Assembly (NCBI GenBank): GCA_039654915.1
Contig: CM077593.1
Span: 79,712,501-79,776,500, forward strand
Reading direction: 5' to 3'
DNA from: Aquilaria yunnanensis
Lineage: Eukaryota; Streptophyta; Magnoliopsida; Malvales; Thymelaeaceae
Length of the DNA stretch: 64,000 nt
This document shows, piece after piece, positions 1-64,000 of the stretch. Position numbers and translations under genes: made by a program. The notes under the pieces were generated by a model, which saw only the letters and a list, made by a program, of their open reading frames with translations, was not told the origin of the DNA and searched no databases. The number at the start of each line of letters is the position of its first letter. Position 1 is the stretch's first letter.

Positions 1-502
1 GTCCGACCTCCACCGACGAGCTATCCTCAAGCTTAAAGAAGTGGTTCAGAATCTGCCACCTCTTAAGATTCCCGACAAAGGAAAAAGGATACTCCAGACG
101 GACGCCTCAGATGAATACTGGGGAGCGGTCCTCCTTGAAGAGATCAATGGAGTCCGACACGTATGCTGCTACAACAGTGGAGAATTCAAAGAATCAGAGA
201 AGCACTACCATTCCACCTACAAAGAAATCTTGGCCGTTAAACGTGGGATTGAGAAATTCCAGTTCCACCTCATTGGTCACCATTTCCTTGTCGAGATGGA
301 CATGTCAGCATTCCCCCGTATGCTAGACTACAGGCAGAAGCAACTTCCTAATTATCTGCTGCTTCGCTGGCAACAATGGTTCGTCCGCTTCAACTTCGAC
401 GTCAAGCATATAAAGGGCACCTCCAACACTCTTGCTGATATCCTGAGCAGACCTTCAAAATCTTTCCGTAAACCTCCAAAGCCTCCAAAACCAAAAATCT
501 GA
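1..502 (+). CDS. Viral ORF1, 3' end (RNase H region), copy A, cut by window edge
   Basis: This open frame enters from the left edge and ends with TGA at 500-502. It holds the RNase H domain: TDASDEYWG with the first catalytic Asp, the SEKHYHSTYKE segment with the conserved Glu, VEMDMSAF, and the C-terminal HIKGTSNTLADILSR. It is identical by eye to the matching part of the complete ORF1 at 7669-8150 and keeps the C-terminus KPPKPPKPKI that the complete copy has lost. ORF2 starts one base after the stop. Whether the upstream part of this polyprotein is complete cannot be seen. Confidence 0.85.
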   Translation, partial: SDLHRRAILKLKEVVQNLPPLKIPDKGKRILQTDASDEYWGAVLLEEINGVRHVCCYNSGEFKESEKHYHSTYKEILAVKRGIEKFQFHLIGHHFLVEMDMSAFPRMLDYRQKQLPNYLLLRWQQWFVRFNFDVKHIKGTSNTLADILSRPSKSFRKPPKPPKPKI

Positions 503-503
503 A

Positions 504-1739
504 ATGGCCTCTTCCTCTTCTTCCGATCCCCCAGTTTTTAACAAGGGTGAAAATCTCCCGGTTGATGTTGAAAGATATGAGCATCAGTCCTTCACCTTCA
601 CCCAGAGACACAGAGTCTTCCATTATCATGTCTCCCTCATTGAGAGGTATGGTTTCGATGACTGTCCTGTTAAACCTGTTGGGATTCATCCCCAATTTCC
701 TTTCGCTCATCTCTTCTCCATCCCTGATGTTTTCACTTTCCCTCCATCAGCTCTTTGCTTTTTCTGGTACCTATGCTCTGTTCATACCATAGGTATTATT
801 TTTAATATTCCAGAACTTCACCAGCTTCTCTCCTACTCCACAAATTTTCATTCTGATTTCTCTTCAGACCTTTCCTTTTTTCTCTCCTGGTTTGATCCAA
901 TCTGCACATGGATTGACCTCCTCCATAAATCCTATAAAGACCTTAACCCTGCTATCCCAGACCGCCGAATAGGCTACCAGCTAAATAATATTTCCCCGGC
1001 TAATTCCTGTATGAATTATGGAGTTAGTCATGTTATATTTTTCTTTCACCGTCCTATTACTTTTAATAAGTCAGCTTCAGGTTTGAAATTCATCCCTTCT
1101 CCCTCCTACCACCATTATAAAAACCTGGATTTCAACCTAGCCCAAGTCCCATGGCAACGACACTCTGAATACCGAGCCTTCTTGAGAACCGCCTACCGAT
1201 ACAACCACACTGTCTTCTCAATGGAACTCTGGCCCCATGATTCTCCTGAATGGCCATCCTATCCAATGGACTACCAAGAAATGATCCATGAAGCTCTCCA
1301 GTCTTTTGATGATCTTCAGCGTCTTCGCCGTCACAAGGAACATCAAGAAAGAAGCATAGCCACTCAAAAGGCTATAAATCAGATCAACTGCCCTGCTCCG
1401 ACTCCTTCTTCACCACTGATCGTTGAAGAAGAAGAAGATGAAGATCTTCCGTTGACCCAGACAAGCGAACACCTTATTATGCCTGACTGTGGTTGCGGAT
1501 TCATCTGCATTCACTGGAAACGTCTCAATGGACCTGACCCAGAAGACCCGGATATGAATGACCCATATGCCAACGACCCATATTTTTTGCGCGAAAGACA
1601 GTCTCAGAGTGACTCTGAAGATTCAAACCATAATTGGCCCCTGGACCTACATGCTTTTCCCGAGCCTGCCTTCAGAGACAACACAGAGTACACGCCTGAC
1701 CTTATCGATAGGTCAAAATTTCCACGTAGACATCCCTAG
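504..1739 (+). CDS. Viral ORF2 protein, unknown function, copy A
   Basis: A 411-residue protein starting at the ATG one base after the ORF1 stop, a spacing that suggests reinitiation or coupled translation. I do not recognise a characterised domain. Visible features: a Ser-rich N-terminus, an aromatic-rich middle (about residues 50-210), a basic helix-like stretch with LQRLRRHKEHQERS, an acidic run EEEEDEDL, a cysteine cluster CGCGFIC followed by HW, and an Asp/Pro-rich tail. Florendoviruses are known to carry an ORF2 of unknown function at this place. Copy C (10468-11703) has the same length, and copy B is 5'-deleted. Differences from copy C by eye are few, including V/I, P/S, D/N and L/W. 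The acidic region plus Cys cluster could suit a regulatory or nucleic-acid-binding role, but that is speculation. Confidence 0.8.
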   Translation: MASSSSSDPPVFNKGENLPVDVERYEHQSFTFTQRHRVFHYHVSLIERYGFDDCPVKPVGIHPQFPFAHLFSIPDVFTFPPSALCFFWYLCSVHTIGIIFNIPELHQLLSYSTNFHSDFSSDLSFFLSWFDPICTWIDLLHKSYKDLNPAIPDRRIGYQLNNISPANSCMNYGVSHVIFFFHRPITFNKSASGLKFIPSPSYHHYKNLDFNLAQVPWQRHSEYRAFLRTAYRYNHTVFSMELWPHDSPEWPSYPMDYQEMIHEALQSFDDLQRLRRHKEHQERSIATQKAINQINCPAPTPSSPLIVEEEEDEDLPLTQTSEHLIMPDCGCGFICIHWKRLNGPDPEDPDMNDPYANDPYFLRERQSQSDSEDSNHNWPLDLHAFPEPAFRDNTEYTPDLIDRSKFPRRHP

Positions 1740-1870
1740 GATGCTATCCAGCTGTCTTCCACAAGCCTTACAGCTGTCCTAGTTAGTGTGTGTAATAATA
1801 GCTTAGTGCGTGTAACAGTGTAATGTCGGATAGTGGCCTGTCACTTCCGGTCTAGCATTATCAGTTTTAG

Positions 1871-1925
1871 TCGTAAGCCCTTACGTCACTAAGTTTGTTT
1901 GTTTTCTCTTCCTCCGCCTATATAA
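1871..1925 (+). promoter_or_regulatory. Viral promoter, copy A: as-1-like element and TATA box
   Basis: TATATAA at 1919-1925 follows tcgtaagcccttacgtca at 1871-1888. Read on the other strand, the latter is TGACGTAAGGGCTTACGA, close to the as-1 element of the CaMV 35S promoter (a TGACG pair bound by TGA bZIP factors). Its place about 30 bp upstream of TATA also matches as-1. Transcription should start near 1950 and run through the leader to ORF1 at 2759. Confidence 0.75.
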
Positions 1926-2114
1926 GGAGGTCTCATTACTCTTGTAAGATATTCTGAATCCGGGAGCTAATATAGAACTCCTTTCTTACTTCTCTCTCTA
2001 TGATCTCATATTCTCACTAGAAAATTCTGGTTAAAGGGTGAGGCAGAAGTTCTTAGTCTCTCAACTCTATCCGATAATCTGAGTTGCCACCTTCGTGGAT
2101 CCTCTCAGGTTTAG

Positions 2115-2157
2115 ATCATCTTCAAGCTTATGATAATTAAGCTTGAAGGCAAATGAT
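2115..2157 (+). promoter_or_regulatory. Leader hairpin
   Basis: CTTCAAGCTTA at 2120-2130 pairs perfectly with TAAGCTTGAAG at 2138-2148 across a 7-base loop. The stem extends by ATCAT/ATGAT after a 4-base bulge. Copies lie at +7230 and +9964. Leader structures in Caulimoviridae support ribosome shunting or packaging; a role here is inferred only. Confidence 0.55.
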
Positions 2158-2666
2158 GACTTAGGAGTTGCCACTCTGTGGATCCTCTCTTCAAGTCGTC
2201 CTCTGCCTTCAATCATAATTGTTGTAATCTACCGGTCTCGATCCCCGGTGATATGTCCGGATAATCCAGTAACGTGTTTTTCAAATATGTTTTTCAAAGG
2301 TTTTTCAAAAGATCTTCAAAAAAGATTTATTTGTGTGGAAAAGTCCTGGAGAATGCCTCCTGGAACTCTGGTGCTCGGGGCCTGATGCTTATGGAAAAGT
2401 TGGCTAGAGCTTATGAGTTCATTGTGTGTTCTTGGACTGTATCACAGTTAATCTTTCCTGTTGATTTCCAGAATCCTGCGATTCTGTTTATCTTTGGTAT
2501 ATTGGGCTGGAAACTGTCTCGTGCCACGGTAAAACGTACCATAGAGCAATTCCTCGGAAATCTCTATGGAGGGTCTGGCTGAATAACAATGCCACGTACC
2601 AAGATTAAACCTTGTTTTCAAATGATTTTATGAAAGATTAGTTACTGGACTACCTCGGAACCCATT

Positions 2667-2680
2667 TGGTATCAGAGCCA
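2667..2680 (+). other. Minus-strand primer-binding site (tRNA-Met)
   Basis: TGGTATCAGAGCCA is the initiator tRNA-Met complementary site used by Caulimoviridae for reverse transcription. This is the only complete copy in the array. Copy B breaks about 35 bases before it, and copy C stops inside it at the inversion point. Confidence 0.9.
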
Positions 2681-2758
2681 TTTGATTGTTCTACTTCCAT
2701 ACTCGAGTTGAGTTATTAAGAATTTCTTGCTGATCCCTTGACCCAGATCTATCCAGAT

Positions 2759-5700
2759 ATGTCAGGAACCTCTACCCCTACTTTATCTCCTACTACCTCT
2801 TTTAGATCCACCTCTTCTTCACACTTGGATTCTCTCTGTGAATTCAAGTATCTTTCAGATGATGAGAAGATCCCTCTCACTGATCTTCCCCTCATCAACC
2901 CTTATAAAGCCTTCACCAAACCTTCTCATTCTCTTACTCGTACAGTAAAAAATATTGTTTCCCCTACTCGGAAGCATGTCAAGGAGTATGTCCAAGCCAC
3001 AAAGTTTGACCAACATACTCTTCCTGCAACATCCAAAGAACAGTATGTCACACTGGAGATCCCTCCTCACTTTCCTCGCCAATGGACAGCTGAAGGATAT
3101 ACCCATCTCCACTTTGGTGCTGTTCGCCTTGCTCTCACCTACCATGGGAGAAAAGGATTGCCAGTCACTGCTCGCCTCGCCTTGCTTGACTCTCGATATA
3201 AGAAGTACAAGCATGCCTGTATAGGCACTGTCGAGACCACTCTCAACGCCGGTACAATCCTTATGACGTTCTTCCCCAATTTCTGTATGGCTCTTCAAGA
3301 TCCACATCTCCTATCAGCTTTGAAGATCCAGATCCAGATAACTGGTGCAGAACAAGTTTCTACCACTCTGGCATCTACCCTGCACTATCAGATGGCATAT
3401 AGAGTCCAGAATCATGCTCTTGATTTCTCTATGCCCAACATGAACAACGATGCCTTGTATCTGTCTGTGGATACAACCCATGTTCCGAACGAGACATATG
3501 TCCCCCAACAAATACCTCGTGAGGAACTCCAACGACTGATCCCTGCCTCTTGGATATCTGCATATGAATCTCTCCATCAGCAGACAGAGCCAGTCCAGTC
3601 AAAGAAACCCATTTTCCTTGACAGAGGAAATGGGCAGACGGAAATCTTCTTTCAGAAAGAGGAACCGTCAGAAGACACTGATGTCTTCTCCACTCCTGCA
3701 GTCCTTACCTTCATCCGGGAGCCTGTAGAATACCTACAAATACCAATTGAGTCTTTTGACTCTCTAGGTAATCCAGTCTACTCCTTCAAAGACGAGAAAG
3801 GCCATAAATATTTCGATATTTGTGATTGTCCAGACTGTTACCAATCTCCCTATGATGATGAAGAAACTACCAAGAAGATGAAGAAGAAAAAGCCTAAGAA
3901 GAAATCTTCCCAGCATCTTCTTGAGCAACGTTATAACCAAGGTGATCCCGAAGTCGGATTACTTGGAGAACACTCTGGCAAGTATGACTTCTATGTCCTC
4001 TACTCCCAGAAGGAACAAACCACGGATGATATCTTCACAACTCCTGCTGAACCATTTGAACTTCCACCTCCATCACCAGAAGTTAAGATGCCATGTCATC
4101 CTTACTACAAGAAAGCCATCAAGCAACTCAGGAAGGAACAACCTCCTTGTTTCATTCCTGAAGTTAATGTTTTTGAAAGTGCTCCTGAAGACTTTCCCCC
4201 TCTAGCATTCAATGATCCTTCTACCTCAACAAAGCACTCTTGGAAGGTTCCTCAACCTTCAACAGTTGATTCAGAAGGAAGACGAAGGGAAACCTCAGCT
4301 GCTGAACAAGTTCTCAATTGGCAATCTGAGAACATGGTATCTCAGAACAAAGTCCTCAGCAGAATCGAGCACAACCAAGTCCGCTTGGAACAAAAGATGG
4401 ATCAAATGATCATTGATCCATTAACGCAGTGTCAGCAACGGATCAACTACCTCCACCAGGAGATTCTTGGCCTCATAGCCCGACATGAAAACTCTACGGC
4501 CCAAGAACAGGAGATCCAACATTTGAAGGAACAGCTCAGGCATCTTCAGGCCCAGCAACATCAGCCTAAGTACCCTGAATCCTTTTCCTCAATATTCCAT
4601 TCGCCTGACCCATTCAGAACAAGCCCAAGCCCAGCTTACCATCCTCCTCCTTCTACTAGAGGTATCTTTAAACCTCTGCCAGCTCTCATTTCTAAACCAG
4701 CCTATCAGCCTCCCAGGCCTCAACCTACTTGGCCCAGTTCTCCTACCTGGTCCAGTTATACTCCGGCCCAAACTCCTAATCCAGATAGAAAACAAAAAGG
4801 CCCAGCTTACCCTCAAAAGCCCATAAAGATCCAAGAACCTTCACACCAAACATGGATGGCCCAATCCAATCCAATTCTTGGATTCCTTGACCAACAGATA
4901 CAGCAGCCTAGTTCTCCTCTTGCCTATGCGGCCCAACAAAACTTAAGTTCTACTTCATCAAGCGAATATGAAGAAGATGATTCATTCTCAACTTCTTCCT
5001 CAGAAGCTCAAGTCTATATGGCCCAAGGAGCTACTAGCCATGCTCAACCAGCTGAGTCAACTACAACCGATGCCGGAACACAACAAGCCCAGCCTCCGCC
5101 TCAACAACCACCTCCAGCTCCACCGCCAGGACCTCCTCCTGGACCACCACCTGGTCCTCCTCAGCAACCCTTTGTCCAAATGGATGAAGATCCTCCGGTG
5201 GTAAACCTTGAAGCTGCTTGGCAACCTCCTTCGCTAAATGTCACATTATCTCTCGAAGGAATTCCAACAGCTAAGTGGCATGAGAAATTTCTTGAATTTC
5301 ATGCCTGGTGTCTCACTCAACTACAGCGAGAAGGTGCTACTCATTTCAAGGTCATCTGTGCCTTCATAGCTGGTATGTCCGGTATCCTCAAACATTGGTT
5401 CATGAGTATTGGAGAATACCGCCAGCTCGAGTTAGCTCAGACACCAACAACAACAGAGTTCGTTCTCAAGCTATACAAAGAATTCATTGGTGAACCAGAA
5501 GCTCTTCTGGATATAGCTAGAGAAGAATTCTTCAAAATGAAGTGCTGTTCGTATAACCGAAAAGATCTTGAGAAGCACTATGAAAGTATGCTCAGACGCT
5601 TCTACCTAATCTGCACTGGCTATGAAGCAGACAACAACTTGAAGCAGGCATACTTAAATTCTGTGCCAGACACAATTGGCCAGGAAGCTCTTCGCATCAT

Positions 5701-8158
5701 ACAGCAGAGTGGACAAGCTTTCAAAGATTATTCTTTTGGTAAGCTCCACCAAGTCCTTATGATGGCCCTCAGAAAGCTGTGCAACACTCACTCCTTCTTC
5801 AAGGATTTCAACCAGTCTCAAAGCCTGTTTGATAAAGCCTGCCAGCAACCTGAGTTATCAATCAAGTGCAAAGACAAAGGCGCTTGTAACTGCAACACCC
5901 CTCGGAAGAAACACCATAGACGCAGAATCTATTCTCCTGATCGCCCTCGTCGATTCAGAAGAAAGAAGAAAAGATTCTTCCGATACAAGAAGAATGGCGG
6001 CAAATTCAAACGATGTTTCATCTGCCGACAACCAGGACACTTTGCCAAAGACTGTCCTAAGAAGAACAACAAGTCTAAGAAGAAAATGGTGCACACTATT
6101 TCCCAAGTCACTGGTGCTGATCTCTCCAATGACGACATGGAATCCATTTTCTCAGAAACTGAAGATGAGGCATCTGGCCTCTTTGCTATTGAAGCCTACT
6201 CCTCAGAGTCTGATTCTGATCCAGAGAAAGCTTCAATATACACTGTTCAGATCTCTCCGATGCAGTCCTCTCTCTTTGCTGCTCAAGTCATACCTCAAGC
6301 CAAGATCAACATTCTCCTGGATAAATATGCAAAGCCTATCCCGGTGATTGCCCTGTTTGATACTGGTGCTACAAACACCATTGTCAATCCTTCCCTCCTT
6401 CCAGAAAGAATGTGGCGACCTTGCAATGAAAGATTCCGAGCTGCAAATGGTGTCTTCTATGTCACCAAGATAAGTAAGCCAATCCGGATCAAGTTCTCTC
6501 CTACAAAGTACGTAGTTACTACTGTATTTGGTTATAACCATGGCAGAGATATGATCCTTGGCTTCGACATCATCAAGAAGATATCAGTTCATAAATGGAC
6601 TGATAAAGGTCTGCAGCTTCACAAGTTTTTCCTTCCATGGACAACAACTCCAAGACTTTACTCAACAGAAGGAGAAGCTCTCTCAGCAAGTCAGATTCAG
6701 TCTGAAAGTGACCCAGTATATGGCACAATCATGCAAGCTCTCATCCAGCAATCCTGTGCTGAGTCACATGCTGAGTTCGAACAGAAGCATCCTCTTCCCC
6801 TTTGGAAGAATCCCAAGTTCTTCATCGAAATTCCTTTCAAGAAGAATGAGGATGTAAATCCAACTAAGGCTACCCATTCGGGAATGAGCCCAGAGGAGAA
6901 AAAGATGGCGATCCAAGAGCTGCAAGAGCTCAAGGCCCAGAACCTCATTGAGCCCACAACCTCTTCGTGGGCCTGCCAGGCCTTCTACGTCAACAAGCAT
7001 TCAGAACAGAAGAGAAAGAAGCCCAGGCTTGTTATTGATTACAAGCCCCTGAATGAATTTGTTGCTGATGTCAAGTTTCCGTTACCACGGAAAAATACTC
7101 TCTTCGCCAACCTGACGAATGCCAAGGTCTTCTCCAAATTTGACCTTAAGTCTGGCTTCTGGCAATTGCCAATCTCTCCTCCAGACAAATACAAAACTGC
7201 CTTCTGCATCCCAGACCACCATTACCAATGGACGGTGCTTCCTTTTGGTCTGAAGACGGCACCCTCATTGTTCCAGAAGGCTATGATCCGAATCTTCGAG
7301 CCGATACTGCAGTCGGCCCTTGTTTATATTGACGATATTTTATTGTTTTCCCCTTGTACAGGTACCCATTTGAAGTTATTAGCTCAGTTTGCTCAAATAG
7401 TTAAAGATAATGGAGTTATGCTCTCTCAAAGCAAGATGGTCCTTGGTCAGACTTCCATCGAATTCCTTGGAGTCCAGATCAAAGATAGCAAGTACCATCC
7501 TCAGCCGCATATTGCTACCAAGATCATGAACTTCCCGGATGATCATCTCACGAGACGACAAGTCCAGCAAATTCTCGGCCTTGTCAATTATATCCGCGAG
7601 TTCATCCCGAAGCTGTCTTCCATTCTCCATCCTTTACACGTGTATCTCAGAAAGATCTCTCCACCATGGTCCGACCTCCACCGACGAGCTATCCTCAAGC
7701 TTAAAGAAGTGGTTCAGAATCTGCCACCTCTTAAGATTCCCGACAAAGGAAAAAGGATACTCCAGACGGACGCCTCAGATGAATACTGGGGAGCGGTCCT
7801 CCTTGAAGAGATCAATGGAGTCCGACACGTATGCTGCTACAACAGTGGAGAATTCAAAGAATCAGAGAAGCACTACCATTCCACCTACAAAGAAATCTTG
7901 GCCGTTAAACGTGGGATTGAGAAATTCCAGTTCCACCTCATTGGTCACCATTTCCTTGTCGAGATGGACATGTCAGCATTCCCCCGTATGCTAGACTACA
8001 GGCAGAAGCAACTTCCTAATTATCTGCTGCTTCGCTGGCAACAATGGTTCGTCCGCTTCAACTTCGACGTCAAGCATATAAAGGGCACCTCCAACACTCT
8101 TGCTGATATCCTGAGCAGACCTTCAAAATCTTTCCGTAAACCTCCAAAGCCTCCATAA
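2759..8158 (+). CDS. Viral ORF1 polyprotein: movement, coat, protease, RT, RNase H
   Basis: A 1799-residue open frame with no stop or frameshift. The first ATG is at 2759; the frame is open upstream only through non-ATG codons. Domains in order: 30K-type movement protein (about residues 50-235, core LHFGAVRLAL and HACIGTVETTLNAG); a charged and Pro-rich linker (Pro repeats about 777-805); coat protein from about 819 with basic tail and CCHC knuckle CFICRQPGHFAKDC (1086-1099); aspartic protease with DTGAT at 1201-1205 and MILGFD downstream; reverse transcriptase with LPFGLKTAPS and YIDD at 1523-1526; RNase H with TDAS from 1670. The C-terminus is changed: a deletion fuses it to ORF2 sequence, so it stops after KPPKPP, four residues short of copy A. 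Expression would need the intact copy A promoter upstream. Confidence 0.92.
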   Translation: MSGTSTPTLSPTTSFRSTSSSHLDSLCEFKYLSDDEKIPLTDLPLINPYKAFTKPSHSLTRTVKNIVSPTRKHVKEYVQATKFDQHTLPATSKEQYVTLEIPPHFPRQWTAEGYTHLHFGAVRLALTYHGRKGLPVTARLALLDSRYKKYKHACIGTVETTLNAGTILMTFFPNFCMALQDPHLLSALKIQIQITGAEQVSTTLASTLHYQMAYRVQNHALDFSMPNMNNDALYLSVDTTHVPNETYVPQQIPREELQRLIPASWISAYESLHQQTEPVQSKKPIFLDRGNGQTEIFFQKEEPSEDTDVFSTPAVLTFIREPVEYLQIPIESFDSLGNPVYSFKDEKGHKYFDICDCPDCYQSPYDDEETTKKMKKKKPKKKSSQHLLEQRYNQGDPEVGLLGEHSGKYDFYVLYSQKEQTTDDIFTTPAEPFELPPPSPEVKMPCHPYYKKAIKQLRKEQPPCFIPEVNVFESAPEDFPPLAFNDPSTSTKHSWKVPQPSTVDSEGRRRETSAAEQVLNWQSENMVSQNKVLSRIEHNQVRLEQKMDQMIIDPLTQCQQRINYLHQEILGLIARHENSTAQEQEIQHLKEQLRHLQAQQHQPKYPESFSSIFHSPDPFRTSPSPAYHPPPSTRGIFKPLPALISKPAYQPPRPQPTWPSSPTWSSYTPAQTPNPDRKQKGPAYPQKPIKIQEPSHQTWMAQSNPILGFLDQQIQQPSSPLAYAAQQNLSSTSSSEYEEDDSFSTSSSEAQVYMAQGATSHAQPAESTTTDAGTQQAQPPPQQPPPAPPPGPPPGPPPGPPQQPFVQMDEDPPVVNLEAAWQPPSLNVTLSLEGIPTAKWHEKFLEFHAWCLTQLQREGATHFKVICAFIAGMSGILKHWFMSIGEYRQLELAQTPTTTEFVLKLYKEFIGEPEALLDIAREEFFKMKCCSYNRKDLEKHYESMLRRFYLICTGYEADNNLKQAYLNSVPDTIGQEALRIIQQSGQAFKDYSFGKLHQVLMMALRKLCNTHSFFKDFNQSQSLFDKACQQPELSIKCKDKGACNCNTPRKKHHRRRIYSPDRPRRFRRKKKRFFRYKKNGGKFKRCFICRQPGHFAKDCPKKNNKSKKKMVHTISQVTGADLSNDDMESIFSETEDEASGLFAIEAYSSESDSDPEKASIYTVQISPMQSSLFAAQVIPQAKINILLDKYAKPIPVIALFDTGATNTIVNPSLLPERMWRPCNERFRAANGVFYVTKISKPIRIKFSPTKYVVTTVFGYNHGRDMILGFDIIKKISVHKWTDKGLQLHKFFLPWTTTPRLYSTEGEALSASQIQSESDPVYGTIMQALIQQSCAESHAEFEQKHPLPLWKNPKFFIEIPFKKNEDVNPTKATHSGMSPEEKKMAIQELQELKAQNLIEPTTSSWACQAFYVNKHSEQKRKKPRLVIDYKPLNEFVADVKFPLPRKNTLFANLTNAKVFSKFDLKSGFWQLPISPPDKYKTAFCIPDHHYQWTVLPFGLKTAPSLFQKAMIRIFEPILQSALVYIDDILLFSPCTGTHLKLLAQFAQIVKDNGVMLSQSKMVLGQTSIEFLGVQIKDSKYHPQPHIATKIMNFPDDHLTRRQVQQILGLVNYIREFIPKLSSILHPLHVYLRKISPPWSDLHRRAILKLKEVVQNLPPLKIPDKGKRILQTDASDEYWGAVLLEEINGVRHVCCYNSGEFKESEKHYHSTYKEILAVKRGIEKFQFHLIGHHFLVEMDMSAFPRMLDYRQKQLPNYLLLRWQQWFVRFNFDVKHIKGTSNTLADILSRPSKSFRKPPKPP

Positions 8159-8969
8159 ATCCTATAAAGACCTTAACCCTGCTATCCCAGACCGCCGAAT
8201 AGGCTACCAGCTAAATAATATTTCCCCGGCTAATTCCTGTATGAATTATGGAGTTAGTCATGTTATATTTTTCTTTCACCGTCCTATTACTTTTAATAAG
8301 TCAGCTTCAGGTTTGAAATTCATCCCTTCTCCCTCCTACCACCATTATAAAAACCTGGATTTCAACCTAGCCCAAGTCCCATGGCAACGACACTCTGAAT
8401 ACCGAGCCTTCTTGAGAACCGCCTACCGATACAACCACACTGTCTTCTCAATGGAACTCTGGCCCCATGATTCTCCTGAATGGCCATCCTATCCAATGGA
8501 CTACCAAGAAATGATCCATGAAGCTCTCCAGTCTTTTGATGATCTTCAGCGTCTTCGCCGTCACAAGGAACATCAAGAAAGAAGCATAGCCACTCAAAAG
8601 GCTATAAATCAGATCAACTGCCCTGCTCCGACTCCTTCTTCACCACTGATCATTGAAGAAGAAGAAGATGAAGATCTTCCGTTGACCCAGACAAGCGAAC
8701 ACCTTATTATGCCTGACTGTGGTTGCGGATTCATCTGCATTCACTGGAAACGTCTCAATGGACCTGACCCAGAAGACCCGGATATGAATGACCCATATGC
8801 CAACGACCCATATTTTTGGCGCGAAAGACAGTCTCAGAGTGACTCTGAAGATTCAAACCATAATTGGCCCCTGGACCTACATGCTTTTCCCGAGCCTGCC
8901 TTCAGAGACAACACAGAGTACACGCCTGACCTTATCGATAGGTCAAAATTTCCACGTAGACATCCCTAG
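8151..8969 (+). pseudogene. Viral ORF2, copy B, 5'-deleted
   Basis: Sequence equals copy A ORF2 from about residue 143 onward, but the first 430 or so bases are gone. The join lies at a shared CCTCCA: the end of ORF1 (8146-8156) runs directly into ORF2 sequence matching 925-935 of copy A. The distance between copies drops from 7668 to 7230, a 438-bp deletion. The remaining frame has no viral start codon; the first internal ATG is at 8241 and would give a 242-residue C-terminal fragment. The rest of the frame is open and keeps the acidic run and Cys cluster. Confidence 0.85.
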
Positions 8970-9100
8970 GATGCTATCCAGCTGTCTTCCACAAGCCTTA
9001 CAGCTGTCCTAGTTAGTGTGTGTAATAATAGCTTAGTGCGTGTAACAGTGTAATGTCGGATAGTGGCCTGTCACTTCCGGTCTAGCATTATCAGTTTTAG

Positions 9101-9155
9101 TCGTAAGCCCTTACGTCACTAAGTTTGTTTGTTTTCTCTTCCTCCGCCTATATAA
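9101..9155 (+). promoter_or_regulatory. Viral promoter, copy B
   Basis: Same as-1-like element (9101-9118) and TATATAA (9149-9155) as copy A, at an offset of 7230. The transcript would run through the leader into the broken junction at 9875 and then the partial ORF1 of copy C. Confidence 0.7.
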
Positions 9156-9875
9156 GGAGGTCTCATTACTCTTGTAAGATATTCTGAATCCGGGAGCTAA
9201 TATAGAACTCCTTTCTTACTTCTCTCTCTATGATCTCATATTCTCACTAGAAAATTCTGGTTAAAGGGTGAGGCAGAAGTTCTTAGTCTCTCAACTCTAT
9301 CCGATAATCTGAGTTGCCACCTTCGTGGATCCTCTCAGGTTTAGATCATCTTCAAGCTTATGATAATTAAGCTTGAAGGCAAATGATGACTTAGGAGTTG
9401 CCACTCTGTGGATCCTCTCTTCAAGTCGTCCTCTGCCTTCAATCATAATTGTTGTAATCTACCGGTCTCGATCCCCGGTGATATGTCCGGATAATCCAGT
9501 AACGTGTTTTTCAAATATGTTTTTCAAAGGTTTTTCAAAAGATCTTCAGAAAAGATTTATTTGTGTGGAAAAGTCCTGGAGAATGCCTCCTGGAACTCTG
9601 GTGCTCGGGGCCTGATGCTTATGGAAAAGTTGGCTAGAGCTTATGAGTTCATTGTGTGTTCTTGGACTGTATCACAGTTAATCTTTCCTGTTGATTTCCA
9701 GAATCCTGCGATTCTGTTTATCTTTGGTATATTGGGCTGGAAACTGTCTCGTGCCACGGTAAAACGTACCATAGAGCAATTCCTCGGAAATCTCTATGGA
9801 GGGTCTGGCTGAATAACAATGCCACGTACCAAGATTAAACCTTGTTTTCAAATGATTTTATGAAAGATTAGTTAC

Positions 9876-9901
9876 GTGAGATGATCATCCGGGAAGTTCA
9901 T
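9876..9901 (-). other. Junction filler: 26-bp inverted piece of the RT region
   Basis: The intergenic region of copy B stops at gttac (9875). The next 26 bases are the reverse complement of 7526-7551 of ORF1. Forward ORF1 sequence then resumes with a shared gttcat (7600-7605), so 9902 matches 7606. This is a typical end-joining or template-switch scar. Confidence 0.85.
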
Positions 9902-10466
9902 CCCGAAGCTGTCTTCCATTCTCCATCCTTTACACGTGTATCTCAGAAAGATCTCTCCACCATGGTCCGACCTCCACCGACGAGCTATCCTCAAGCTTAA
10001 AGAAGTGGTTCAGAATCTGCCACCTCTTAAGATTCCCGACAAAGGAAAAAGGATACTCCAGACGGACGCCTCAGATGAATACTGGGGAGCGGTCCTCCTT
10101 GAAGAGATCAATGGAGTCCGACACGTATGCTGCTACAACAGTGGAGAATTCAAAGAATCAGAGAAGCACTACCATTCCACCTACAAAGAAATCTTGGCCG
10201 TTAAACGTGGGATTGAGAAATTCCAGTTCCACCTCATTGGTCACCATTTCCTTGTCGAGATGGACATGTCAGCATTCCCCCGTATGCTAGACTACAGGCA
10301 GAAGCAACTTCCTAATTATCTGCTGCTTCGCTGGCAACAATGGTTCGTCCGCTTCAACTTCGACGTCAAGCATATAAAGGGCACCTCCAACACTCTTGCT
10401 GATATCCTGAGCAGACCTTCAAAATCTTTCCGTAAACCTCCAAAGCCTCCAAAACCAAAAATCTGA
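9902..10466 (+). pseudogene. Viral ORF1, 3' fragment, copy C
   Basis: This is the in-frame tail of the polyprotein, from the last part of the RT connection through RNase H to TGA at 10464-10466. It is collinear with 7606-8150 and ends like copy A. It has no start of its own; upstream is inverted filler and the intergenic region of copy B. It keeps TDASDEYWG and HIKGTSNTLADILSR. Confidence 0.85.
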
Positions 10467-10467
10467 A

Positions 10468-11703
10468 ATGGCCTCTTCCTCTTCTTCCGATCCCCCAGTT
10501 TTTAACAAGGGTGAAAATCTCCCGGTTGATGTTGAAAGATATGAGCATCAGTCCTTCACCTTCACCCAGAGACACAGAGTCTTCCATTATCATGTCTCCC
10601 TCATTGAGAGGTATGGTTTCGATGACTGTCCTGTTAAACCTGTTGGGATTCATCCCCAATTTCCTTTCGCTCATCTCTTCTCCATCCCTGATGTTTTCAC
10701 TTTCCCTCCATCAGCTCTTTGCTTTTTCTGGTACCTATGCTCTGTTCATACCATAGGTATTATTTTTAATATTCCAGAACTTCACCAGCTTCTCTCCTAC
10801 TCCACAAATTTTCATTCTGATTTCTCTTCAGACCTTTCCTTTTTTCTCTCCTGGTTTGATCCAATCTGCACATGGATTGACCTCCTCCATAAATCCTATA
10901 AAGACCTTAACCCTGCTATCCCAGACCGCCGAATAGGCTACCAGCTAAATAATATTTCCCCGGCTAATTCCTGTATGAATTATGGAGTTAGTCATGTTAT
11001 ATTTTTCTTTCACCGTCCTATTACTTTTAATAAGTCAGCTTCAGGTTTGAAATTCATCCCTTCTCCCTCCTACCACCATTATAAAAACCTGGATTTCAAC
11101 CTAGCCCAAGTCCCATGGCAACGACACTCTGAATACCGAGCCTTCTTGAGAACCGCCTACCGATACAACCACACTGTCTTCTCAATGGAACTCTGGCCCC
11201 ATGATTCTCCTGAATGGCCATCCTATCCAATGGACTACCAAGAAATGATCCATGAAGCTCTCCAGTCTTTTGATGATCTTCAGCGTCTTCGCCGTCACAA
11301 GGAACATCAAGAAAGAAGCATAGCCACTCAAAAGGCTATAAATCAGATCAACTGCCCTGCTCCGACTCCTTCTTCACCACTGATCATTGAAGAAGAAGAA
11401 GATGAAGATCTTTCGTTGACCCAGACAAGCGAACACCTTATTATGCCTAACTGTGGTTGCGGATTCATCTGCATTCACTGGAAACGTCTCAATGGACCTG
11501 ACCCAGAAGACCCGGATATGAATGACCCATATGCCAACGACCCATATTTTTGGCGCGAAAGACAGTCTCAGAGTGACTCTGAAGATTCAAACCATAATTG
11601 GCCCCTGGACCTACATGCTTTTCCCGAGCCTGCCTTCAGAGACAACACAGAGTACACGCCTGACCTTATCGATAGGTCAAAATTTCCACGTAGACATCCC
11701 TAG
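10468..11703 (+). CDS. Viral ORF2 protein, unknown function, copy C
   Basis: A full-length 411-residue copy of ORF2, placed one base after the ORF1 stop as in copy A. It differs from copy A by few residues: I for V before the acidic run, S for P in the DLPLT stretch, N for D before the Cys cluster, and W for L after NDPYF. Copy B shares the I and W states, so B and C are closer to each other than to A. The acidic run and the CGCGFIC cluster are kept. Confidence 0.78.
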   Translation: MASSSSSDPPVFNKGENLPVDVERYEHQSFTFTQRHRVFHYHVSLIERYGFDDCPVKPVGIHPQFPFAHLFSIPDVFTFPPSALCFFWYLCSVHTIGIIFNIPELHQLLSYSTNFHSDFSSDLSFFLSWFDPICTWIDLLHKSYKDLNPAIPDRRIGYQLNNISPANSCMNYGVSHVIFFFHRPITFNKSASGLKFIPSPSYHHYKNLDFNLAQVPWQRHSEYRAFLRTAYRYNHTVFSMELWPHDSPEWPSYPMDYQEMIHEALQSFDDLQRLRRHKEHQERSIATQKAINQINCPAPTPSSPLIIEEEEDEDLSLTQTSEHLIMPNCGCGFICIHWKRLNGPDPEDPDMNDPYANDPYFWRERQSQSDSEDSNHNWPLDLHAFPEPAFRDNTEYTPDLIDRSKFPRRHP

Positions 11704-11834
11704 GATGCTATCCAGCTGTCTTCCACAAGCCTTACAGCTGTCCTAGTTAGTGTGTGTAATAATAGCTTAGTGCGTGTAACAGTGTAATGTCGGATAGTGG
11801 CCTGTCACTTCCGGTCTAGCATTATCAGTTTTAG

Positions 11835-11889
11835 TCGTAAGCCCTTACGTCACTAAGTTTGTTTGTTTTCTCTTCCTCCGCCTATATAA
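11835..11889 (+). promoter_or_regulatory. Viral promoter, copy C
   Basis: The as-1-like element (11835-11852) and TATATAA (11883-11889) are at an offset of 9964 from copy A. Transcription would run towards the palindromic end of the array and then into the flank of the nuclease gene, which lies in the same orientation about 1.8 kb downstream. Confidence 0.7.
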
Positions 11890-12006
11890 GGAGGTCTCAT
11901 GACTCTTGTAAGATATTCTGAATCCGGGAGCTAATATAGAACTCCTTTCTTACTTCTCTCTCTATGATCTCATATTCTCACTAGAAAATTCTGGTTAAAG
12001 GGTGAG

Positions 12007-13260
12007 GCAGAAGTTCTTAGTCTCTCAACTCTATCCGATAATCTGAGTTGCCACCTTCGTGGATCCTCTCAGGTTTAGATCATCTTCAAGCTTATGATAA
12101 TTAAGCTTGAAGGCAAATGATGACTTAGGAGTTGCCACTCTGTGGATCCTCTCTTCAAGTCGTCCTCTGCCTTCAATCATAATTGTTGTAATCTACCGGT
12201 CTCGATCCCCGATGATATGTCCGGATAATCCAGTAACGTGTTTTTCAAATATGTTTTTCAAAGGTTTTTCAAAAGATCTTCAGAAAAGATTTATTTGTGT
12301 GGAAAAGTCCTGGAGAATGCCTCCTGGAACTCTGGTGCTCGGGGCCTGATGCTTATGGAAAAGTTGGCTAGAGCTTATGAGTTCATTGTGTGTTCTTGGA
12401 CTGTATCACAGTTAATCTTTCCTGTTGATTTCCAGAATCCTGCGATTCTGTTTATCTTTGGTATATTGGGCTGGAAACTGTCTCGTGCCACGGTAAAACG
12501 TACCATAGAGCAATTCCTCGGAAATCTCTATGGAGGGTCTGGCTGAATAACAATGCCACGTACCAAGATTAAACCTTGTTTTCAAATGATTTTATGAAAG
12601 ATTAGTTACTGGACTACCTCGGAACCCATTTGGTCAAATGGGTTCCGAGGTAGTCCAGTAACTAATCTTTCATAAAATCATTTGAAAACAAGGTTTAATC
12701 TTGGTACGTGGCATTGTTATTCAGCCAGACCCTCCATAGAGATTTCCGAGGAATTGCTCTATGGTACGTTTTACCGTGGCACGAGACAGTTTCCAGCCCA
12801 ATATACCAAAGATAAACAGAATCGCAGGATTCTGGAAATCAACAGGAAAGATTAACTGTGATACAGTCCAAGAACACACAATGAACTCATAAGCTCTAGC
12901 CAACTTTTCCATAAGCATCAGGCCCCGAGCACCAGAGTTCCAGGAGGCATTCTCCAGGACTTTTCCACACAAATAAATCTTTTCTGAAGATCTTTTGAAA
13001 AACCTTTGAAAAACATATTTGAAAAACACGTTACTGGATTATCCGGACATATCACCGGGGATCGAGACCGGTAGATTACAACAATTATGATTGAAGGCAG
13101 AGGACGACTTGAAGAGAGGATCCACAGAGTGGCAACTCCTAAGTCATCATTTGCCTTCAAGCTTAATTATCATAAGCTTGAAGATGATCTAAACCTGAGA
13201 GGATCCACGAAGGTGGCAACTCAGATTATCGGATAGAGTTGAGAGACTAAGAACTTCTGC
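12007..13260. repeat. Head-to-head inverted repeat ending the viral array
   Basis: 12007-12632 and 12635-13260 are reverse complements (626-bp arms) with a 2-base centre at 12633-12634. The turning point cggaacccatttg-gt-caaatgggttccg falls at the first bases of the tRNA-Met primer site. Host sequence begins at 13261. Confidence 0.92.
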
Positions 13261-13650
13261 AACTTGGCTTAATTACAAAAACCCCACAAGGGATTGGAAA
13301 ATACATTTTCTCTTTTTTTTTTTAAATCAAAACAAGCCCTTTACCTCCAAGAAGTAAACAAGTTTTTTTACCTTGTAATATGTTATTTTTTGGTATCAAC
13401 TTTTTGGCTCATAATTCGAGTTGTCCGATACACGTTTTAAACTTAAATTATAATTTAAATTATCAATTCCCTTTATTTAGATGTAAAAGAGTTTTTTTGT
13501 TTTCCTTTATTCGTGTCAATAAATGACGGAAGAGTTTCAGGGTAAAGTGTATGTTTCTATAATAGAACGTGAACCTTGTGTTCCTACCCAAAATTTAGGG
13601 GACTCTTTTTGTAAATAATTATTTTCTCAGTCTCAGCATCTACATTGTCA
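13261..13650. other. Host flank between viral array and nuclease gene
   Basis: 390 bases of AT-rich non-coding DNA, presumably what remains of the upstream region of the nuclease gene. No ORF or recognised element was seen. Confidence 0.5.
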
Positions 13651-13657
13651 TATAAAG
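13651..13657 (+). promoter_or_regulatory. TATA box of the nuclease gene
   Basis: TATAAAG lies 49 bases before the ATG at 13706, so the 5' leader is short, about 20-25 bases. Confidence 0.6.
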
Positions 13658-13705
13658 GGTTCCAAGTAACGTTCGTTGGATTTTGTTAGTGAGTGAAGTC
13701 TGAAG

Positions 13706-15767
13706 ATGGAGAAGCGGAAGAGATCTGTCCAAATCATCGCTCTTGTTTCTTTCACGCTTCTCTTCCCAGTGATTTCTTGTTGGGGTACAGATGGCCACTT
13801 TACCATTTGTGAAATTGCCCAGGTCTGTTTTTTCTGTCTCCCTTTTCCATCAGAAACTAAACCATTTCAATTCAAATTTGAATTAGTTTGACCGCCATTA
13901 TTGTTGTGGTTGTTGTTGTGTTTAGTCTCGCCTGAGCAATGCCGCGGCCATGGCCGTGAAAGATCTTCTGCCGGAATGGGCCGAGAATGACTTAGGGAGT
14001 GTCTGCTCATGGGCGGATCATGTCAAGTTCCGTTACCATTGGTCCTCTGCTCTCCATTACATTGATACCCCGGACAATCTCTGTTCCTACCAATATAAAA
14101 GTAACTATGCTTCTTGATTTTTTTTTTTTTTTGTTTCGTGCTATTGCCGGTCGATTCGATCTTGTAGACATGTCCTAAAGTCTTTTATTTGATTCTTTTC
14201 TTACCCATGAAATTGAATGTTGTTAGGGGATTGCAAGGATGAAAATGGAGAAAAGGGAAGGTGTGTTGCTGGGGCAATTTACAATTACACCACTCAACTT
14301 CTAACCTACAAAACAGATGCCTCTCAATCTCAATGTAATTTCCATCAATCCAGACCCCTTTTTATGTGTTCCGGTCGTGCTACACAATTTCTAGCTAACA
14401 TTAATGTGCATGGTTAAATATTTGTAGATAATTTGACGGAAGCTCTCCTCTTTCTATCTCATTTCATGGGCGATATCCACCAAGTAAGATATTTCAAGAT
14501 CATTTTATATAAATACATGCACTTGAGTCCAAAATTCTAAGCTCATGATAGTTGGATTTTGAATTACGCAGCCTTTACATGTGGGATTTACATCAGACAA
14601 GGGAGGCAATACCATTGATGTCCACTGGTTCACAAGGAAACAAGTTCTTCACCATGCAAGTTCAACCCCTTTAACCCCTTTGCTCTTTTCTTATTTACCT
14701 CTTAGTACAAGTAAATTATCGATTGATACAAATAAGTACACAGGTTTGGGATGATAACATAATCGACACTGCTGAAGAAAGGTACTATAACTCAAACGTA
14801 GATGGCGTCATTGACTCAATTCAACACAATCTCACGGTATGTTAATCTAGATTATAGGGTCGACTGGTCTTTGGTTTTCTTATGTTGCTGATCATCCCAT
14901 TTGATATAGCTGTTCTACTTCATCTTATCGAAACTATGGATGAACAGACTGAATGGGCTGATCAGGTGAAAGGATGGGAAATTTGCGGTCTTAGCAAAAC
15001 TACATGTCCTGACTTGTAAGTTTCTCTTGATGCTATGGCAAAAGTTTTGATATCTGTAAGGACGTAGGTACCATCCTTTCTGAAAATCTATGGCATACTA
15101 TATGAAGGATGGATCTTTTACCGACTGAATTAATCAAGTTTTTTTCTATACCAATTGTTAGTTTTATTCGATTTAATACGTACAGAATAAAGTGCAGCTA
15201 GCTTTCATTTTGAGGATTAGTTAGCTTGTTGCTTAAGAAAAGGTTGATGTTTGGTAGGTATGCAAGCGAAGGCATCAAAGCAGCTTGTGATTGGGCATAT
15301 AAAGGAGTGAGCGAAGGATCAGTTCTTGAAGGTGAGATAGCCAATTTCTGACTTAAGACCAAACATAATCCTTGTTCTTGATATATAATTTTCCGGGTAA
15401 CTATAGAAGAAATTGGTTGCCTCCATAAAGAGGCATTCTTGGTTCCATATCATATAGAAGAAACTAGTTACCAACGCATGTCCAAGTTCCAAGGTGCCTA
15501 ATTCCCCTTTAAGTAAAGTATTTGGTTAAAGTTTTATGAATTGAACATATAGGCTTAAAGTGTATTTATCTGACCCGATCTAGATTAGTTAAGGTTAATT
15601 GAGTATTCCTGAAGATTATAGAGGAAAAATATAACAAAATTAATTTATGCTAATAACTACTGATCTCTGCAGATGATTACTTCATATCCCGTTTACCGAT
15701 TGTAAATTTGCGATTAGCTCAAGGAGGCGTTCGATTGGCAGCCACTCTAAATCGTATATTTGGATGA
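13706..15767 (+). CDS. S1/P1-type endonuclease (BFN/ENDO family), nine exons
   Basis: Exons: 13706-13822, 13926-14100, 14227-14334, 14428-14483, 14572-14655, 14744-14836, 14948-15015, 15258-15331 and 15673-15767. Together they give 870 nt and 289 residues in one frame, the usual size and exon number for plant ENDO/BFN nucleases. These are zinc-dependent secreted or vacuolar enzymes that cut single-stranded DNA and RNA, often during senescence and programmed cell death. Residues 1-25 form a signal peptide; the mature protein would start with WGTDGH, whose Trp and His are zinc ligands in P1 nuclease. Further ligand motifs: WADH, HYIDTP, FMGDIHQPLH, GGNTIDVHW and HHVWDD. Glycosylation sites include YNYT, YNLT and HNLT. 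All introns are GT-AG except intron 5, which has a GC donor. No disabling change is seen. Confidence 0.9.
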
Positions 15768-16355
15768 AATTGCATTACAATTCTAGTATGTGAGATGAAG
15801 TACTATCAACTTGCGGCTTGTAAAGTTGTTTTGTCTCCACAAATTTGAGCTATAAACATAATAAAACTATAAGTTATGATATATATTATATTTGTCCATG
15901 TACCATATACTTATATTTGTCTTCTCAAATATATCTATCTATATTCTATGGAGAAGAATGAGTTTGAAATTTGATCTACCATTTCACATTTTAAACATTT
16001 TGTGTGATGTGACGAAGGAGGTTAGATGTGACGTTGAGGCAACCAATTTCTTCTATAGTTACCCGGAAAATTATATATCAAGAACAAGGATTATGTTTGG
16101 TCTTAAGTCAGAAATTGGCTATCTCACCTTCAAGAACTGATCCTTCGCTCAGTCCTTTATATGCCCAGTCACAAGCTGCTTTGATGCCTTCGCTTGCATA
16201 CCTACCAAACATCAACCTTTTCTTAAGCAACAAGCTAACTAATCCTCAAAATGAAAGCTAGCTGCACTTTATTCTGTACGTATTAAATCGAATAAAACTA
16301 ACAATTGATATAGAAAAAAACTTGATTAATTCAGTCCGTAAAAGATCCATTCTTC
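15104..16355. repeat. Inverted duplication of nuclease exon 8 and flanking introns
   Basis: 15104-15423 (end of intron 7, exon 8, start of intron 8) reappears as its reverse complement at 16036-16355. Both arms are 320 bp with few mismatches and no net indel. The inverted arm lies downstream of the poly(A) signal, so it is not part of the normal mRNA. Confidence 0.9.
15860..15865 (+). terminator. Poly(A) signal of the nuclease gene
   Basis: AATAAA lies 92 bases after the stop codon, in AT-rich 3' sequence. Confidence 0.55.
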
Positions 16356-16383
16356 TTCGTCACGAAGGAGGTTAGATGTGACG
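16012..16383. repeat. 22-bp direct repeats flanking the inverted copy
   Basis: acgaaggaggttagatgtgacg occurs at 16012-16033 and 16362-16383, bracketing the inverted exon-8 segment closely. It looks like a duplication produced when the segment was inserted by template switching or end joining. Confidence 0.8.
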
Positions 16384-16898
16384 ATGAGGGCATGTGTGGG
16401 TTTAGGAGTACCTTTTAGGACGTTACTATTCTAGAGCCTTCTTGGCCTTCGGCCCTAGTGGCCAGCTTTTGTGACCATTTGGGTATGTTGGATTCTCATT
16501 CAGCCTTTTGGGCCATGATATTTAGCGCCCATTCTTCTATGTATAGGTACCATCACAATCAACATGAAGTGATAATCAGTGTTAACAAACCTGATTAGCT
16601 CAACCATGACTGGGAGGCATAGTATATCGAGTGACACCCTTAAACCTGCTTAAGTCAAAACTTAGTCAAATCTGAAAAATCTAGAAAACATAGTGACTCA
16701 TAAGCTCGGTTCACTGGGGTAAGATTGGATTTATGTATACTTGACATCGGATTTATGTATACTTGACACTTTTTTTAACATGTAAGCTTGGTAGCTCCAT
16801 TAGCTAAATTGTTTTGGGTTGATACTTTATTAGTTGGCCAACATTACAAAGTTAAAAAAAATGAAAAAAAAAAAGTCATGACTATGGCTATAGTAATG
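16384..16898. other. Non-coding spacer
   Basis: No supported gene. It contains a short exact repeat of ggatttatgtatacttgaca near 16730-16765 and an AT-rich tract. Confidence 0.4.
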
Positions 16899-16906
16899 AT
16901 TTTATT

Positions 16907-18130
16907 TAGGGATGACAATTGGGTGGGTCGGGTTGGGTTTAGGTTAGGTCATTCAGGTTCAGGTTCAGTCAAGTTAGCATCAATTCGGTTTCAGGTTAGG
17001 TTATTTGGGTTCGAGTTGATTTCGGGTTACGTAGATTTTGGGTTCAAGTTGGTTTCGAGTTTAGTTCAGGTCGGGTCAATTTCAATCTCAGGTAACTTCA
17101 GGTCGGGTTATTTAGGTTTCGGGTTAGATTCGAGTTGATATTCAGGTCTAATCAGGTTATTAGTGCATAAGTTGGAATAACTAGATTAATTCAATTTTTT
17201 ATTTAGATTTTACTAAAATTTAAATTAAAGAATTTGATTTTTGATGCAAATATTTGAAAAGTTTAAAGACCCATGTTGCAATTCTTATGAATGACTAAAA
17301 TGAAAATGTCAAAATTTAAGTACCTCATAACTAAAATATTACTAGGCATAAAAAATAATCTAACAACTTTAATTTAACTCGATATAAATATATTAATATA
17401 CAATTATTTTAATAAAAATATCTAATTCAAAAATTTGTAAATTCTATTCATGAAACTATAAACTCGATCATTTAAGAACTTAAGAAATTGGTAGGATCAT
17501 ATGCATTTAAATTATGTTGTCACTTCGAGTTATAATTTTTTAGAAATTTAGAATCATTATTCTAGGATAAAAATATGAATTAATTTAGTTTATGTACTAA
17601 TTTGGAGCCCTAAAGGTCATTTGAGATCAGTGTAGGTAAAATGGAAGAGTTTGAGTGTGAATTGAAAGCTTTTAGAAAGTTCTAGATAAAATTAAAAATT
17701 TTGAAGTAAATTTGTCAACTCTAGAGAGTTTAAGGTAAATCTGATAATTTTTTGTAGCAAAATCTAATGATCTCATAAAGTTATAGGTTAATTCAACAAA
17801 TCCTATAAATCGGGTCTTGTCAAGTTTAGACTCGAGGCTTTTCAGGTTTGGTTTAAGTTGGTCTCAAGTTTTGGTCATTTTAGATTCGGGTTATTTCGGG
17901 TTCAGGCCAATTCGAGTTCAGTCCAATTTGGGTTTGGGTTACTCCGGGTTCAGGTATTTCGGGTTTGGGTCATTTGGGTTTTGGGTTTTTTCAAGTTCCA
18001 CTTTAATCAAGTTGGGTTAGGTATAACTGGGTTCAGGTCATTGCCTTTTCTGGTCAAATCGGGTCAGGTCGTCTTTGGGTTCGAGTAGGTCAGTTTAGGT
18101 TTTTGGGTCGGATCAAATTTGCCACCCTTA
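16907..18130. mobile_element. hAT-like non-autonomous element with GGGTTCAGGT-type arrays
   Basis: The ends TAGGGATGACAA and (reverse) TAAGGGTGGCAA form a short imperfect inverted repeat of hAT type. The flanking 8-mers ATTTTATT (16899-16906) and ACTTTATT (18131-18138) match at 7 of 8 bases, fitting an 8-bp target-site duplication. Both ends carry degenerate arrays of a gggttcaggtc/gggtcgggtt motif (about 16918-17155 and 17810-18115) around an AT-rich core. No transposase is seen. Confidence 0.6.
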
Positions 18131-19487
18131 ACTTTATTTATGCATGCCTTAGAACATTATTGAAGAATTTTAACTTTGAAATCTAAACAATTGGCTATGC
18201 ACACATTGGTATTAAGTGTTATTTTATGAAATTTTATGAAATAGTAAAATTGTTATTATATGATTTATGTATGAAAAAACACAAAAGTATGTTATATTTT
18301 GGATAGCAGCTGCAAGACATACTTGGTAAAGTGAGAGGATGCTTTTGTATAAAGACTGATCTGCATTGTGATTCACCATAAGATGGATGTAAGATAGCGA
18401 CTGATATTTCAGTCAGATTTCAGTCACCATATGGTCCAAAACTAATTGCTCCACGATTGCAAAAGGTAATTGGATTTTTTCAAGTTGCAAATGATTCCCA
18501 ACTGAATATTTCACTCCAAAAAGTGACTAGCAGTATTAGTTAAAAATCAGTTGAGAATTTGTGACTAACTCTTTCTGCTGTTATAGTAGCGACCGCCTTC
18601 TCAATCGCTATAGTAGCAACAGCCTTTTTAGTTGCTATTTAATTTATATATTAAAATTTTTTTCTTTCAAAAAATTACATTATTAGTTAATATAATTGTT
18701 ATTTGATTAATATTATTTAATTTAATTAGTTATTTATTTGTTATTTAATTGATAATTCTATTAAATTGGTATGAATATTAACTTACTTTAACTATTAATA
18801 ATACAATAATCAAATAATGAAATTAAAATTTAAATAAAATACATTTATATTAATAAAAAATTTAATATACATGCCAAAATATAAAATTCCAAAAGTCACA
18901 AAATTCAAAAATCATATCTAGAAAAGAATTCAAAAATTTTAAAACTTAGATCTGGAAGAGGCGAAGGTAGAGGAGACCAAGGCAGACTGTGGCTAGGCTG
19001 GAGGAAACCAAGGTGGATGGCAGTGAGGCCGAGGAGGAGATCGATGAGGTAACGGCAAGGAACGATGAGCAGGCTGAGGAGGCGAAGTTGACGAACAAGG
19101 TGAGAAATGACGAGAAATGGCGATGCTGATAGCTAGGTGAGGTGAGAAACGGAGAGAAACAATGAGAAATGGACAAGGTGGATGGCGATGCAGATGAAAG
19201 ATAACAGACAACAAACCGGCAAAGTGAACAGACAACGACGCTAATAAGTGTGGCAAACAGGCAACACAAACAAACTAGGCAAATGGCGATATGGATAGCA
19301 AAGAGGGATAAGAGTAAGAGATAGGAGTGAGAGGGTTCTAAGAGATCAAAGACAAAGATGAGAGTAAGAGGCAGATGAGAGATGAAAGTGAGATGAGGGT
19401 ATATAAGGGTATATATAGTTTGGGTTAGGTTGAGTTTGGATTCGTGTTAGGTTGTATGATATATGGGATTTTAATATAAGATATGTA

Positions 19488-19556
<69 letters not shown>
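19488..19556. repeat. (AAT)n microsatellite
   Basis: About 23 uninterrupted AAT units. Confidence 0.95.
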
Positions 19557-19557
<1 letters not shown>

Positions 19558-19639
19558 TCATATATTTAATAATAATAATATATGATACATTATGATACAT
19601 TATAATATAAATGATACATACATTATAATATATGACACA

Positions 19640-20290
19640 TTATATCCCTAAACCCTAATTAAACCTTAAACCCTAATTCTATATCCCTAAATCCTAAACC
19701 CTAAACCTAATATACCATTAACCCATATCCCTAAACCCTAATTAAACTCTAAACCCTAACTCTATAGCTCAACCTTAAACCTTAAACCTAACTAACATTA
19801 ACCCTAAACCCTAATTCTACATCCCTAAACCCAAACCTAATCTACCATTAACCTTAAACCCTATAACCTAAATACAAACTTTAAACCCTAATTTCAATAT
19901 TTTAATACTTAATTATACCCTTAAAAACCCTAAATACTAATTTTATATCCCTAAACCCTACAAAAATTCCCAATCCCTAAACCATAAAATCTCCAAATTA
20001 ACAATAAATAACCCTAAAAAAAATCTCAAAACCCCAATATTGAATTAATTCAATATCCTAACCCTATCTAACTAATTCCATATCCCTAAACACTAATTTC
20101 AAACCCTAAACCCTAACTAAAAATCTCAAATCCTAAATCTATATCCAATATCCTTAACCCCTTAAAAATCCTAAATCTTAGTTCTATATCACTAAATCCT
20201 AAAAAAAATCTCAAATCCCAAACCCTAATAAAAATCCCAATACATATATCTTTAAACTTTAAAAAAAACTCCAAACCCTAAAAAATCCTA
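19640..20290. repeat. Degenerate telomere-type (CCCTAAA) interstitial repeats
   Basis: Dozens of CCCTAAA/CCCTAA words on the + strand, spaced by short degenerate sequence, across about 650 bp. CCCTAAA is the plant telomere unit. The array is imperfect, so it is an interstitial relic rather than a telomere end. Confidence 0.8.
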
Positions 20291-20545
20291 AAATTTTAAA
20301 TCAACCTAACCACTGAAAAGGTGACTATAGTCAAATTGGGGACCTGAAAAATTGATTGAAGAACTACTACAGTCAAATCTAGAAAAATTTACCAACTAAA
20401 AGACAATTGCAAAGTAGGTGACTAAAACATTCAGTCGCACAACAGTTGTGAAAAAAACAATATCTTTTTTATTCCAACTAATAAGCGACTATCATGTCTA
20501 GCAGCTGACTTTTAGTCGTAATTTTGCATTTGTGTTGTAATGGTT

Positions 20546-21980
20546 GGCCCAACCAGTTGAACAAGCAACCGGTTGACTTGCCACCCCACCACCACTTCCA
20601 GTTCCTATTTGGCCCAAGTCTGACTATACTTGTGATAATCCATACCTATATGATAATCCCTTATCAATTGTCATATCAAATAGGTCGTCCTATAAAATCC
20701 TATTTAACCACCTTAGCTACAATGTTAAACCCCTTTTTTTTACTCTAAGTACTCTTGAGCCATTATTCTTTTGAGTTTATTTGATTTTTTCCTTGAACTC
20801 TTCAAGTATTATCCGCGAAGTCCATACCTAAAGATTGGGCCCCTAAACTTTATTGAGGTTTTACAGCCCATTGAAACCTTCAAGTCAGATTTGATCCAAT
20901 AGCAACAAAAGCTCATTCACCTCATAACCTTTTTATGTAGGGGGCCAAATATCTTAAGATGTAGGTATCAAGTGATCCACAAAGGTATCGGTGTCTCATG
21001 ATCTAAGTTTTTCTAAACTACGAAAAACAGTCACCTCACAAGGCACAACATTTTAAAAAACCTATGTAATGGCAATCACTATTTTTTTATGATGTATGAG
21101 AGCACCTTCTTAGTATTTACATCTTACATAGAATTCATACTTATTTGAGCATTCAAGAATCTTTTGTAGGTCTCCATGCCACGTATGTACTCGTGCAAAG
21201 ACCAAATCTCTAGCATTAAGGCATCCTGCGGAGGTCCATGTATTATCATCGCTATAGAAGCGTGTTGTTGTAGTGATTTTTTTTTTGTTAATGACATACA
21301 ACCTTATATCAAACATAAAATAGAAGAAGAAGAGAAAGAAAAATCATCTATATTAAGGTTGTTAAAATCGCAATCTTGATAATATGATTGCACAATCTTA
21401 TGATCCTAATATAGAAAACTGTGTCAAAATCTTGTAGGATTGAAGACATGGTAAAATTATGACTAGGATTGTAGGATCGAAGATCCTACCCAAGTATTGA
21501 TTTTGTTATGGGTAAATTGTATGGATGATCCCTAACATTTAATTATCATTATGTTTTCATCCCTAGTCTATTAAATGTTCTAGTTTGACCATAGACCTAT
21601 TAAAAACATCTTATTTTAGTTATAAATCCATTAAAAACATTTCATTCTAATTCCCAATTAGGTGAAATGTACTAACTCAAGATAATTGTCTGATAGCAAT
21701 TTTTTAGAGTGTAATTTAAATTATTCAGTAACTGTATTACTATAAATTTAATATGTATAATAATATTTTTTTACTGGTTTTTCTTGTATGTAAATTGAAC
21801 TTATTTCATTCAAGATAAAGAAACTACTAATTTATCTATTGATTGTAAAAAAAAATATTATACATTTTAAATTTACTGGAAGTCAATTATTGAATATTTA
21901 AACTAGAATTTCTGAAGCTTATGTCAGACAGTTATTTTGAGGTAATGGATTTTATCTTTTGAGGATCAAAACTAAACAAT
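20546..21980. other. Intergenic DNA without a supported gene
   Basis: No ORF with recognisable content. 21520-21900 resembles 28590-28830 (shared taattgtctgatag...aatttaaa words), suggesting an undefined dispersed repeat. Confidence 0.4.
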
Positions 21981-23890
21981 TGTAACAATGTAATTATTAG
22001 GAGTCGCCACCAATCGATTTTACCTAGATCGATTGGATATCTGTTATGGCCTGTGAGAGATTCTAAGATTGTGAGTTGGCTACGTTAAAATAACCTTATT
22101 CAAGTGCTCGAAAATTGGTACCATGGGGTTCGATTTTATCTTTTCCTAAATCTTTATTTCTTGACCTAATCTTTGATTGAAAGTGATTTTTATGAATTTT
22201 ATTTAATTATATTTATTTTTCTTTTTAATTTCAAACCGCGAATCTTACCAGACCAACCGGATATGAAATCCTAGATGTCTTTGAAATCTCGGGACTTTAT
22301 TAAATCCACCAAGAATTTTAAAAGAACCTCTTGTTCAAACCATGAATCTTATCAAACCAATTGGATTCGAACGAATGATCCGCCTCAGGACTTTATCAAA
22401 TCCACCAAGAACGGATTCCCAAAAAATTTACTAAGTATTTAAAAGTTGTTTAACCAATAATTTGTGCATGTTACTATTAGATGCGTTACGAGAATTAAAA
22501 TTAAACTATTCTAAAAAATAAACAAGGGAAGGAACACACCAAATCAAAATCCCATGTTGTTCTCCTATTTCAATTTAATGACTATATTTAATGCAAGGCC
22601 AATCAACAATAATAAAGAAGACAAAGAAAACAACAAACAATAAAAGCTTGCTGTCAGTGACTAATCTACAAAATAAAAAAAGAAGTTAGCGACTTTAATA
22701 AATGAAATAAAGAGTCAAGGGGCCAAAACAATAGTTATACCCAAAAGAGATATGGATGGGTGGATCCGGGTTGGGTCGCGGGTTGAAATCGGGTCTTGCT
22801 TCGATTTTGGCCTTAATCCTCCGTCTTCAGGCGATCGAACGGCGATATGAGAGAGGCGAGGCTCGGGCTTCAGTGGCAGCGGCGCGGTGAGAGGCTGGGT
22901 GGGACCGGCGGCGTATGGCTGTGAAAAGAGGAGGAGATCGCGGCGGCTTTCGCCTTCGGCTTGGCGTGAACGACAACGGGAGGCACCTGGGCATGGTGGC
23001 GGGATGTCGGGGGGAACAGGGATGGCTGGTGACGGCGTGGCTAGCGGTGGCTGAAGGCCGGAGGCGTCGGGCAGCAAAGGGGAACACCAGGGTTGGCAGC
23101 GGAGATCAGGAAAAGCTTAGGGTTTTTGGGTAGGCTAACAAAAAGTTAGGGACTTAAGGCTGCAGTTCTCTCTTTTTCTGGATGAGGGCTTAGGGTTACT
23201 AATTTTTTCCCCCCTTTTCATCAATTAATGGCCCATACTTATACTAAGAGTGGCTAGGCGAGATTAGCTAGGTTTTACAGAGTTTAAACTTGATCCAAAT
23301 TCAATTTTGAGGAGATTAGGACATAATCTGGTAAAGTATCAGTTTAAGTCCAACAAAACTCTCAAGCTGCTGATCTTGCCCTAAATTCTGTGAGAATTTC
23401 AATTTGACCCAAAACTTTAAGGATTTGTCAATTGAGCCCAAAACTTCCTAAAACTTTCCAGATTTCCTTAAAACTTTAGGATCTCATCAGATTTACCCCC
23501 AAACTCTTCATTTCCGAAAAATTTACCTCAAACTTTCCAATTTTTTCCTAAAATCCTCTAAAAATTTCTGGTTTTTCCCAAACTTTCCCATTTTCCCTAA
23601 ATTGACCCAACAAGACCTTTAAGACTCCAAATTAGTACCTAAACTAAATTAACTCCTATTTCTATCCTAGATGACCACTTTAAATTCCTAAAGATTTGTA
23701 GACCAAAATAACAATGTAACCTAAATCTGACTAGACCAACTAATTGTGTAAAGCCCCAAAATGACAAAAATGACCCAAACTCCTAACAAATGACCAAATA
23801 GTAAAAAAAAATGAAAATGCCCCCTAAACTAATTTTCCTAACCTAAAACTTAAACAAAAGTCCATACCCAGACAAAATTGGGTGTTAACA
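21981..23890 (-). mobile_element. Solo LTR of an Ogre/Tat-type Ty3/gypsy element
   Basis: On the minus strand the 1910-bp LTR starts TGTTAACACC and ends TTGTTACA. It is flanked by the 5-bp duplication ACAAT (21976-21980 and 23891-23895). The end ggagtcgccaccaatcg and the GC-rich domain at about 22750-23100 correspond to the 3' LTR at 37757-40304. No internal sequence is attached, so it arose by LTR-LTR recombination. GC-rich ORFs here are LTR sequence, not genes. Confidence 0.85.
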
Positions 23891-23895
23891 ACAAT

Positions 23896-26800
23896 TTTAT
23901 TAGGTTTAGAACTTAAACAAAAAATTTAAGAGGTCAAGGAAAAGTTGTGGATATCATACTCTCTTTTATTTGTTAATAATGTGTTTGTTCATAAATTTCT
24001 TTCAGATTTATGTTGATTATTTTATTGGTTATATTGATATATACTCTATTAAGGCTTGAACTTATTTATATTGTATTAATAATTATGTCATACCATTACT
24101 ATAACACTTAAACTTTACTTGAGTTTTTAATATAATTAATTTTTTATATGAAATATATTATTTAGATAAAAATATTTTAAAATTTTTGTAAGATCTTATG
24201 ATCCATAATTCAATCTTACGATATCAACCTTACATGGTAAAAAATAATTCTAAATAGGATCTTGATCATTACAACCTCAATTTGTATGTGAGACGATGGT
24301 CAAGTCACGTTTTCAGATTAGTTGTTGAACTTGCAGGTACAATAATTGTGAGAATGTGCGTGGCTAGGGCTTGGACGAATAAGAATTGTTGATGGATACC
24401 CGGTGCACATGAGCAGCTCTATCAGCCACCCTTAAATGGAAAAAGTGACAACGCATCTGAGCCACTCAGGAGGAGTTCTCCTCTCTATATGGAAACCCCC
24501 TCCTTTATCCCTTGTTCATTCGTCTTTATATAAATCCGCCCACCAATTATTGGTTCTTTTCTCTTTCTCATCTCTAGCTTCTATCCTTTTCACCTAGATC
24601 ATTTATCTTTCCCTTTTATTTGCATCCTATGCAATATCATATGTATCCCAGTTAATAAATTCTTTGCACACTACCTAGCTACGTTTACAAGTCCATTCGA
24701 AGATAGTGAAATGTCTCTACTTCATATTTATTTCTCTTACTCTGGTTGGTGACGTCTATACATATGGTCAATAAATTAGTTAGATCCTCGAAGTTAGATT
24801 GTGAGGGTCGGTTTTTGAAATTTTTGAAAAAAAAAAATGTTACTCCATTCCTCCCCATTTAATTGTAACATTGGCTTGGATATAAAAATTGTGTGTAATC
24901 GTTTTCTTTTTTTCAATTTTTTACCTATAATGTGTTGGTGACTAAACTGTCCTTCAAACTTTATTAACTCACTTGAAAATTGTATCAAACCTTAGTTAAC
25001 CATATAAAGTCTTGAGAAGCACAAGGATCGAAATGGAAATTTATCAAAAAGTAAATATATGGGATATATGGTAATTTGAAAGTAAGTATTAAAATAAAGA
25101 TACTATGATAAATTGATTATAAAAAAACTTACTAAATGTAACGGTTACTAAAATAAGGTTGAGAGAATAAAAACTTACTATGTTGAAATAATTTTGGGAC
25201 TACCCGAAAGAATAATAGTTACAATATATACGGATTATGAGAACATTATACTTAATTTCAGTTTGTATGTATTTATTTTGTTAGAGCACTAAGCTGAATT
25301 CTTAGAGTTGAAGCTCGAAAGAACGAGGTGCGCAGAAAACCTTGGAACAAGACAACCAGTGTAACACGTGTGGATATGATCTCCACCAAACATGATCAAT
25401 ATAATATGTTAATTCCCTCACTGGGATCCGCTCTCGTTTGCGTGCCAAACCCAATGAAAACACCAAGTTCGTCTCCCATGGCGGCAGTTTGTCAATTTGG
25501 CCTGGCCCCCACTCAGTAATTTGAGTAATAACACCAAAATCCTCCAAGTACACCTGATTTACTAACCCGTTCGAATGGACTGGAAAAAGTTGGATTTGTT
25601 AGTTCGCAATTATATTAATAAATATGAATTGATACTGAAATTAGTTATAACATTACAATTTTTTAAAAATAAATATAAAAATGTAGGGTAAATTATTATT
25701 TAATTATTATCTCATTTTGGACCTTAGCCTCCATTTTATTCATAGAGACTCCTCAACATCGCTAAAACATTTTATTATGGCCTCTCTTTTAGGTGGAATT
25801 ATTATGGTTGAAAGAAAACACTACATCAGGATAGGATTATAGGAGGAAAAACTAATTTTTATCCCTTGGAAATTTTTCCTTTTTCATAAGAACCTTGAAA
25901 CTTTTTGATATAATGATCCAACCATCATCAACCATTAACCCTCCGCCTCCTTCACCTTCACATCCCTCTTCAGCTCCTCCACCACCTCCTCATATGCTGC
26001 CACCACCCCCTTCACTACCCCTTCCCTCCCTCTTTTGCCTCCTTGGCTATTGATTGTGTCTCCCGTTTAAACATCTCCCTCAGAACCCCCAACCATCCGA
26101 CCTCTCCCACCACGGCCAGCTGTGTTCACCGCTTTTATCCTGTCTGGATCCCACGATGAGTTATGTACATCCATATAGAAGATTTAGATGTGATCGAAAA
26201 TTTTCACTTAGTAACTTCTCACATTCTTAGATTCATCAGTTATATGGTTGTATATTTGTAGTGCATTGTTATGAACTTTTTAATAAAACCTGGAAGCATA
26301 GGCTACACTTTTTGTGAAATCTAAAAAATAGTAAATTGTTAGAGTCTACCTCTAAACTTGTCATTTGGGAAGTTAAAAAGAGATCAAATGGGATGTGGAA
26401 ACTTTTATTTGCATAAATATACTCGTTCAAAGAATTTGCACATAGGTAAACATAATTTTAATATCCAAAATAATTAATATCAAATGATAAATTTAACCAT
26501 AATTACTTACAAATTTATTACGTAATGCACAATTTCTACATATATGTATTGTAGATAGATTACAATCATTATTAATAAATGCTTTTGGCCCTTAAAAATA
26601 TCTCATACTATATATATGTTTTGTATTAAAAAAATTTACTGTTTCCAAAACTAAAAACGAAAAAAGAACGGAAAAAAGTGAAAGCATATAGCCAGACAAA
26701 CCCAACGGTCTTATCCATGTATTAGTAATGTGATGGTAGAAATTCGTTGAAATTAAATGAACAGGTAATGGGTGAGTCAAATATAGCTAGCTGCACATGC

Positions 26801-27828
26801 ACTTTACATTTGATGTAGTCATGTCAGACAATTCTCAATCAAGCAAACTCTACTGTATTTGAGTCCAATTGACGTAAATGGTACAACAATATTTACCAGC
26901 CTAGCTTTTGATGAAACTAGCTACTAGCGTCCCAATTCATTTACTATGACGTCCATATACCTAAAATTGAGAGAGGAGCACCTTAAGCTTTGGGGATATA
27001 TTTTGCTTAGTCAAATACGTATCTTGTAAAGAGGCTCTAAGAACAAGAGGACGGGAGTGCTTGTGATTCCCCACAAGAAAAGTCCCACATCTCATTGCAA
27101 TGGTTTGCCATCTGTGAGTAATATTTTGAGAATATTAATCTTCGCTTTTAAAATAGGATTCTGTCCCATGTTGTTTGCCCGAATAATAAAAATGCTGAAA
27201 GACACGCATCTTCTACCTCTAAATTTGGGTTTGAACTTCACCTTCTCATTTTTCATTAGCTCTATTTAATGTATAAGCTATACTCCTTCTACCTTGTTTT
27301 TAGGCTTTTTTATTTGATTCTTCAGCATTAGCTTTAATGGGTTAAGGATTTTGACTATTAGAAACCTCATAGACTTCCCTCAAACAAAGTTTTGTGTTAC
27401 ATAAAGAACATGTGTGAAACACATTGTATCATTCTATCAGTCAAATGAGTAAGGTCTCTAATCCTTGGCATAATGGCGAAGGTCTAAGAGGAACATTAGG
27501 AAGGGCTGTAGTTTGACTCTAGCTACTTCAGCCTATCCATTTCCTATATCATGTCACAAATAAGTTAATTCGGTTGTTTTTTGAATCATAAAAAAGTTGG
27601 CATACCTTTTAATTAAACTAATAATATTTTAATTTCTTGTAAACTTGTAATGTTGCTTATGGGTAAAAAGAAAAACAATGAAATGAATATTACCCGAGTA
27701 TATATAGTTCATAAAAACTTATGAGATTTGTCTTAAACATCCAAATAATTATTGTTAAAAAGTGGAGATATGAAAAAAAAAAAAGAAAAGGGTAAAAATT
27801 ACATTGATTTATGCAATTTATGAAATAA
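23896..27828. other. Intergenic DNA without a supported gene
   Basis: Two weak points were noted. A promoter-like tatataaatccgccc at 24525-24545 is followed by a pyrimidine-rich stretch but no ORF. A minus-strand open frame of 83 codons (25302-25553) ends in EFFECTIVELY unrecognised sequence. At 25927-26082 a minus-strand relic reading EMFKRETQSIAKEAKE and, after a frameshift, KGVVAAYEEVVEELKRD may be a gene fragment of unknown family. Confidence 0.3.
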
Positions 27829-28040
27829 TCCATCCGGTCCACATTATTTGTAATATTCAAATCTTTATAGTTTTTTTATTTAGTATATAAATTACTTTAT
27901 CATACTAACCTTCAATTTATAATTTTAATATTCACTTAGGTATAAAAGGTAAAAAATAAAATTAAAAATAACACATAAATATCTTTCTTTTATTTAATTT
28001 TGATGCTAAATCTAAAATACAAAGAATGGGGATGGAGGGA
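27829..28040. mobile_element. Stowaway-like MITE
   Basis: The left end catccggtccacattatttg and right end caaagaatggggatggaggg form the inverted CTCCCTCC-type termini of Tc1/mariner-derived Stowaway MITEs. About 210 bp, AT-rich, no coding capacity. Confidence 0.5.
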
Positions 28041-29490
28041 ATTCATAAAATTTCAATGGTGGGATTATTGAGTCCATCACTATTTTGAAAGGAAATGAAT
28101 AGGAACCAAATGGTTTGACTCGAAGGGTAGTCACTTCAGCAGCCACGTGATAGAAAATGCACCCATTCTTATCCGTTTTACATTTTCTTATTTTTATTTT
28201 TAGGGTCACATGTTTATTATCTGCTTGGAGAACGCTATCTTTCTTAAAAATGTTTTTACAAAATGTTAACATAAAACAATAATTAAAAAGTATTTATTTT
28301 GATGTAAACTTATTTTCTAAGAAAGCTATACACTAGTTAAAAGGCGAACTTCAAAATGTTTGGAATTTTTTTTTTATATACAAACATACATACATACATG
28401 TACATATATATTCTCTGTTTTTTTTTTCAGTTAGGAAAATGTAAAAATTTTATTAAAAATTATTTCTTTAGAAAAATTCTTCAAATGAAAATTGATAAAT
28501 TGAGTATTAACTTTTAAACATCGTTAAATTTACATTAAAAATTGAGAGAATGAAAATAATAATTCTTTTAAGAGTTTTTTCACTTATCCCTAATGCCTAG
28601 AAATATAAATTTTATCCCTTATTTTTTAATATCATCAATTAACCATTAGTCAAAGACCCAAAGTTACTCATATTGTAGTTACACCCTAAGATTTGAAAAT
28701 CTGCACTTTTGTCCTTTTTTTTTGTTAATTGTCTGATAGTAACTTCTAGAAATTTAATTTAAACTATTTTGTAATTGTCTTTGGTTAAATAAACATTTAT
28801 TAGACTTTTTCAGTTAGTGTAATATTTTTCATATTTAATAAGTATTTCAAATTATTAGTTTTCCTCTCTATAAATGAAAAATAATAATTTTAAAAAAGTA
28901 TAAATAACTTGAAAATTACTATAATATAGTTACAGATTGTTTAAATTAAAATTCCAAAATTTACTGCCAAATAGTTTAAAAAATTAAAAAAAACAAAGCA
29001 TATGTTTCAAATCTTCTAGATATAACTGTAATATCAACCTAACAATTCAGAGGGATAATTGTAACAATCCCTATTTCAAAAGTAATAGTGTTACTTTAAA
29101 TGATCTATTCATTATTAAAAATTTATACTACAGTTTAAATTTATTGTAAGAAGTAATTAAACAATTTTAATTAAAATTAAAAAATTAGGTTTTTTAATAG
29201 TTACATTAAAGTTAAAGAATTTCAAAGAATTAAAACCCAATATACAAGAGACTTTAAAGATTTGAGACCAATGTGCAACCAAAATGGAGATTTGATACTA
29301 GTTTGCATATGTGATTATAGGATTAGCAGCAACAGCACAATTTATCTTTCGTCTTTTTGTGAAAAAACTAGCATCGTAGGATCTGTATCTAAAAAGGAAA
29401 GGCATGTGGAGAAACTCCAAACGAGGAAGTATCTTTTCCTGGTACTCTTTCTAGGCGAAGCTTTCTCAGCCCTTGATCACCAAATCCCTC
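28041..29490. other. Intergenic DNA upstream of the MYB gene
   Basis: AT-rich, with no supported ORF. 28590-29060 looks like a degraded dispersed repeat related to 21520-21900. The last few hundred bases are presumably the MYB promoter. Confidence 0.4.
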
Positions 29491-29493
29491 ATC

Positions 29494-29500
29494 TATATAA
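29494..29500 (+). promoter_or_regulatory. TATA box of the MYB gene
   Basis: TATATAA in ctatataaatcc lies 116 bases before the ATG at 29617, giving a leader of about 90 bases. Confidence 0.7.
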
Positions 29501-29616
29501 ATCCTACCTTTTCAAACAGTTTCTGATATAAGCAAAATATCGCTAGCTTCTTACCGAAAACTGAAAAGCCAGAGCACCCTTTCCAAAACTCTATTCCAAC
29601 CCCACCAAACCAAAAC

Positions 29617-30745
29617 ATGAGGAGAGCTATAATTCGCAACAATAATAGTGTGACAAGCCCAACTTGTCACATGGAAGAAGAAGGTGAGGTCAGAAGAGGG
29701 CCATGGACACTTGAAGAAGATACTCTTCTCACACATTACATTGCCCGGCACGGCGAAGGGCGGTGGAATATGCTCGCCAAGTCCGCCGGTAAGTGGACGG
29801 ATTTTTCTGGCATGCTTTTGTTATATTTCAGCTGCTCGTTTCCTTAGTCATATACGAGGTTTTTGTGAAAATTTTCTGCGCAGGGTTGAAGAGAAATGGT
29901 AAGAGCTGTAGACTGAGGTGGCTCAACTATTTAAAACCGGACATCAAACGTGGGAACCTCACTCCTCAAGAGCAGCTCCTAATTCTAGAGCTCCATTCCA
30001 AGTGGGGAAACAGGTTATAGTTAATGACTCTGTTTGGGACTTTGGTCATTACTTATAAACCAGCTTATTAAAAATGTAATCACTAACGCTATTGCCAATC
30101 TCTTGTTGAGCGATTTTCAGGTGGTCGAAAATCGCACAACATCTTCCGGGAAGAACGGACAATGAGATAAAGAATTATTGGAGAACAAGAGTGCAGAAGC
30201 AGGCACGGCAGTTGAACATAGAGTCCAACAGCCAGAGTTTCTTGGAAGCTGTGAGGTCTTTTTGGATGCCGAGATTGGTCCAGAAAATGGAACAGGCCCC
30301 AGCTTCTTCCAGTTCTGTTCCCTCTGTAGCAAACCTTGATTTCCAGAGCTCGCTTCCTTCCAATTCAGAAGCCCACCCGAGCCATTATTCCATCAATCCG
30401 CCATCCCCAATCTCAACAAACTTCACACCAGCTGTTAGCTCAAACACTTCAGACCAATCTTCTATGTACTTCTTCTCCGATCAGCTTCAAGCCTTCAACA
30501 ATCCAACATTGGTTTCCAATCAATGTGTGGATGGGGTGGATATCTTTGTCAACAATAGGAGTTACAACTCGGAGAGCAATATTGGATATGACATGGCGGA
30601 CAGATCATTTCTCTCCACCATGTCACCGATGGACTCTTACTGGGGTTCCTCTACGGATTGCCAGATGGTAGATGCGGAATGGACTCATGCTGACATGGCG
30701 GACACTTTGTGGAATATGGATGACATGTTCCAATTCAGGGAGTGA
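29617..30745 (+). CDS. R2R3-MYB transcription factor (subgroup 20-like)
   Basis: Exons 29617-29788, 29884-30013 and 30121-30745 give 927 nt and 308 residues. The intron positions, inside the Gly after AKSA and inside the Arg of WGNRW, are the conserved R2R3-MYB sites. R2 (about residues 27-78) has regularly spaced Trp: [28 protein letters not shown]3 (about 79-130) has [13 protein letters not shown] and ends with [16 protein letters not shown]. The QLNIES and [12 protein letters not shown] motifs after R3 point to the MYB2/MYB62/MYB78/MYB108/MYB112/MYB116 group, nuclear regulators of stress, phosphate and hormone responses. The C-terminus is Ser/Asn-rich with an acidic, Trp-containing end (WNMDDMFQF) that may activate transcription. 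No damage is seen. The exact orthologue is not resolved. Confidence 0.92.
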
Positions 30746-30890
30746 TTGCGAGATACCACTTTGGTGCATAACTAAGAGTGAACGAAGTACAACTTTGTAT
30801 TGCAAAATGACTTATATTATTTGACCCACTTGTGCAAATTGGATGGTAATTTAGGCAACGTTATAGATAGATTGTGACTTGTGACCGACC

Positions 30891-30896
30891 AATAAA
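30891..30896 (+). terminator. Poly(A) signal of the MYB gene
   Basis: AATAAA lies 145 bases after the stop codon. Confidence 0.5.
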
Positions 30897-31726
30897 GTGA
30901 ATATGTATATTGATGGAGACCATCTTGTTAATTTTATGCAGTTTCTATGAATTTGGATTAGGTGCATATTTTTTTCCCACTTAGAAATCAAATCAATTAA
31001 TCCCTGAGCACCAAGTGACCAAGATGCTAGAAAGGTTAGGAGTGGGAACTTCAAATTGGTGCGGTCAAATCCATGAAATGATGCAGAGTATTGTCAGCTT
31101 ATTGATATCATCGAAGGTAGAGTCACGTCTGTGAAAAAAAGTCGCTTGAAATGACGGTTTCTAACCATAATGGAGCACTTGCAATGCTGTAGAGACAGTC
31201 GTTGTAGCCAACTTTTGGTGGGAATTATAACAGGTGACTCTAGTCCGTAATCCAACAAGGAAGATGCAAGTCCAAGTCCAACACGCATGATAGCTGGATA
31301 GAGCGTGTCCTTTTAATGGTTAGAGTCTTGTTTCATCAGAAAATTACCACGTGATGATCTGTTATATAAATTAATTCTTTTTATAAAATTTTAGTGTAAA
31401 CGTCACTAAACGTTCTAAAAGTATGTACTATGTTACATATGAGATACATTTTCAAGACAAATGGTATAACATAATACATACTCTCCCCCTTAAGAGTTGA
31501 CAGAAGGACCAATGATACAATAACTGCATATTTCTATAGCAATCGATGTAACATTTTATACTTTCAGGACAAATGTACAATATATGGAATACTTTCAATA
31601 TGTTTAGTAATATTTAATGAAAATTTTATAATAGAAATCGACTTACTATTGTATATATATATATATAGGCAAAAGTGGCAAATAAACCACTAATCTTTTC
31701 ACCCCAGCGTATATCACCCACCGTTA
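30897..31726. other. Intergenic DNA without a supported gene
   Basis: AT-rich, with a short (TA)n at about 31650-31668. No gene seen. Confidence 0.4.
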
Positions 31727-32687
31727 TTTTTTTACAGTTAAATTACCTACTAAAGTTCGCGATCGAGCTGATATTAGCCACTAACATAACGTCTGTCCAG
31801 CTGTATGATAATGTGGCAAATTTCGATGATATGGCAACATACATGGCTATATATGTGGCAAGTTTGTGTAGAAGAAAAAAGAGAAAACTCTTAACTTTAC
31901 TCCCAAACTTTTATCTAATACTACAAATACCCCCCCAAAGTTTATTCCCAAACGACAATTTCGATAGAATCAGGCACTACCAACGGCAGCTCCTCCGGCA
32001 GGCGAGCTACTGGAGTTGTCCCCAAATGACGAACTCTGCCCAAACCCTTGAACAGATCATCGTCAAGGACCAGATTCAAGATCAGAAGATCCTCATCATC
32101 ATCCTCGCTTTCCACATCCATTGTCTCCTCCTCCGCGACCATCTCCTCCATTTCCTCATCCACCCAGATATCCTTAACCTCTGTGTATTGTGCCGACGAT
32201 ACCTCTCCAGTTGCTACCGTGGAGCTAGTAGCAGAGAGCAAGGAAGAGCAGGAACCCTCCATGGCTTCCGTTGCCAAACTCGGACCAGGCAAGGTCATAC
32301 GCTATCGGCAATGTCATAGGCGATTACTTCTGTTATAGGTGGAGAAGTGGGGAGAGGTCCAAAATATGGAGGCGGCCATTGCCGAGGATGCCAAAATTTT
32401 GGGCAATGGCGATGGCAAGACAGGACTCATAGAAAGGGGATGGTTTTTCAGGCATAATTTCTAGTTTAGAGGCATATGTGCATGAATTAAATAGTTTGAG
32501 AATAGATATTGTAATTTACCTAGAAGGATAGTAATTATCTGACATTAACAAAACGGAATATTCTAGAGAAAATGGAATATTTCTTCCGTAAAGTTATACA
32601 AGTAGCTAATTTGCTTAATTTTCAAAACAATAATTATTATATTTTACCCGATCATAAACTTTAATGTGTGATTTAACTGTAAAAAAA
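31727..32687. mobile_element. Putative TIR element with an acidic ORF
   Basis: 31727-31765 and 32649-32687 are imperfect 39-bp inverted repeats (TTTTTTTACAGTTAAAT...GATCG). No target duplication is visible directly outside, and the left side (ggcaaaagtggcaaataaacc at about 31670) looks like an outer part missing on the right, so the element is probably truncated. On the minus strand, 31942-32298 is open for 118 codons, with a very acidic stretch (VESEDDDEDLL). I do not recognise it; it may be a captured gene fragment. Confidence 0.4.
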
Positions 32688-34200
32688 TGGATCTAATTCA
32701 AGGCCTCAAAATGGGCTCAACTAATTGAGCTGAAACTGAAATGGGCTTATCTTGATTTGTGTGGCCTAGATGACAGTTGACCACCAGGTGCCAGAAGACC
32801 CACAAGTGCCAATAGCATTTGAATGGGTAATAGATTCGTTAGGGGGCCTGTTGGGCATTTTATCGATTAGCAAAGATTCGTTGAAGGTTGGTTGGTTCAA
32901 GCTTCAAGGTTCTTTTCCCACTGTTTAATCCTATTCATTTAAAATGAAACCAGTTGCTTTTCGAGAAAAAAGTCTATCCTTAGTCCTTGAGTATTTGACT
33001 CATTAAGCTAGCCGACGTGGGTTTGGGTTCGTACACTATTTTTGTTTCAAGTAGTTTAATTAAGCTAGTCGAATTTGTTTTCGAAATCTAAAAAACACTT
33101 ATGATATTAGTGTGTATATGTACATTACTGCAACAGAAACGTATAAAAATAACGATACAATTCGTTACTTTTTTGTTGTCTAGTGTAATTATAAATGTGT
33201 TTTTCTCTTTCTTGTTTTGTAGAGAAAATTGACATGCTGTGGTAAATACTGTGCACTACAATTATTGCATGATAAATTGATTAAATACATTGAAATTTGT
33301 GTGTTGTATGCAATATATCACGTGAAATTATAGTGTTTTCCATAATGTTCCAAGTCCAACATTCACGATATTAAAGGTGATGGCTACCACGACTAATTTG
33401 TAAGTTAAATGTTGCCTAAAATAATCTAGAGTGACTAATTTACTCATCATGTAGTAAAAATGAAGAGGAAAAAGAAAAAAGAATAATAATTGAAGACTTG
33501 AAGTCCGTTTATATGTTTAGCATTTGAGGCCGTTAACTGTCCACCCAAGTGCTTGTGCACCACCTGAGAGATGTTTAAGAAACGTTAGAGAACGTTCCTC
33601 TTCATCTATTTCTAGTTTGGAAGGTGGGGGACAAAGGTGCGAAATTGGGGAAGATAGTCCAAGAAAGAAGAAAATTCATATAAATCTCCCCAATCTCTAT
33701 CCCACTAGTTGGAAACCCCACCAAGAGTTGGAGTATGTTTCTCTAAAAGTTGAAAATGGAGGCAATTACCATAGGCACACAATGGTGTGACTAGTGATTG
33801 ACCAAAGAAAGAAGGCAATGGGCTCACTTTTTCTCGTTGAGAGGATCGGAGACGGCGAAGCATCTTCTTCATGTCATAAGGGTCAAAATTGCCGGTTGAA
33901 AGTTGTGGCAGACGAATGGTTGTGGGTCTGCTCGAGTGGGATCGCTACTGTTATAGAATTTTAGGTTTGATTTCTGAGATTGAGGCGTTGATGCATGGTG
34001 TTGGGCTGTTGTTGCATGAATATGGGACAGAGGTTGCTGCTGCTTTGAGTGGGTTCTCAGAAGAAAGCTTAATTGATTGAGTTTTGTATTGTTTGAGTAA
34101 AAGAAAGTAGGAAACATGAATCGAGTGTTTGGTCCTATGAATCAGAAAATATTGTTTTAATTATTTATGTGGTATGCATTTGTTTTGTAATTCTTAATTT
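32688..34200. other. Intergenic DNA without a supported gene
   Basis: A plus-strand frame at 33524-33790 and another at 33889-34080 have higher GC than the surroundings, but show no recognised domain or splice support. Confidence 0.35.
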
Positions 34201-35170
34201 TATTTATATAATTCAGGGTTGCAAAGAACACAAATATTTATGTATGCTTCTGGATTTTAATTATATTATTCTGGTTTATAAAAACCACATATATATGTGT
34301 ATACTTTTGGATTTATTTGTATATATATGTAAGCTTCTGACTTTTATTTATATAATTCTAGGTTTATGTAAAGAACATAAATATTTATGTGCACTTCTGA
34401 ATTGTATTTTTATGATTTTAGTTTGTAAAAACACAGAGATATATCTATATTTTTGGGTTTTATTTGTATGATTATGGGTCTTATTTATATGCTTCTGGAT
34501 TTATACGAAATTGACTGTATGAATATTTATATATATATTGTATGAAACGGGAAATGATTTGTATAAAATTAGGTGACAATGTATGGTATGGGATTTTGGA
34601 AGTGTGAAATCGGATGTAGGAAACTAGGTTGCTATTATGTGAAACTGCGTTGGTGTTGTACAAAACTCGGTTCATATATATATGAAATTGTATTTCTACT
34701 ATATGAGTTTTAACTTTTGGTAGTGTATCAAACTGGAAATGAATTGTATAAAATTAAGATTTATTTGTATGAAGCTATAAACTATTTGTGTAAAACTGAG
34801 AAATTTTTTTTTTGAACATATTGTGCAAGTATAACAATAAAATGTGAAGATACATCCAACATTTCAATTGGTGGGCAAACCAAGCCAAATTGTATGAAAC
34901 TAAGATTATATTGTAAAAATGTGCAGTTCTTGTTATACCAAATTGTAATGGCAATTTATGAAATTGAATTACTTTTCTATGAAATTAAGTTCTTATTGTA
35001 TAAAAACTGAGTTACTATTTTATGAAATTGGGTTCTTATCATATTAAATAAAAATGTTGATGTACGAAACTAAAAATTTATTAAATAAAAATGGTTTTCT
35101 ATCAAATGAAATTGTGTTCATATTATACAACATGAGTTTCTAATATATGAAATTGAATTTTCTCCATAAA
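34200..35170. repeat. Degenerate AT-rich repeat tract
   Basis: Two families are visible. Diverged units of about 85 bp (..aaatatttatgtgcacttctgaattttatttatataattct..) run from 34200 to 34500. Shorter units built on tatgaaattg..ttattgta run from 34500 to 35165. Apparent ORFs in this tract are repeat translations. Confidence 0.5.
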
Positions 35171-36184
35171 ATCTAACAAAAACTCTCCAAAATATGAAGC
35201 TTATTTTTAATGTAATAAGCTAGTAGCCAATTTTTTGAAAACTGATATTAAAATGTATGCAATTCTCTGAACACGTTTGATTATGGAAAAAAATGAATGA
35301 ATAAACTCATTTTAAATAATTACCATATTAATTGTATTAATTTAATTTGTTTCATTAAGATTATCTCTTCAAATGGATTCAAATTAAAAAAAAATTCCAT
35401 AATTAAAATTTTGAATGAAGAAAATACATCTCCAAAAAAAATGTTTGAAAACTTGATTTTCATAATTAAAAAATTTGAAAGAAGTAAATATATCCCATAA
35501 TTATCCAATCAAATTTTTCACTTTCATTCAAAGGAAACAGAACCAGTACTCTCCCTCATTAATGGCATCTACTAGGTATATGAGCACCTAGGTGCACCTC
35601 ATATTGCTCATAAATTGGAGGTAAAAGAAAAATAATAATCTGTAGTTTGGATAATTTAAATTTGACCAAGCCTTGCACAAAATTTTACAAGAATTTTTAT
35701 ATGTTTAGAATTTTTTTTTCTTTCCTAAATTGCATTAAAGCTGAGATTCTATAAAGTTCATGTGTCCAAGCAATTATTTCAACAAAGCTATATATATACT
35801 TATTCCATGTAGTTGGATTTTGGGTTTCATTCAAGTAATTGTTTTATATTGCCTTTCAAGTTTTATCCTTGTAGTAGTCAGCAAGTCGTATTTATTTGCA
35901 AAGTCTGCAAAACATGTCTCAGCTCAGCTACTATTGTGTGTGAAATTATCATATAATTATAAACGTGGTTTTATTTATTTATTTATTTTTACGTGGAAAT
36001 GGTATCTTGCTCTAAATTTTGTACAACATGATTATCGCACGGTAAATTATTGAAACATATTGAGAATTTTATGTAGTACGCGATTTACGGTCATATATCG
36101 CATGATATTGCAATATTTCGAATAATATTTCAGGTAACGCATGCAACAGCTATATAAGTGATTATCACGTAAAATATCCAGTGA
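35171..36184. other. Intergenic DNA without a supported gene
   Basis: AT-rich; nothing recognised. Confidence 0.4.
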
Positions 36185-36194
36185 ATTATAAATA

Positions 36195-37103
36195 GGATAA
36201 ATTTCATTTATGGTCCCTAACCTTATCGCGTTGTCTTAAACGAGTCCCTAATTTTCGTTTTGTCCTATTAAAGTCCCCAACCTTCCTATTTTTGTCTCAA
36301 TCGTAGTTCTTTCGTCATTTTTATGGTTAACTTTGATAAAATTTTTGTGACAAATACCAACATTAGTCTTACATTTTTTTATTCCTACTCAAATAACTCT
36401 CAAACTAATAAATTTATCACTACTCCTAGAATCACCGTCACTGCTCAACCTTCAACTTTCTCATAGCCTGTTTCTGGCGTTGCCAGACCATCGCACTGCA
36501 ACCCTACCCGAACGAAGAGATGCGGGTGATCTGAATCATCAACTCGCAGTCCAAATTCAACCCACCATTGCCGGTGGGGTTTTATGGAAATGGGTTCACA
36601 TTCCCAGTGGTGTTAACGACGGCAGAGAAACTCTGTAGAAACCCATTCAGGTACGTGCCGAAATTGGTACGACGAGCAAAATTAGACATCACGGAAGAGT
36701 ACATGAGATCTGTTGCAGACCTGATGGTGATCAAAGGCCGGCCACATTTCACGGTGGTCTGGTCATACCTGGTGTTGGATGTGACACGTGTTGGGTTCAG
36801 TGATGTGGGTTTTGGATGGGGTAAGGCTGCATATGGCGAGCCAGCAAAGGGCGGCGTTAGGGTGATTCCGGGAGTAGTGATAAATTTATTAGTTTGAGAG
36901 TTATTTGAGTGGGAATAAAAAAAATGTAAGACCAATGTTGTCATTTGTCACAAAAATTCTGTCAAAATTAACCATAAAAATGATGGAAGGACTACGATTA
37001 AGACAGAAATAGGGAGGTTGGGGATTTTAATAGAACAAAATGAAGGTTAGAGACCCGTTTAGGATAACGTGATAAGGTTAAGGACCATAAATGGCATTTA
37101 CCC
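36195..37103. mobile_element. Pack-MULE (Mutator-like element with captured gene fragment)
   Basis: Terminal inverted repeats of about 240 bp (36195-36436 and 36862-37103) start GGATAAATTTCATTTATGG and, on the other side, GGGTAAATGCCATTTATGG. The 10-bp target duplication ATTATAAATA is perfect at 36185-36194 and 37104-37113. The 909-bp element has no transposase; its centre is a fragment of a BAHD acyltransferase gene. Confidence 0.88.
36470..36870 (+). pseudogene. BAHD acyltransferase C-terminal fragment inside the MULE
   Basis: The + strand reads [13 protein letters not shown], an in-frame TGA (about 36531-36533), then [35 protein letters not shown] and [10 protein letters not shown]. This is the C-terminal half of BAHD acyltransferases of the benzyl-alcohol benzoyltransferase type; the conserved DFGWG motif is changed to GFGWG. 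The active-site HXXXD and the N-terminal half are absent. The 3' end runs into the right inverted repeat. Confidence 0.85.
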
Positions 37104-37423
37104 ATTATAAATACTTTCGAGCTCTTGAAAAAATCTTGGATCCGACGCTTCAGGCACATTGAATATTTAAATTATGCAAAATAACTGCAGATTTATGTTG
37201 TATGCTCGGTATATTTCAGAAAACTACATCCCACATGACTTAAATAAAGATTACCAGACTCAACTGAGCTAAGTTAAAAACAAAAAAAAAGACAATGAAC
37301 TCGTGTGCATGAGATACATTAAAACAGTTGAACGAAGTTTTTCTAAAAAAATTGTTAATAAAAGATACATAATTTTGTAATTGGACTTCCTAATTTTTTT
37401 TAGTGGACCTTATACTTTTTGTA

Positions 37424-37712
37424 CTCCCTTCATCCCATAATAGATGAAACATTTCTCTATGCACGAAGATTAAGATATTTATGTAGTAAAAGTTTAAATA
37501 ATGAATAAAAAAGAAAACATTTTTATTTGGGTTTTGTGTAATAAGAGTTTAAATAAAGATTAAAAAAAAATTATTAGGTTTTATGTAGTGAGAGTTTAAA
37601 TGAGGATAGTAAGGTAAATTAGAAGTTGAAAACTTTTTAAAATGGGAAATGTTTTATTCTTTTTGGGACATCCAAAAAAGGAATACATTTTATTCTTTTT
37701 TGGACGGATGAA
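37424..37712. mobile_element. Stowaway-like MITE
   Basis: The left end ctcccttcatcccataatag after TA and the right end tttttggacggatgaaa before TA match Stowaway termini (CTCCCTCCGTCCC). About 290 bp, non-coding. Confidence 0.55.
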
Positions 37713-37756
37713 ATAACATCCATTTGAACAAAAAAACTGAGTATCTTTTATCTCAC

Positions 37757-40304
37757 TGTGGCAACGTAGTTTTTGGGAGTCACCATCAATCGGTTTCACT
37801 TAGGTCGATTGGACACCTTGAAAATGGTGTACGAGAGTTCGAGGGTTCGGGAGTACGGTTACGTTAAAATAACTTTATTCTAACGCCCAAAATTGGCACC
37901 TTAGTTGATTTTAATTTTGTTTTGCTTGCATTTAAATAATTTCAGTTAATTTTTGAACCATGGATTCTAACTGAATCACCCAGATATGGACTTTTAAATC
38001 TTGATACTTGATTTTTTATAATAAATTTGATATTTTCAAACCATGAACTCTATCAAATCACCCGGATGTGGAATTTAATGAATTTTAATTTTTATTATTT
38101 ATTAAATATTTTAATTAATTATCAATCCATATCATAAATTCTACCGAATTATCTGAATATGGATTTTTAATGATCTTTTATTATTTTTTTATTTTTTATT
38201 TTTTTTATTTTGAAAGATTTTTTTTAGTGATTATCTAATCCATATATCTTATTATATCGGCCGGATGTTGATCATGAATTTATTTATATTATATTTTTTT
38301 TTTTTGAAAAAGAAAATATTTATTCAAAACCATTGATTTTATTGGATCATCTGGTTAAGAATTATTTTTTTTCAGAACTTATTTTAATAAATGGAATAAG
38401 AGGTTAGATTTTGTTATTTAAAGGAAATAATAATTAAAATGAGTGACTCGACATTCCAAATAATAATAATTAAAAAAATGTTAAAATAAGAATGACGGAA
38501 AAATAAAAGACGGGGGCTTGGTCGTAATAGAAATAATAAACTAAAAAAAAATAATAAATAAGGAAGTAAGATGGGGCTCTTGGCCAGCCATAAAAAAAAT
38601 GGTAAATAAGAAAATAAGGTTAATCATCCACACAAAGAAATAATAAGATGTAGAAATTAAATACAAAGTAAATAAATAAAGAAAGTGGGGCGCTTAGCCA
38701 TCCACATGACAGAAAATAATAAATGCAAAAAGTAAATAAATAAAGAAAGTGGGGCACTTGGCCGTCCTCGTAAAAAAAATAAAGCGTAGAAAGTAAATAA
38801 ATGAAGAAAAAATAAATAAGTAAAGAAAGTGGGGCACTTGGCCGTCCACGTAAAACAAAGATAAAGTGCAGAAAGTAAATAAATGAAGAAAAGTAAATAA
38901 ATAAAGAAAGTGGGAAACTTGGCCATCCACGTAAAAATAAAGTGCAGAAAGTAAATAAATGAAAAAAAAAAAGTAAATAAATAAAGTGGCGCGATTAACC
39001 ATCCACGTAAAGAAAATAAAGTGCAGAAAAAAAATAAATAAATAAAGTGGGGCGCTTGGCCATCCACATAAAAGAATTAACAAAAGTACAAAAATAATAA
39101 TAAATAAATAAGTAAAAAATAAAGTGGGGCGTTTTAGCCATCCACATAAAAGTAGGAGGTATAACCTTCCAAAAAAAAAAGAACAAAAGAAAGAAAAAGA
39201 AAACAAAATAAAAAAGAAAGAACTAAAAATAAACATTCAAAGTTTGATGTTAATGGCCTATCTGCAAGAACAAGAAAGTTAGTGGCTAAAATGGATTAAA
39301 TAAAAAGAACCAAGGATTAAAAGGGAGTTATACCGAAAAAAAACATTGACTGAATCAGACGGGTCGGTTTCGCGGGTTGGAAAACGTTCTCCTTCAATTC
39401 GCCGTTCTCCGGCGACGATGGGCCGGTGGCGACCTGGGCTTGGATGAGGGGGAGACGGAGACGAGGAGGGAGGAGGAGGACGGTGTGCAGGACAAGGCGG
39501 CGGTGCATGGGGAGAGGCCGAACGGCTTGTGGCGATGGAACGGCGGCTGAAACGGCTGACGGAGGACTGACGGCACGGGCAGCAGGCGGACGTCAACGGA
39601 AACGGCGGCGGCGTGACTGGAGGAGTGTCGGGAGGGCGACGGAAAACTGGAACGAAAACGAAGGACGGCGCGTCGAAGAGAACGGAAATGAAACGGAGTC
39701 GTCGGATGTGAAAAGGGGTATCAGGGTAGAAGTTTAGGATTTTTTGGGTGAGGAAGGAGTAGCCAGGGACTAAAGCTACAGTTTTAACTTTTTTAAGTTA
39801 GGAGCTTAAATCTTGCTAATTTCTTCCTTTTTTTTTGCAGGTTTGGACCCCTATTTATAAGAGTGGAGCATTGGATTCCCTTAACTAAAAAAATTCAAAA
39901 TTTAATTAAAAAAAGATTTAAAACATAATTTAGTAAAAATTATAATTTTAGTCCCTCAACTTTCACTGACTACTGGTATGGTCCCATATTTTTCACGAAA
40001 TTACAAATTGGCCCAAATTTGTCTGTTTTGTCAATTTAGCCCAAAACCTCGCGAATAATTACCAGATTTTCCTAGAATTTCCAGATTTTGTCAGATTTTT
40101 CTCAAACTTCTCAATTTTGTCAATTTTTTTTAAAATTCCCCCTTTTTATATTTTTTAATTAATTATATATATATATATTGTTATTATTATTATTATTATT
40201 TTTAACTAACCCTACAAAACAAAATGCCCCCTAAACTATTTTTTATTATTATTTTTTTTTTAAATTTTTCAAAAATAACAACAGGACGAAATTATGTGTC
40301 AACA
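37757..40304 (-). repeat. 3' LTR of the Ogre element
   Basis: On the minus strand it starts TGTTGACACATAATTTCG at 40304 and ends at 37757 with GTTGCCACA; length 2548 bp. The boundary follows from alignment with the solo LTR at 21981-23890. A TATAAATA on the minus strand (39852-39859) is a likely LTR promoter. The GC-rich stretch 39340-39720 and the Phe/Tyr-rich reverse frames are not genes. The expected 5-bp duplication at the left edge is CTCAC. Confidence 0.85.
38560..39150. repeat. Minisatellite inside the LTR
   Basis: About seven diverged units of 65-75 bp, each with aaagtggggcgcttggccatccacgt followed by an AT-rich aaataaa tract. Confidence 0.8.
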
Positions 40305-40320
40305 GCTGCCCCCCTTTGCA
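40305..40320 (-). other. Polypurine tract of the Ogre element
   Basis: On the minus strand TGCAAAGGGGGGCAGC directly precedes the 3' LTR: the plus-strand primer site. Confidence 0.85.
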
Positions 40321-40440
40321 TGCCTCATGGGACATGACGCATGCAAAGCCGTTACCAAATTTCGTCCGACGTTAGCTAAGCATTGAGAGCCTTCTCACCA
40401 CCTAAACCTTGAGGAGAAAGACTTTTTTCTCCTCCTTTTT

Positions 40441-40830
40441 GAGGTTAAGGAACTTTCCTTATTACCTCTACGACAGGAACCCTCCTATCGTCTAAGAAAA
40501 TCAAAGGAGAAAAACTCTTTCCTCCTTATTTACCAAGTCTAGAAACTTTCCTAGACTTTTCGCAATATGAACTCTCATATTGCTTACAATCTTAAGAAGA
40601 AAAACTTTTTTCTTCTTTGTGAGGTTAAGGAACCTTCCATAGTACCTCTACGATAAGAACCTTCCTATCGTTTAAAAAAACTAAGGAGAAAAACTCTTTC
40701 CTCCTTATTTATCAAGTCTAGAAACTTTCCTAAACTTTTCGCAATATGAACTCTCATATTGCTTCCAATCTTAAGAAGAAAAACTTTTTTCTTCTTTGTG
40801 AGGTTAAGGAAACTTCCTTAGTATCTCAAG
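40441..40830. repeat. 180-bp tandem repeats in the Ogre 3' untranslated region
   Basis: Units start with gaggttaagg at 40441, 40621 and 40800: two full units and a partial third. Ogre elements are known to contain tandem repeats near the 3' LTR, sometimes as the source of satellites. Confidence 0.85.
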
Positions 40831-41385
40831 CAAAAATTTTTACGAAGGCAATCAAACTTGGAATAGTTTCTTCGGAAGTGTGAATTTTCATAATAGGTGA
40901 GTGCAAAAATTTGAAATTCCGTGAAATAAGTGAATCTTGAAAGTAAGAAATTCCATAAAATGGTAATAAAGCTGACAAATTATGCAAGGGAATGGATGTT
41001 TGGAATCAATATCCAAGTTTCATCTAATATTTTCTTTAGAAAATATAGATTTTCTTGTGAGATATGTCATCCAAATAGGGTTGAAGCTTAGCTACCCCAA
41101 AATGTTATGACTAGCATACCTAATAGGATGCGTCTCAAGAGCAGAATTGCTCCTTACTCGGCCACTCTAAACTAAGAGCTTTGTCCAATGGTTTTAATAT
41201 CAGCATGAAAAAAAAAACTATCCTAAACGATGAAGAAGAAAGAAGAAATTCCCTGAATTGAAAATAAAAAAAAAAACTGGAAAGAAAAAAAATGCTAATA
41301 ATAAAACTAAATGACAAGATAAACGGATTCACAAGTCCGATTGCTTTTTCTTCCACAATGCTTCAACAAGTAGGGTAAAGGACAT

Positions 41386-42015
41386 TTATGGGATGGAACT
41401 AGTCGGGAAAGACTGTCGTGTCCAGTCTATCTGAATCACTGCTGGATCTGGTTCAGGAACAAAAGCTTGCATTTTGTCTAGCAATTCTTCAACAGTTGAT
41501 GCGGACATTACGGTTCATCGTGCCGCCTTTGAGATAAATTTTTTCTGCACAGCGTGATCCATAAAAGATATTAGACCTGCAAAGAAATTGTTAGCATTCA
41601 ACAGCCCAATGGATTTCTTGTGCAAATTAAGTTGGGCCATGGAAGCAATTTGGAAAATTTCTCCTAATGTGCCAAAACCTCCTGGTAGAGCAATAAAAAC
41701 ATCAGAATTACAAAGCATTTGTAACAAACGCTCTTGCAAATTTTTAACCACTAATTCTTCTTCAATCGTGCCCCCATAAATCAATTTCAAAGGTGCATGG
41801 ATAATACCCAAAACTTGGCTTCCTCCTAGAGATGCTGCTGATGCTACACCTCCCATTAATCCGACACTACCTCCCCCATAAACTAAATGTATTTTTCGCT
41901 CAGCTAGTACTTTACCCAAATGGTTGGCTGCCTTCAAATACTCTTCATCTTTTCCAGAAAAAACCCCACAAAATACACAAATACTTCGAGATTTACGAGT
42001 TGAGGTTTTCTTCAT
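41386..42015 (-). pseudogene. LOG-like cytokinin phosphoribohydrolase, intronless, one in-frame stop
   Basis: From ATG at 42015 to TAA at 41386 the frame is exactly 210 codons, the usual LOG length, broken only by TGA at codon 167 (41515-41517). LOG enzymes release active cytokinin bases from riboside 5'-monophosphates. Visible features: SICVFCG Rossmann start, VYGGGSVGLMGG (residues 45-56), the PGGxGTxxE signature as PGGFGTLGE (111-119), and an Arg at 96 aligned with the catalytic Arg of LOGs. After the stop the frame keeps LOG-like sequence (SASTVEELLDKMQAFVPEPDP). Plant LOG genes normally have several introns; none is present, which suggests capture from RNA. Similarity to plant LOGs is clear but distant. 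If translated to the stop it would lack the last helices. Confidence 0.85.
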
Positions 42016-42056
42016 TTCTATCCTTAACCTTGTGAGAAATGAAAAGAAGAGCATGC

Positions 42057-42063
42057 ATTTATA
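42057..42063 (-). promoter_or_regulatory. TATA box upstream of the LOG-like ORF
   Basis: TATAAAT on the minus strand, 42 bases before the ATG at 42015. A very short leader is implied. Confidence 0.45.
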
Positions 42064-42084
42064 GAGATGAAATGATAATGCAAT

Positions 42085-42284
42085 AATTACATTTACAAAA
42101 GTAGGTACATTATTGTTAGAAGAAAAAGAAATTTTTCAAAAATGACAGCTAACATGTAAAGTAGTTGTGACTGTGGCTCATGTCAATTACATTTACAGGA
42201 GTAGGTACATTATTGTCAGAAGAAAAGGAAAATTTTCAAAAATGACAGTTAGCATGTACAGTAGTTGTGACTGTGGCTCACATC
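42085..42284. repeat. 100-bp tandem boxes between LOG and NABP-like 1, third copy at 43021
   Basis: aattacatttaca(a/g)(a/g)agtaggtac...gactgtggctca occurs at 42085-42184 and 42185-42284, and again diverged at about 43021-43120 upstream of NABP-like 1. The boxes always lie between the stop codon of one ORF and the TATA box of the next. Confidence 0.85.
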
Positions 42285-42323
42285 TTCCACTGGTTTTACG
42301 TCTAGTAACGGCTTCAACGTCTT

Positions 42324-42872
42324 CTATGAGTCAGGGATTTGCTTCCCATCTAGTTTTCTTATAAGCTGGCAAACAGGGTCATTTAAAGTCAGATTCCCAA
42401 GGCTGTAACGGTCTCGTTCTTTATGGAAAGTCCTCCATAAACCGATAATTTCACGTTGCATTATTCCACAAGAATGTGTTTCAAGAGTCAATCGGATATC
42501 ATCCAAAGATTCCTTACGCAAGTCATTGTTAATGAATTTGCTTTTATCTTCACGATTTTTGGAGGTCATCCCTAAAGAATGACATTTAGTATCACAATTC
42601 CATCGTCCATACTTGTGACAGACACCTACCCTCTTTACTCTTCGCTTTTTAGCATAAGCGCTTTTACCTAAGCCAGGTATGCGGGGCCTAAATGCATCTG
42701 AAACTTTACCAGCCAAACGGACCTTAGCTTCAATTAACCACCGCGCATTGTCAGGAATGTCTTTGTGCATAAAAACTCTGATTCTTTCACATCTAGCTTG
42801 GTAAATTATTTTAAGAACATTTATTGGGAGGGAAGGAAAGTATTTTCGCAGGGCAGAAAGAGTAGAATCCAT
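42324..42872 (-). CDS. Cysteine-rich NABP-like protein 1 (flexivirus-like)
   Basis: An intact 182-residue frame starting at ATG 42872. The N-terminal part has LRKYFPSLPINVLKIIY and NARWLIEAKVRLAG. A central basic run GKSAYAKKRRVKR precedes a cysteine cluster (CHKYGRWNCDTKC), then LRKESLDDIRLTLETH. A small helical N-part, an Arg/Lys patch and a zinc-finger-like cluster form the layout of nucleic-acid-binding proteins of Betaflexiviridae and Alphaflexiviridae (carla-, viti-, allexivirus), which bind RNA/DNA and can weaken silencing or act in the nucleus. I see the resemblance by eye only. One presumptive zinc-ligand Cys has become Tyr (CHKY). A second, broken copy lies upstream in the transcription sense. 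Confidence 0.6.
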   Translation of the reverse strand: MDSTLSALRKYFPSLPINVLKIIYQARCERIRVFMHKDIPDNARWLIEAKVRLAGKVSDAFRPRIPGLGKSAYAKKRRVKRVGVCHKYGRWNCDTKCHSLGMTSKNREDKSKFINNDLRKESLDDIRLTLETHSCGIMQREIIGLWRTFHKERDRYSLGNLTLNDPVCQLIRKLDGKQIPDS

Positions 42873-42990
42873 TGATGAGAGAAAAATTTGAGAGAAAAGA
42901 GGAAGAAATCAGTTATTGTAGGAAACTGAAATAACCGACTTGAGAGTCACGGAGTACCGTATCCGCTACTTAATCGGAAAGAAGAACACG

Positions 42991-42998
42991 TATTTATA
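42991..42998 (-). promoter_or_regulatory. TATA box upstream of NABP-like 1
   Basis: TATAAATA on the minus strand, about 120 bases before the ATG at 42872. The leader between contains gagagtcacggagtaccgta, also found upstream of NABP-like 2 (about 43780-43800). Confidence 0.5.
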
Positions 42999-43158
42999 GC
43001 GATGAAAGGATAACATGTTGATTATGCTTATAGGAGTAAGTATATTATTGTCAAAAGAAAAAGCAAATTTTCAAATATGACAAATTGTATGTACAGTAAT
43101 TGTGACTGTGGCTCACATCTTCTACTGGTTCTACGTCCAGTAACGGCTTCAACGCCTT

Positions 43159-43706
43159 CTATGAGTCGGGGATTTGCTTCCCATCTAGTTTTCTTACAAA
43201 CTGGCAAACAGGGTCTTTTAAAGTCAGATTTTCGGGACTATAACGCTCTCGTTCTTCGTGAAAAATACTCCATAAACCAAGAAATTTGCATTGCACTGAT
43301 CCACAAAAACGTGTCTCAAGAGTCAATCGGATATTATCCAAAGAATCCTTACTCAAGCCATTCTTGATGAATTGTATTTTATCTTCTCGATTATCAGAGA
43401 CCATTCCTAAAGAACGACATTTAGTATCATAAGTCCATCGACCACATTTGTGACAGACTTGTAACCTTTTCGCTCTTCACTTTTTGGCATAAGAGCTTTT
43501 GCCTAGGCCAAGCATGTAAGACACAAATGCATTTAGGACTTCACCTGCCAGACGGACTTAGTTTCAATTAACCACCGTACATCTTCAGGGATTCCTTTGT
43601 ACATCAAAACTCTTAATCGTTCACACCGAACTTTGTAAATCCTTTTAAGAACATTCATTGGGAGGGAAGGAAAGTATTTTCACAGGGCAAAAAGAGTAGA
43701 ATCCAT
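43159..43706 (-). pseudogene. NABP-like 2, broken tandem copy
   Basis: A paralogue of the ORF at 42324-42872, displaced by 835 bp, beginning MDSTLFAL at 43706. It has an early in-frame TGA at codon 9 where copy 1 has CGA, and at least one frameshift near the middle. The C-terminal 81 codons (43404-43159) are open and close to copy 1 (DSLDNIRLTLET, VRKLDGKQIPDS). Its cysteine cluster is readable in one frame and has lost a different Cys than copy 1 (also to Tyr). Confidence 0.7.
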
Positions 43707-45282
43707 TTTTTTAGAAGGAAATAAAAGAAAGAAGGGAGAAAGAAATCAGTTATTATGGGCAACTGAGACAACCGACTTGAGAGTCACGGAGTACCGTATC
43801 CGCCACTTAACCGAAAAAGTGGATCCTACTTTTTGACAATTTTCAAAGGCTTTGCATGTGCGTCTCTAAATAAAAAGGGCCAGAAAAATTCAGACTGTAA
43901 AATCTTTTCAACTGTTTTCTTTGAAAAAAAATGCCCTTTGTATTTTTCAAAAAAAAAGAAAATTCAATGACACTTTTTTTTTTTAACCTCATTTTCAGGT
44001 ATGCATTTCATAAATATTTGGCTAGGATAGTATTTGAAAAGATAAGGATTAACCAAGTAAATTTTTTCTCACATCGTATAGATGTTTCTTATCTTTGATA
44101 CTCCATTGACCTGGCATTCATCCCGTCATTATGGGTGCAACGTCAATTATTGAATCCGTTGCCAGCTTTTGACAAATTGTCAATGACAATATTTTCTATG
44201 TCTACCTTATCCTTGACCATAATGTCGAATTCTTGACATAATTTGATCCAGCTTATCAACTGTGCATCAAGTGGTAGACTGGAATGGGTTGATGAAGCTG
44301 AAGTCTCGGCTTGTACTTATCAATGTTCTAATCGTGTCGTGGACATGTCTTCTGTTTGATCCCTGTTATGCAAAAGTTATGCATGCATAATGTGAAATGC
44401 ATGAATGTAGTGCATGTGTAACTGATGGCTCTCCTTTGTTTTCATTATTTGTTTATCTCAATTTCTTTGTGTCTATGTTTTACTATGTTCCCTGTTTGAT
44501 TGCATGGATCTAGTTCTTCTTGTCTTTGCTTTGCTGGGTTTTTCTTGTGATTGCCTTCTCGGACTATCATTGAATCTCTTTATGCTTCTCAGCATCAATT
44601 TTTTCAAAAGCCCTTCAAATAAATTTTCTTGACTTGTTCTTGAATTTTGGTCTTAACTTCCTTAACATTCGCCCGCCTCATACTTTATGTCTCTTTGGAT
44701 ACTCGTCCCTGTTGTTGGGTTTACAAAACCTTCGTGAGTATGCTTCCTTCTTTTTGATATAATCATATTCCTATTTTCAATTGTAAGACTTTTGAAGCGA
44801 TCATCCAGGCAACCACCAAGGCAATCACCCCAAGATTTGTTACTGATTTTTTTCCTGTTAGCAAATGTTTTGTGCCGTTCGCAAAGCAGGACCTCAATCT
44901 TACCTGTTTTAATTCATAAAGCTTATCAAAGTAATTTATGGTCTTTGCTTTTTCTGAGTTTTAATTATTACTACCCTTTCTACAAAGTCACAATTTATTG
45001 CACACTAGAGGCCAGCAAGAATGTGAGATTTGAAGAAAAAGAGCTAGAGAGAATTGGCTTTTCATTTATGGGTAAGGGAATATAAAAGTTGAATGTGAGA
45101 TTTGAAGAAAAAGAGCTAGAGAGAATTGACTTTTCATTTATGAGTAAGGGAATATAAAAGTCTTGGGTATAGATGAAGAACAATGAAGGTCTGAGAGAAG
45201 AACGTTTTTTTTTACAACTTTAATCGAACAAGCTCTGGCAATCCTGTATCCACTTCTTCCCTTCTATCTGAAAACTTCATCA
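43707..45282. other. Ogre spacer between integrase and the extra genes
   Basis: No supported ORF. It contains a tandem duplication with a 72-bp period (45019-45090 and 45091-45162). 43770-43820 repeats the leader of NABP-like 1. Confidence 0.5.
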
Positions 45283-46445
45283 TCATGCAAAGTACTTCTT
45301 CACTGAATCTGAATTTACTGGTTTTGGTAGCTCTCGTCCATCGATTTCTGTCAGAATTAGGGCGCCTCCTGAAAAGGCTTTCTTCACTAGATATGGTCCA
45401 TCATAGTTTGGTGTCCATTTCCCTCTAAAATCATGCTGAATGGGTAGAATTTTCTTGAGCACTATGTCACCTTTATGACACTGTCGTGGGTGAACCTTCT
45501 TATTGTAAGCACGGATCATCCTCCTTTGATAAAGTTGCCCATGGCAAAGGGCAATCATTCTTCTCTCATCGATTAGGTTCAATTACTCATATCTAGCTCT
45601 GACCCATTCCGCTTCTTCCAATTGGGTATCCATTAGTACCCTCAATGAAGGGATTTCAACTTCAATGGGTAATACATCCTCCATACCATATACCAGAGAA
45701 AAAGGTGTTGCTCCAGTAGAAGTACGAATAGAAGTTCTGTAAGCATGTAGTGCGAAAGGTAACATCTTATGCTAGTCCTTGTAAGTAACAATCATCTTTT
45801 CAATAATCCTCTTGATATTTTTATTGGCCGCCTCCACTGCACCATTCATCATTAGTTGATAAGGTGTTGAATTGTGATGTTTGATCTTGAACTGTCGGTA
45901 CAAAGTCTGCATCATTTCATTATTCAAGTTTGTGGCATTGTCTGAAATGATACGCTCTAGCAGCCCATACCGACAAATGATTTCTTTCTTGATGAACCGG
46001 CATATCACCTTTTGAGTTACACTTGCATAAGACACAGCCTCTACCCATTTAGTGAAGTAGTCAATTGCCACTAGAATGAATTTATGACCATTAGAAGCCT
46101 TGGGGGTAATTGCTCCAATGACATCTATCCCCCACATAGCGAAAGGCCAAGGTATTGCTGTCACATTAAGAGGAGCAGGTGGAACCTGGATCTTGTTGGC
46201 ATATATTGGCACTTATGAAATTTTCTTACGTGATTGATACAATCATTTTCTAATGTGAGCCAATAGTAGCCCGCCCTCATTATTTGTCTTGCCATGGTAT
46301 GACCACTAGTGTGTGCTCTACACATTCCAGCATGAACTTCTTCCATGATCTTTCGTGCTTCATGAGCATCTACACAGCGAAGTAGCATCGAATCTGGGGT
46401 TTTCTTATAAAGTGTGTCTATGTTCAAAAGGAAACCCATTGACAA
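45283..46445 (-). pseudogene. Integrase of the Ogre element, with stops
   Basis: The zinc-binding region includes HAGMCRAHTSGH and CINHVRKFHKCQ, where one zinc Cys is replaced by Phe. The core has WGIDVIGAI, ISDNATNLNNEMM and GAVEAANKNIK, giving the DDE triad of retroviral integrases. The C-terminal part ([38 protein letters not shown]) is typical of Ogre. In-frame stops near 45772 and 45583 and a frame change at about 46180 split it. Confidence 0.88.
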
Positions 46446-46728
46446 CCTTCGTAAAATCTTTTTTTCATTTTCTGATGCTTCTAATGGATATACTCATTCT
46501 TGGAGGTATTTCTTGATATCATAATACCAAGGTTTTCAGTCCAATTCCTCCTCCACACTCATGCAATAAGCTGGGGAATCTAGTACTTTCATTTCGAAAG
46601 CAGGTGTATGCTCAGGTTTGCTTATCTTGTACATGGCAGTTAAAGTAGCTAAGGCATCCGGAATTTGATTATCTTCCCTTGAAAGATGATGGAAGCTTAT
46701 ACTTTTGAACTTTCCTGCCAAGTCTAGT
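46446..46728 (-). pseudogene. RNase H C-terminal remnant joined to protease
   Basis: LAGKFKSISFHHLSREDNQI and PDALATLTAMY match the end of an Ogre RNase H domain. Upstream the sequence switches, near 46728, to the protease C-terminal region; the whole RT and most of RNase H are missing. KPWYYDIKKYLQ and ILRRLSMGFLLN lead on to integrase, with two stops. Confidence 0.8.
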
Positions 46729-47505
46729 ATGAGTCTTTAGTAAGGAACCGATCCCTATCGGCAGCTCTATTTCTCCAACAACATCTCTTCTCGTCCCGTC
46801 AAATGGTCGAACGATGATATGACTGTTGTTGAGGTATAATGGGTCTATACCAAGCTTATATAAGGTTTCAAGTGGCATTACATTTAGAACTGACACATTG
46901 TCAATAAGGACTCTAGCCATAATTTGATCTTTGTACTTAGTCGAAATATATAGAGCCTTAGAGTGACCTCTTCCTGCTGCTGGTATCTCATCGTTAGTGA
47001 ACGTGATGAGATTCTGTGCCGTGATGTTGTTGATGAGGTGGTCAAAATTATTTACAGAAATATCTTGCTCAACATAGGCCTTGTTCAAGACTTTAAGGAG
47101 GGTTTCTCGATGAGCATCAAAACTTAAAAGTAGTGAGAGTATGGAAATCTTTGCTGGCAGGCAGTTTAACTGCTGCACGATACTATACTTACTTTGCTTT
47201 ATGAGTTTGATAAACTCGCCAGCTTGTTCATCTGTTACCACTTGAGGCACCCCTTGCTCTTCTGATGTATTTGTGCTAATAGGCCCGTTTGTTGGGTCTG
47301 TGATATTCTTATCTTGTTGGAGCCTGTCCATCTGTTCTGGCGAATAACATCGACCACTTCTAGTCATGCTCCTAACCTCTAACGGAGTTGATGTAATGTT
47401 GGAGGTGTAATCATACTTCCATGGAACAACTTTATCTAATTTGTAGGGGAATGGAGTTGGGACTTGAATCCTTAAAGGCTTGACAGTAGGTTTTGAAATT
47501 GGTAT
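46729..47505 (-). pseudogene. Gag-protease part of the Ogre element, distal to the nested insertion
   Basis: The frame is open from 47505 (PISKPTVKPLRIQVPTPFPY) through MTRSGRCYSPEQ to the protease motif VLIDNVSVLNVMP; the canonical Gly of the D-x-G-S active site is Val. It continues the gag frame interrupted by the element at 47506-57629. Confidence 0.82.
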
Positions 47506-48364
47506 TGATGCCCGGCGGCATCATTTTCGGAAGACATTGTGACTCCGGGAGGGACTTCCTGAGGGGGAGAACGTCTGCAGCTCGAATTTCCCAGGGGAGT
47601 GTGCCTGAAAATACTCAGAAAAGAGGGTTAGGAGGTCCCCGGGGTGTTTTCCCGGGGAGGAGCCTCTGACGCCCTAATCAATGTCCTAAGAGGTGAAAGA
47701 GGGGGAGCACTAGAAAGTTTAGTGGCCTTGCCTGTTTGTGTTTTCTCAAGATGGAGGAGTCGAACCGTTTGCCAGGGTCTGTTCCCTGGTATTTATAAGA
47801 GTGCCCAGCCCGTTCAGATGATGACACGTGTTCGGTCGGATGTTCTCTGAGTTTCTGGGCGTAGGGGACAAGTAGCCGGTGGCAGGCTCCTTGAGCCTTG
47901 AACCGAGACAGGTCGTGACAAGACCTGGACGGTGTCGGCGTGTCAGACCGCCATTTGGGGCGGCATGTAACGTCTGTGGGCGACATGTCAGAGGCTCCTT
48001 AAATGCTCATGCCGTACTCCCGAAGTCCTCTGGGCGAGGTCGTCCTTTGGTATGGATGCCCTTCTTCGAGAGTTATGCTCGTAGTTCGGGGAGTCCTTTA
48101 GTTCGGTGGTTCTACCTTCGGAGGATTCTCTCCTGCTTGTAAGGGCTAGGCCTCTGTCCCGAAGACGATCCGTTTGGTCCCCCGAATGAGCTGGCCATAC
48201 CTTTGGATTTCCTGGCGTATTAGCCGAAGTCCTGACTTCGTGGTGCTCGACTTCGCTCCTGCCGAGGTCAATGACAGTGCTTCTTTTCGAGCTATGCCAG
48301 GCTTCTCGAACACAACTTCGGCGGGAAGTACGTACTGGGAGAGGCGAAAGCCCTTTGGCTATCA
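47506..48364 (-). repeat. 3' LTR of the nested element
   Basis: On the minus strand TGATAGCC...GGCATCA. The polypurine tract CTTTTTCGAGGGGGGCCTG (48365-48383) abuts it. Gene-like GC-rich frames inside are LTR sequence. Confidence 0.92.
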
Positions 48365-48939
48365 CAGGCCCCCCTCGAAAAAGCCGAAGTGGAAACTTCG
48401 GTTTGTCAGCTTTCGAAGGGCGCCTCGTTGGGCCTTGGGTGTAATACCTGTGCCGAAGACAGACCTTTTGTTTGAAGACGTAGGTTGTTCGACCACAGCC
48501 TGTCCTTTGGTGTCTTCGAGGTAACCTACTTTTTTCCTTTTTGCAGGTCTTTATGACGTCGCGTCTCGTAACCAGACGTGTCAGTCTAAAGTGGTGCGCC
48601 CAAGATTTAGGGGTGTCAGAAAGCGTGTCCCTCTTTTGGCGTGATTGCTGATACGTGGCACGTTTGTCATTGGCGAGGGCTGCAGCGGATACAACATGCG
48701 CGTCTTTTCACGCGTAGTAATCAGTTACGGCGACTGTTCGCCTTCGTGGGGTACTTATGACGCCGGTTCGCCTACCCCCCTCAGCCTATATTTACTATTG
48801 TTCCTTCATAACCTCCTTTTGCTTCTGCTTTTGCTCTCTTCTGCCTTTCAACTGTTTTTGCATTTTCTCCTGCTTTTCGCGGCGGTGCTATTAACAGAGT
48901 TTTTTCCGGTCACCTTTCATGACGGCATCTTCAAACCCA

Positions 48940-51467
48940 GATTTTGTTAAAGCATTTGGTGGGTTTTAACTTCCCAAAGTTTTCTGTTTTTCAAGCTTTT
49001 TTCCTGAAGTCATTTTTGCCTTTTTCCGAACTCGTTTTTCAGCCGACATGCCTATTCCTGAAAGTTGGCAACCTCTTTTGTCTTACCCTTGCTGCACCAC
49101 TCCTAAGAAATTAGCAAGATGGAAGACTAAATTTTTTCTTCCTTCGTATGCCATTACAAGGTTGCCACGTTCTGACCAATTTAGTTTTTCGAATCGTAGT
49201 AATGAGGTTACCGTTTTCCGAGCCCAACTGAAGGCCAGACTTCGGTACCCTCCTCCGAAGATGATTTGCGACTTCTGCCAATTCCATGGCATTGCCGTAA
49301 ATCAACTTCCGTCGAACTCGTACTGCTATTTTAACGCCTTCCTCTGTATGTGTGGCGTCTTCAAAATAGAACCCCACTTCATTATCTTTATGCAGTACTA
49401 TAAGCTCTTCGTGGTCCCGAAGGGTGGCTTTTACTTTATGCTACCTCGGGGATCAGGGAGCAAAAAGTATATGTTCATTTTTGCCACTAAGGACAGCTAG
49501 CGAGGGTGGCAACAAAAGTTTTTCTTTCTGAAGATGGAGAAGGGCTGGTCGCATGTTCCGACCAAGTGGGCTCGGGGAAGGCTGGAGATGGACGTCGTAG
49601 ATCCGAGGATAATGCTGACTCCCGGGTTGGCTCCCATATTCGCGGACTTCAACAGACGTATCCGAGCCGTCTCCGACTGGGATTCCGAGGTCCCTTTGTG
49701 CTCTCTCTACCCCTTCCCCATCAATTGGAGGCTGATGATCGAGGAGGTTCTTCGGGAGCTAGGGGTAGTGAAGGAGCACAAGACGGACTTTGGGATGCCG
49801 GCTCCTGCCATCGCTGGGAAAGACTCCTGGCTGGTGCAACTCCTTCGGGAGGAAGTTACTTACGAAACTTTTTATGAGCGTAAGTTATCTTCGAGTCCCT
49901 TTGTTATAATTTCATCTTGGACTCACACTGATGTCTTCTTTCTTTCCAGAGATGGGCGACGACACTGCTGCCTTCTACAAATCCCTTTTCCTCGGTCAAT
50001 CCGAGAAAGGTGAGCAGACGAAGAAGGCCGTCTCCCGAAGGCGGAAAGCGACTGGGGCTGGGCCTTCTTCTAAACGGGCGAAGAAGACTTTCCACCTCCT
50101 CAGCCGGAAGTTCTTGAAGAGGTAAGCGGAGAGCCCAAAGCTGCCGCCGCTCCACCGCCCGAAGTTGCTGCCGACGTCCCTCCGACAGACGTCCCTTCTC
50201 GGAGTCCTACTTTGTCGCAGGCTCTTTTGGATGCCTTGGTAGAGGCCGCTTCTGCCGAGGAGCGGCGCAAGAGCAAAGGCAAGGGGATTTCTACCGAGGA
50301 GGTTTTGGATTCTAACGATGATGTGGCCGAAGTGCCACCAGGTTCGCTTTCTAGCGAACTGTGATGCCTTCACTTTTTTTGAATTTTGAGATTTACTTGC
50401 CTTGACCAGTTTTTTATTTTACCGTGAAGGGGAGTTACAATTTCCGGGTTGGGCAGACGAGCATGCCCGGAAGCGAGCCCTTCGGGATGCCCGTATCCCG
50501 AAGGGGAAGATCCCGAAGGAGCCTTTCTGGTCGTTTACGGAGGACATGAATTTGTACTCCGAAGACTGCCAGCAAATGGCCAAAGAGATCTCGAAAGGGA
50601 TCCTTACCGAGGCCTCCTTCAGGGCAATTGTGGAGGCTCACCCGGGCGACGACTCCCTCTCCGCGAAAGTTTCCGAGCACGCTGCCCAGGTATGCTTCGC
50701 GCCTTTCTTTTTCCTTTTGATTTCTTCTAAGTACTTGGCTCTCATTTTTGCCTTACTGACTTTACCTTTATTTCTTTGCAGCTGCTGGGGTACGCTGGTT
50801 TCCTCAGAGTTCGGGTGGCGAGGCAGGCGGCATTCCGATTCTCGGCCTTAGAAGTCATAGAAAAAACTAATGCCACGTGCTCGGAATTGGCTGCCAAGAA
50901 CACACAGCTGGCTCAAGCTGCAGAGAAGGAAGTTGCTGCCGTTCGGGAGGAGTTCCTAAAAGAAAAAGAGGAACTTTTGAAAGACTCATCCCAGAAAATT
51001 TCTAACCTCGGCTCCCAGGTGGCGGAGCTGATCTCGGCGAACGAGGAGCATCAAAAGGAGAATTCAGAGGCTGAGGTTCTCCTGGCGAAGGCGCTTGCTG
51101 AGAAGGCTGCGCTCCAAGCCGAGGTTGATTCTTTGAAGAAAGAGCCGAAAAAGAAGAAGATGAATGCACTGAAGAAGGAGGTCGCAGATCTGAAGAAGGA
51201 CCTTGAGGACCTTGGGGTCGAGAAGGATAAATCCGACCAGATGACCAAGGTTGGTTTCCAGGACGGGTTTTGCCTCGCTCGGCACCAAGTTCTTTAGAGG
51301 TTCCCAGATCTGGACCTCTCTTTCTTGGAGGCCCTAAACATTCCCGAGGGGCCTCAGTGGTCTTGGTACAAGATTGAGCACCTGAACGTGCCTTCTTCTT
51401 TCCCGGCGCCAAAGGTGGTGGAAAAGGATGCAGGAGCTGGTGGCTCCCGGGACGCCGAGATTCCTTA
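48940..51467 (+). pseudogene. Antisense additional ORF of the nested Tat element
   Basis: This runs opposite to pol, between integrase and the 3' LTR, where several Tat elements carry an antisense extra ORF. Pieces: 49048-49500 (MICDFCQFHGIAVNQL, YYKLFVVPKGGFYF), resembling the N-terminal domain of proteins annotated as putative gypsy-type transposon (PF04195); 49534-50013 (MLTPGLAPIFADFNRRI); 50402-50690; and 50776-51297, a long coiled coil rich in Glu, Lys, Ala and Leu. Splice-like gtaagttatc and ttctttgcag junctions suggest introns. A stop at 49498-49500 and frame changes suggest decay, although some breaks may be introns. Function is unknown. Confidence 0.6.
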
Positions 51468-51792
51468 GTTTGTTCTAGGGTCCTTTGCCTTCTTTTCTTT
51501 CTTTTTTGTACTTCTTCCTTTGGCACTCCTTTTTCTCTGTAAGCAAATTCATTTTAAGAAAGACTTTTCTTTTTAGAAAATTTGGCTTAAGTCTTTTTGC
51601 GAGATTTTTCATTTCCCATTGTCCCGAACACGTTCGCTCAAGAGACTTCGGAAAATCATATCTGCGCTCATTTCGACGATCACCTTCGCGGAATTCTGAC
51701 TTGTGTAATTTATGCTTAGGAACTTTTCTGAGAAACTTTTGTACTTAGAATATTTTTTCTAATTTGTACAATGCCATTTTCTCATCGAAATC

Positions 51793-54700
51793 CTAAGCAT
51801 AGAACTTTTTCAAGGCGTCTGAATGCCAAGTATTTTTCAATTCTACGCCTTCGGGATCGCCTAGCTTGTACACCCCTTTTCGCACTTCGGCAAGTACCAG
51901 GTAAGGTCCTTCCCAATTTGCGCGAAGTACCCCGTGGGATGGCCTTCGGGGTGCAAATTCAGCCTTTCGGAGAACGAGGTCTCCTTTCTTGATTCCCTTT
52001 GGCCTGACCCGTATGTTTATGGCCCCAGCCACTCTTTGCTGAAAAGCTTTTCTTCTCAGCTCAGCTATTTCTCTGTGTTCGCTAACGAGGTCGAGCTTGG
52101 TCCTCATGCCGAGGTCATTTCCCTTTTCACCAAACACTTGCACTCGTACTGATGGTCGTACTACCTCGATTGGGATGATAGCCTCTGTACCGAAAACAAT
52201 TGAAAAAGGTGTCTCCCTTGTGGCTCTTCGGGGTGTTGTTCGGTAACCCCATAACACGCTTTGGAGCTCTCCTGGCCATTTCCCTTTTGCTTCCCCCAGT
52301 CTCTTTTTTAGACCATCATTTATGGTCCTATTAGATACTTCTACCTGCCCATTACTTTGGGGGTGAGCTACTGGGGCGAAGTGCATTTTTGTTCCGAGGT
52401 CACTGATAAATTCCTAGAATCCATTGTCTATAAACTGGGACCCATTATCAGCTACTAATACCCTTGGTATGCCGAATCTGCATACAATGTTCTTCCATAC
52501 GAACTTCTGCACTTCTTTTGCCGAGATAGTCGCTAGGGGTTCTGCCTCGACCCATTTGGAGAAATAGTCTACTACTACCACGCAGAACTTTACGCCTACA
52601 GGCACTGTTGGGAGCGGCCCAATGAGGTCTATGCCCCAGACTGCGAAGGGCCAGGGATAGTTAGCCGAAGTTACCAATTTCGAGGGTGTCCTCTGGATAT
52701 TCGCGTGCCTTTGGCAATTACCGCATTTCTGGACGAACTGCCTAGCGTCCTTTCTCAGGGTAGGCCAAAAGTATCCTTGGCGAAGTATTACTGCTGCCAG
52801 GGCGTCGGTTCCGATGTGCGAACCACAAGCGCCTTCGTGTACTTCTTCGAGGATCATTTCAGTATCTTCTTCGCCAACACACCTCTGTAGTGGATTTGCA
52901 TATCCCTGCCGATATAATTCTTCGCCAATTAGGAAGAATCGACAGGAGCGTCTTTGCACTTTTGCAGCTTCGCTGGGGTCTTCAGGGAGCGTATTGTCTG
53001 CGATATATCTTTTTATCGGGTCTTTCCAGCCTTTTCCCGAAGTTGCCATGCTCAGCACTGTGATGCTCGGGTGGTTTAGCACCTCGGTGCATGTTTTTGA
53101 TTTTGCCAAGCAATCTGCCTCGGTATTATCTCGTCGAGGTACGTTTTCGATTCGTACAGTGTCGAACTCCCGGATGAGTTTTGCTACCAATTCATGGTAT
53201 TTTGCCAAGGTTGGGTCCTTTGCCCCGTAGTCTCCTGCCGTTTGCCGAACTACCAACTGGGAATCGCTGTGGGCTTTCAAGTTTCTTATGCCAATTTTTC
53301 TGGCTAGACGTAATCCTGCTATGAGGGCTTCATACTCAGCCATATTGTTGGTGACGTTAAAGCCAAACTTGATAGCCTTCATTACTTCTAGGCCTTCGGG
53401 ACCTCTAATAATTACCCCAGCTCCCTGGTGTTCGAACCCTGAGGCTCCGTCAACATTCAAAGTCCATTCGGGCTCACCTTCACCAGGATCCGGATGGCTA
53501 TCCTCGGTGGTGGGTACTTCGGCGATGAAGTCTGCCAGTGCTTGAGCTTTTATGGCTTTCCGAGGTTTATAAGTGATGTCGTGTTCGCCAAGCTCTATAC
53601 ACCACTTGGAAAGCCTTCCCGAATGATCAACGTTCCTCATGACATCCCATAGTGGTAGACTAGTTCGGACGATGATAGGGTGAGCCTGAAAGTATGGTCG
53701 TAGCCTTCTTCCTGCTAGTACCAAAGCAAATATAGCTTTCTGCAGCAAGGGATACCTAACTTCGGCACCGTGTAGGGACTTGCTTACATAATAGACCGGC
53801 CATTGCTTCGGCCCCTCTTCTTTCACAAGGACCGAGCTCACAGCTTTTTCTGTGACGGTGAGGTATAACACGAGGGGCTCTCCCTCACGAGGTTGTCGCA
53901 GAGTGGGCAGACTAGCTAAGTAGATTTTGAGTTCTTCCCAGACCTTTTGGCAATCTTCATTCCAAGGATGATCATCATTTCCAAGGTTGTTCTCCTTTTC
54001 TGTTACCTTAGCGAAGACTTTGAAGAACGCTCGACACCGGTCTCCATATCTGGAAATAAACCTACTAAGAGAGGTTATCCTTCCAGTGAGTCTCTGCATA
54101 TCTTTTATTGTGACGGGAGTTCGGAATTTGAGTAGAGCCTTAATTTTTTCTGGGTTAGCATTAATGCCTTTTTTTGATACCATGTACCCAAGAAACTTTC
54201 CCGAGGTCACTCCGAAGATACACTTTTCGGGATTAAGGTAGATCCCAAAGGTTCTGAGCTGGTGGAAAGTTTCCTTTAGATCCGCGACGTGGTCAATAGG
54301 CAACTTGCTCTTAACTATCATGTCGTCGACATAGACTTCCATATTTCTCCCTATTTGATCGCTAAAGACCTTGCTCATCAACCTCTGGTAGGTGGCTCCT
54401 GCATTTTTTAGGCCGAAGGGCATCCTGACGTAACAGTACGTTCCCCCCTCGGTGATGAAGGAGGTTTTATCTTCATCTTCGGGGTCCATCCTTATTTGAT
54501 GATACCCACTGAAGGCGTCTAGGAAACTTAGGAGCCCGTATTCAGCAGTTGAGTCTACCAATTGGTCTATCGGTGGGAAAGGGTATGAGTCTTTAGGGCA
54601 AGAATCGTTCAAGTTCCTGAAGTCGATGCACATTCGGAGCTTACTGCTTCCTTCTTTTGTGGCAATTACCACGTTGCTTAACCATTCGGGGTATTTCACC

Positions 54701-54933
54701 TCCCTGACGACACCAGCGTCTAACAAGCGTTGGACTTCAATTTTGACAAAGTTACTTTTATGGACCGAGATGCTCCGTTTCTTTTGCCGGACAGGTTTTG
54801 CCTCCGGACTTACTTTAAGGCTATGCTGTATTACGCCAGGGTTTACCCCTGGCATATCTTTCGGCGAGTAGGCAAATAGATCTTTATTTATCAGCAGAAA
54901 AGATATGAGTTTTTTCTTGTCACATTCGGCCAA
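51793..54933 (-). pseudogene. RT, RNase H and integrase of the nested element
   Basis: One frame of 1047 codons, broken only by TAG at 52414-52416. RT: CIDFRNLNDSCPKDSYPFP, MPFGLKNAGATYQ, YVDD (54322-54333). The second domain is RNase H of the type gained by the Tat lineage (LNVDGASGFEHQGAGVI, NNMAEYEALIAGL, HSDSQLVV, NTEADCLAK). Integrase: HEGACGSHIG..CGNCQRH zinc site, WGIDLIGPLP, VADNGSQF, GQVEVSNRTI. The stop lies in the integrase core just after the second Asp. The C-terminal part reads PKGIKKGDLVLRK and WEGPYLVLAE. Confidence 0.92.
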
Positions 54934-55658
54934 GTTTTTCCTTATTTGTGTATTTTGGCCTGGGACAAGTTCCCTATTCGCATTTGCTGCTCGGATGGCC
55001 CTACCCCGAAGGTAGGCAAGGTGACAGGCTTGAGGTCGCCACTTGATATGCCCAAGCTCGGCAGCAAATGCGAAAACAGGACGTCGGCATTTGATTCATC
55101 GTCAAGTAACACTCTCTTTATGTCCCAGTTTCCTATCCTTGCCATGACCAACAGTGGGTCATCATGGGGAAATATGACGGCGGAACCATCCTTTCGGGCC
55201 AGCTTCTTCGTTGGACTCTGATATTCCATGACTGCTATTTCTCTGGCCTTCCTCTTTCTTTCTGATGATTGAAGTCCCGTCGTGATTGTTTGTATTATCC
55301 CTGCCAGAGGTGGAGGACGCCTCTTTGGACTTCGGTTCCTCCTTCTGTCGGAGTCGTAATCCTTGTCATCTGTCTTTCCCTTCTCCTCTTTTCTCCCTTT
55401 CGGGGAAGGCATTCGCAGATAACGCCGAAGTTGACCCAGTTTGATCAGTGACTCTATGTACTTCTTCAGTTGGAAGCAGTCTTCGGTGTCGTGGCCGTGG
55501 TCGCGGTGGAACTGGCAAAACTTCTTTCTGTTCTTTTTGTTATCAGCGGTCATGGCCCTTGGCCACTGAATTTGGGTCCCCTGTCTTTCCATTGTCATGA
55601 GGATATTGGTCATTGTGGTGTTCAGGGGTGTGAAGGTTGGGAGTTTCCTTCCCCGCAT
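54934..55658 (-). pseudogene. Gag zinc knuckle and protease of the nested element
   Basis: CQFHRDHGHDTEDC (55476-55517) is the gag knuckle. A basic linker follows, then a protease region LLDDESNADVLF, where the usual D-x-G-S site is altered. It ends out of frame with the RT ORF. The protein also lacks the usual long protease-RT linker, so both a deletion and a frameshift lie near 54940-54990. Confidence 0.82.
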
Positions 55659-56802
55659 CCTCCGAGGCCGTCCTGCCTGTTCGGCTGGATATCGGCTTTG
55701 CTGGGCGGGTCCTTCGGCCCGGTTGTGATCGGACTTCGGCCCCCCATTCTCAGCTATTCGGCCATCATGTGCTGTTCGGCCCTTCGGTAGAACTCGCCAA
55801 GTGTGTTCGGAGGGTCTTTGGAGAATTCGTAAAATAGCTGTGAATCCTTCTAAAGGCCCCGTGTCATCGCGAGGATGCGTATTTTGGGCCGAAAGTCTGG
55901 GACACTCAAAGCTTCTCTATTAAACCTTTTGACATAGTCGCGGATGGTTTCTCCACTTCTTTGCGCTATGTCGAACATCTGGACGGGCATCTTCGCCGTC
56001 GGCCGACTTCCAATGAATTGTTGTGTAAAGGCCGTAGATAACTCCTAAAACTCTGTGATGGTTCCTGGAGCTAATGAATTGTACCAGGCTGTTTCTGTAC
56101 CTCGGAAGTCACCTGGCATGGCTGCTTCAACTACAGCTCGGGTGATGGGGTCTCATCCCTACAAAAGGTCCCAGATAGCCTGGCCCAGACGGGCTTACGG
56201 GCTACCTGTTTTTCCACCCTGTCCAACCTCGCCAGTATCCTCTCCAAAAGAAGCGTGACGCTAGGCTCTTCCTCCTGGTGCTTGTAGGCTTCGTTGCAAG
56301 GAGATTGCTTGTGCCTCTTCGGGGAGTGACTTCGACGCCGAGGGGATAGAGACTTCGCCTCGGGTGATGAGTTCCTTTGGTATGGGACTTTAGGTCGCTT
56401 AGACTCCGTTTGTCCCGCAAGTCGTACCCCGAGGGGCGTGTTTTCTGTCGAAGACTCTTCATGGGGGTCCCCACTCCCCGAATTGCGGTAGGTTGCCTTG
56501 GGGCTTTTCTCCCGAGGGCGTACTGGTGAGGGAGGCCTTCGGTCTATCTGTTGGGTCATTTCAGCCACAACAGACCGTTGAAAGTCGTGCAGAAAACTCA
56601 TGGTGATGACAAGAGGATGCTCCTCCTCCGGCAAAGAAGTCCCTGGAATGGTTTGCTCAATAGCTGGTTGAACTTCAGGTGCGGACGGGGACCTCGGGAG
56701 TCCCTTGTCCTTGGAACGCCGAGTCTCAATGACGGCGACTTGAGGGTGGGTTCCCACAGACGGCGCCAAATGATGCCCGGCGGCATCATTTTCGGAAGAC
56801 AT
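55659..56802 (-). pseudogene. Gag N-terminal part of the nested element
   Basis: The start ATG at 56802 lies 32 bases inside the 5' LTR (MSSENDAAGHHLAPS). The first 223 codons (56802-56131) are open: Ser/Pro/Arg-rich, with LLLERILARLDRVEKQV. After the stop, the gag core continues in fragments (AMPGDFRGTETAWYNSL, GETIRDYVKRFNREAL, DPPNTLGEFYRRAEQ) with several stops and an apparent internal deletion of the usual region before the WYNSL motif. Confidence 0.75.
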
Positions 56803-57629
56803 TGTGACTCCGGGAAGGACTTCCTGAGGGGGAGAACATCTGCAGCTCGAATTTCCCAGGGGAGTGTGCCTGAAAATACTCAGAAAAGAGGGTTAGGAGG
56901 TCCCCGGGGTATTTTCCCGGGGAGGAGCCTCCGACGCCCTAGTCAATGTCCTGAGAGGTGAAAGAGGGGGAGCACTAGGAAGTTTAGTGGCCTTGCCTGT
57001 TTGTGTTTTCTCAAGATGGAGGAGTCGAACCGTTTGCCATGGTCTGTTCCCTGGTATTTATAGGAGTGCCCAGCCCGTTCAGATGATGACATTTGTTCAG
57101 TCGAATGTTCTCTGAGTTTCTGGGCGTAGGGGACAAGTAGCCGGTGGCAGGCTCCTTGAGCCTTGAACCGAGACAGGTCGTGACAAGACCTAGACGGCGT
57201 CGGCGTGTCAGACCGCCGTTTAGGGCAGCATGTAACGTCTGTGGGCGACATGTCAGAGGCTCCTTAAATGCTCATGCCGTACTCCCAAAGTCCTCTGGGT
57301 GAGGTCGTCCTTTGGTATGGATGCCCTTCTTCGGGAGTTATGCTCGTAGTTCGGGGAGTCCTTTAGTTCGGTGGTTCTGCCTTCGGAGGATTCTCTCCTG
57401 CTTGTAAGGGCTAGGCCTCTGTCCTGAAGATGATCCGTTTGGTCCCCCGAAGGAGCCGGTCATACCTTTGGATTTCCTGGCGTATTAGCCGAAGTCCTAA
57501 CTTCGTGGTGCTCGACTTCGCTCCTGCCGAGGTCAATGACAGTGCTTCTTTTCGAGCTATGCCAGGCTTCCCGAACACAACTTCGGCGGAAAGTACGTAC
57601 TGGGAGAGGCGAAAGCCCTTCGGCTATCA
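56771..57629 (-). repeat. 5' LTR of the nested element, with primer site next to it
   Basis: 859 bp, ending GGCATCA on the minus strand, followed by TTTGGCGCCGTCTGTGGGAA (56751-56770), the primer-site region common in Tat/Athila-type elements. Confidence 0.9.
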
Positions 57630-59352
57630 GGTATGACTAGTGGTCTTGGCATAGCATTAACTTCTCTCTTTTTAATGATTAGATTTGCATCAACATCTTT
57701 ATCTGACATAAAAATGCTGAGTTGGGATGAGTCTATGAGTCTTTGTAGATTCTCACGGAATTCTTAGCATTCCTGGATGGAATGACCCTTACTGTCATGA
57801 AAATCACACCATTCTTCATCTTTGATTTCTTTGTGTCCAAGAGAAGGCTTTCCAATGATGACCCTTTCTTTCACAAGCCATGAGTATAATGCTTAAGAGG
57901 GGTTGTAATGTCACTGACTGACTTCTTTATCAGTCGGTGTTCCTCTATCATATTAACTGGCCTAGTTTGATGAGGCGGCAATGGGTTGTGAGTGACGTTC
58001 GGTTCATCGGAAAAGTCCAACCACTTTGACTCGATTAATTGTTGGACTATGAGTTTCAAAGCTACGCAATTTTCTAGACCATGGCTCACAACGCCATCAT
58101 GATATGGGCAAGTTATGTTGGGGCCGTACCACCTTGGATATGGGGCTTTCATTGGCTTTGTAGGAATTGGGCGGATAAGTTGACTTTCAATGAGCTTTGG
58201 ATATAACTCAGTGTAAGTCATAGGAATTGGCGCAAAAATTTCTCTTTGTCTTTGTGTGGGCATTGGAGGGGTCGGAACAGGTGGCCGTAATTGATTAGGC
58301 TTGTTGGGAGGATAATTATTGGGCCTATTGGTAGGATAAGATAGGCGAGGCCCAGTAGCCACAGTACCTACGAGGGGAATCCCTCTTCCGCGTCCTATTT
58401 GTTGTACTTCCTCATCTTTTCTTCTGGACGGTTCTCCTCTTTTCATGGCATCATTAAAGGATTCGGTGATCTTCCTGGTCCTAATCCCATGCTCAATTCT
58501 TTCTCCAGACATGACAATGTCTGAGAAATTGGTTGCCGAATTGCCAATAAGTTTGTCGTAGTATGGGTATTTCAGTGTCTGGACAAATAAAGTTACCATT
58601 TCTCTCTCCATCATGGGTGGCTGGACTTGTGTGGCTAAGTCCCTCCATCTTTGAGCGTACTCCTTGAAGATTTCTTGCTTTTTCTTTTCCATATTCTGGA
58701 GAGTTTGGCGATCCGGGGCCAAGTCCATAATATGTTTGTAGTTGTTGATGAACGCCTGAGCGAGGTCATTCCATGTTTTGATGTTTCTTGGACCTTGACT
58801 TAGATACCATTGTAGTGCTGACTTTGTAAGACTTTCTTGAAAAAGTGATATCCACACCTTCTCGTCTTTTGTGAGTGGTTGTATTTTTCTTAGAAATAGT
58901 GTAATATGAGTGATGGGGTAACTTGTTCCATCGTATTTCACAAAGTCTGGCACCTTAAAGTTTGAGGGAATCACAACATCTGGCACCAAGCAGAGATCAT
59001 CTACCGAGAGAGATCCAAATACAGTGCCTCCTTCAATGGGCCAAAGCCTCTTCTCTATTGTCTCGAGCTTTTGAGATTCTCCTTCTTCCTTCAATAGTGT
59101 CTTCTTCTCTTCATAGGCAGTATTTTGTTTCAGGTGAATGCTAGTGGACGGACTTGATTCCTGAGAAAGATTTTCCTGAATTGAGATCCGTTGCGAGGTG
59201 AATCCCGGGGGATAAATGGGATCTTGTGGCTCTTTAATAGGGATTTGGGTTGCCTTTCCCTTGATTAACTCCATTAATTATTTCATTTGCTCGGCCATGC
59301 TTTCTATCTTGGACTCAATATCGGTGAGACGTCCTTCCATTTTCTCTGCCAT
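57630..59352 (-). pseudogene. Gag of the Ogre element
   Basis: ATG at 59352 (MAEKMEGRLTDIESKIESMA), TAA at codon 25, then an open frame of 467 codons from 59274. Typical Ogre gag: VPDFVKYDGTSYPITH, ALQWYLSQ, FVQTLKYPYYDKLIG, and a late PRWYGPNITCPYHDGVVSHG. A frameshift near 57880 is followed in another frame by a second knuckle-like segment (CDFHDSKGHSIQEC), and the coding sequence runs on to MPRPLVI at the nested insertion. Confidence 0.85.
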
Positions 59353-59569
59353 AAGTCTTGTTTGGAGCTGAGTTGAATATCGATGTTGAGTGCCAATTTT
59401 CTCTTTACCTTTTTTTTTTTTTAAGTGGAATTCATTAGACCTTGGATTATTAATTTAATGTATACATGCATGAATGTTATAGGTACTTGGTGAAAGAAGG
59501 ACTACGATGGAAATTCTTGATTACTATCTCAAGACAATTGTTTAGACTGCTTTTATTAAATAGAATTTC

Positions 59570-61186
59570 TCAAAAGAAACGGCCCAAGGTACAACATTGT
59601 TTTTTAGCCTTAGTGATGAACTCTATCACTTTTTGAATTGTCGATGATGAAGTTGGCCAACTTAGTGTCTCTAATTCTTTGGCTTCTTCACTCATTTGTT
59701 GGGCTTGATGAGTGACTTTCCTACCTTCAGCCAAAAACACCTCCACTTGATGCTGAGAAAGCCTGTATTGATCTTCCCAGTATCTTACTTTCATATCTCT
59801 TTGATCAGTTTCTTCAACTAATTCAGAGATGACTTGTTTTTGATATTCAACTTTTTCTTCCAGGTGTTGTGTTTTATGGCTGAGCTATTGTACATCAATG
59901 AACATTCTTTTGTTCTTCTTTTTTTCTCCTTCTAGCTCCTTCTCGAGTTCTCTCTTAGCCAACTTTCTATAAGCATCAATGGGCAGCACTATTACTTCCT
60001 TTCGATTGTTTTTCCATTCACAATATGTGGTGATAAAAAGAATAGGGTCAGACTTCAGTATAAAAAGTCTTCTCCATACAATTAAGATACCCATCATAAA
60101 CTTCTTCGACATTGGGTCTTCATGTGAGAATTCCAATTTGCTTAAATTATGAGTCATGGGGATAAATTGCATGGACCCAAATTGCTTCCGTACTTGTGCT
60201 GGGGCATAACTTGTTCCTCCTCATATGCCAAGAAGAAGAATCCATGGGCAATTGCCACAATGATAGATGATACGGGTGGATGTGGACCAGGGAGCTTTCC
60301 ATTCTATTTGCAGCTCGGTGATGTTCTTGAAGTAGTCGATCCATCCTTCCTTACTGTCATGGTGGATTGATTCACTTTTCAAAAAGGTTTCAATTGGAAT
60401 AAAGTCATTTGAAAAGCGTTTCCCAAAATTCTTTTTGTCACATGGGAGGTGGCTCTTGATCCATATAGTGAGCAGATAAGAACATCCAATAAACTTGCCC
60501 CCGCTTTGGCGACAAAAATTTAATGATCTAATGGTCTCGGTAAGAATGGCTGGAGTTGGACTTACTTGAGCCTTGCAGATTTGCTCGAATAGTGAGATAA
60601 CTTCTCCTTCAATAAATCCGATGATCCTAGGAAAGATCACCAAGCCATATATCACCAAAGCAAAAGTCTTATGTCTTTGATCCTTTTGTGGGAGAGTGTG
60701 GATGAGTTGCTTCAGGTCATTCCAACTAATGTATTTACGATGCCCCTTTGTCAAGAACTTGGATTGAAGAACGGCAGCTGACATATCTAATAGTTTAGCC
60801 AAGGCTAGATAAGGCTCGATTCTTCTGTCATGATGGTAAGTCTCTACTGGATATTCAGATGGCCAACCTAAAAGGTTGTTGTACTCCTCTATTGTGGGGA
60901 CAAGATCCATCTTGTTGAAGGAAAAACACCGGTAGTATGGATCCTAATGTTGTATTAGCGCGCAAATGAGTGACGTATCTACGGTGATTTTGAGCAAGCG
61001 AGCAATATGGCCGTATGTCGATGTGAATGCTTATCGATCCGCGAAGCTCCAACTACTCCATACTCTTGATAGTTCGGTTACGTCATTCTGATCCACATGG
61101 ATCGATACTTGGTCCTTGAGTTGCACATGGCAATGTGGTGTTAGAGAATCTCCATGAAGCTTTTGGGCCGTTTCAGAGAATTCCAT
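59570..61186 (-). pseudogene. Ogre ORF1 (DUF7745-like), with stops
   Basis: Upstream of gag, as in Ogre elements. ATG at 61186 (MEFSETAQKLHGDSL). The frame is broken by TAA after SFADR and TAG after ALIQH, then open from 60910 (MDLVPTIEEYNNLLGWP) for 229 codons. It continues in other frames as 60172-59885 (CEWKNNRKEVIVLPIDAYRK) and 59794-59570, a coiled-coil-like end. Its function in Ogre is unknown. It resembles the DUF7745 domain of plant transposon-derived proteins. Confidence 0.8.
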
Positions 61187-61706
61187 GGCTTCGGGTTGGG
61201 TCTCCACTATCGTGGCATTTCAAGATTCATCAATGGCAGCGGGAAGGTATTCAAGAATGTCTATGGTAATAATGCTTTCACCGAGTACTGAATGATATAA
61301 ATGTGCAAAAAAAAATCAACAAGGAAATGTGGCATCAGTTAAAAGCAATATACAGAGTTATAAGTTTCGCAATATAAACATATGAATAATGAAAAAAAAA
61401 ATTCATGCCTATGGTGATGAAAACAAACATAGGAATTTCATGATTGGTTCTTTGGCAGAGTGGGGAGTTTTATATGCATAGGGTGGCTTGTCAAAAAGGC
61501 TGAAGGTAGTTCTCGAATCCCATCACTAAATTATAGTGACAGCCCAATTTCTTACCCACAAGGGTTTATGTAAGGAGAGGATTAATTCGGGTCGTAGCTT
61601 TTCGTGGGCCCATGTAGAGACTATTTGTCTGAGGAGGCAATACACTACTTTGCTACTTGAAACCGGTGAAGGCTTGGAGACCATAGTCTCACAAGGACAA
61701 CAACAC
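61187..61706. other. Ogre 5' untranslated region
   Basis: No coding content seen. The expected last 58 bp of the 5' LTR and the primer site are replaced by unrelated sequence before 61707, so this side was rearranged. Confidence 0.5.
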
Positions 61707-62600
61707 CTTGAAAATGGTCTACGAGAGTTCGAGGATTTGGGAGTACGATTACGTTAAAATAACTTTATTCTAACGCCCAAAATTGGCACCCTAGTTGATT
61801 TTAATTTTGTTTTGCTTGCTTTTAAATAATTTCAATTAATTTTCGAACCATAGATTCTAACTGAATCACCCAGATATGGACTTTTAAATCTTGATACTTG
61901 ATTTTTTATAATTTTTATAATAAATTTGATATTTCCAAACCATGGACTTGATCGAATCACCCGGATGTGGAATTTAATGAATTTTAATTTTTATTATTTA
62001 TTAAATATTTTAATTAATTATCAATCCATATCATAAATTCTACCGAATTATCCAAATATGGATTTTTAATGATCTTTTATTATTTTATTATTTTATTATT
62101 TTTTTTATTTGGAAAGATTTTTTTTAGTGATTATCTAATCCATATATCTTATTATATCGGCTGGCTGTTGATCCTGAATTTATTTATATTATAGATATAT
62201 ATATTTTTTTTAAAAAGAAAATATTTATTTGAAAACATTGATTTTATTGGATCATCTGGTTAATAATTATTTTTTTACAGAACTTATTTTAATAAACGGA
62301 ATAAGAGTTTAGACTTTGTTATTTAAAGGAAATAATAATTAAAATGAGTGACTCGACATTCCAAATAATAATAATTAAAAATGTTAAAATAAGAATGACG
62401 GAAAAATAAAAGACCAGGGCTTGGTCATAATAGAAATAATAAACTAAAAAAAAATAATAAATAAGGAAGTAAGATGGGGCTCTTGGCCAGCCATAAAAAG
62501 AATGGTAAATAAGAAAATAAGGTTAATCATCCACACAAAGAAATAATAAGATGTAGAAATTAAATACAAAGTAAATAAATAAATAAAGTGGGGTGCTTAG
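61707..62600 (-). repeat. 5' LTR remnant of the Ogre element
   Basis: Collinear and nearly identical with 37815-38700 of the 3' LTR, same orientation, starting acaccttgaaaatgg. It stops at gggtgcttag (62600), where another element begins. Confidence 0.9.
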
Positions 62601-64000
62601 TGTGACAGCTCTCCTAGTCAGCTAATCAAGTAAGTGTTTATTTACTTTGATTAAGTGTTTATTAAATTAAGTACCTCAAATTAGCGCCTTGTTAAGCAAG
62701 TAACATAAGCTTAATTAAGTTAAGTGAGTTCCTAAGTGTGATTTAGCATAGTTAAGTCAAGACCATTAGTTGTTCTAGCTTTTAGAATCATCCTAGTAAG
62801 TTTTGACAACTTGTGGCACTAAGTGTTCTATTTGAACCATTTAGAACTTGAGTGGCTAAAGTGTTCAAGAAAATTTAGTTTGAGAAGCTTTTAGTATGCT
62901 TTAAAGCAAAGAAAAGTGAGTTTGGAGTGCGAATTAGTGACCTATTTGAAACGAATGAGAGTTTTGGGTGAGAGTTTAGTGAGCTACTTGAAGCTTTTGA
63001 AAGTTTGAGGACTAAAGTGCAAGGGAGGGAAAAGTTGTTTTGAATGCTTATAAGCTAAGTTCCTTCATCCTTAGCCATTAGTTCTAAGTTCCAAATTTTC
63101 GTAGCTCCCTCTCCTCTCCCAAATTCGCAGCCCAAACTTCCATTTCCTTGCAAGATTTCATTGAATTAAGGGTGCCCAAGGTGTTAGAAATGATCACCAA
63201 CTTTGGTTGAAGTGTTCTTGCTCCATTTGATCTTTGGAAGCTAGTTTGGAATCCAATTTTCGTGGGTAAGCTTCTTGTGTTCATTTGGTGTGATTCTAGG
63301 TTGTTTTAAGAGCTAGAAATGGTCTTGGTTTGATGGGTTTGGGTGCCAAATTGCTTTGGTTTTAGACTTGGAACTCAAGGAAGCTTGTGGAGCTAGAAAA
63401 GCTTGTGTTTCATTGCTTGCTTTGTGGCTAAAATTGAGGTAAGGGTTCAAGTAATTAAGCTCAAATAATGCATGGTTTTGTAGTTTTGTGTGTTGGGATG
63501 AATTAGAAACAAGACCCATTAAGTTTGGATTAGAAATGAGAGAGTTTGAGTAGCTTGTGTACAAGAACGACGCTGACGCACAAACCCAGAAAACAGAGTT
63601 GGCGACGCGTCGCCAATTTGGCCGTGAATTGGTGCCGCGGCGCCAGGGTGCGAAAATGTACACAGAGCGTTTGTTCGGCAGCACCGCGTCGCCAAATGCA
63701 AATTTGGCCTCGATTTCCGGCCATCCTAAGATTAACTTAGACTCTCGGTTTCTATCCCTAGGCTATTCTAAGACGTTCCATAGCCTCGGTTGGGTCTAGA
63801 ATTCATTCCTAAGGCGGGAATTGTGCATTATTTGGAAGGTAGTCAAGTTGTGTGGTTAAGTGTAAAAGATTGTGACTTGGTGGCTAAGTAACTCATAGTA
63901 TTTAAGCTTTTAAATGGATATTAAGGGGATTAAGTGGGTTTTTAGACTCTTTATTAGCCGTATAGAGTATCAATTACATATGGTTAATAGAGAGAAAAAC
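62601..64000. mobile_element. Third LTR retroelement, left end only
   Basis: TGTGACAGCTCTCCTAGTCAG begins exactly where the Ogre LTR is interrupted and has the TG start common in plant Ty3/gypsy LTRs. The rest, with a GC-rich patch gacgcgtcgcc/gccgcggcgcc around 63600-63690, shows no pol sequence inside the window. The predicted target duplication would be CTTAG (62596-62600) at the far side. Confidence 0.5.

What the first reader, a model, noticed from the sequence alone, without database searches (positions are those of the whole stretch)
40305..45282. Ogre-type retrotransposon carrying a LOG enzyme plus virus-like cysteine-rich proteins
Seen: between integrase and the polypurine tract of a minus-strand Ogre/Tat element lie three sense-oriented small ORFs, LOG-like and two NABP-like. 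Known: Ogre elements may have extra ORFs, and LOG activates cytokinins; I know of no LTR retrotransposon that carries LOG or flexivirus-type NABP genes. Inference: a module that could manipulate cytokinin status and nucleic-acid-based defence in cells where the element is active. Alternatively, it may be a passenger piece of a virus-derived or host-derived insertion.
Basis: partly seen in the sequence, partly recalled or inferred. Interest (0 to 1): 0.88.

Follow-up and report, generated by a model that had tools for sequence, protein, structure and literature searches.

The report
Giant retrotransposon carrying virus-like accessory genes
A very abundant plant jumping gene carries, in a fixed place, a row of two to four copies of a plant-virus-like zinc-finger gene followed by a cytokinin-enzyme-like gene, most with their own promoter-like signals, which suggests that the element may weaken its host's silencing defence and alter a growth hormone in the cells where it is active.

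Summary
In a minus-strand Ogre-like (Ty3/gypsy, Tat-type) element, a LOG-like gene and two tandem genes for a betaflexivirus-type zinc-finger protein (NABP) lie between integrase and the polypurine tract. The window copy is damaged: RT/RNase H missing, LOG stopped at codon 167, one NABP broken. The cassette is no accident: 150 of 150 scored matches in this 842-Mb genome (8,667 first-look candidates); 2-4 NABP genes followed by LOG in 12 of 12 sampled 8-kb loci; TATAAAT upstream of 27 of 30 NABP and 6 of 6 LOG starts tested; omega medians 0.30-0.50 for NABP and 0.17-0.38 for LOG. One young insertion (LTRs 99.4-99.8% identical, TSD ACATG) lacks RT/IN but has four open NABPs and an open LOG. NABP relatives occur in four eudicot orders. 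LOG in such elements was already reported (PMC9289625); I found no report of the NABP genes in the searches made. Best reading: element-borne accessory genes, NABP acting like a viral silencing suppressor/activator and LOG on cytokinin. Anatomy is shown; function is inferred.

The parts
61703..62600 (-). 5' LTR remnant of the Ogre-like element (its 5' part is replaced or missing)
   Evidence: 93.8% identical to 37813-38697 over 900 columns
60224..60943 (-). ORF1 upstream of gag, DUF7745
   Evidence: PF24924 E 4.3e-35
57874..59277 (-). gag
   Evidence: Retrotrans_gag E 3e-10
47506..57629 (-). younger nested Tat/Retand-like element (lineage name by recall), not part of the cassette; LTRs 47506-48364 and 56771-57629, TSD GGTAT at 47501-47505 and 57630-57634
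   Evidence: LTRs 96.4% identical; flanks read; RT, RNase H domains, IN
46672..47520 (-). protease-region ORF; its last ~25 residues match the end of RNase H in relatives, so RT/RNase H are deleted near 46743 in this copy
45283..46493 (-). integrase: H2C2, core and C-terminal parts in broken frames
   Evidence: PF17921 E 2.2e-5 (just under cut-off), PF00665 E 3.5e-10; the C-terminal part matches at 83-94% in the 8 of 12 sampled loci that have integrase
43159..43706 (-). first NABP gene of the array, degenerate
   Evidence: (in L001, which is the window)
42992..42998 (-). TATAAAT box of the second NABP gene
42324..42872 (-). second NABP gene, open, 182 aa; second zinc-ligand Cys (residue 88) is Tyr in this copy
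42057..42063 (-). TATAAAT box of the LOG gene
41386..42015 (-). LOG-like gene, intron-less frame of 209 codons with one premature stop at codon 167
   Evidence: PF03641 E 1.1e-24; nearest solved chains are Arabidopsis LOG-type proteins; frame
40309..40317 (-). polypurine tract
   Evidence: same tract directly before the LTR in L031 and L034 and L041; with one change in L032 and L045
37757..40304 (-). 3' LTR, TGTTGACAC...GCCACA, 2548 bp

Best explanation
This is an accessory gene cassette that belongs to a high-copy Ogre-like LTR retrotransposon. Between integrase and the polypurine tract stand two to four tandem genes for a 182-aa zinc-finger protein related to betaflexivirus NABPs, then one intron-less LOG gene; most have a TATA-like box of their own. 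Proposed mechanism: when the element is transcribed, the internal promoters give separate NABP and LOG mRNAs. NABP binds nucleic acid and weakens small-RNA silencing, and/or activates transcription in the nucleus, as carlavirus p12 does. LOG releases active cytokinin from its riboside monophosphate in the same cell, favouring division of meristematic cells that can pass new copies to progeny. SHOWN: anatomy, order, copy number, TATA boxes, selective constraint, family relationships, recent insertion of an element with the cassette open. INFERRED: expression from the TATA boxes, silencing suppression, cytokinin release, benefit to the element.
For: Multicopy: 150 of 150 scored matches, from 8,667 first-look candidates; 83 of the 150 show no in-frame stop by my hand count; some places lie in the same element. 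Fixed order: at least two NABP matches in 36 of 36 loci (some only partial) and LOG in 35 of 36; in the other (L024) the fetched stretch ends soon after the third NABP. IN-NABP(2-3)-LOG in 8 of 12 sampled loci; the other 4 have the cassette but no RT/IN in the stretches fetched. Boundaries: polypurine tract and LTR start directly downstream. Insertions with both LTRs and TSDs ACATG and GTCGT. Promoter-like boxes: TATAAAT in 27 of 30 NABP and 6 of 6 LOG upstream regions, letter-shuffled means 1.40 and 0.36; 5 of 35 NABP and 5 of 11 LOG frames without the start were left out. Constraint: omega medians 0.30-0.50 for NABP and 0.17-0.38 for LOG; in all NABP frames together, sites varying in two or more copies favour codon position 3 (68/64/104), singletons do not (21/28/23). 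Virus homology; of 21 BFVD hits, 15 are named betaflexivirus proteins, including all 14 named ones in the top 16, and 9 are named RNA silencing suppressor (virus families by recall). Breadth: Populus, Rhamnella, Xanthoceras, Acer, Orobanche (orders by recall). NABP and LOG in one gene model in P0092 and P0116 (P0116). A carlavirus homologue is a silencing suppressor and transcriptional activator (PMC7588395 abstract). Precedent: insect retrotransposons with viral helicase domains show weak silencing suppression (PMC6338049 passages).
Against: No expression or activity data. BFVD hits are individually weak (best E 0.03, none at 0.001, TM-scores by query length at most 0.27) and the model is modest (pLDDT 71.9, pTM 0.42); three of 21 hits are unrelated viral proteins and three unnamed. 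The element LOG clade has lost the Lys next to the active-site Arg (L or V here, mostly M/L/I elsewhere), so activity or substrate may differ. Single omega pairs reach 1.52. The values come from open frames only; one search includes broken frames with stop codons skipped, and leaves out 2 of 12 first NABP genes and 4 of 12 LOG genes. The singleton control is flat for all NABP together but not for second NABP genes (25/31/40) or LOG (30/16/32). LOG has at least one stop in 8 of 8 sampled copies with integrase. TATA conservation among copies is partly shared ancestry; the first NABP gene in the window has none.
Confidence: 0.6

Rival explanations
1. NABP is chiefly an element-specific transcription activator or anti-silencing factor (in the manner of VANC of VANDAL elements): it binds the repeated TATA/leader module of its own gene array and LTR and reactivates the element, with no general effect on small RNAs.
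For: Gene and promoter-like module are duplicated together in the array; LOG and NABP genes share a related TATA context; carlavirus p12 is also a nuclear transcriptional activator (PMC7588395).
Against: The betaflexivirus relatives are most often named silencing suppressors; no binding-site evidence was collected.
Confidence: 0.2
2. The virus-like genes serve the host: element-borne NABP sequence gives small RNAs or interfering protein against related viruses, and the host tolerates the element for it.
For: This role has been proposed for virus-derived accessory domains of retrotransposons (PMC6338049 passages).
Against: Low omega points to selection on the protein, which siRNA production alone would not need; it does not explain LOG; the element protein is far from the viral ones (25-29% identity for the three best BFVD hits).
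Confidence: 0.07
3. Passenger: a virus-derived and a host-derived cDNA were captured once by an ancestral element and ride along without function.
For: Window copy and many others are broken; LOG frame is continuous over 209 codons, as expected of a captured cDNA.
Against: Omega medians 0.17-0.50, codon-position pattern of shared sites, nearly invariant zinc-finger and basic residues across species, relatives in four eudicot orders, and presence of the cassette in derivatives without RT/IN.
Confidence: 0.1
4. The cassette is a separate insertion (endogenous virus fragment or other mobile unit) that landed inside an Ogre copy.
For: The proteins look viral.
Against: 12 of 12 sampled loci carry it at the same position, next to the element's polypurine tract and LTR, and the target-site duplications flank the LTRs, not the cassette.
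Confidence: 0.01

Closest known systems
Ogre / Tat lineage LTR retrotransposons
   Same: Extra ORF before gag (DUF7745), gag-pro, RT, two RNase H domains, integrase, long LTRs starting TGTTGACAC
   Different: Carries a tandem NABP array plus LOG between integrase and the polypurine tract; 3 to 4 NABP genes in 6 of 12 sampled copies
YgdH/LOG-containing gypsy elements of Citrus and Populus (PMC9289625, section 12 read; the earlier report by Steinbauerova et al. is not held, and I recall its abstract as describing Athila-like elements with LOGL4 similarity)
   Same: LOG-type domain as an extra domain of an LTR retrotransposon
   Different: No NABP genes or private promoters are mentioned in the section read
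Betaflexivirus nucleic-acid-binding proteins (Carla_C4 PF01623, Viral_NABP PF05515), e.g. chrysanthemum virus B p12
   Same: Basic stretch followed by a Cys-rich zinc finger; Pfam and BFVD matches
   Different: 182 aa with extra N- and C-terminal helical parts; encoded by a retrotransposon in tandem copies, not by an RNA virus
Insect LINE and LTR retrotransposons with RNA-virus SF1 helicase domains (PMC6338049, passages read)
   Same: RNA-virus-related accessory part in a retrotransposon; weak silencing suppression was reported for it
   Different: Other protein, fused to the element's polyprotein, insects; here separate genes in an array, with LOG, in plants
Orchid Ty3/gypsy elements with an AlkB-type RNA demethylase (PMC9289625)
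   Same: Tat-like giant element that gained an accessory gene
   Different: Different gene; single additional ORF; found only in two Phalaenopsis species in that screen
VANDAL/VANC anti-silencing systems of Arabidopsis (PMC5735166, PMC10398659; search listing with the start of the abstracts only)
   Same: Transposon-encoded counter-defence, as a functional analogy
   Different: Unrelated protein of a DNA transposon (recalled) that acts on its own sequences

Membership tests
Ogre/Tat LTR retrotransposon | ORF1 upstream of gag | tested here: met
   DUF7745 ORF before gag in the window and in L038
Ogre/Tat LTR retrotransposon | dual RNase H (Tat) | tested here: met
   RT_RNaseH plus RVT_3 in L038:9039-9998
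Ogre/Tat LTR retrotransposon | intron between gag-pro and RT | tested here: inconclusive
   Frames break between 7751 and 7941 in L038; no transcript data
Ogre/Tat LTR retrotransposon | RT falls with Ogre in a tree; tRNA-Arg primer site | not tested
   No reference RT set in hand; the sequence after the 5' LTR was read but not matched to a tRNA
Betaflexivirus-type NABP | match to PF01623/PF05515 | tested here: met
   74 and 71 of 80 members at E<=0.01; the window copy alone is just under the PF01623 cut-off
Betaflexivirus-type NABP | Cys4 zinc finger next to a basic stretch | tested here: met
   C85, C88, C93, C97 and KKRRAK at 90% or more of 80 sequences; window copy lacks C88
Betaflexivirus-type NABP | encoded by a betaflexivirus genome | tested here: not met
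   Encoded inside an LTR retrotransposon, so it is a homologue, not a virus gene
Betaflexivirus-type NABP | silencing suppression | not testable with these tools
   needs an assay
LOG (cytokinin riboside 5'-monophosphate phosphoribohydrolase) | PF03641 and PGGxGTxxE motif (motif name recalled) | tested here: met
   motif columns mostly kept, the final Glu in 11 of 11 own copies and 111 of 115 relatives (115 of the 120 listed relatives used)
LOG (cytokinin riboside 5'-monophosphate phosphoribohydrolase) | active-site Arg (recalled) and the Lys after it | tested here: inconclusive
   Arg in 8 of 10 own copies with a letter and 110 of 115 relatives; Lys replaced by L/V in 10 of 10 own copies, present in 5 of 115 relatives
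LOG (cytokinin riboside 5'-monophosphate phosphoribohydrolase) | enzyme activity | not testable with these tools
   needs an assay

The most novel reading that the evidence does not exclude
A plant retrotransposon lineage maintains a virus-like accessory region: a tandem, separately promoted array of silencing-suppressor genes plus a hormone-activating enzyme, found across eudicot orders. Derivatives without RT and integrase keep the region (LOG open in 3 of 4 sampled, second NABP open in 4 of 4) and have inserted recently, so the family works as a division of labour between enzyme-supplying and counter-defence-supplying copies.
Probability: 0.3. Interest if true: 0.92.

Novelty: new variant of a known kind. 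Interest (0 to 1): 0.8.

Why it matters
A conserved, multicopy plant LTR retrotransposon that encodes relatives of viral silencing suppressors would be direct evidence of active counter-defence by such an element, and would link betaflexiviruses and retrotransposons by gene exchange. The LOG gene adds possible control of a host growth hormone. Undamaged young copies exist, so both ideas can be tested.

Tried and rejected
A separate insertion inside the Ogre-like element was rejected (anatomy of 12 of 12 loci). I first took the end of LOG in the window to be a frameshift; one search shows one in-frame stop at codon 167. A clean division of labour (enzyme copies versus accessory copies) was considered: LOG is open to its end in 3 of 4 copies without RT/IN (L033, L036, L051; L052 has one stop) and in 0 of 8 with integrase. 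But the first NABP gene has a stop in 3 of those 4 copies, all three NABPs are open in L034, which has integrase, and the LOG stops are scattered, with one recurring Arg-to-stop site (residue 10) that looks like independent CpG decay. Age may explain much of the difference, so it is kept only as the novel case. IMG/VR gave 169 pattern matches, none confirmed. PDB sequence search with the NABP profile gave only two chains, at E 0.36 and 0.47. The first AlphaFold model was poor (pLDDT 62.4). Prior reports of NABP in retrotransposons were sought: 11, 59 and 90 held no paper; the others gave listings, from which I opened only PMC9289625, PMC3136472 and PMC6338049. Only open-licence PMC papers are covered. 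The Steinbauerova paper is not held under the DOI I tried. The genome-wide LOG count could not be obtained (tool busy). The species was not identified.
Full report
OBSERVATION. The window is plant DNA: G000:C1:79712501-79776500 of an 842-Mb genome with eight chromosome-sized contigs. On the minus strand lies an Ogre-like element: 5' LTR remnant 61703-62600 (93.8% identical to part of the 3' LTR), ORF1 60943-60224 (DUF7745 E 4.3e-35), gag 59277-57874, protease ORF 47520-46672, integrase 46493-45283, then the reported cassette, the polypurine tract at 40317-40309 and a 3' LTR 40304-37757. A younger Retand-like element (47506-57629; LTRs 96.4% identical; TSD GGTAT) sits inside it. The copy has lost RT and RNase H: about 180 bp separate the PR and IN frames, and the tail of the PR ORF matches the end of RNase H in relatives. 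In the cassette the first NABP gene (43706-43159) is broken, the second (42872-42324) is open with 182 aa but has Tyr for one zinc-ligand Cys, and the LOG frame (42015-41386, 209 codons, no intron) has one stop at codon 167.

ELEMENT-BORNE AND ABUNDANT. NABP against the whole genome gave 8,667 first-look candidates; 150 were scored and 150 matched at 78-100% identity, 83 of them without an in-frame stop by my hand count; some places lie in the same element. Thirty loci with 1.5-kb flanks and six 8-kb loci were searched: at least two NABP matches in 36 of 36 (second matches partial in some), LOG in 35 of 36; in L024 the stretch ends soon after the third NABP (L001 is the window itself and L005 lies inside L031). 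In all, 12 of 20 systematically chosen places were fetched as 8-kb loci. All 12 have 2-4 NABP genes followed by LOG; NABP number is 2 in six, 3 in five, 4 in one. Integrase lies upstream in 8 of 12. In 4 of 12 (L033, L036, L051, L052) gag, or a piece of it, lies upstream but no RT/IN was found at E<=1e-4 in the stretches fetched; for L033 and L036 these reach back to the 5' LTR. The cassette ends at GCAAAGGGGGGCAGC or a one-base variant and TGTTGACAC of the LTR in the window, L031, L032, L034, L041 and L045; in L035 the fetched stretch ended before such a motif.

COMPLETE, RECENT INSERTIONS. The chromosome-5 element (L033) has LTRs 99.77% identical over 1,747 and 99.42% over 2,228 aligned columns, with TSD ACATG. 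The chromosome-8 element (L036) has LTRs 94.7-97.3% identical in three pieces, with TSD GTCGT. With a recalled rate of 1.3e-8 per site and year the first is some 0.17 million years old. It lacks RT/IN, yet all four NABP frames and LOG are open.

GENES. A relative (L038) shows ORF1, gag-pro with G-patch, RT and two RNase H domains. The NABP family: 210 proteins by one sequence, 655 by profile, the best 120 listed each time and mostly 182 aa; named sources are Populus, Rhamnella, Xanthoceras, Acer and Orobanche. 74 of 80 aligned members match Carla_C4 and 71 of 80 Viral_NABP at E<=0.01; C85, C88, C93, C97 and a KKRRAK stretch are at 90% or more. Foldseek of a moderate model of the Populus protein (pLDDT 71.9, pTM 0.42) against BFVD: 21 hits, none at E<=0.001 (best 0.03), TM-scores by query length 0.13-0.27. 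Of the top 16, two are unnamed and 14 are betaflexivirus proteins (families by recall), 9 of these called RNA silencing suppressor; of the last five one more is (grapevine virus B), one is unnamed and three are unrelated. So the fold is not established; the agreement of names is the evidence. Chrysanthemum virus B p12, a carlavirus protein of this kind, suppresses RNA silencing in the cytoplasm and activates transcription in the nucleus (PMC7588395, abstract and passages); the title of a cited paper adds control of cell size and proliferation (reference list only). LOG: 7,457 relatives, best 120 listed; best are an unnamed protein (83%), then Xanthoceras, Reevesia (many loci) and others; nearest solved chains are Arabidopsis LOG-type proteins. 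The active-site Arg and PGGxGTxxE are mostly kept; the Lys after the Arg is hydrophobic in nearly all element-type sequences. NABP and LOG domains are in one gene model in Rhamnella P0092 and Orobanche P0116 (P0116). Equal longest-contig lengths (8,723 for P0005 and P0135; 4,511 for P0012 and P0175) suggest linkage elsewhere (inference).

REGULATION AND SELECTION. TATAAAT occurs within 200 bp upstream of 27 of 30 NABP starts (25 of them at -112 to -129, two at -66) and 6 of 6 LOG starts (at -40 to -48), against means of 1.40 and 0.36 in letter shuffles; 5 of 35 NABP and 5 of 11 LOG frames without the start were left out. Paralogues tend to keep their order: first, second and third genes fall in separate clades, with exceptions such as L033's second gene. 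Pairwise NG86 omega medians in the 12-locus set: first gene 0.33 (10 of 12 sequences), second 0.39 (12), LOG 0.24 (8 of 12); without RT/IN 0.30, 0.32, 0.17 and with integrase 0.42, 0.50, 0.29 (broken frames included, stop codons skipped). In the larger set of open frames: first gene 0.37 (3), second 0.49 (19), third 0.40 (7), LOG 0.38 (11), between gene groups 0.34-0.42; one frame was put in no group; single pairs reach 1.52. Sites varying in two or more copies favour codon position 3 in all NABP (68/64/104), second NABP (33/37/49), third NABP (9/9/25) and LOG (19/15/24). Singletons are flat for all NABP (21/28/23) and third NABP (18/21/22) but not for second NABP (25/31/40) or LOG (30/16/32). 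I read this as constraint during activity with drift after insertion; the control is imperfect.

INTERPRETATION. The anatomy shows that the cassette is part of the element; the constraint suggests that it is useful to it. The likeliest use is counter-defence by NABP (silencing suppression and/or activation of element transcription), with LOG raising local cytokinin so that host cells carrying new copies divide. No step of function was tested.

KNOWN AND NEW. LOG/YgdH in LTR retrotransposons is reported for Citrus and Populus (PMC9289625, section 12 read). Betaflexivirus replicase-like sequence is known in cucumber chromosomes (PMC3136472, passages). NABP genes in a retrotransposon were not found (open PMC papers; mostly listings).

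Noticed in passing
window 1-13260: Tandem and inverted copies, about 99.5-100% identical, of a sequence with a 1,812-aa open frame that by eye looks like an endogenous plant pararetrovirus polyprotein (zinc knuckle, protease, RT, RNase H); a young cluster. Described only.
   Followed up: partly
window 48970-51294: Open frames antisense to the nested Retand-like element; one of three scanned weakly matches Transposase_28 (E 3.8e-4, under its cut-off).
   Followed up: partly
L033, L036, L051, L052: 4 of 12 sampled cassette-bearing elements have no RT/integrase in the fetched stretch; gag pieces in L051/L052 are 49-58% identical to the window's, against 66% for L033's and 83% for L036's element, so more than one such subfamily may exist.
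   Followed up: partly
P0098 (Rhamnella rubrinervis): Gene model joining NABP to a stretch that by eye resembles an Athila-type integrase end; the cassette may also ride in other element lineages. Pfam did not flag that stretch.
   Followed up: partly
window 38632-39069: Six imperfect copies of a 76-bp unit inside the Ogre-like 3' LTR.
   Followed up: no
LOG copies in L006, L007, L008, L015, L031, L049, L053: The same codon (residue 10, Arg in other copies) is a stop in these seven, probably independent CpG deamination.
   Followed up: no
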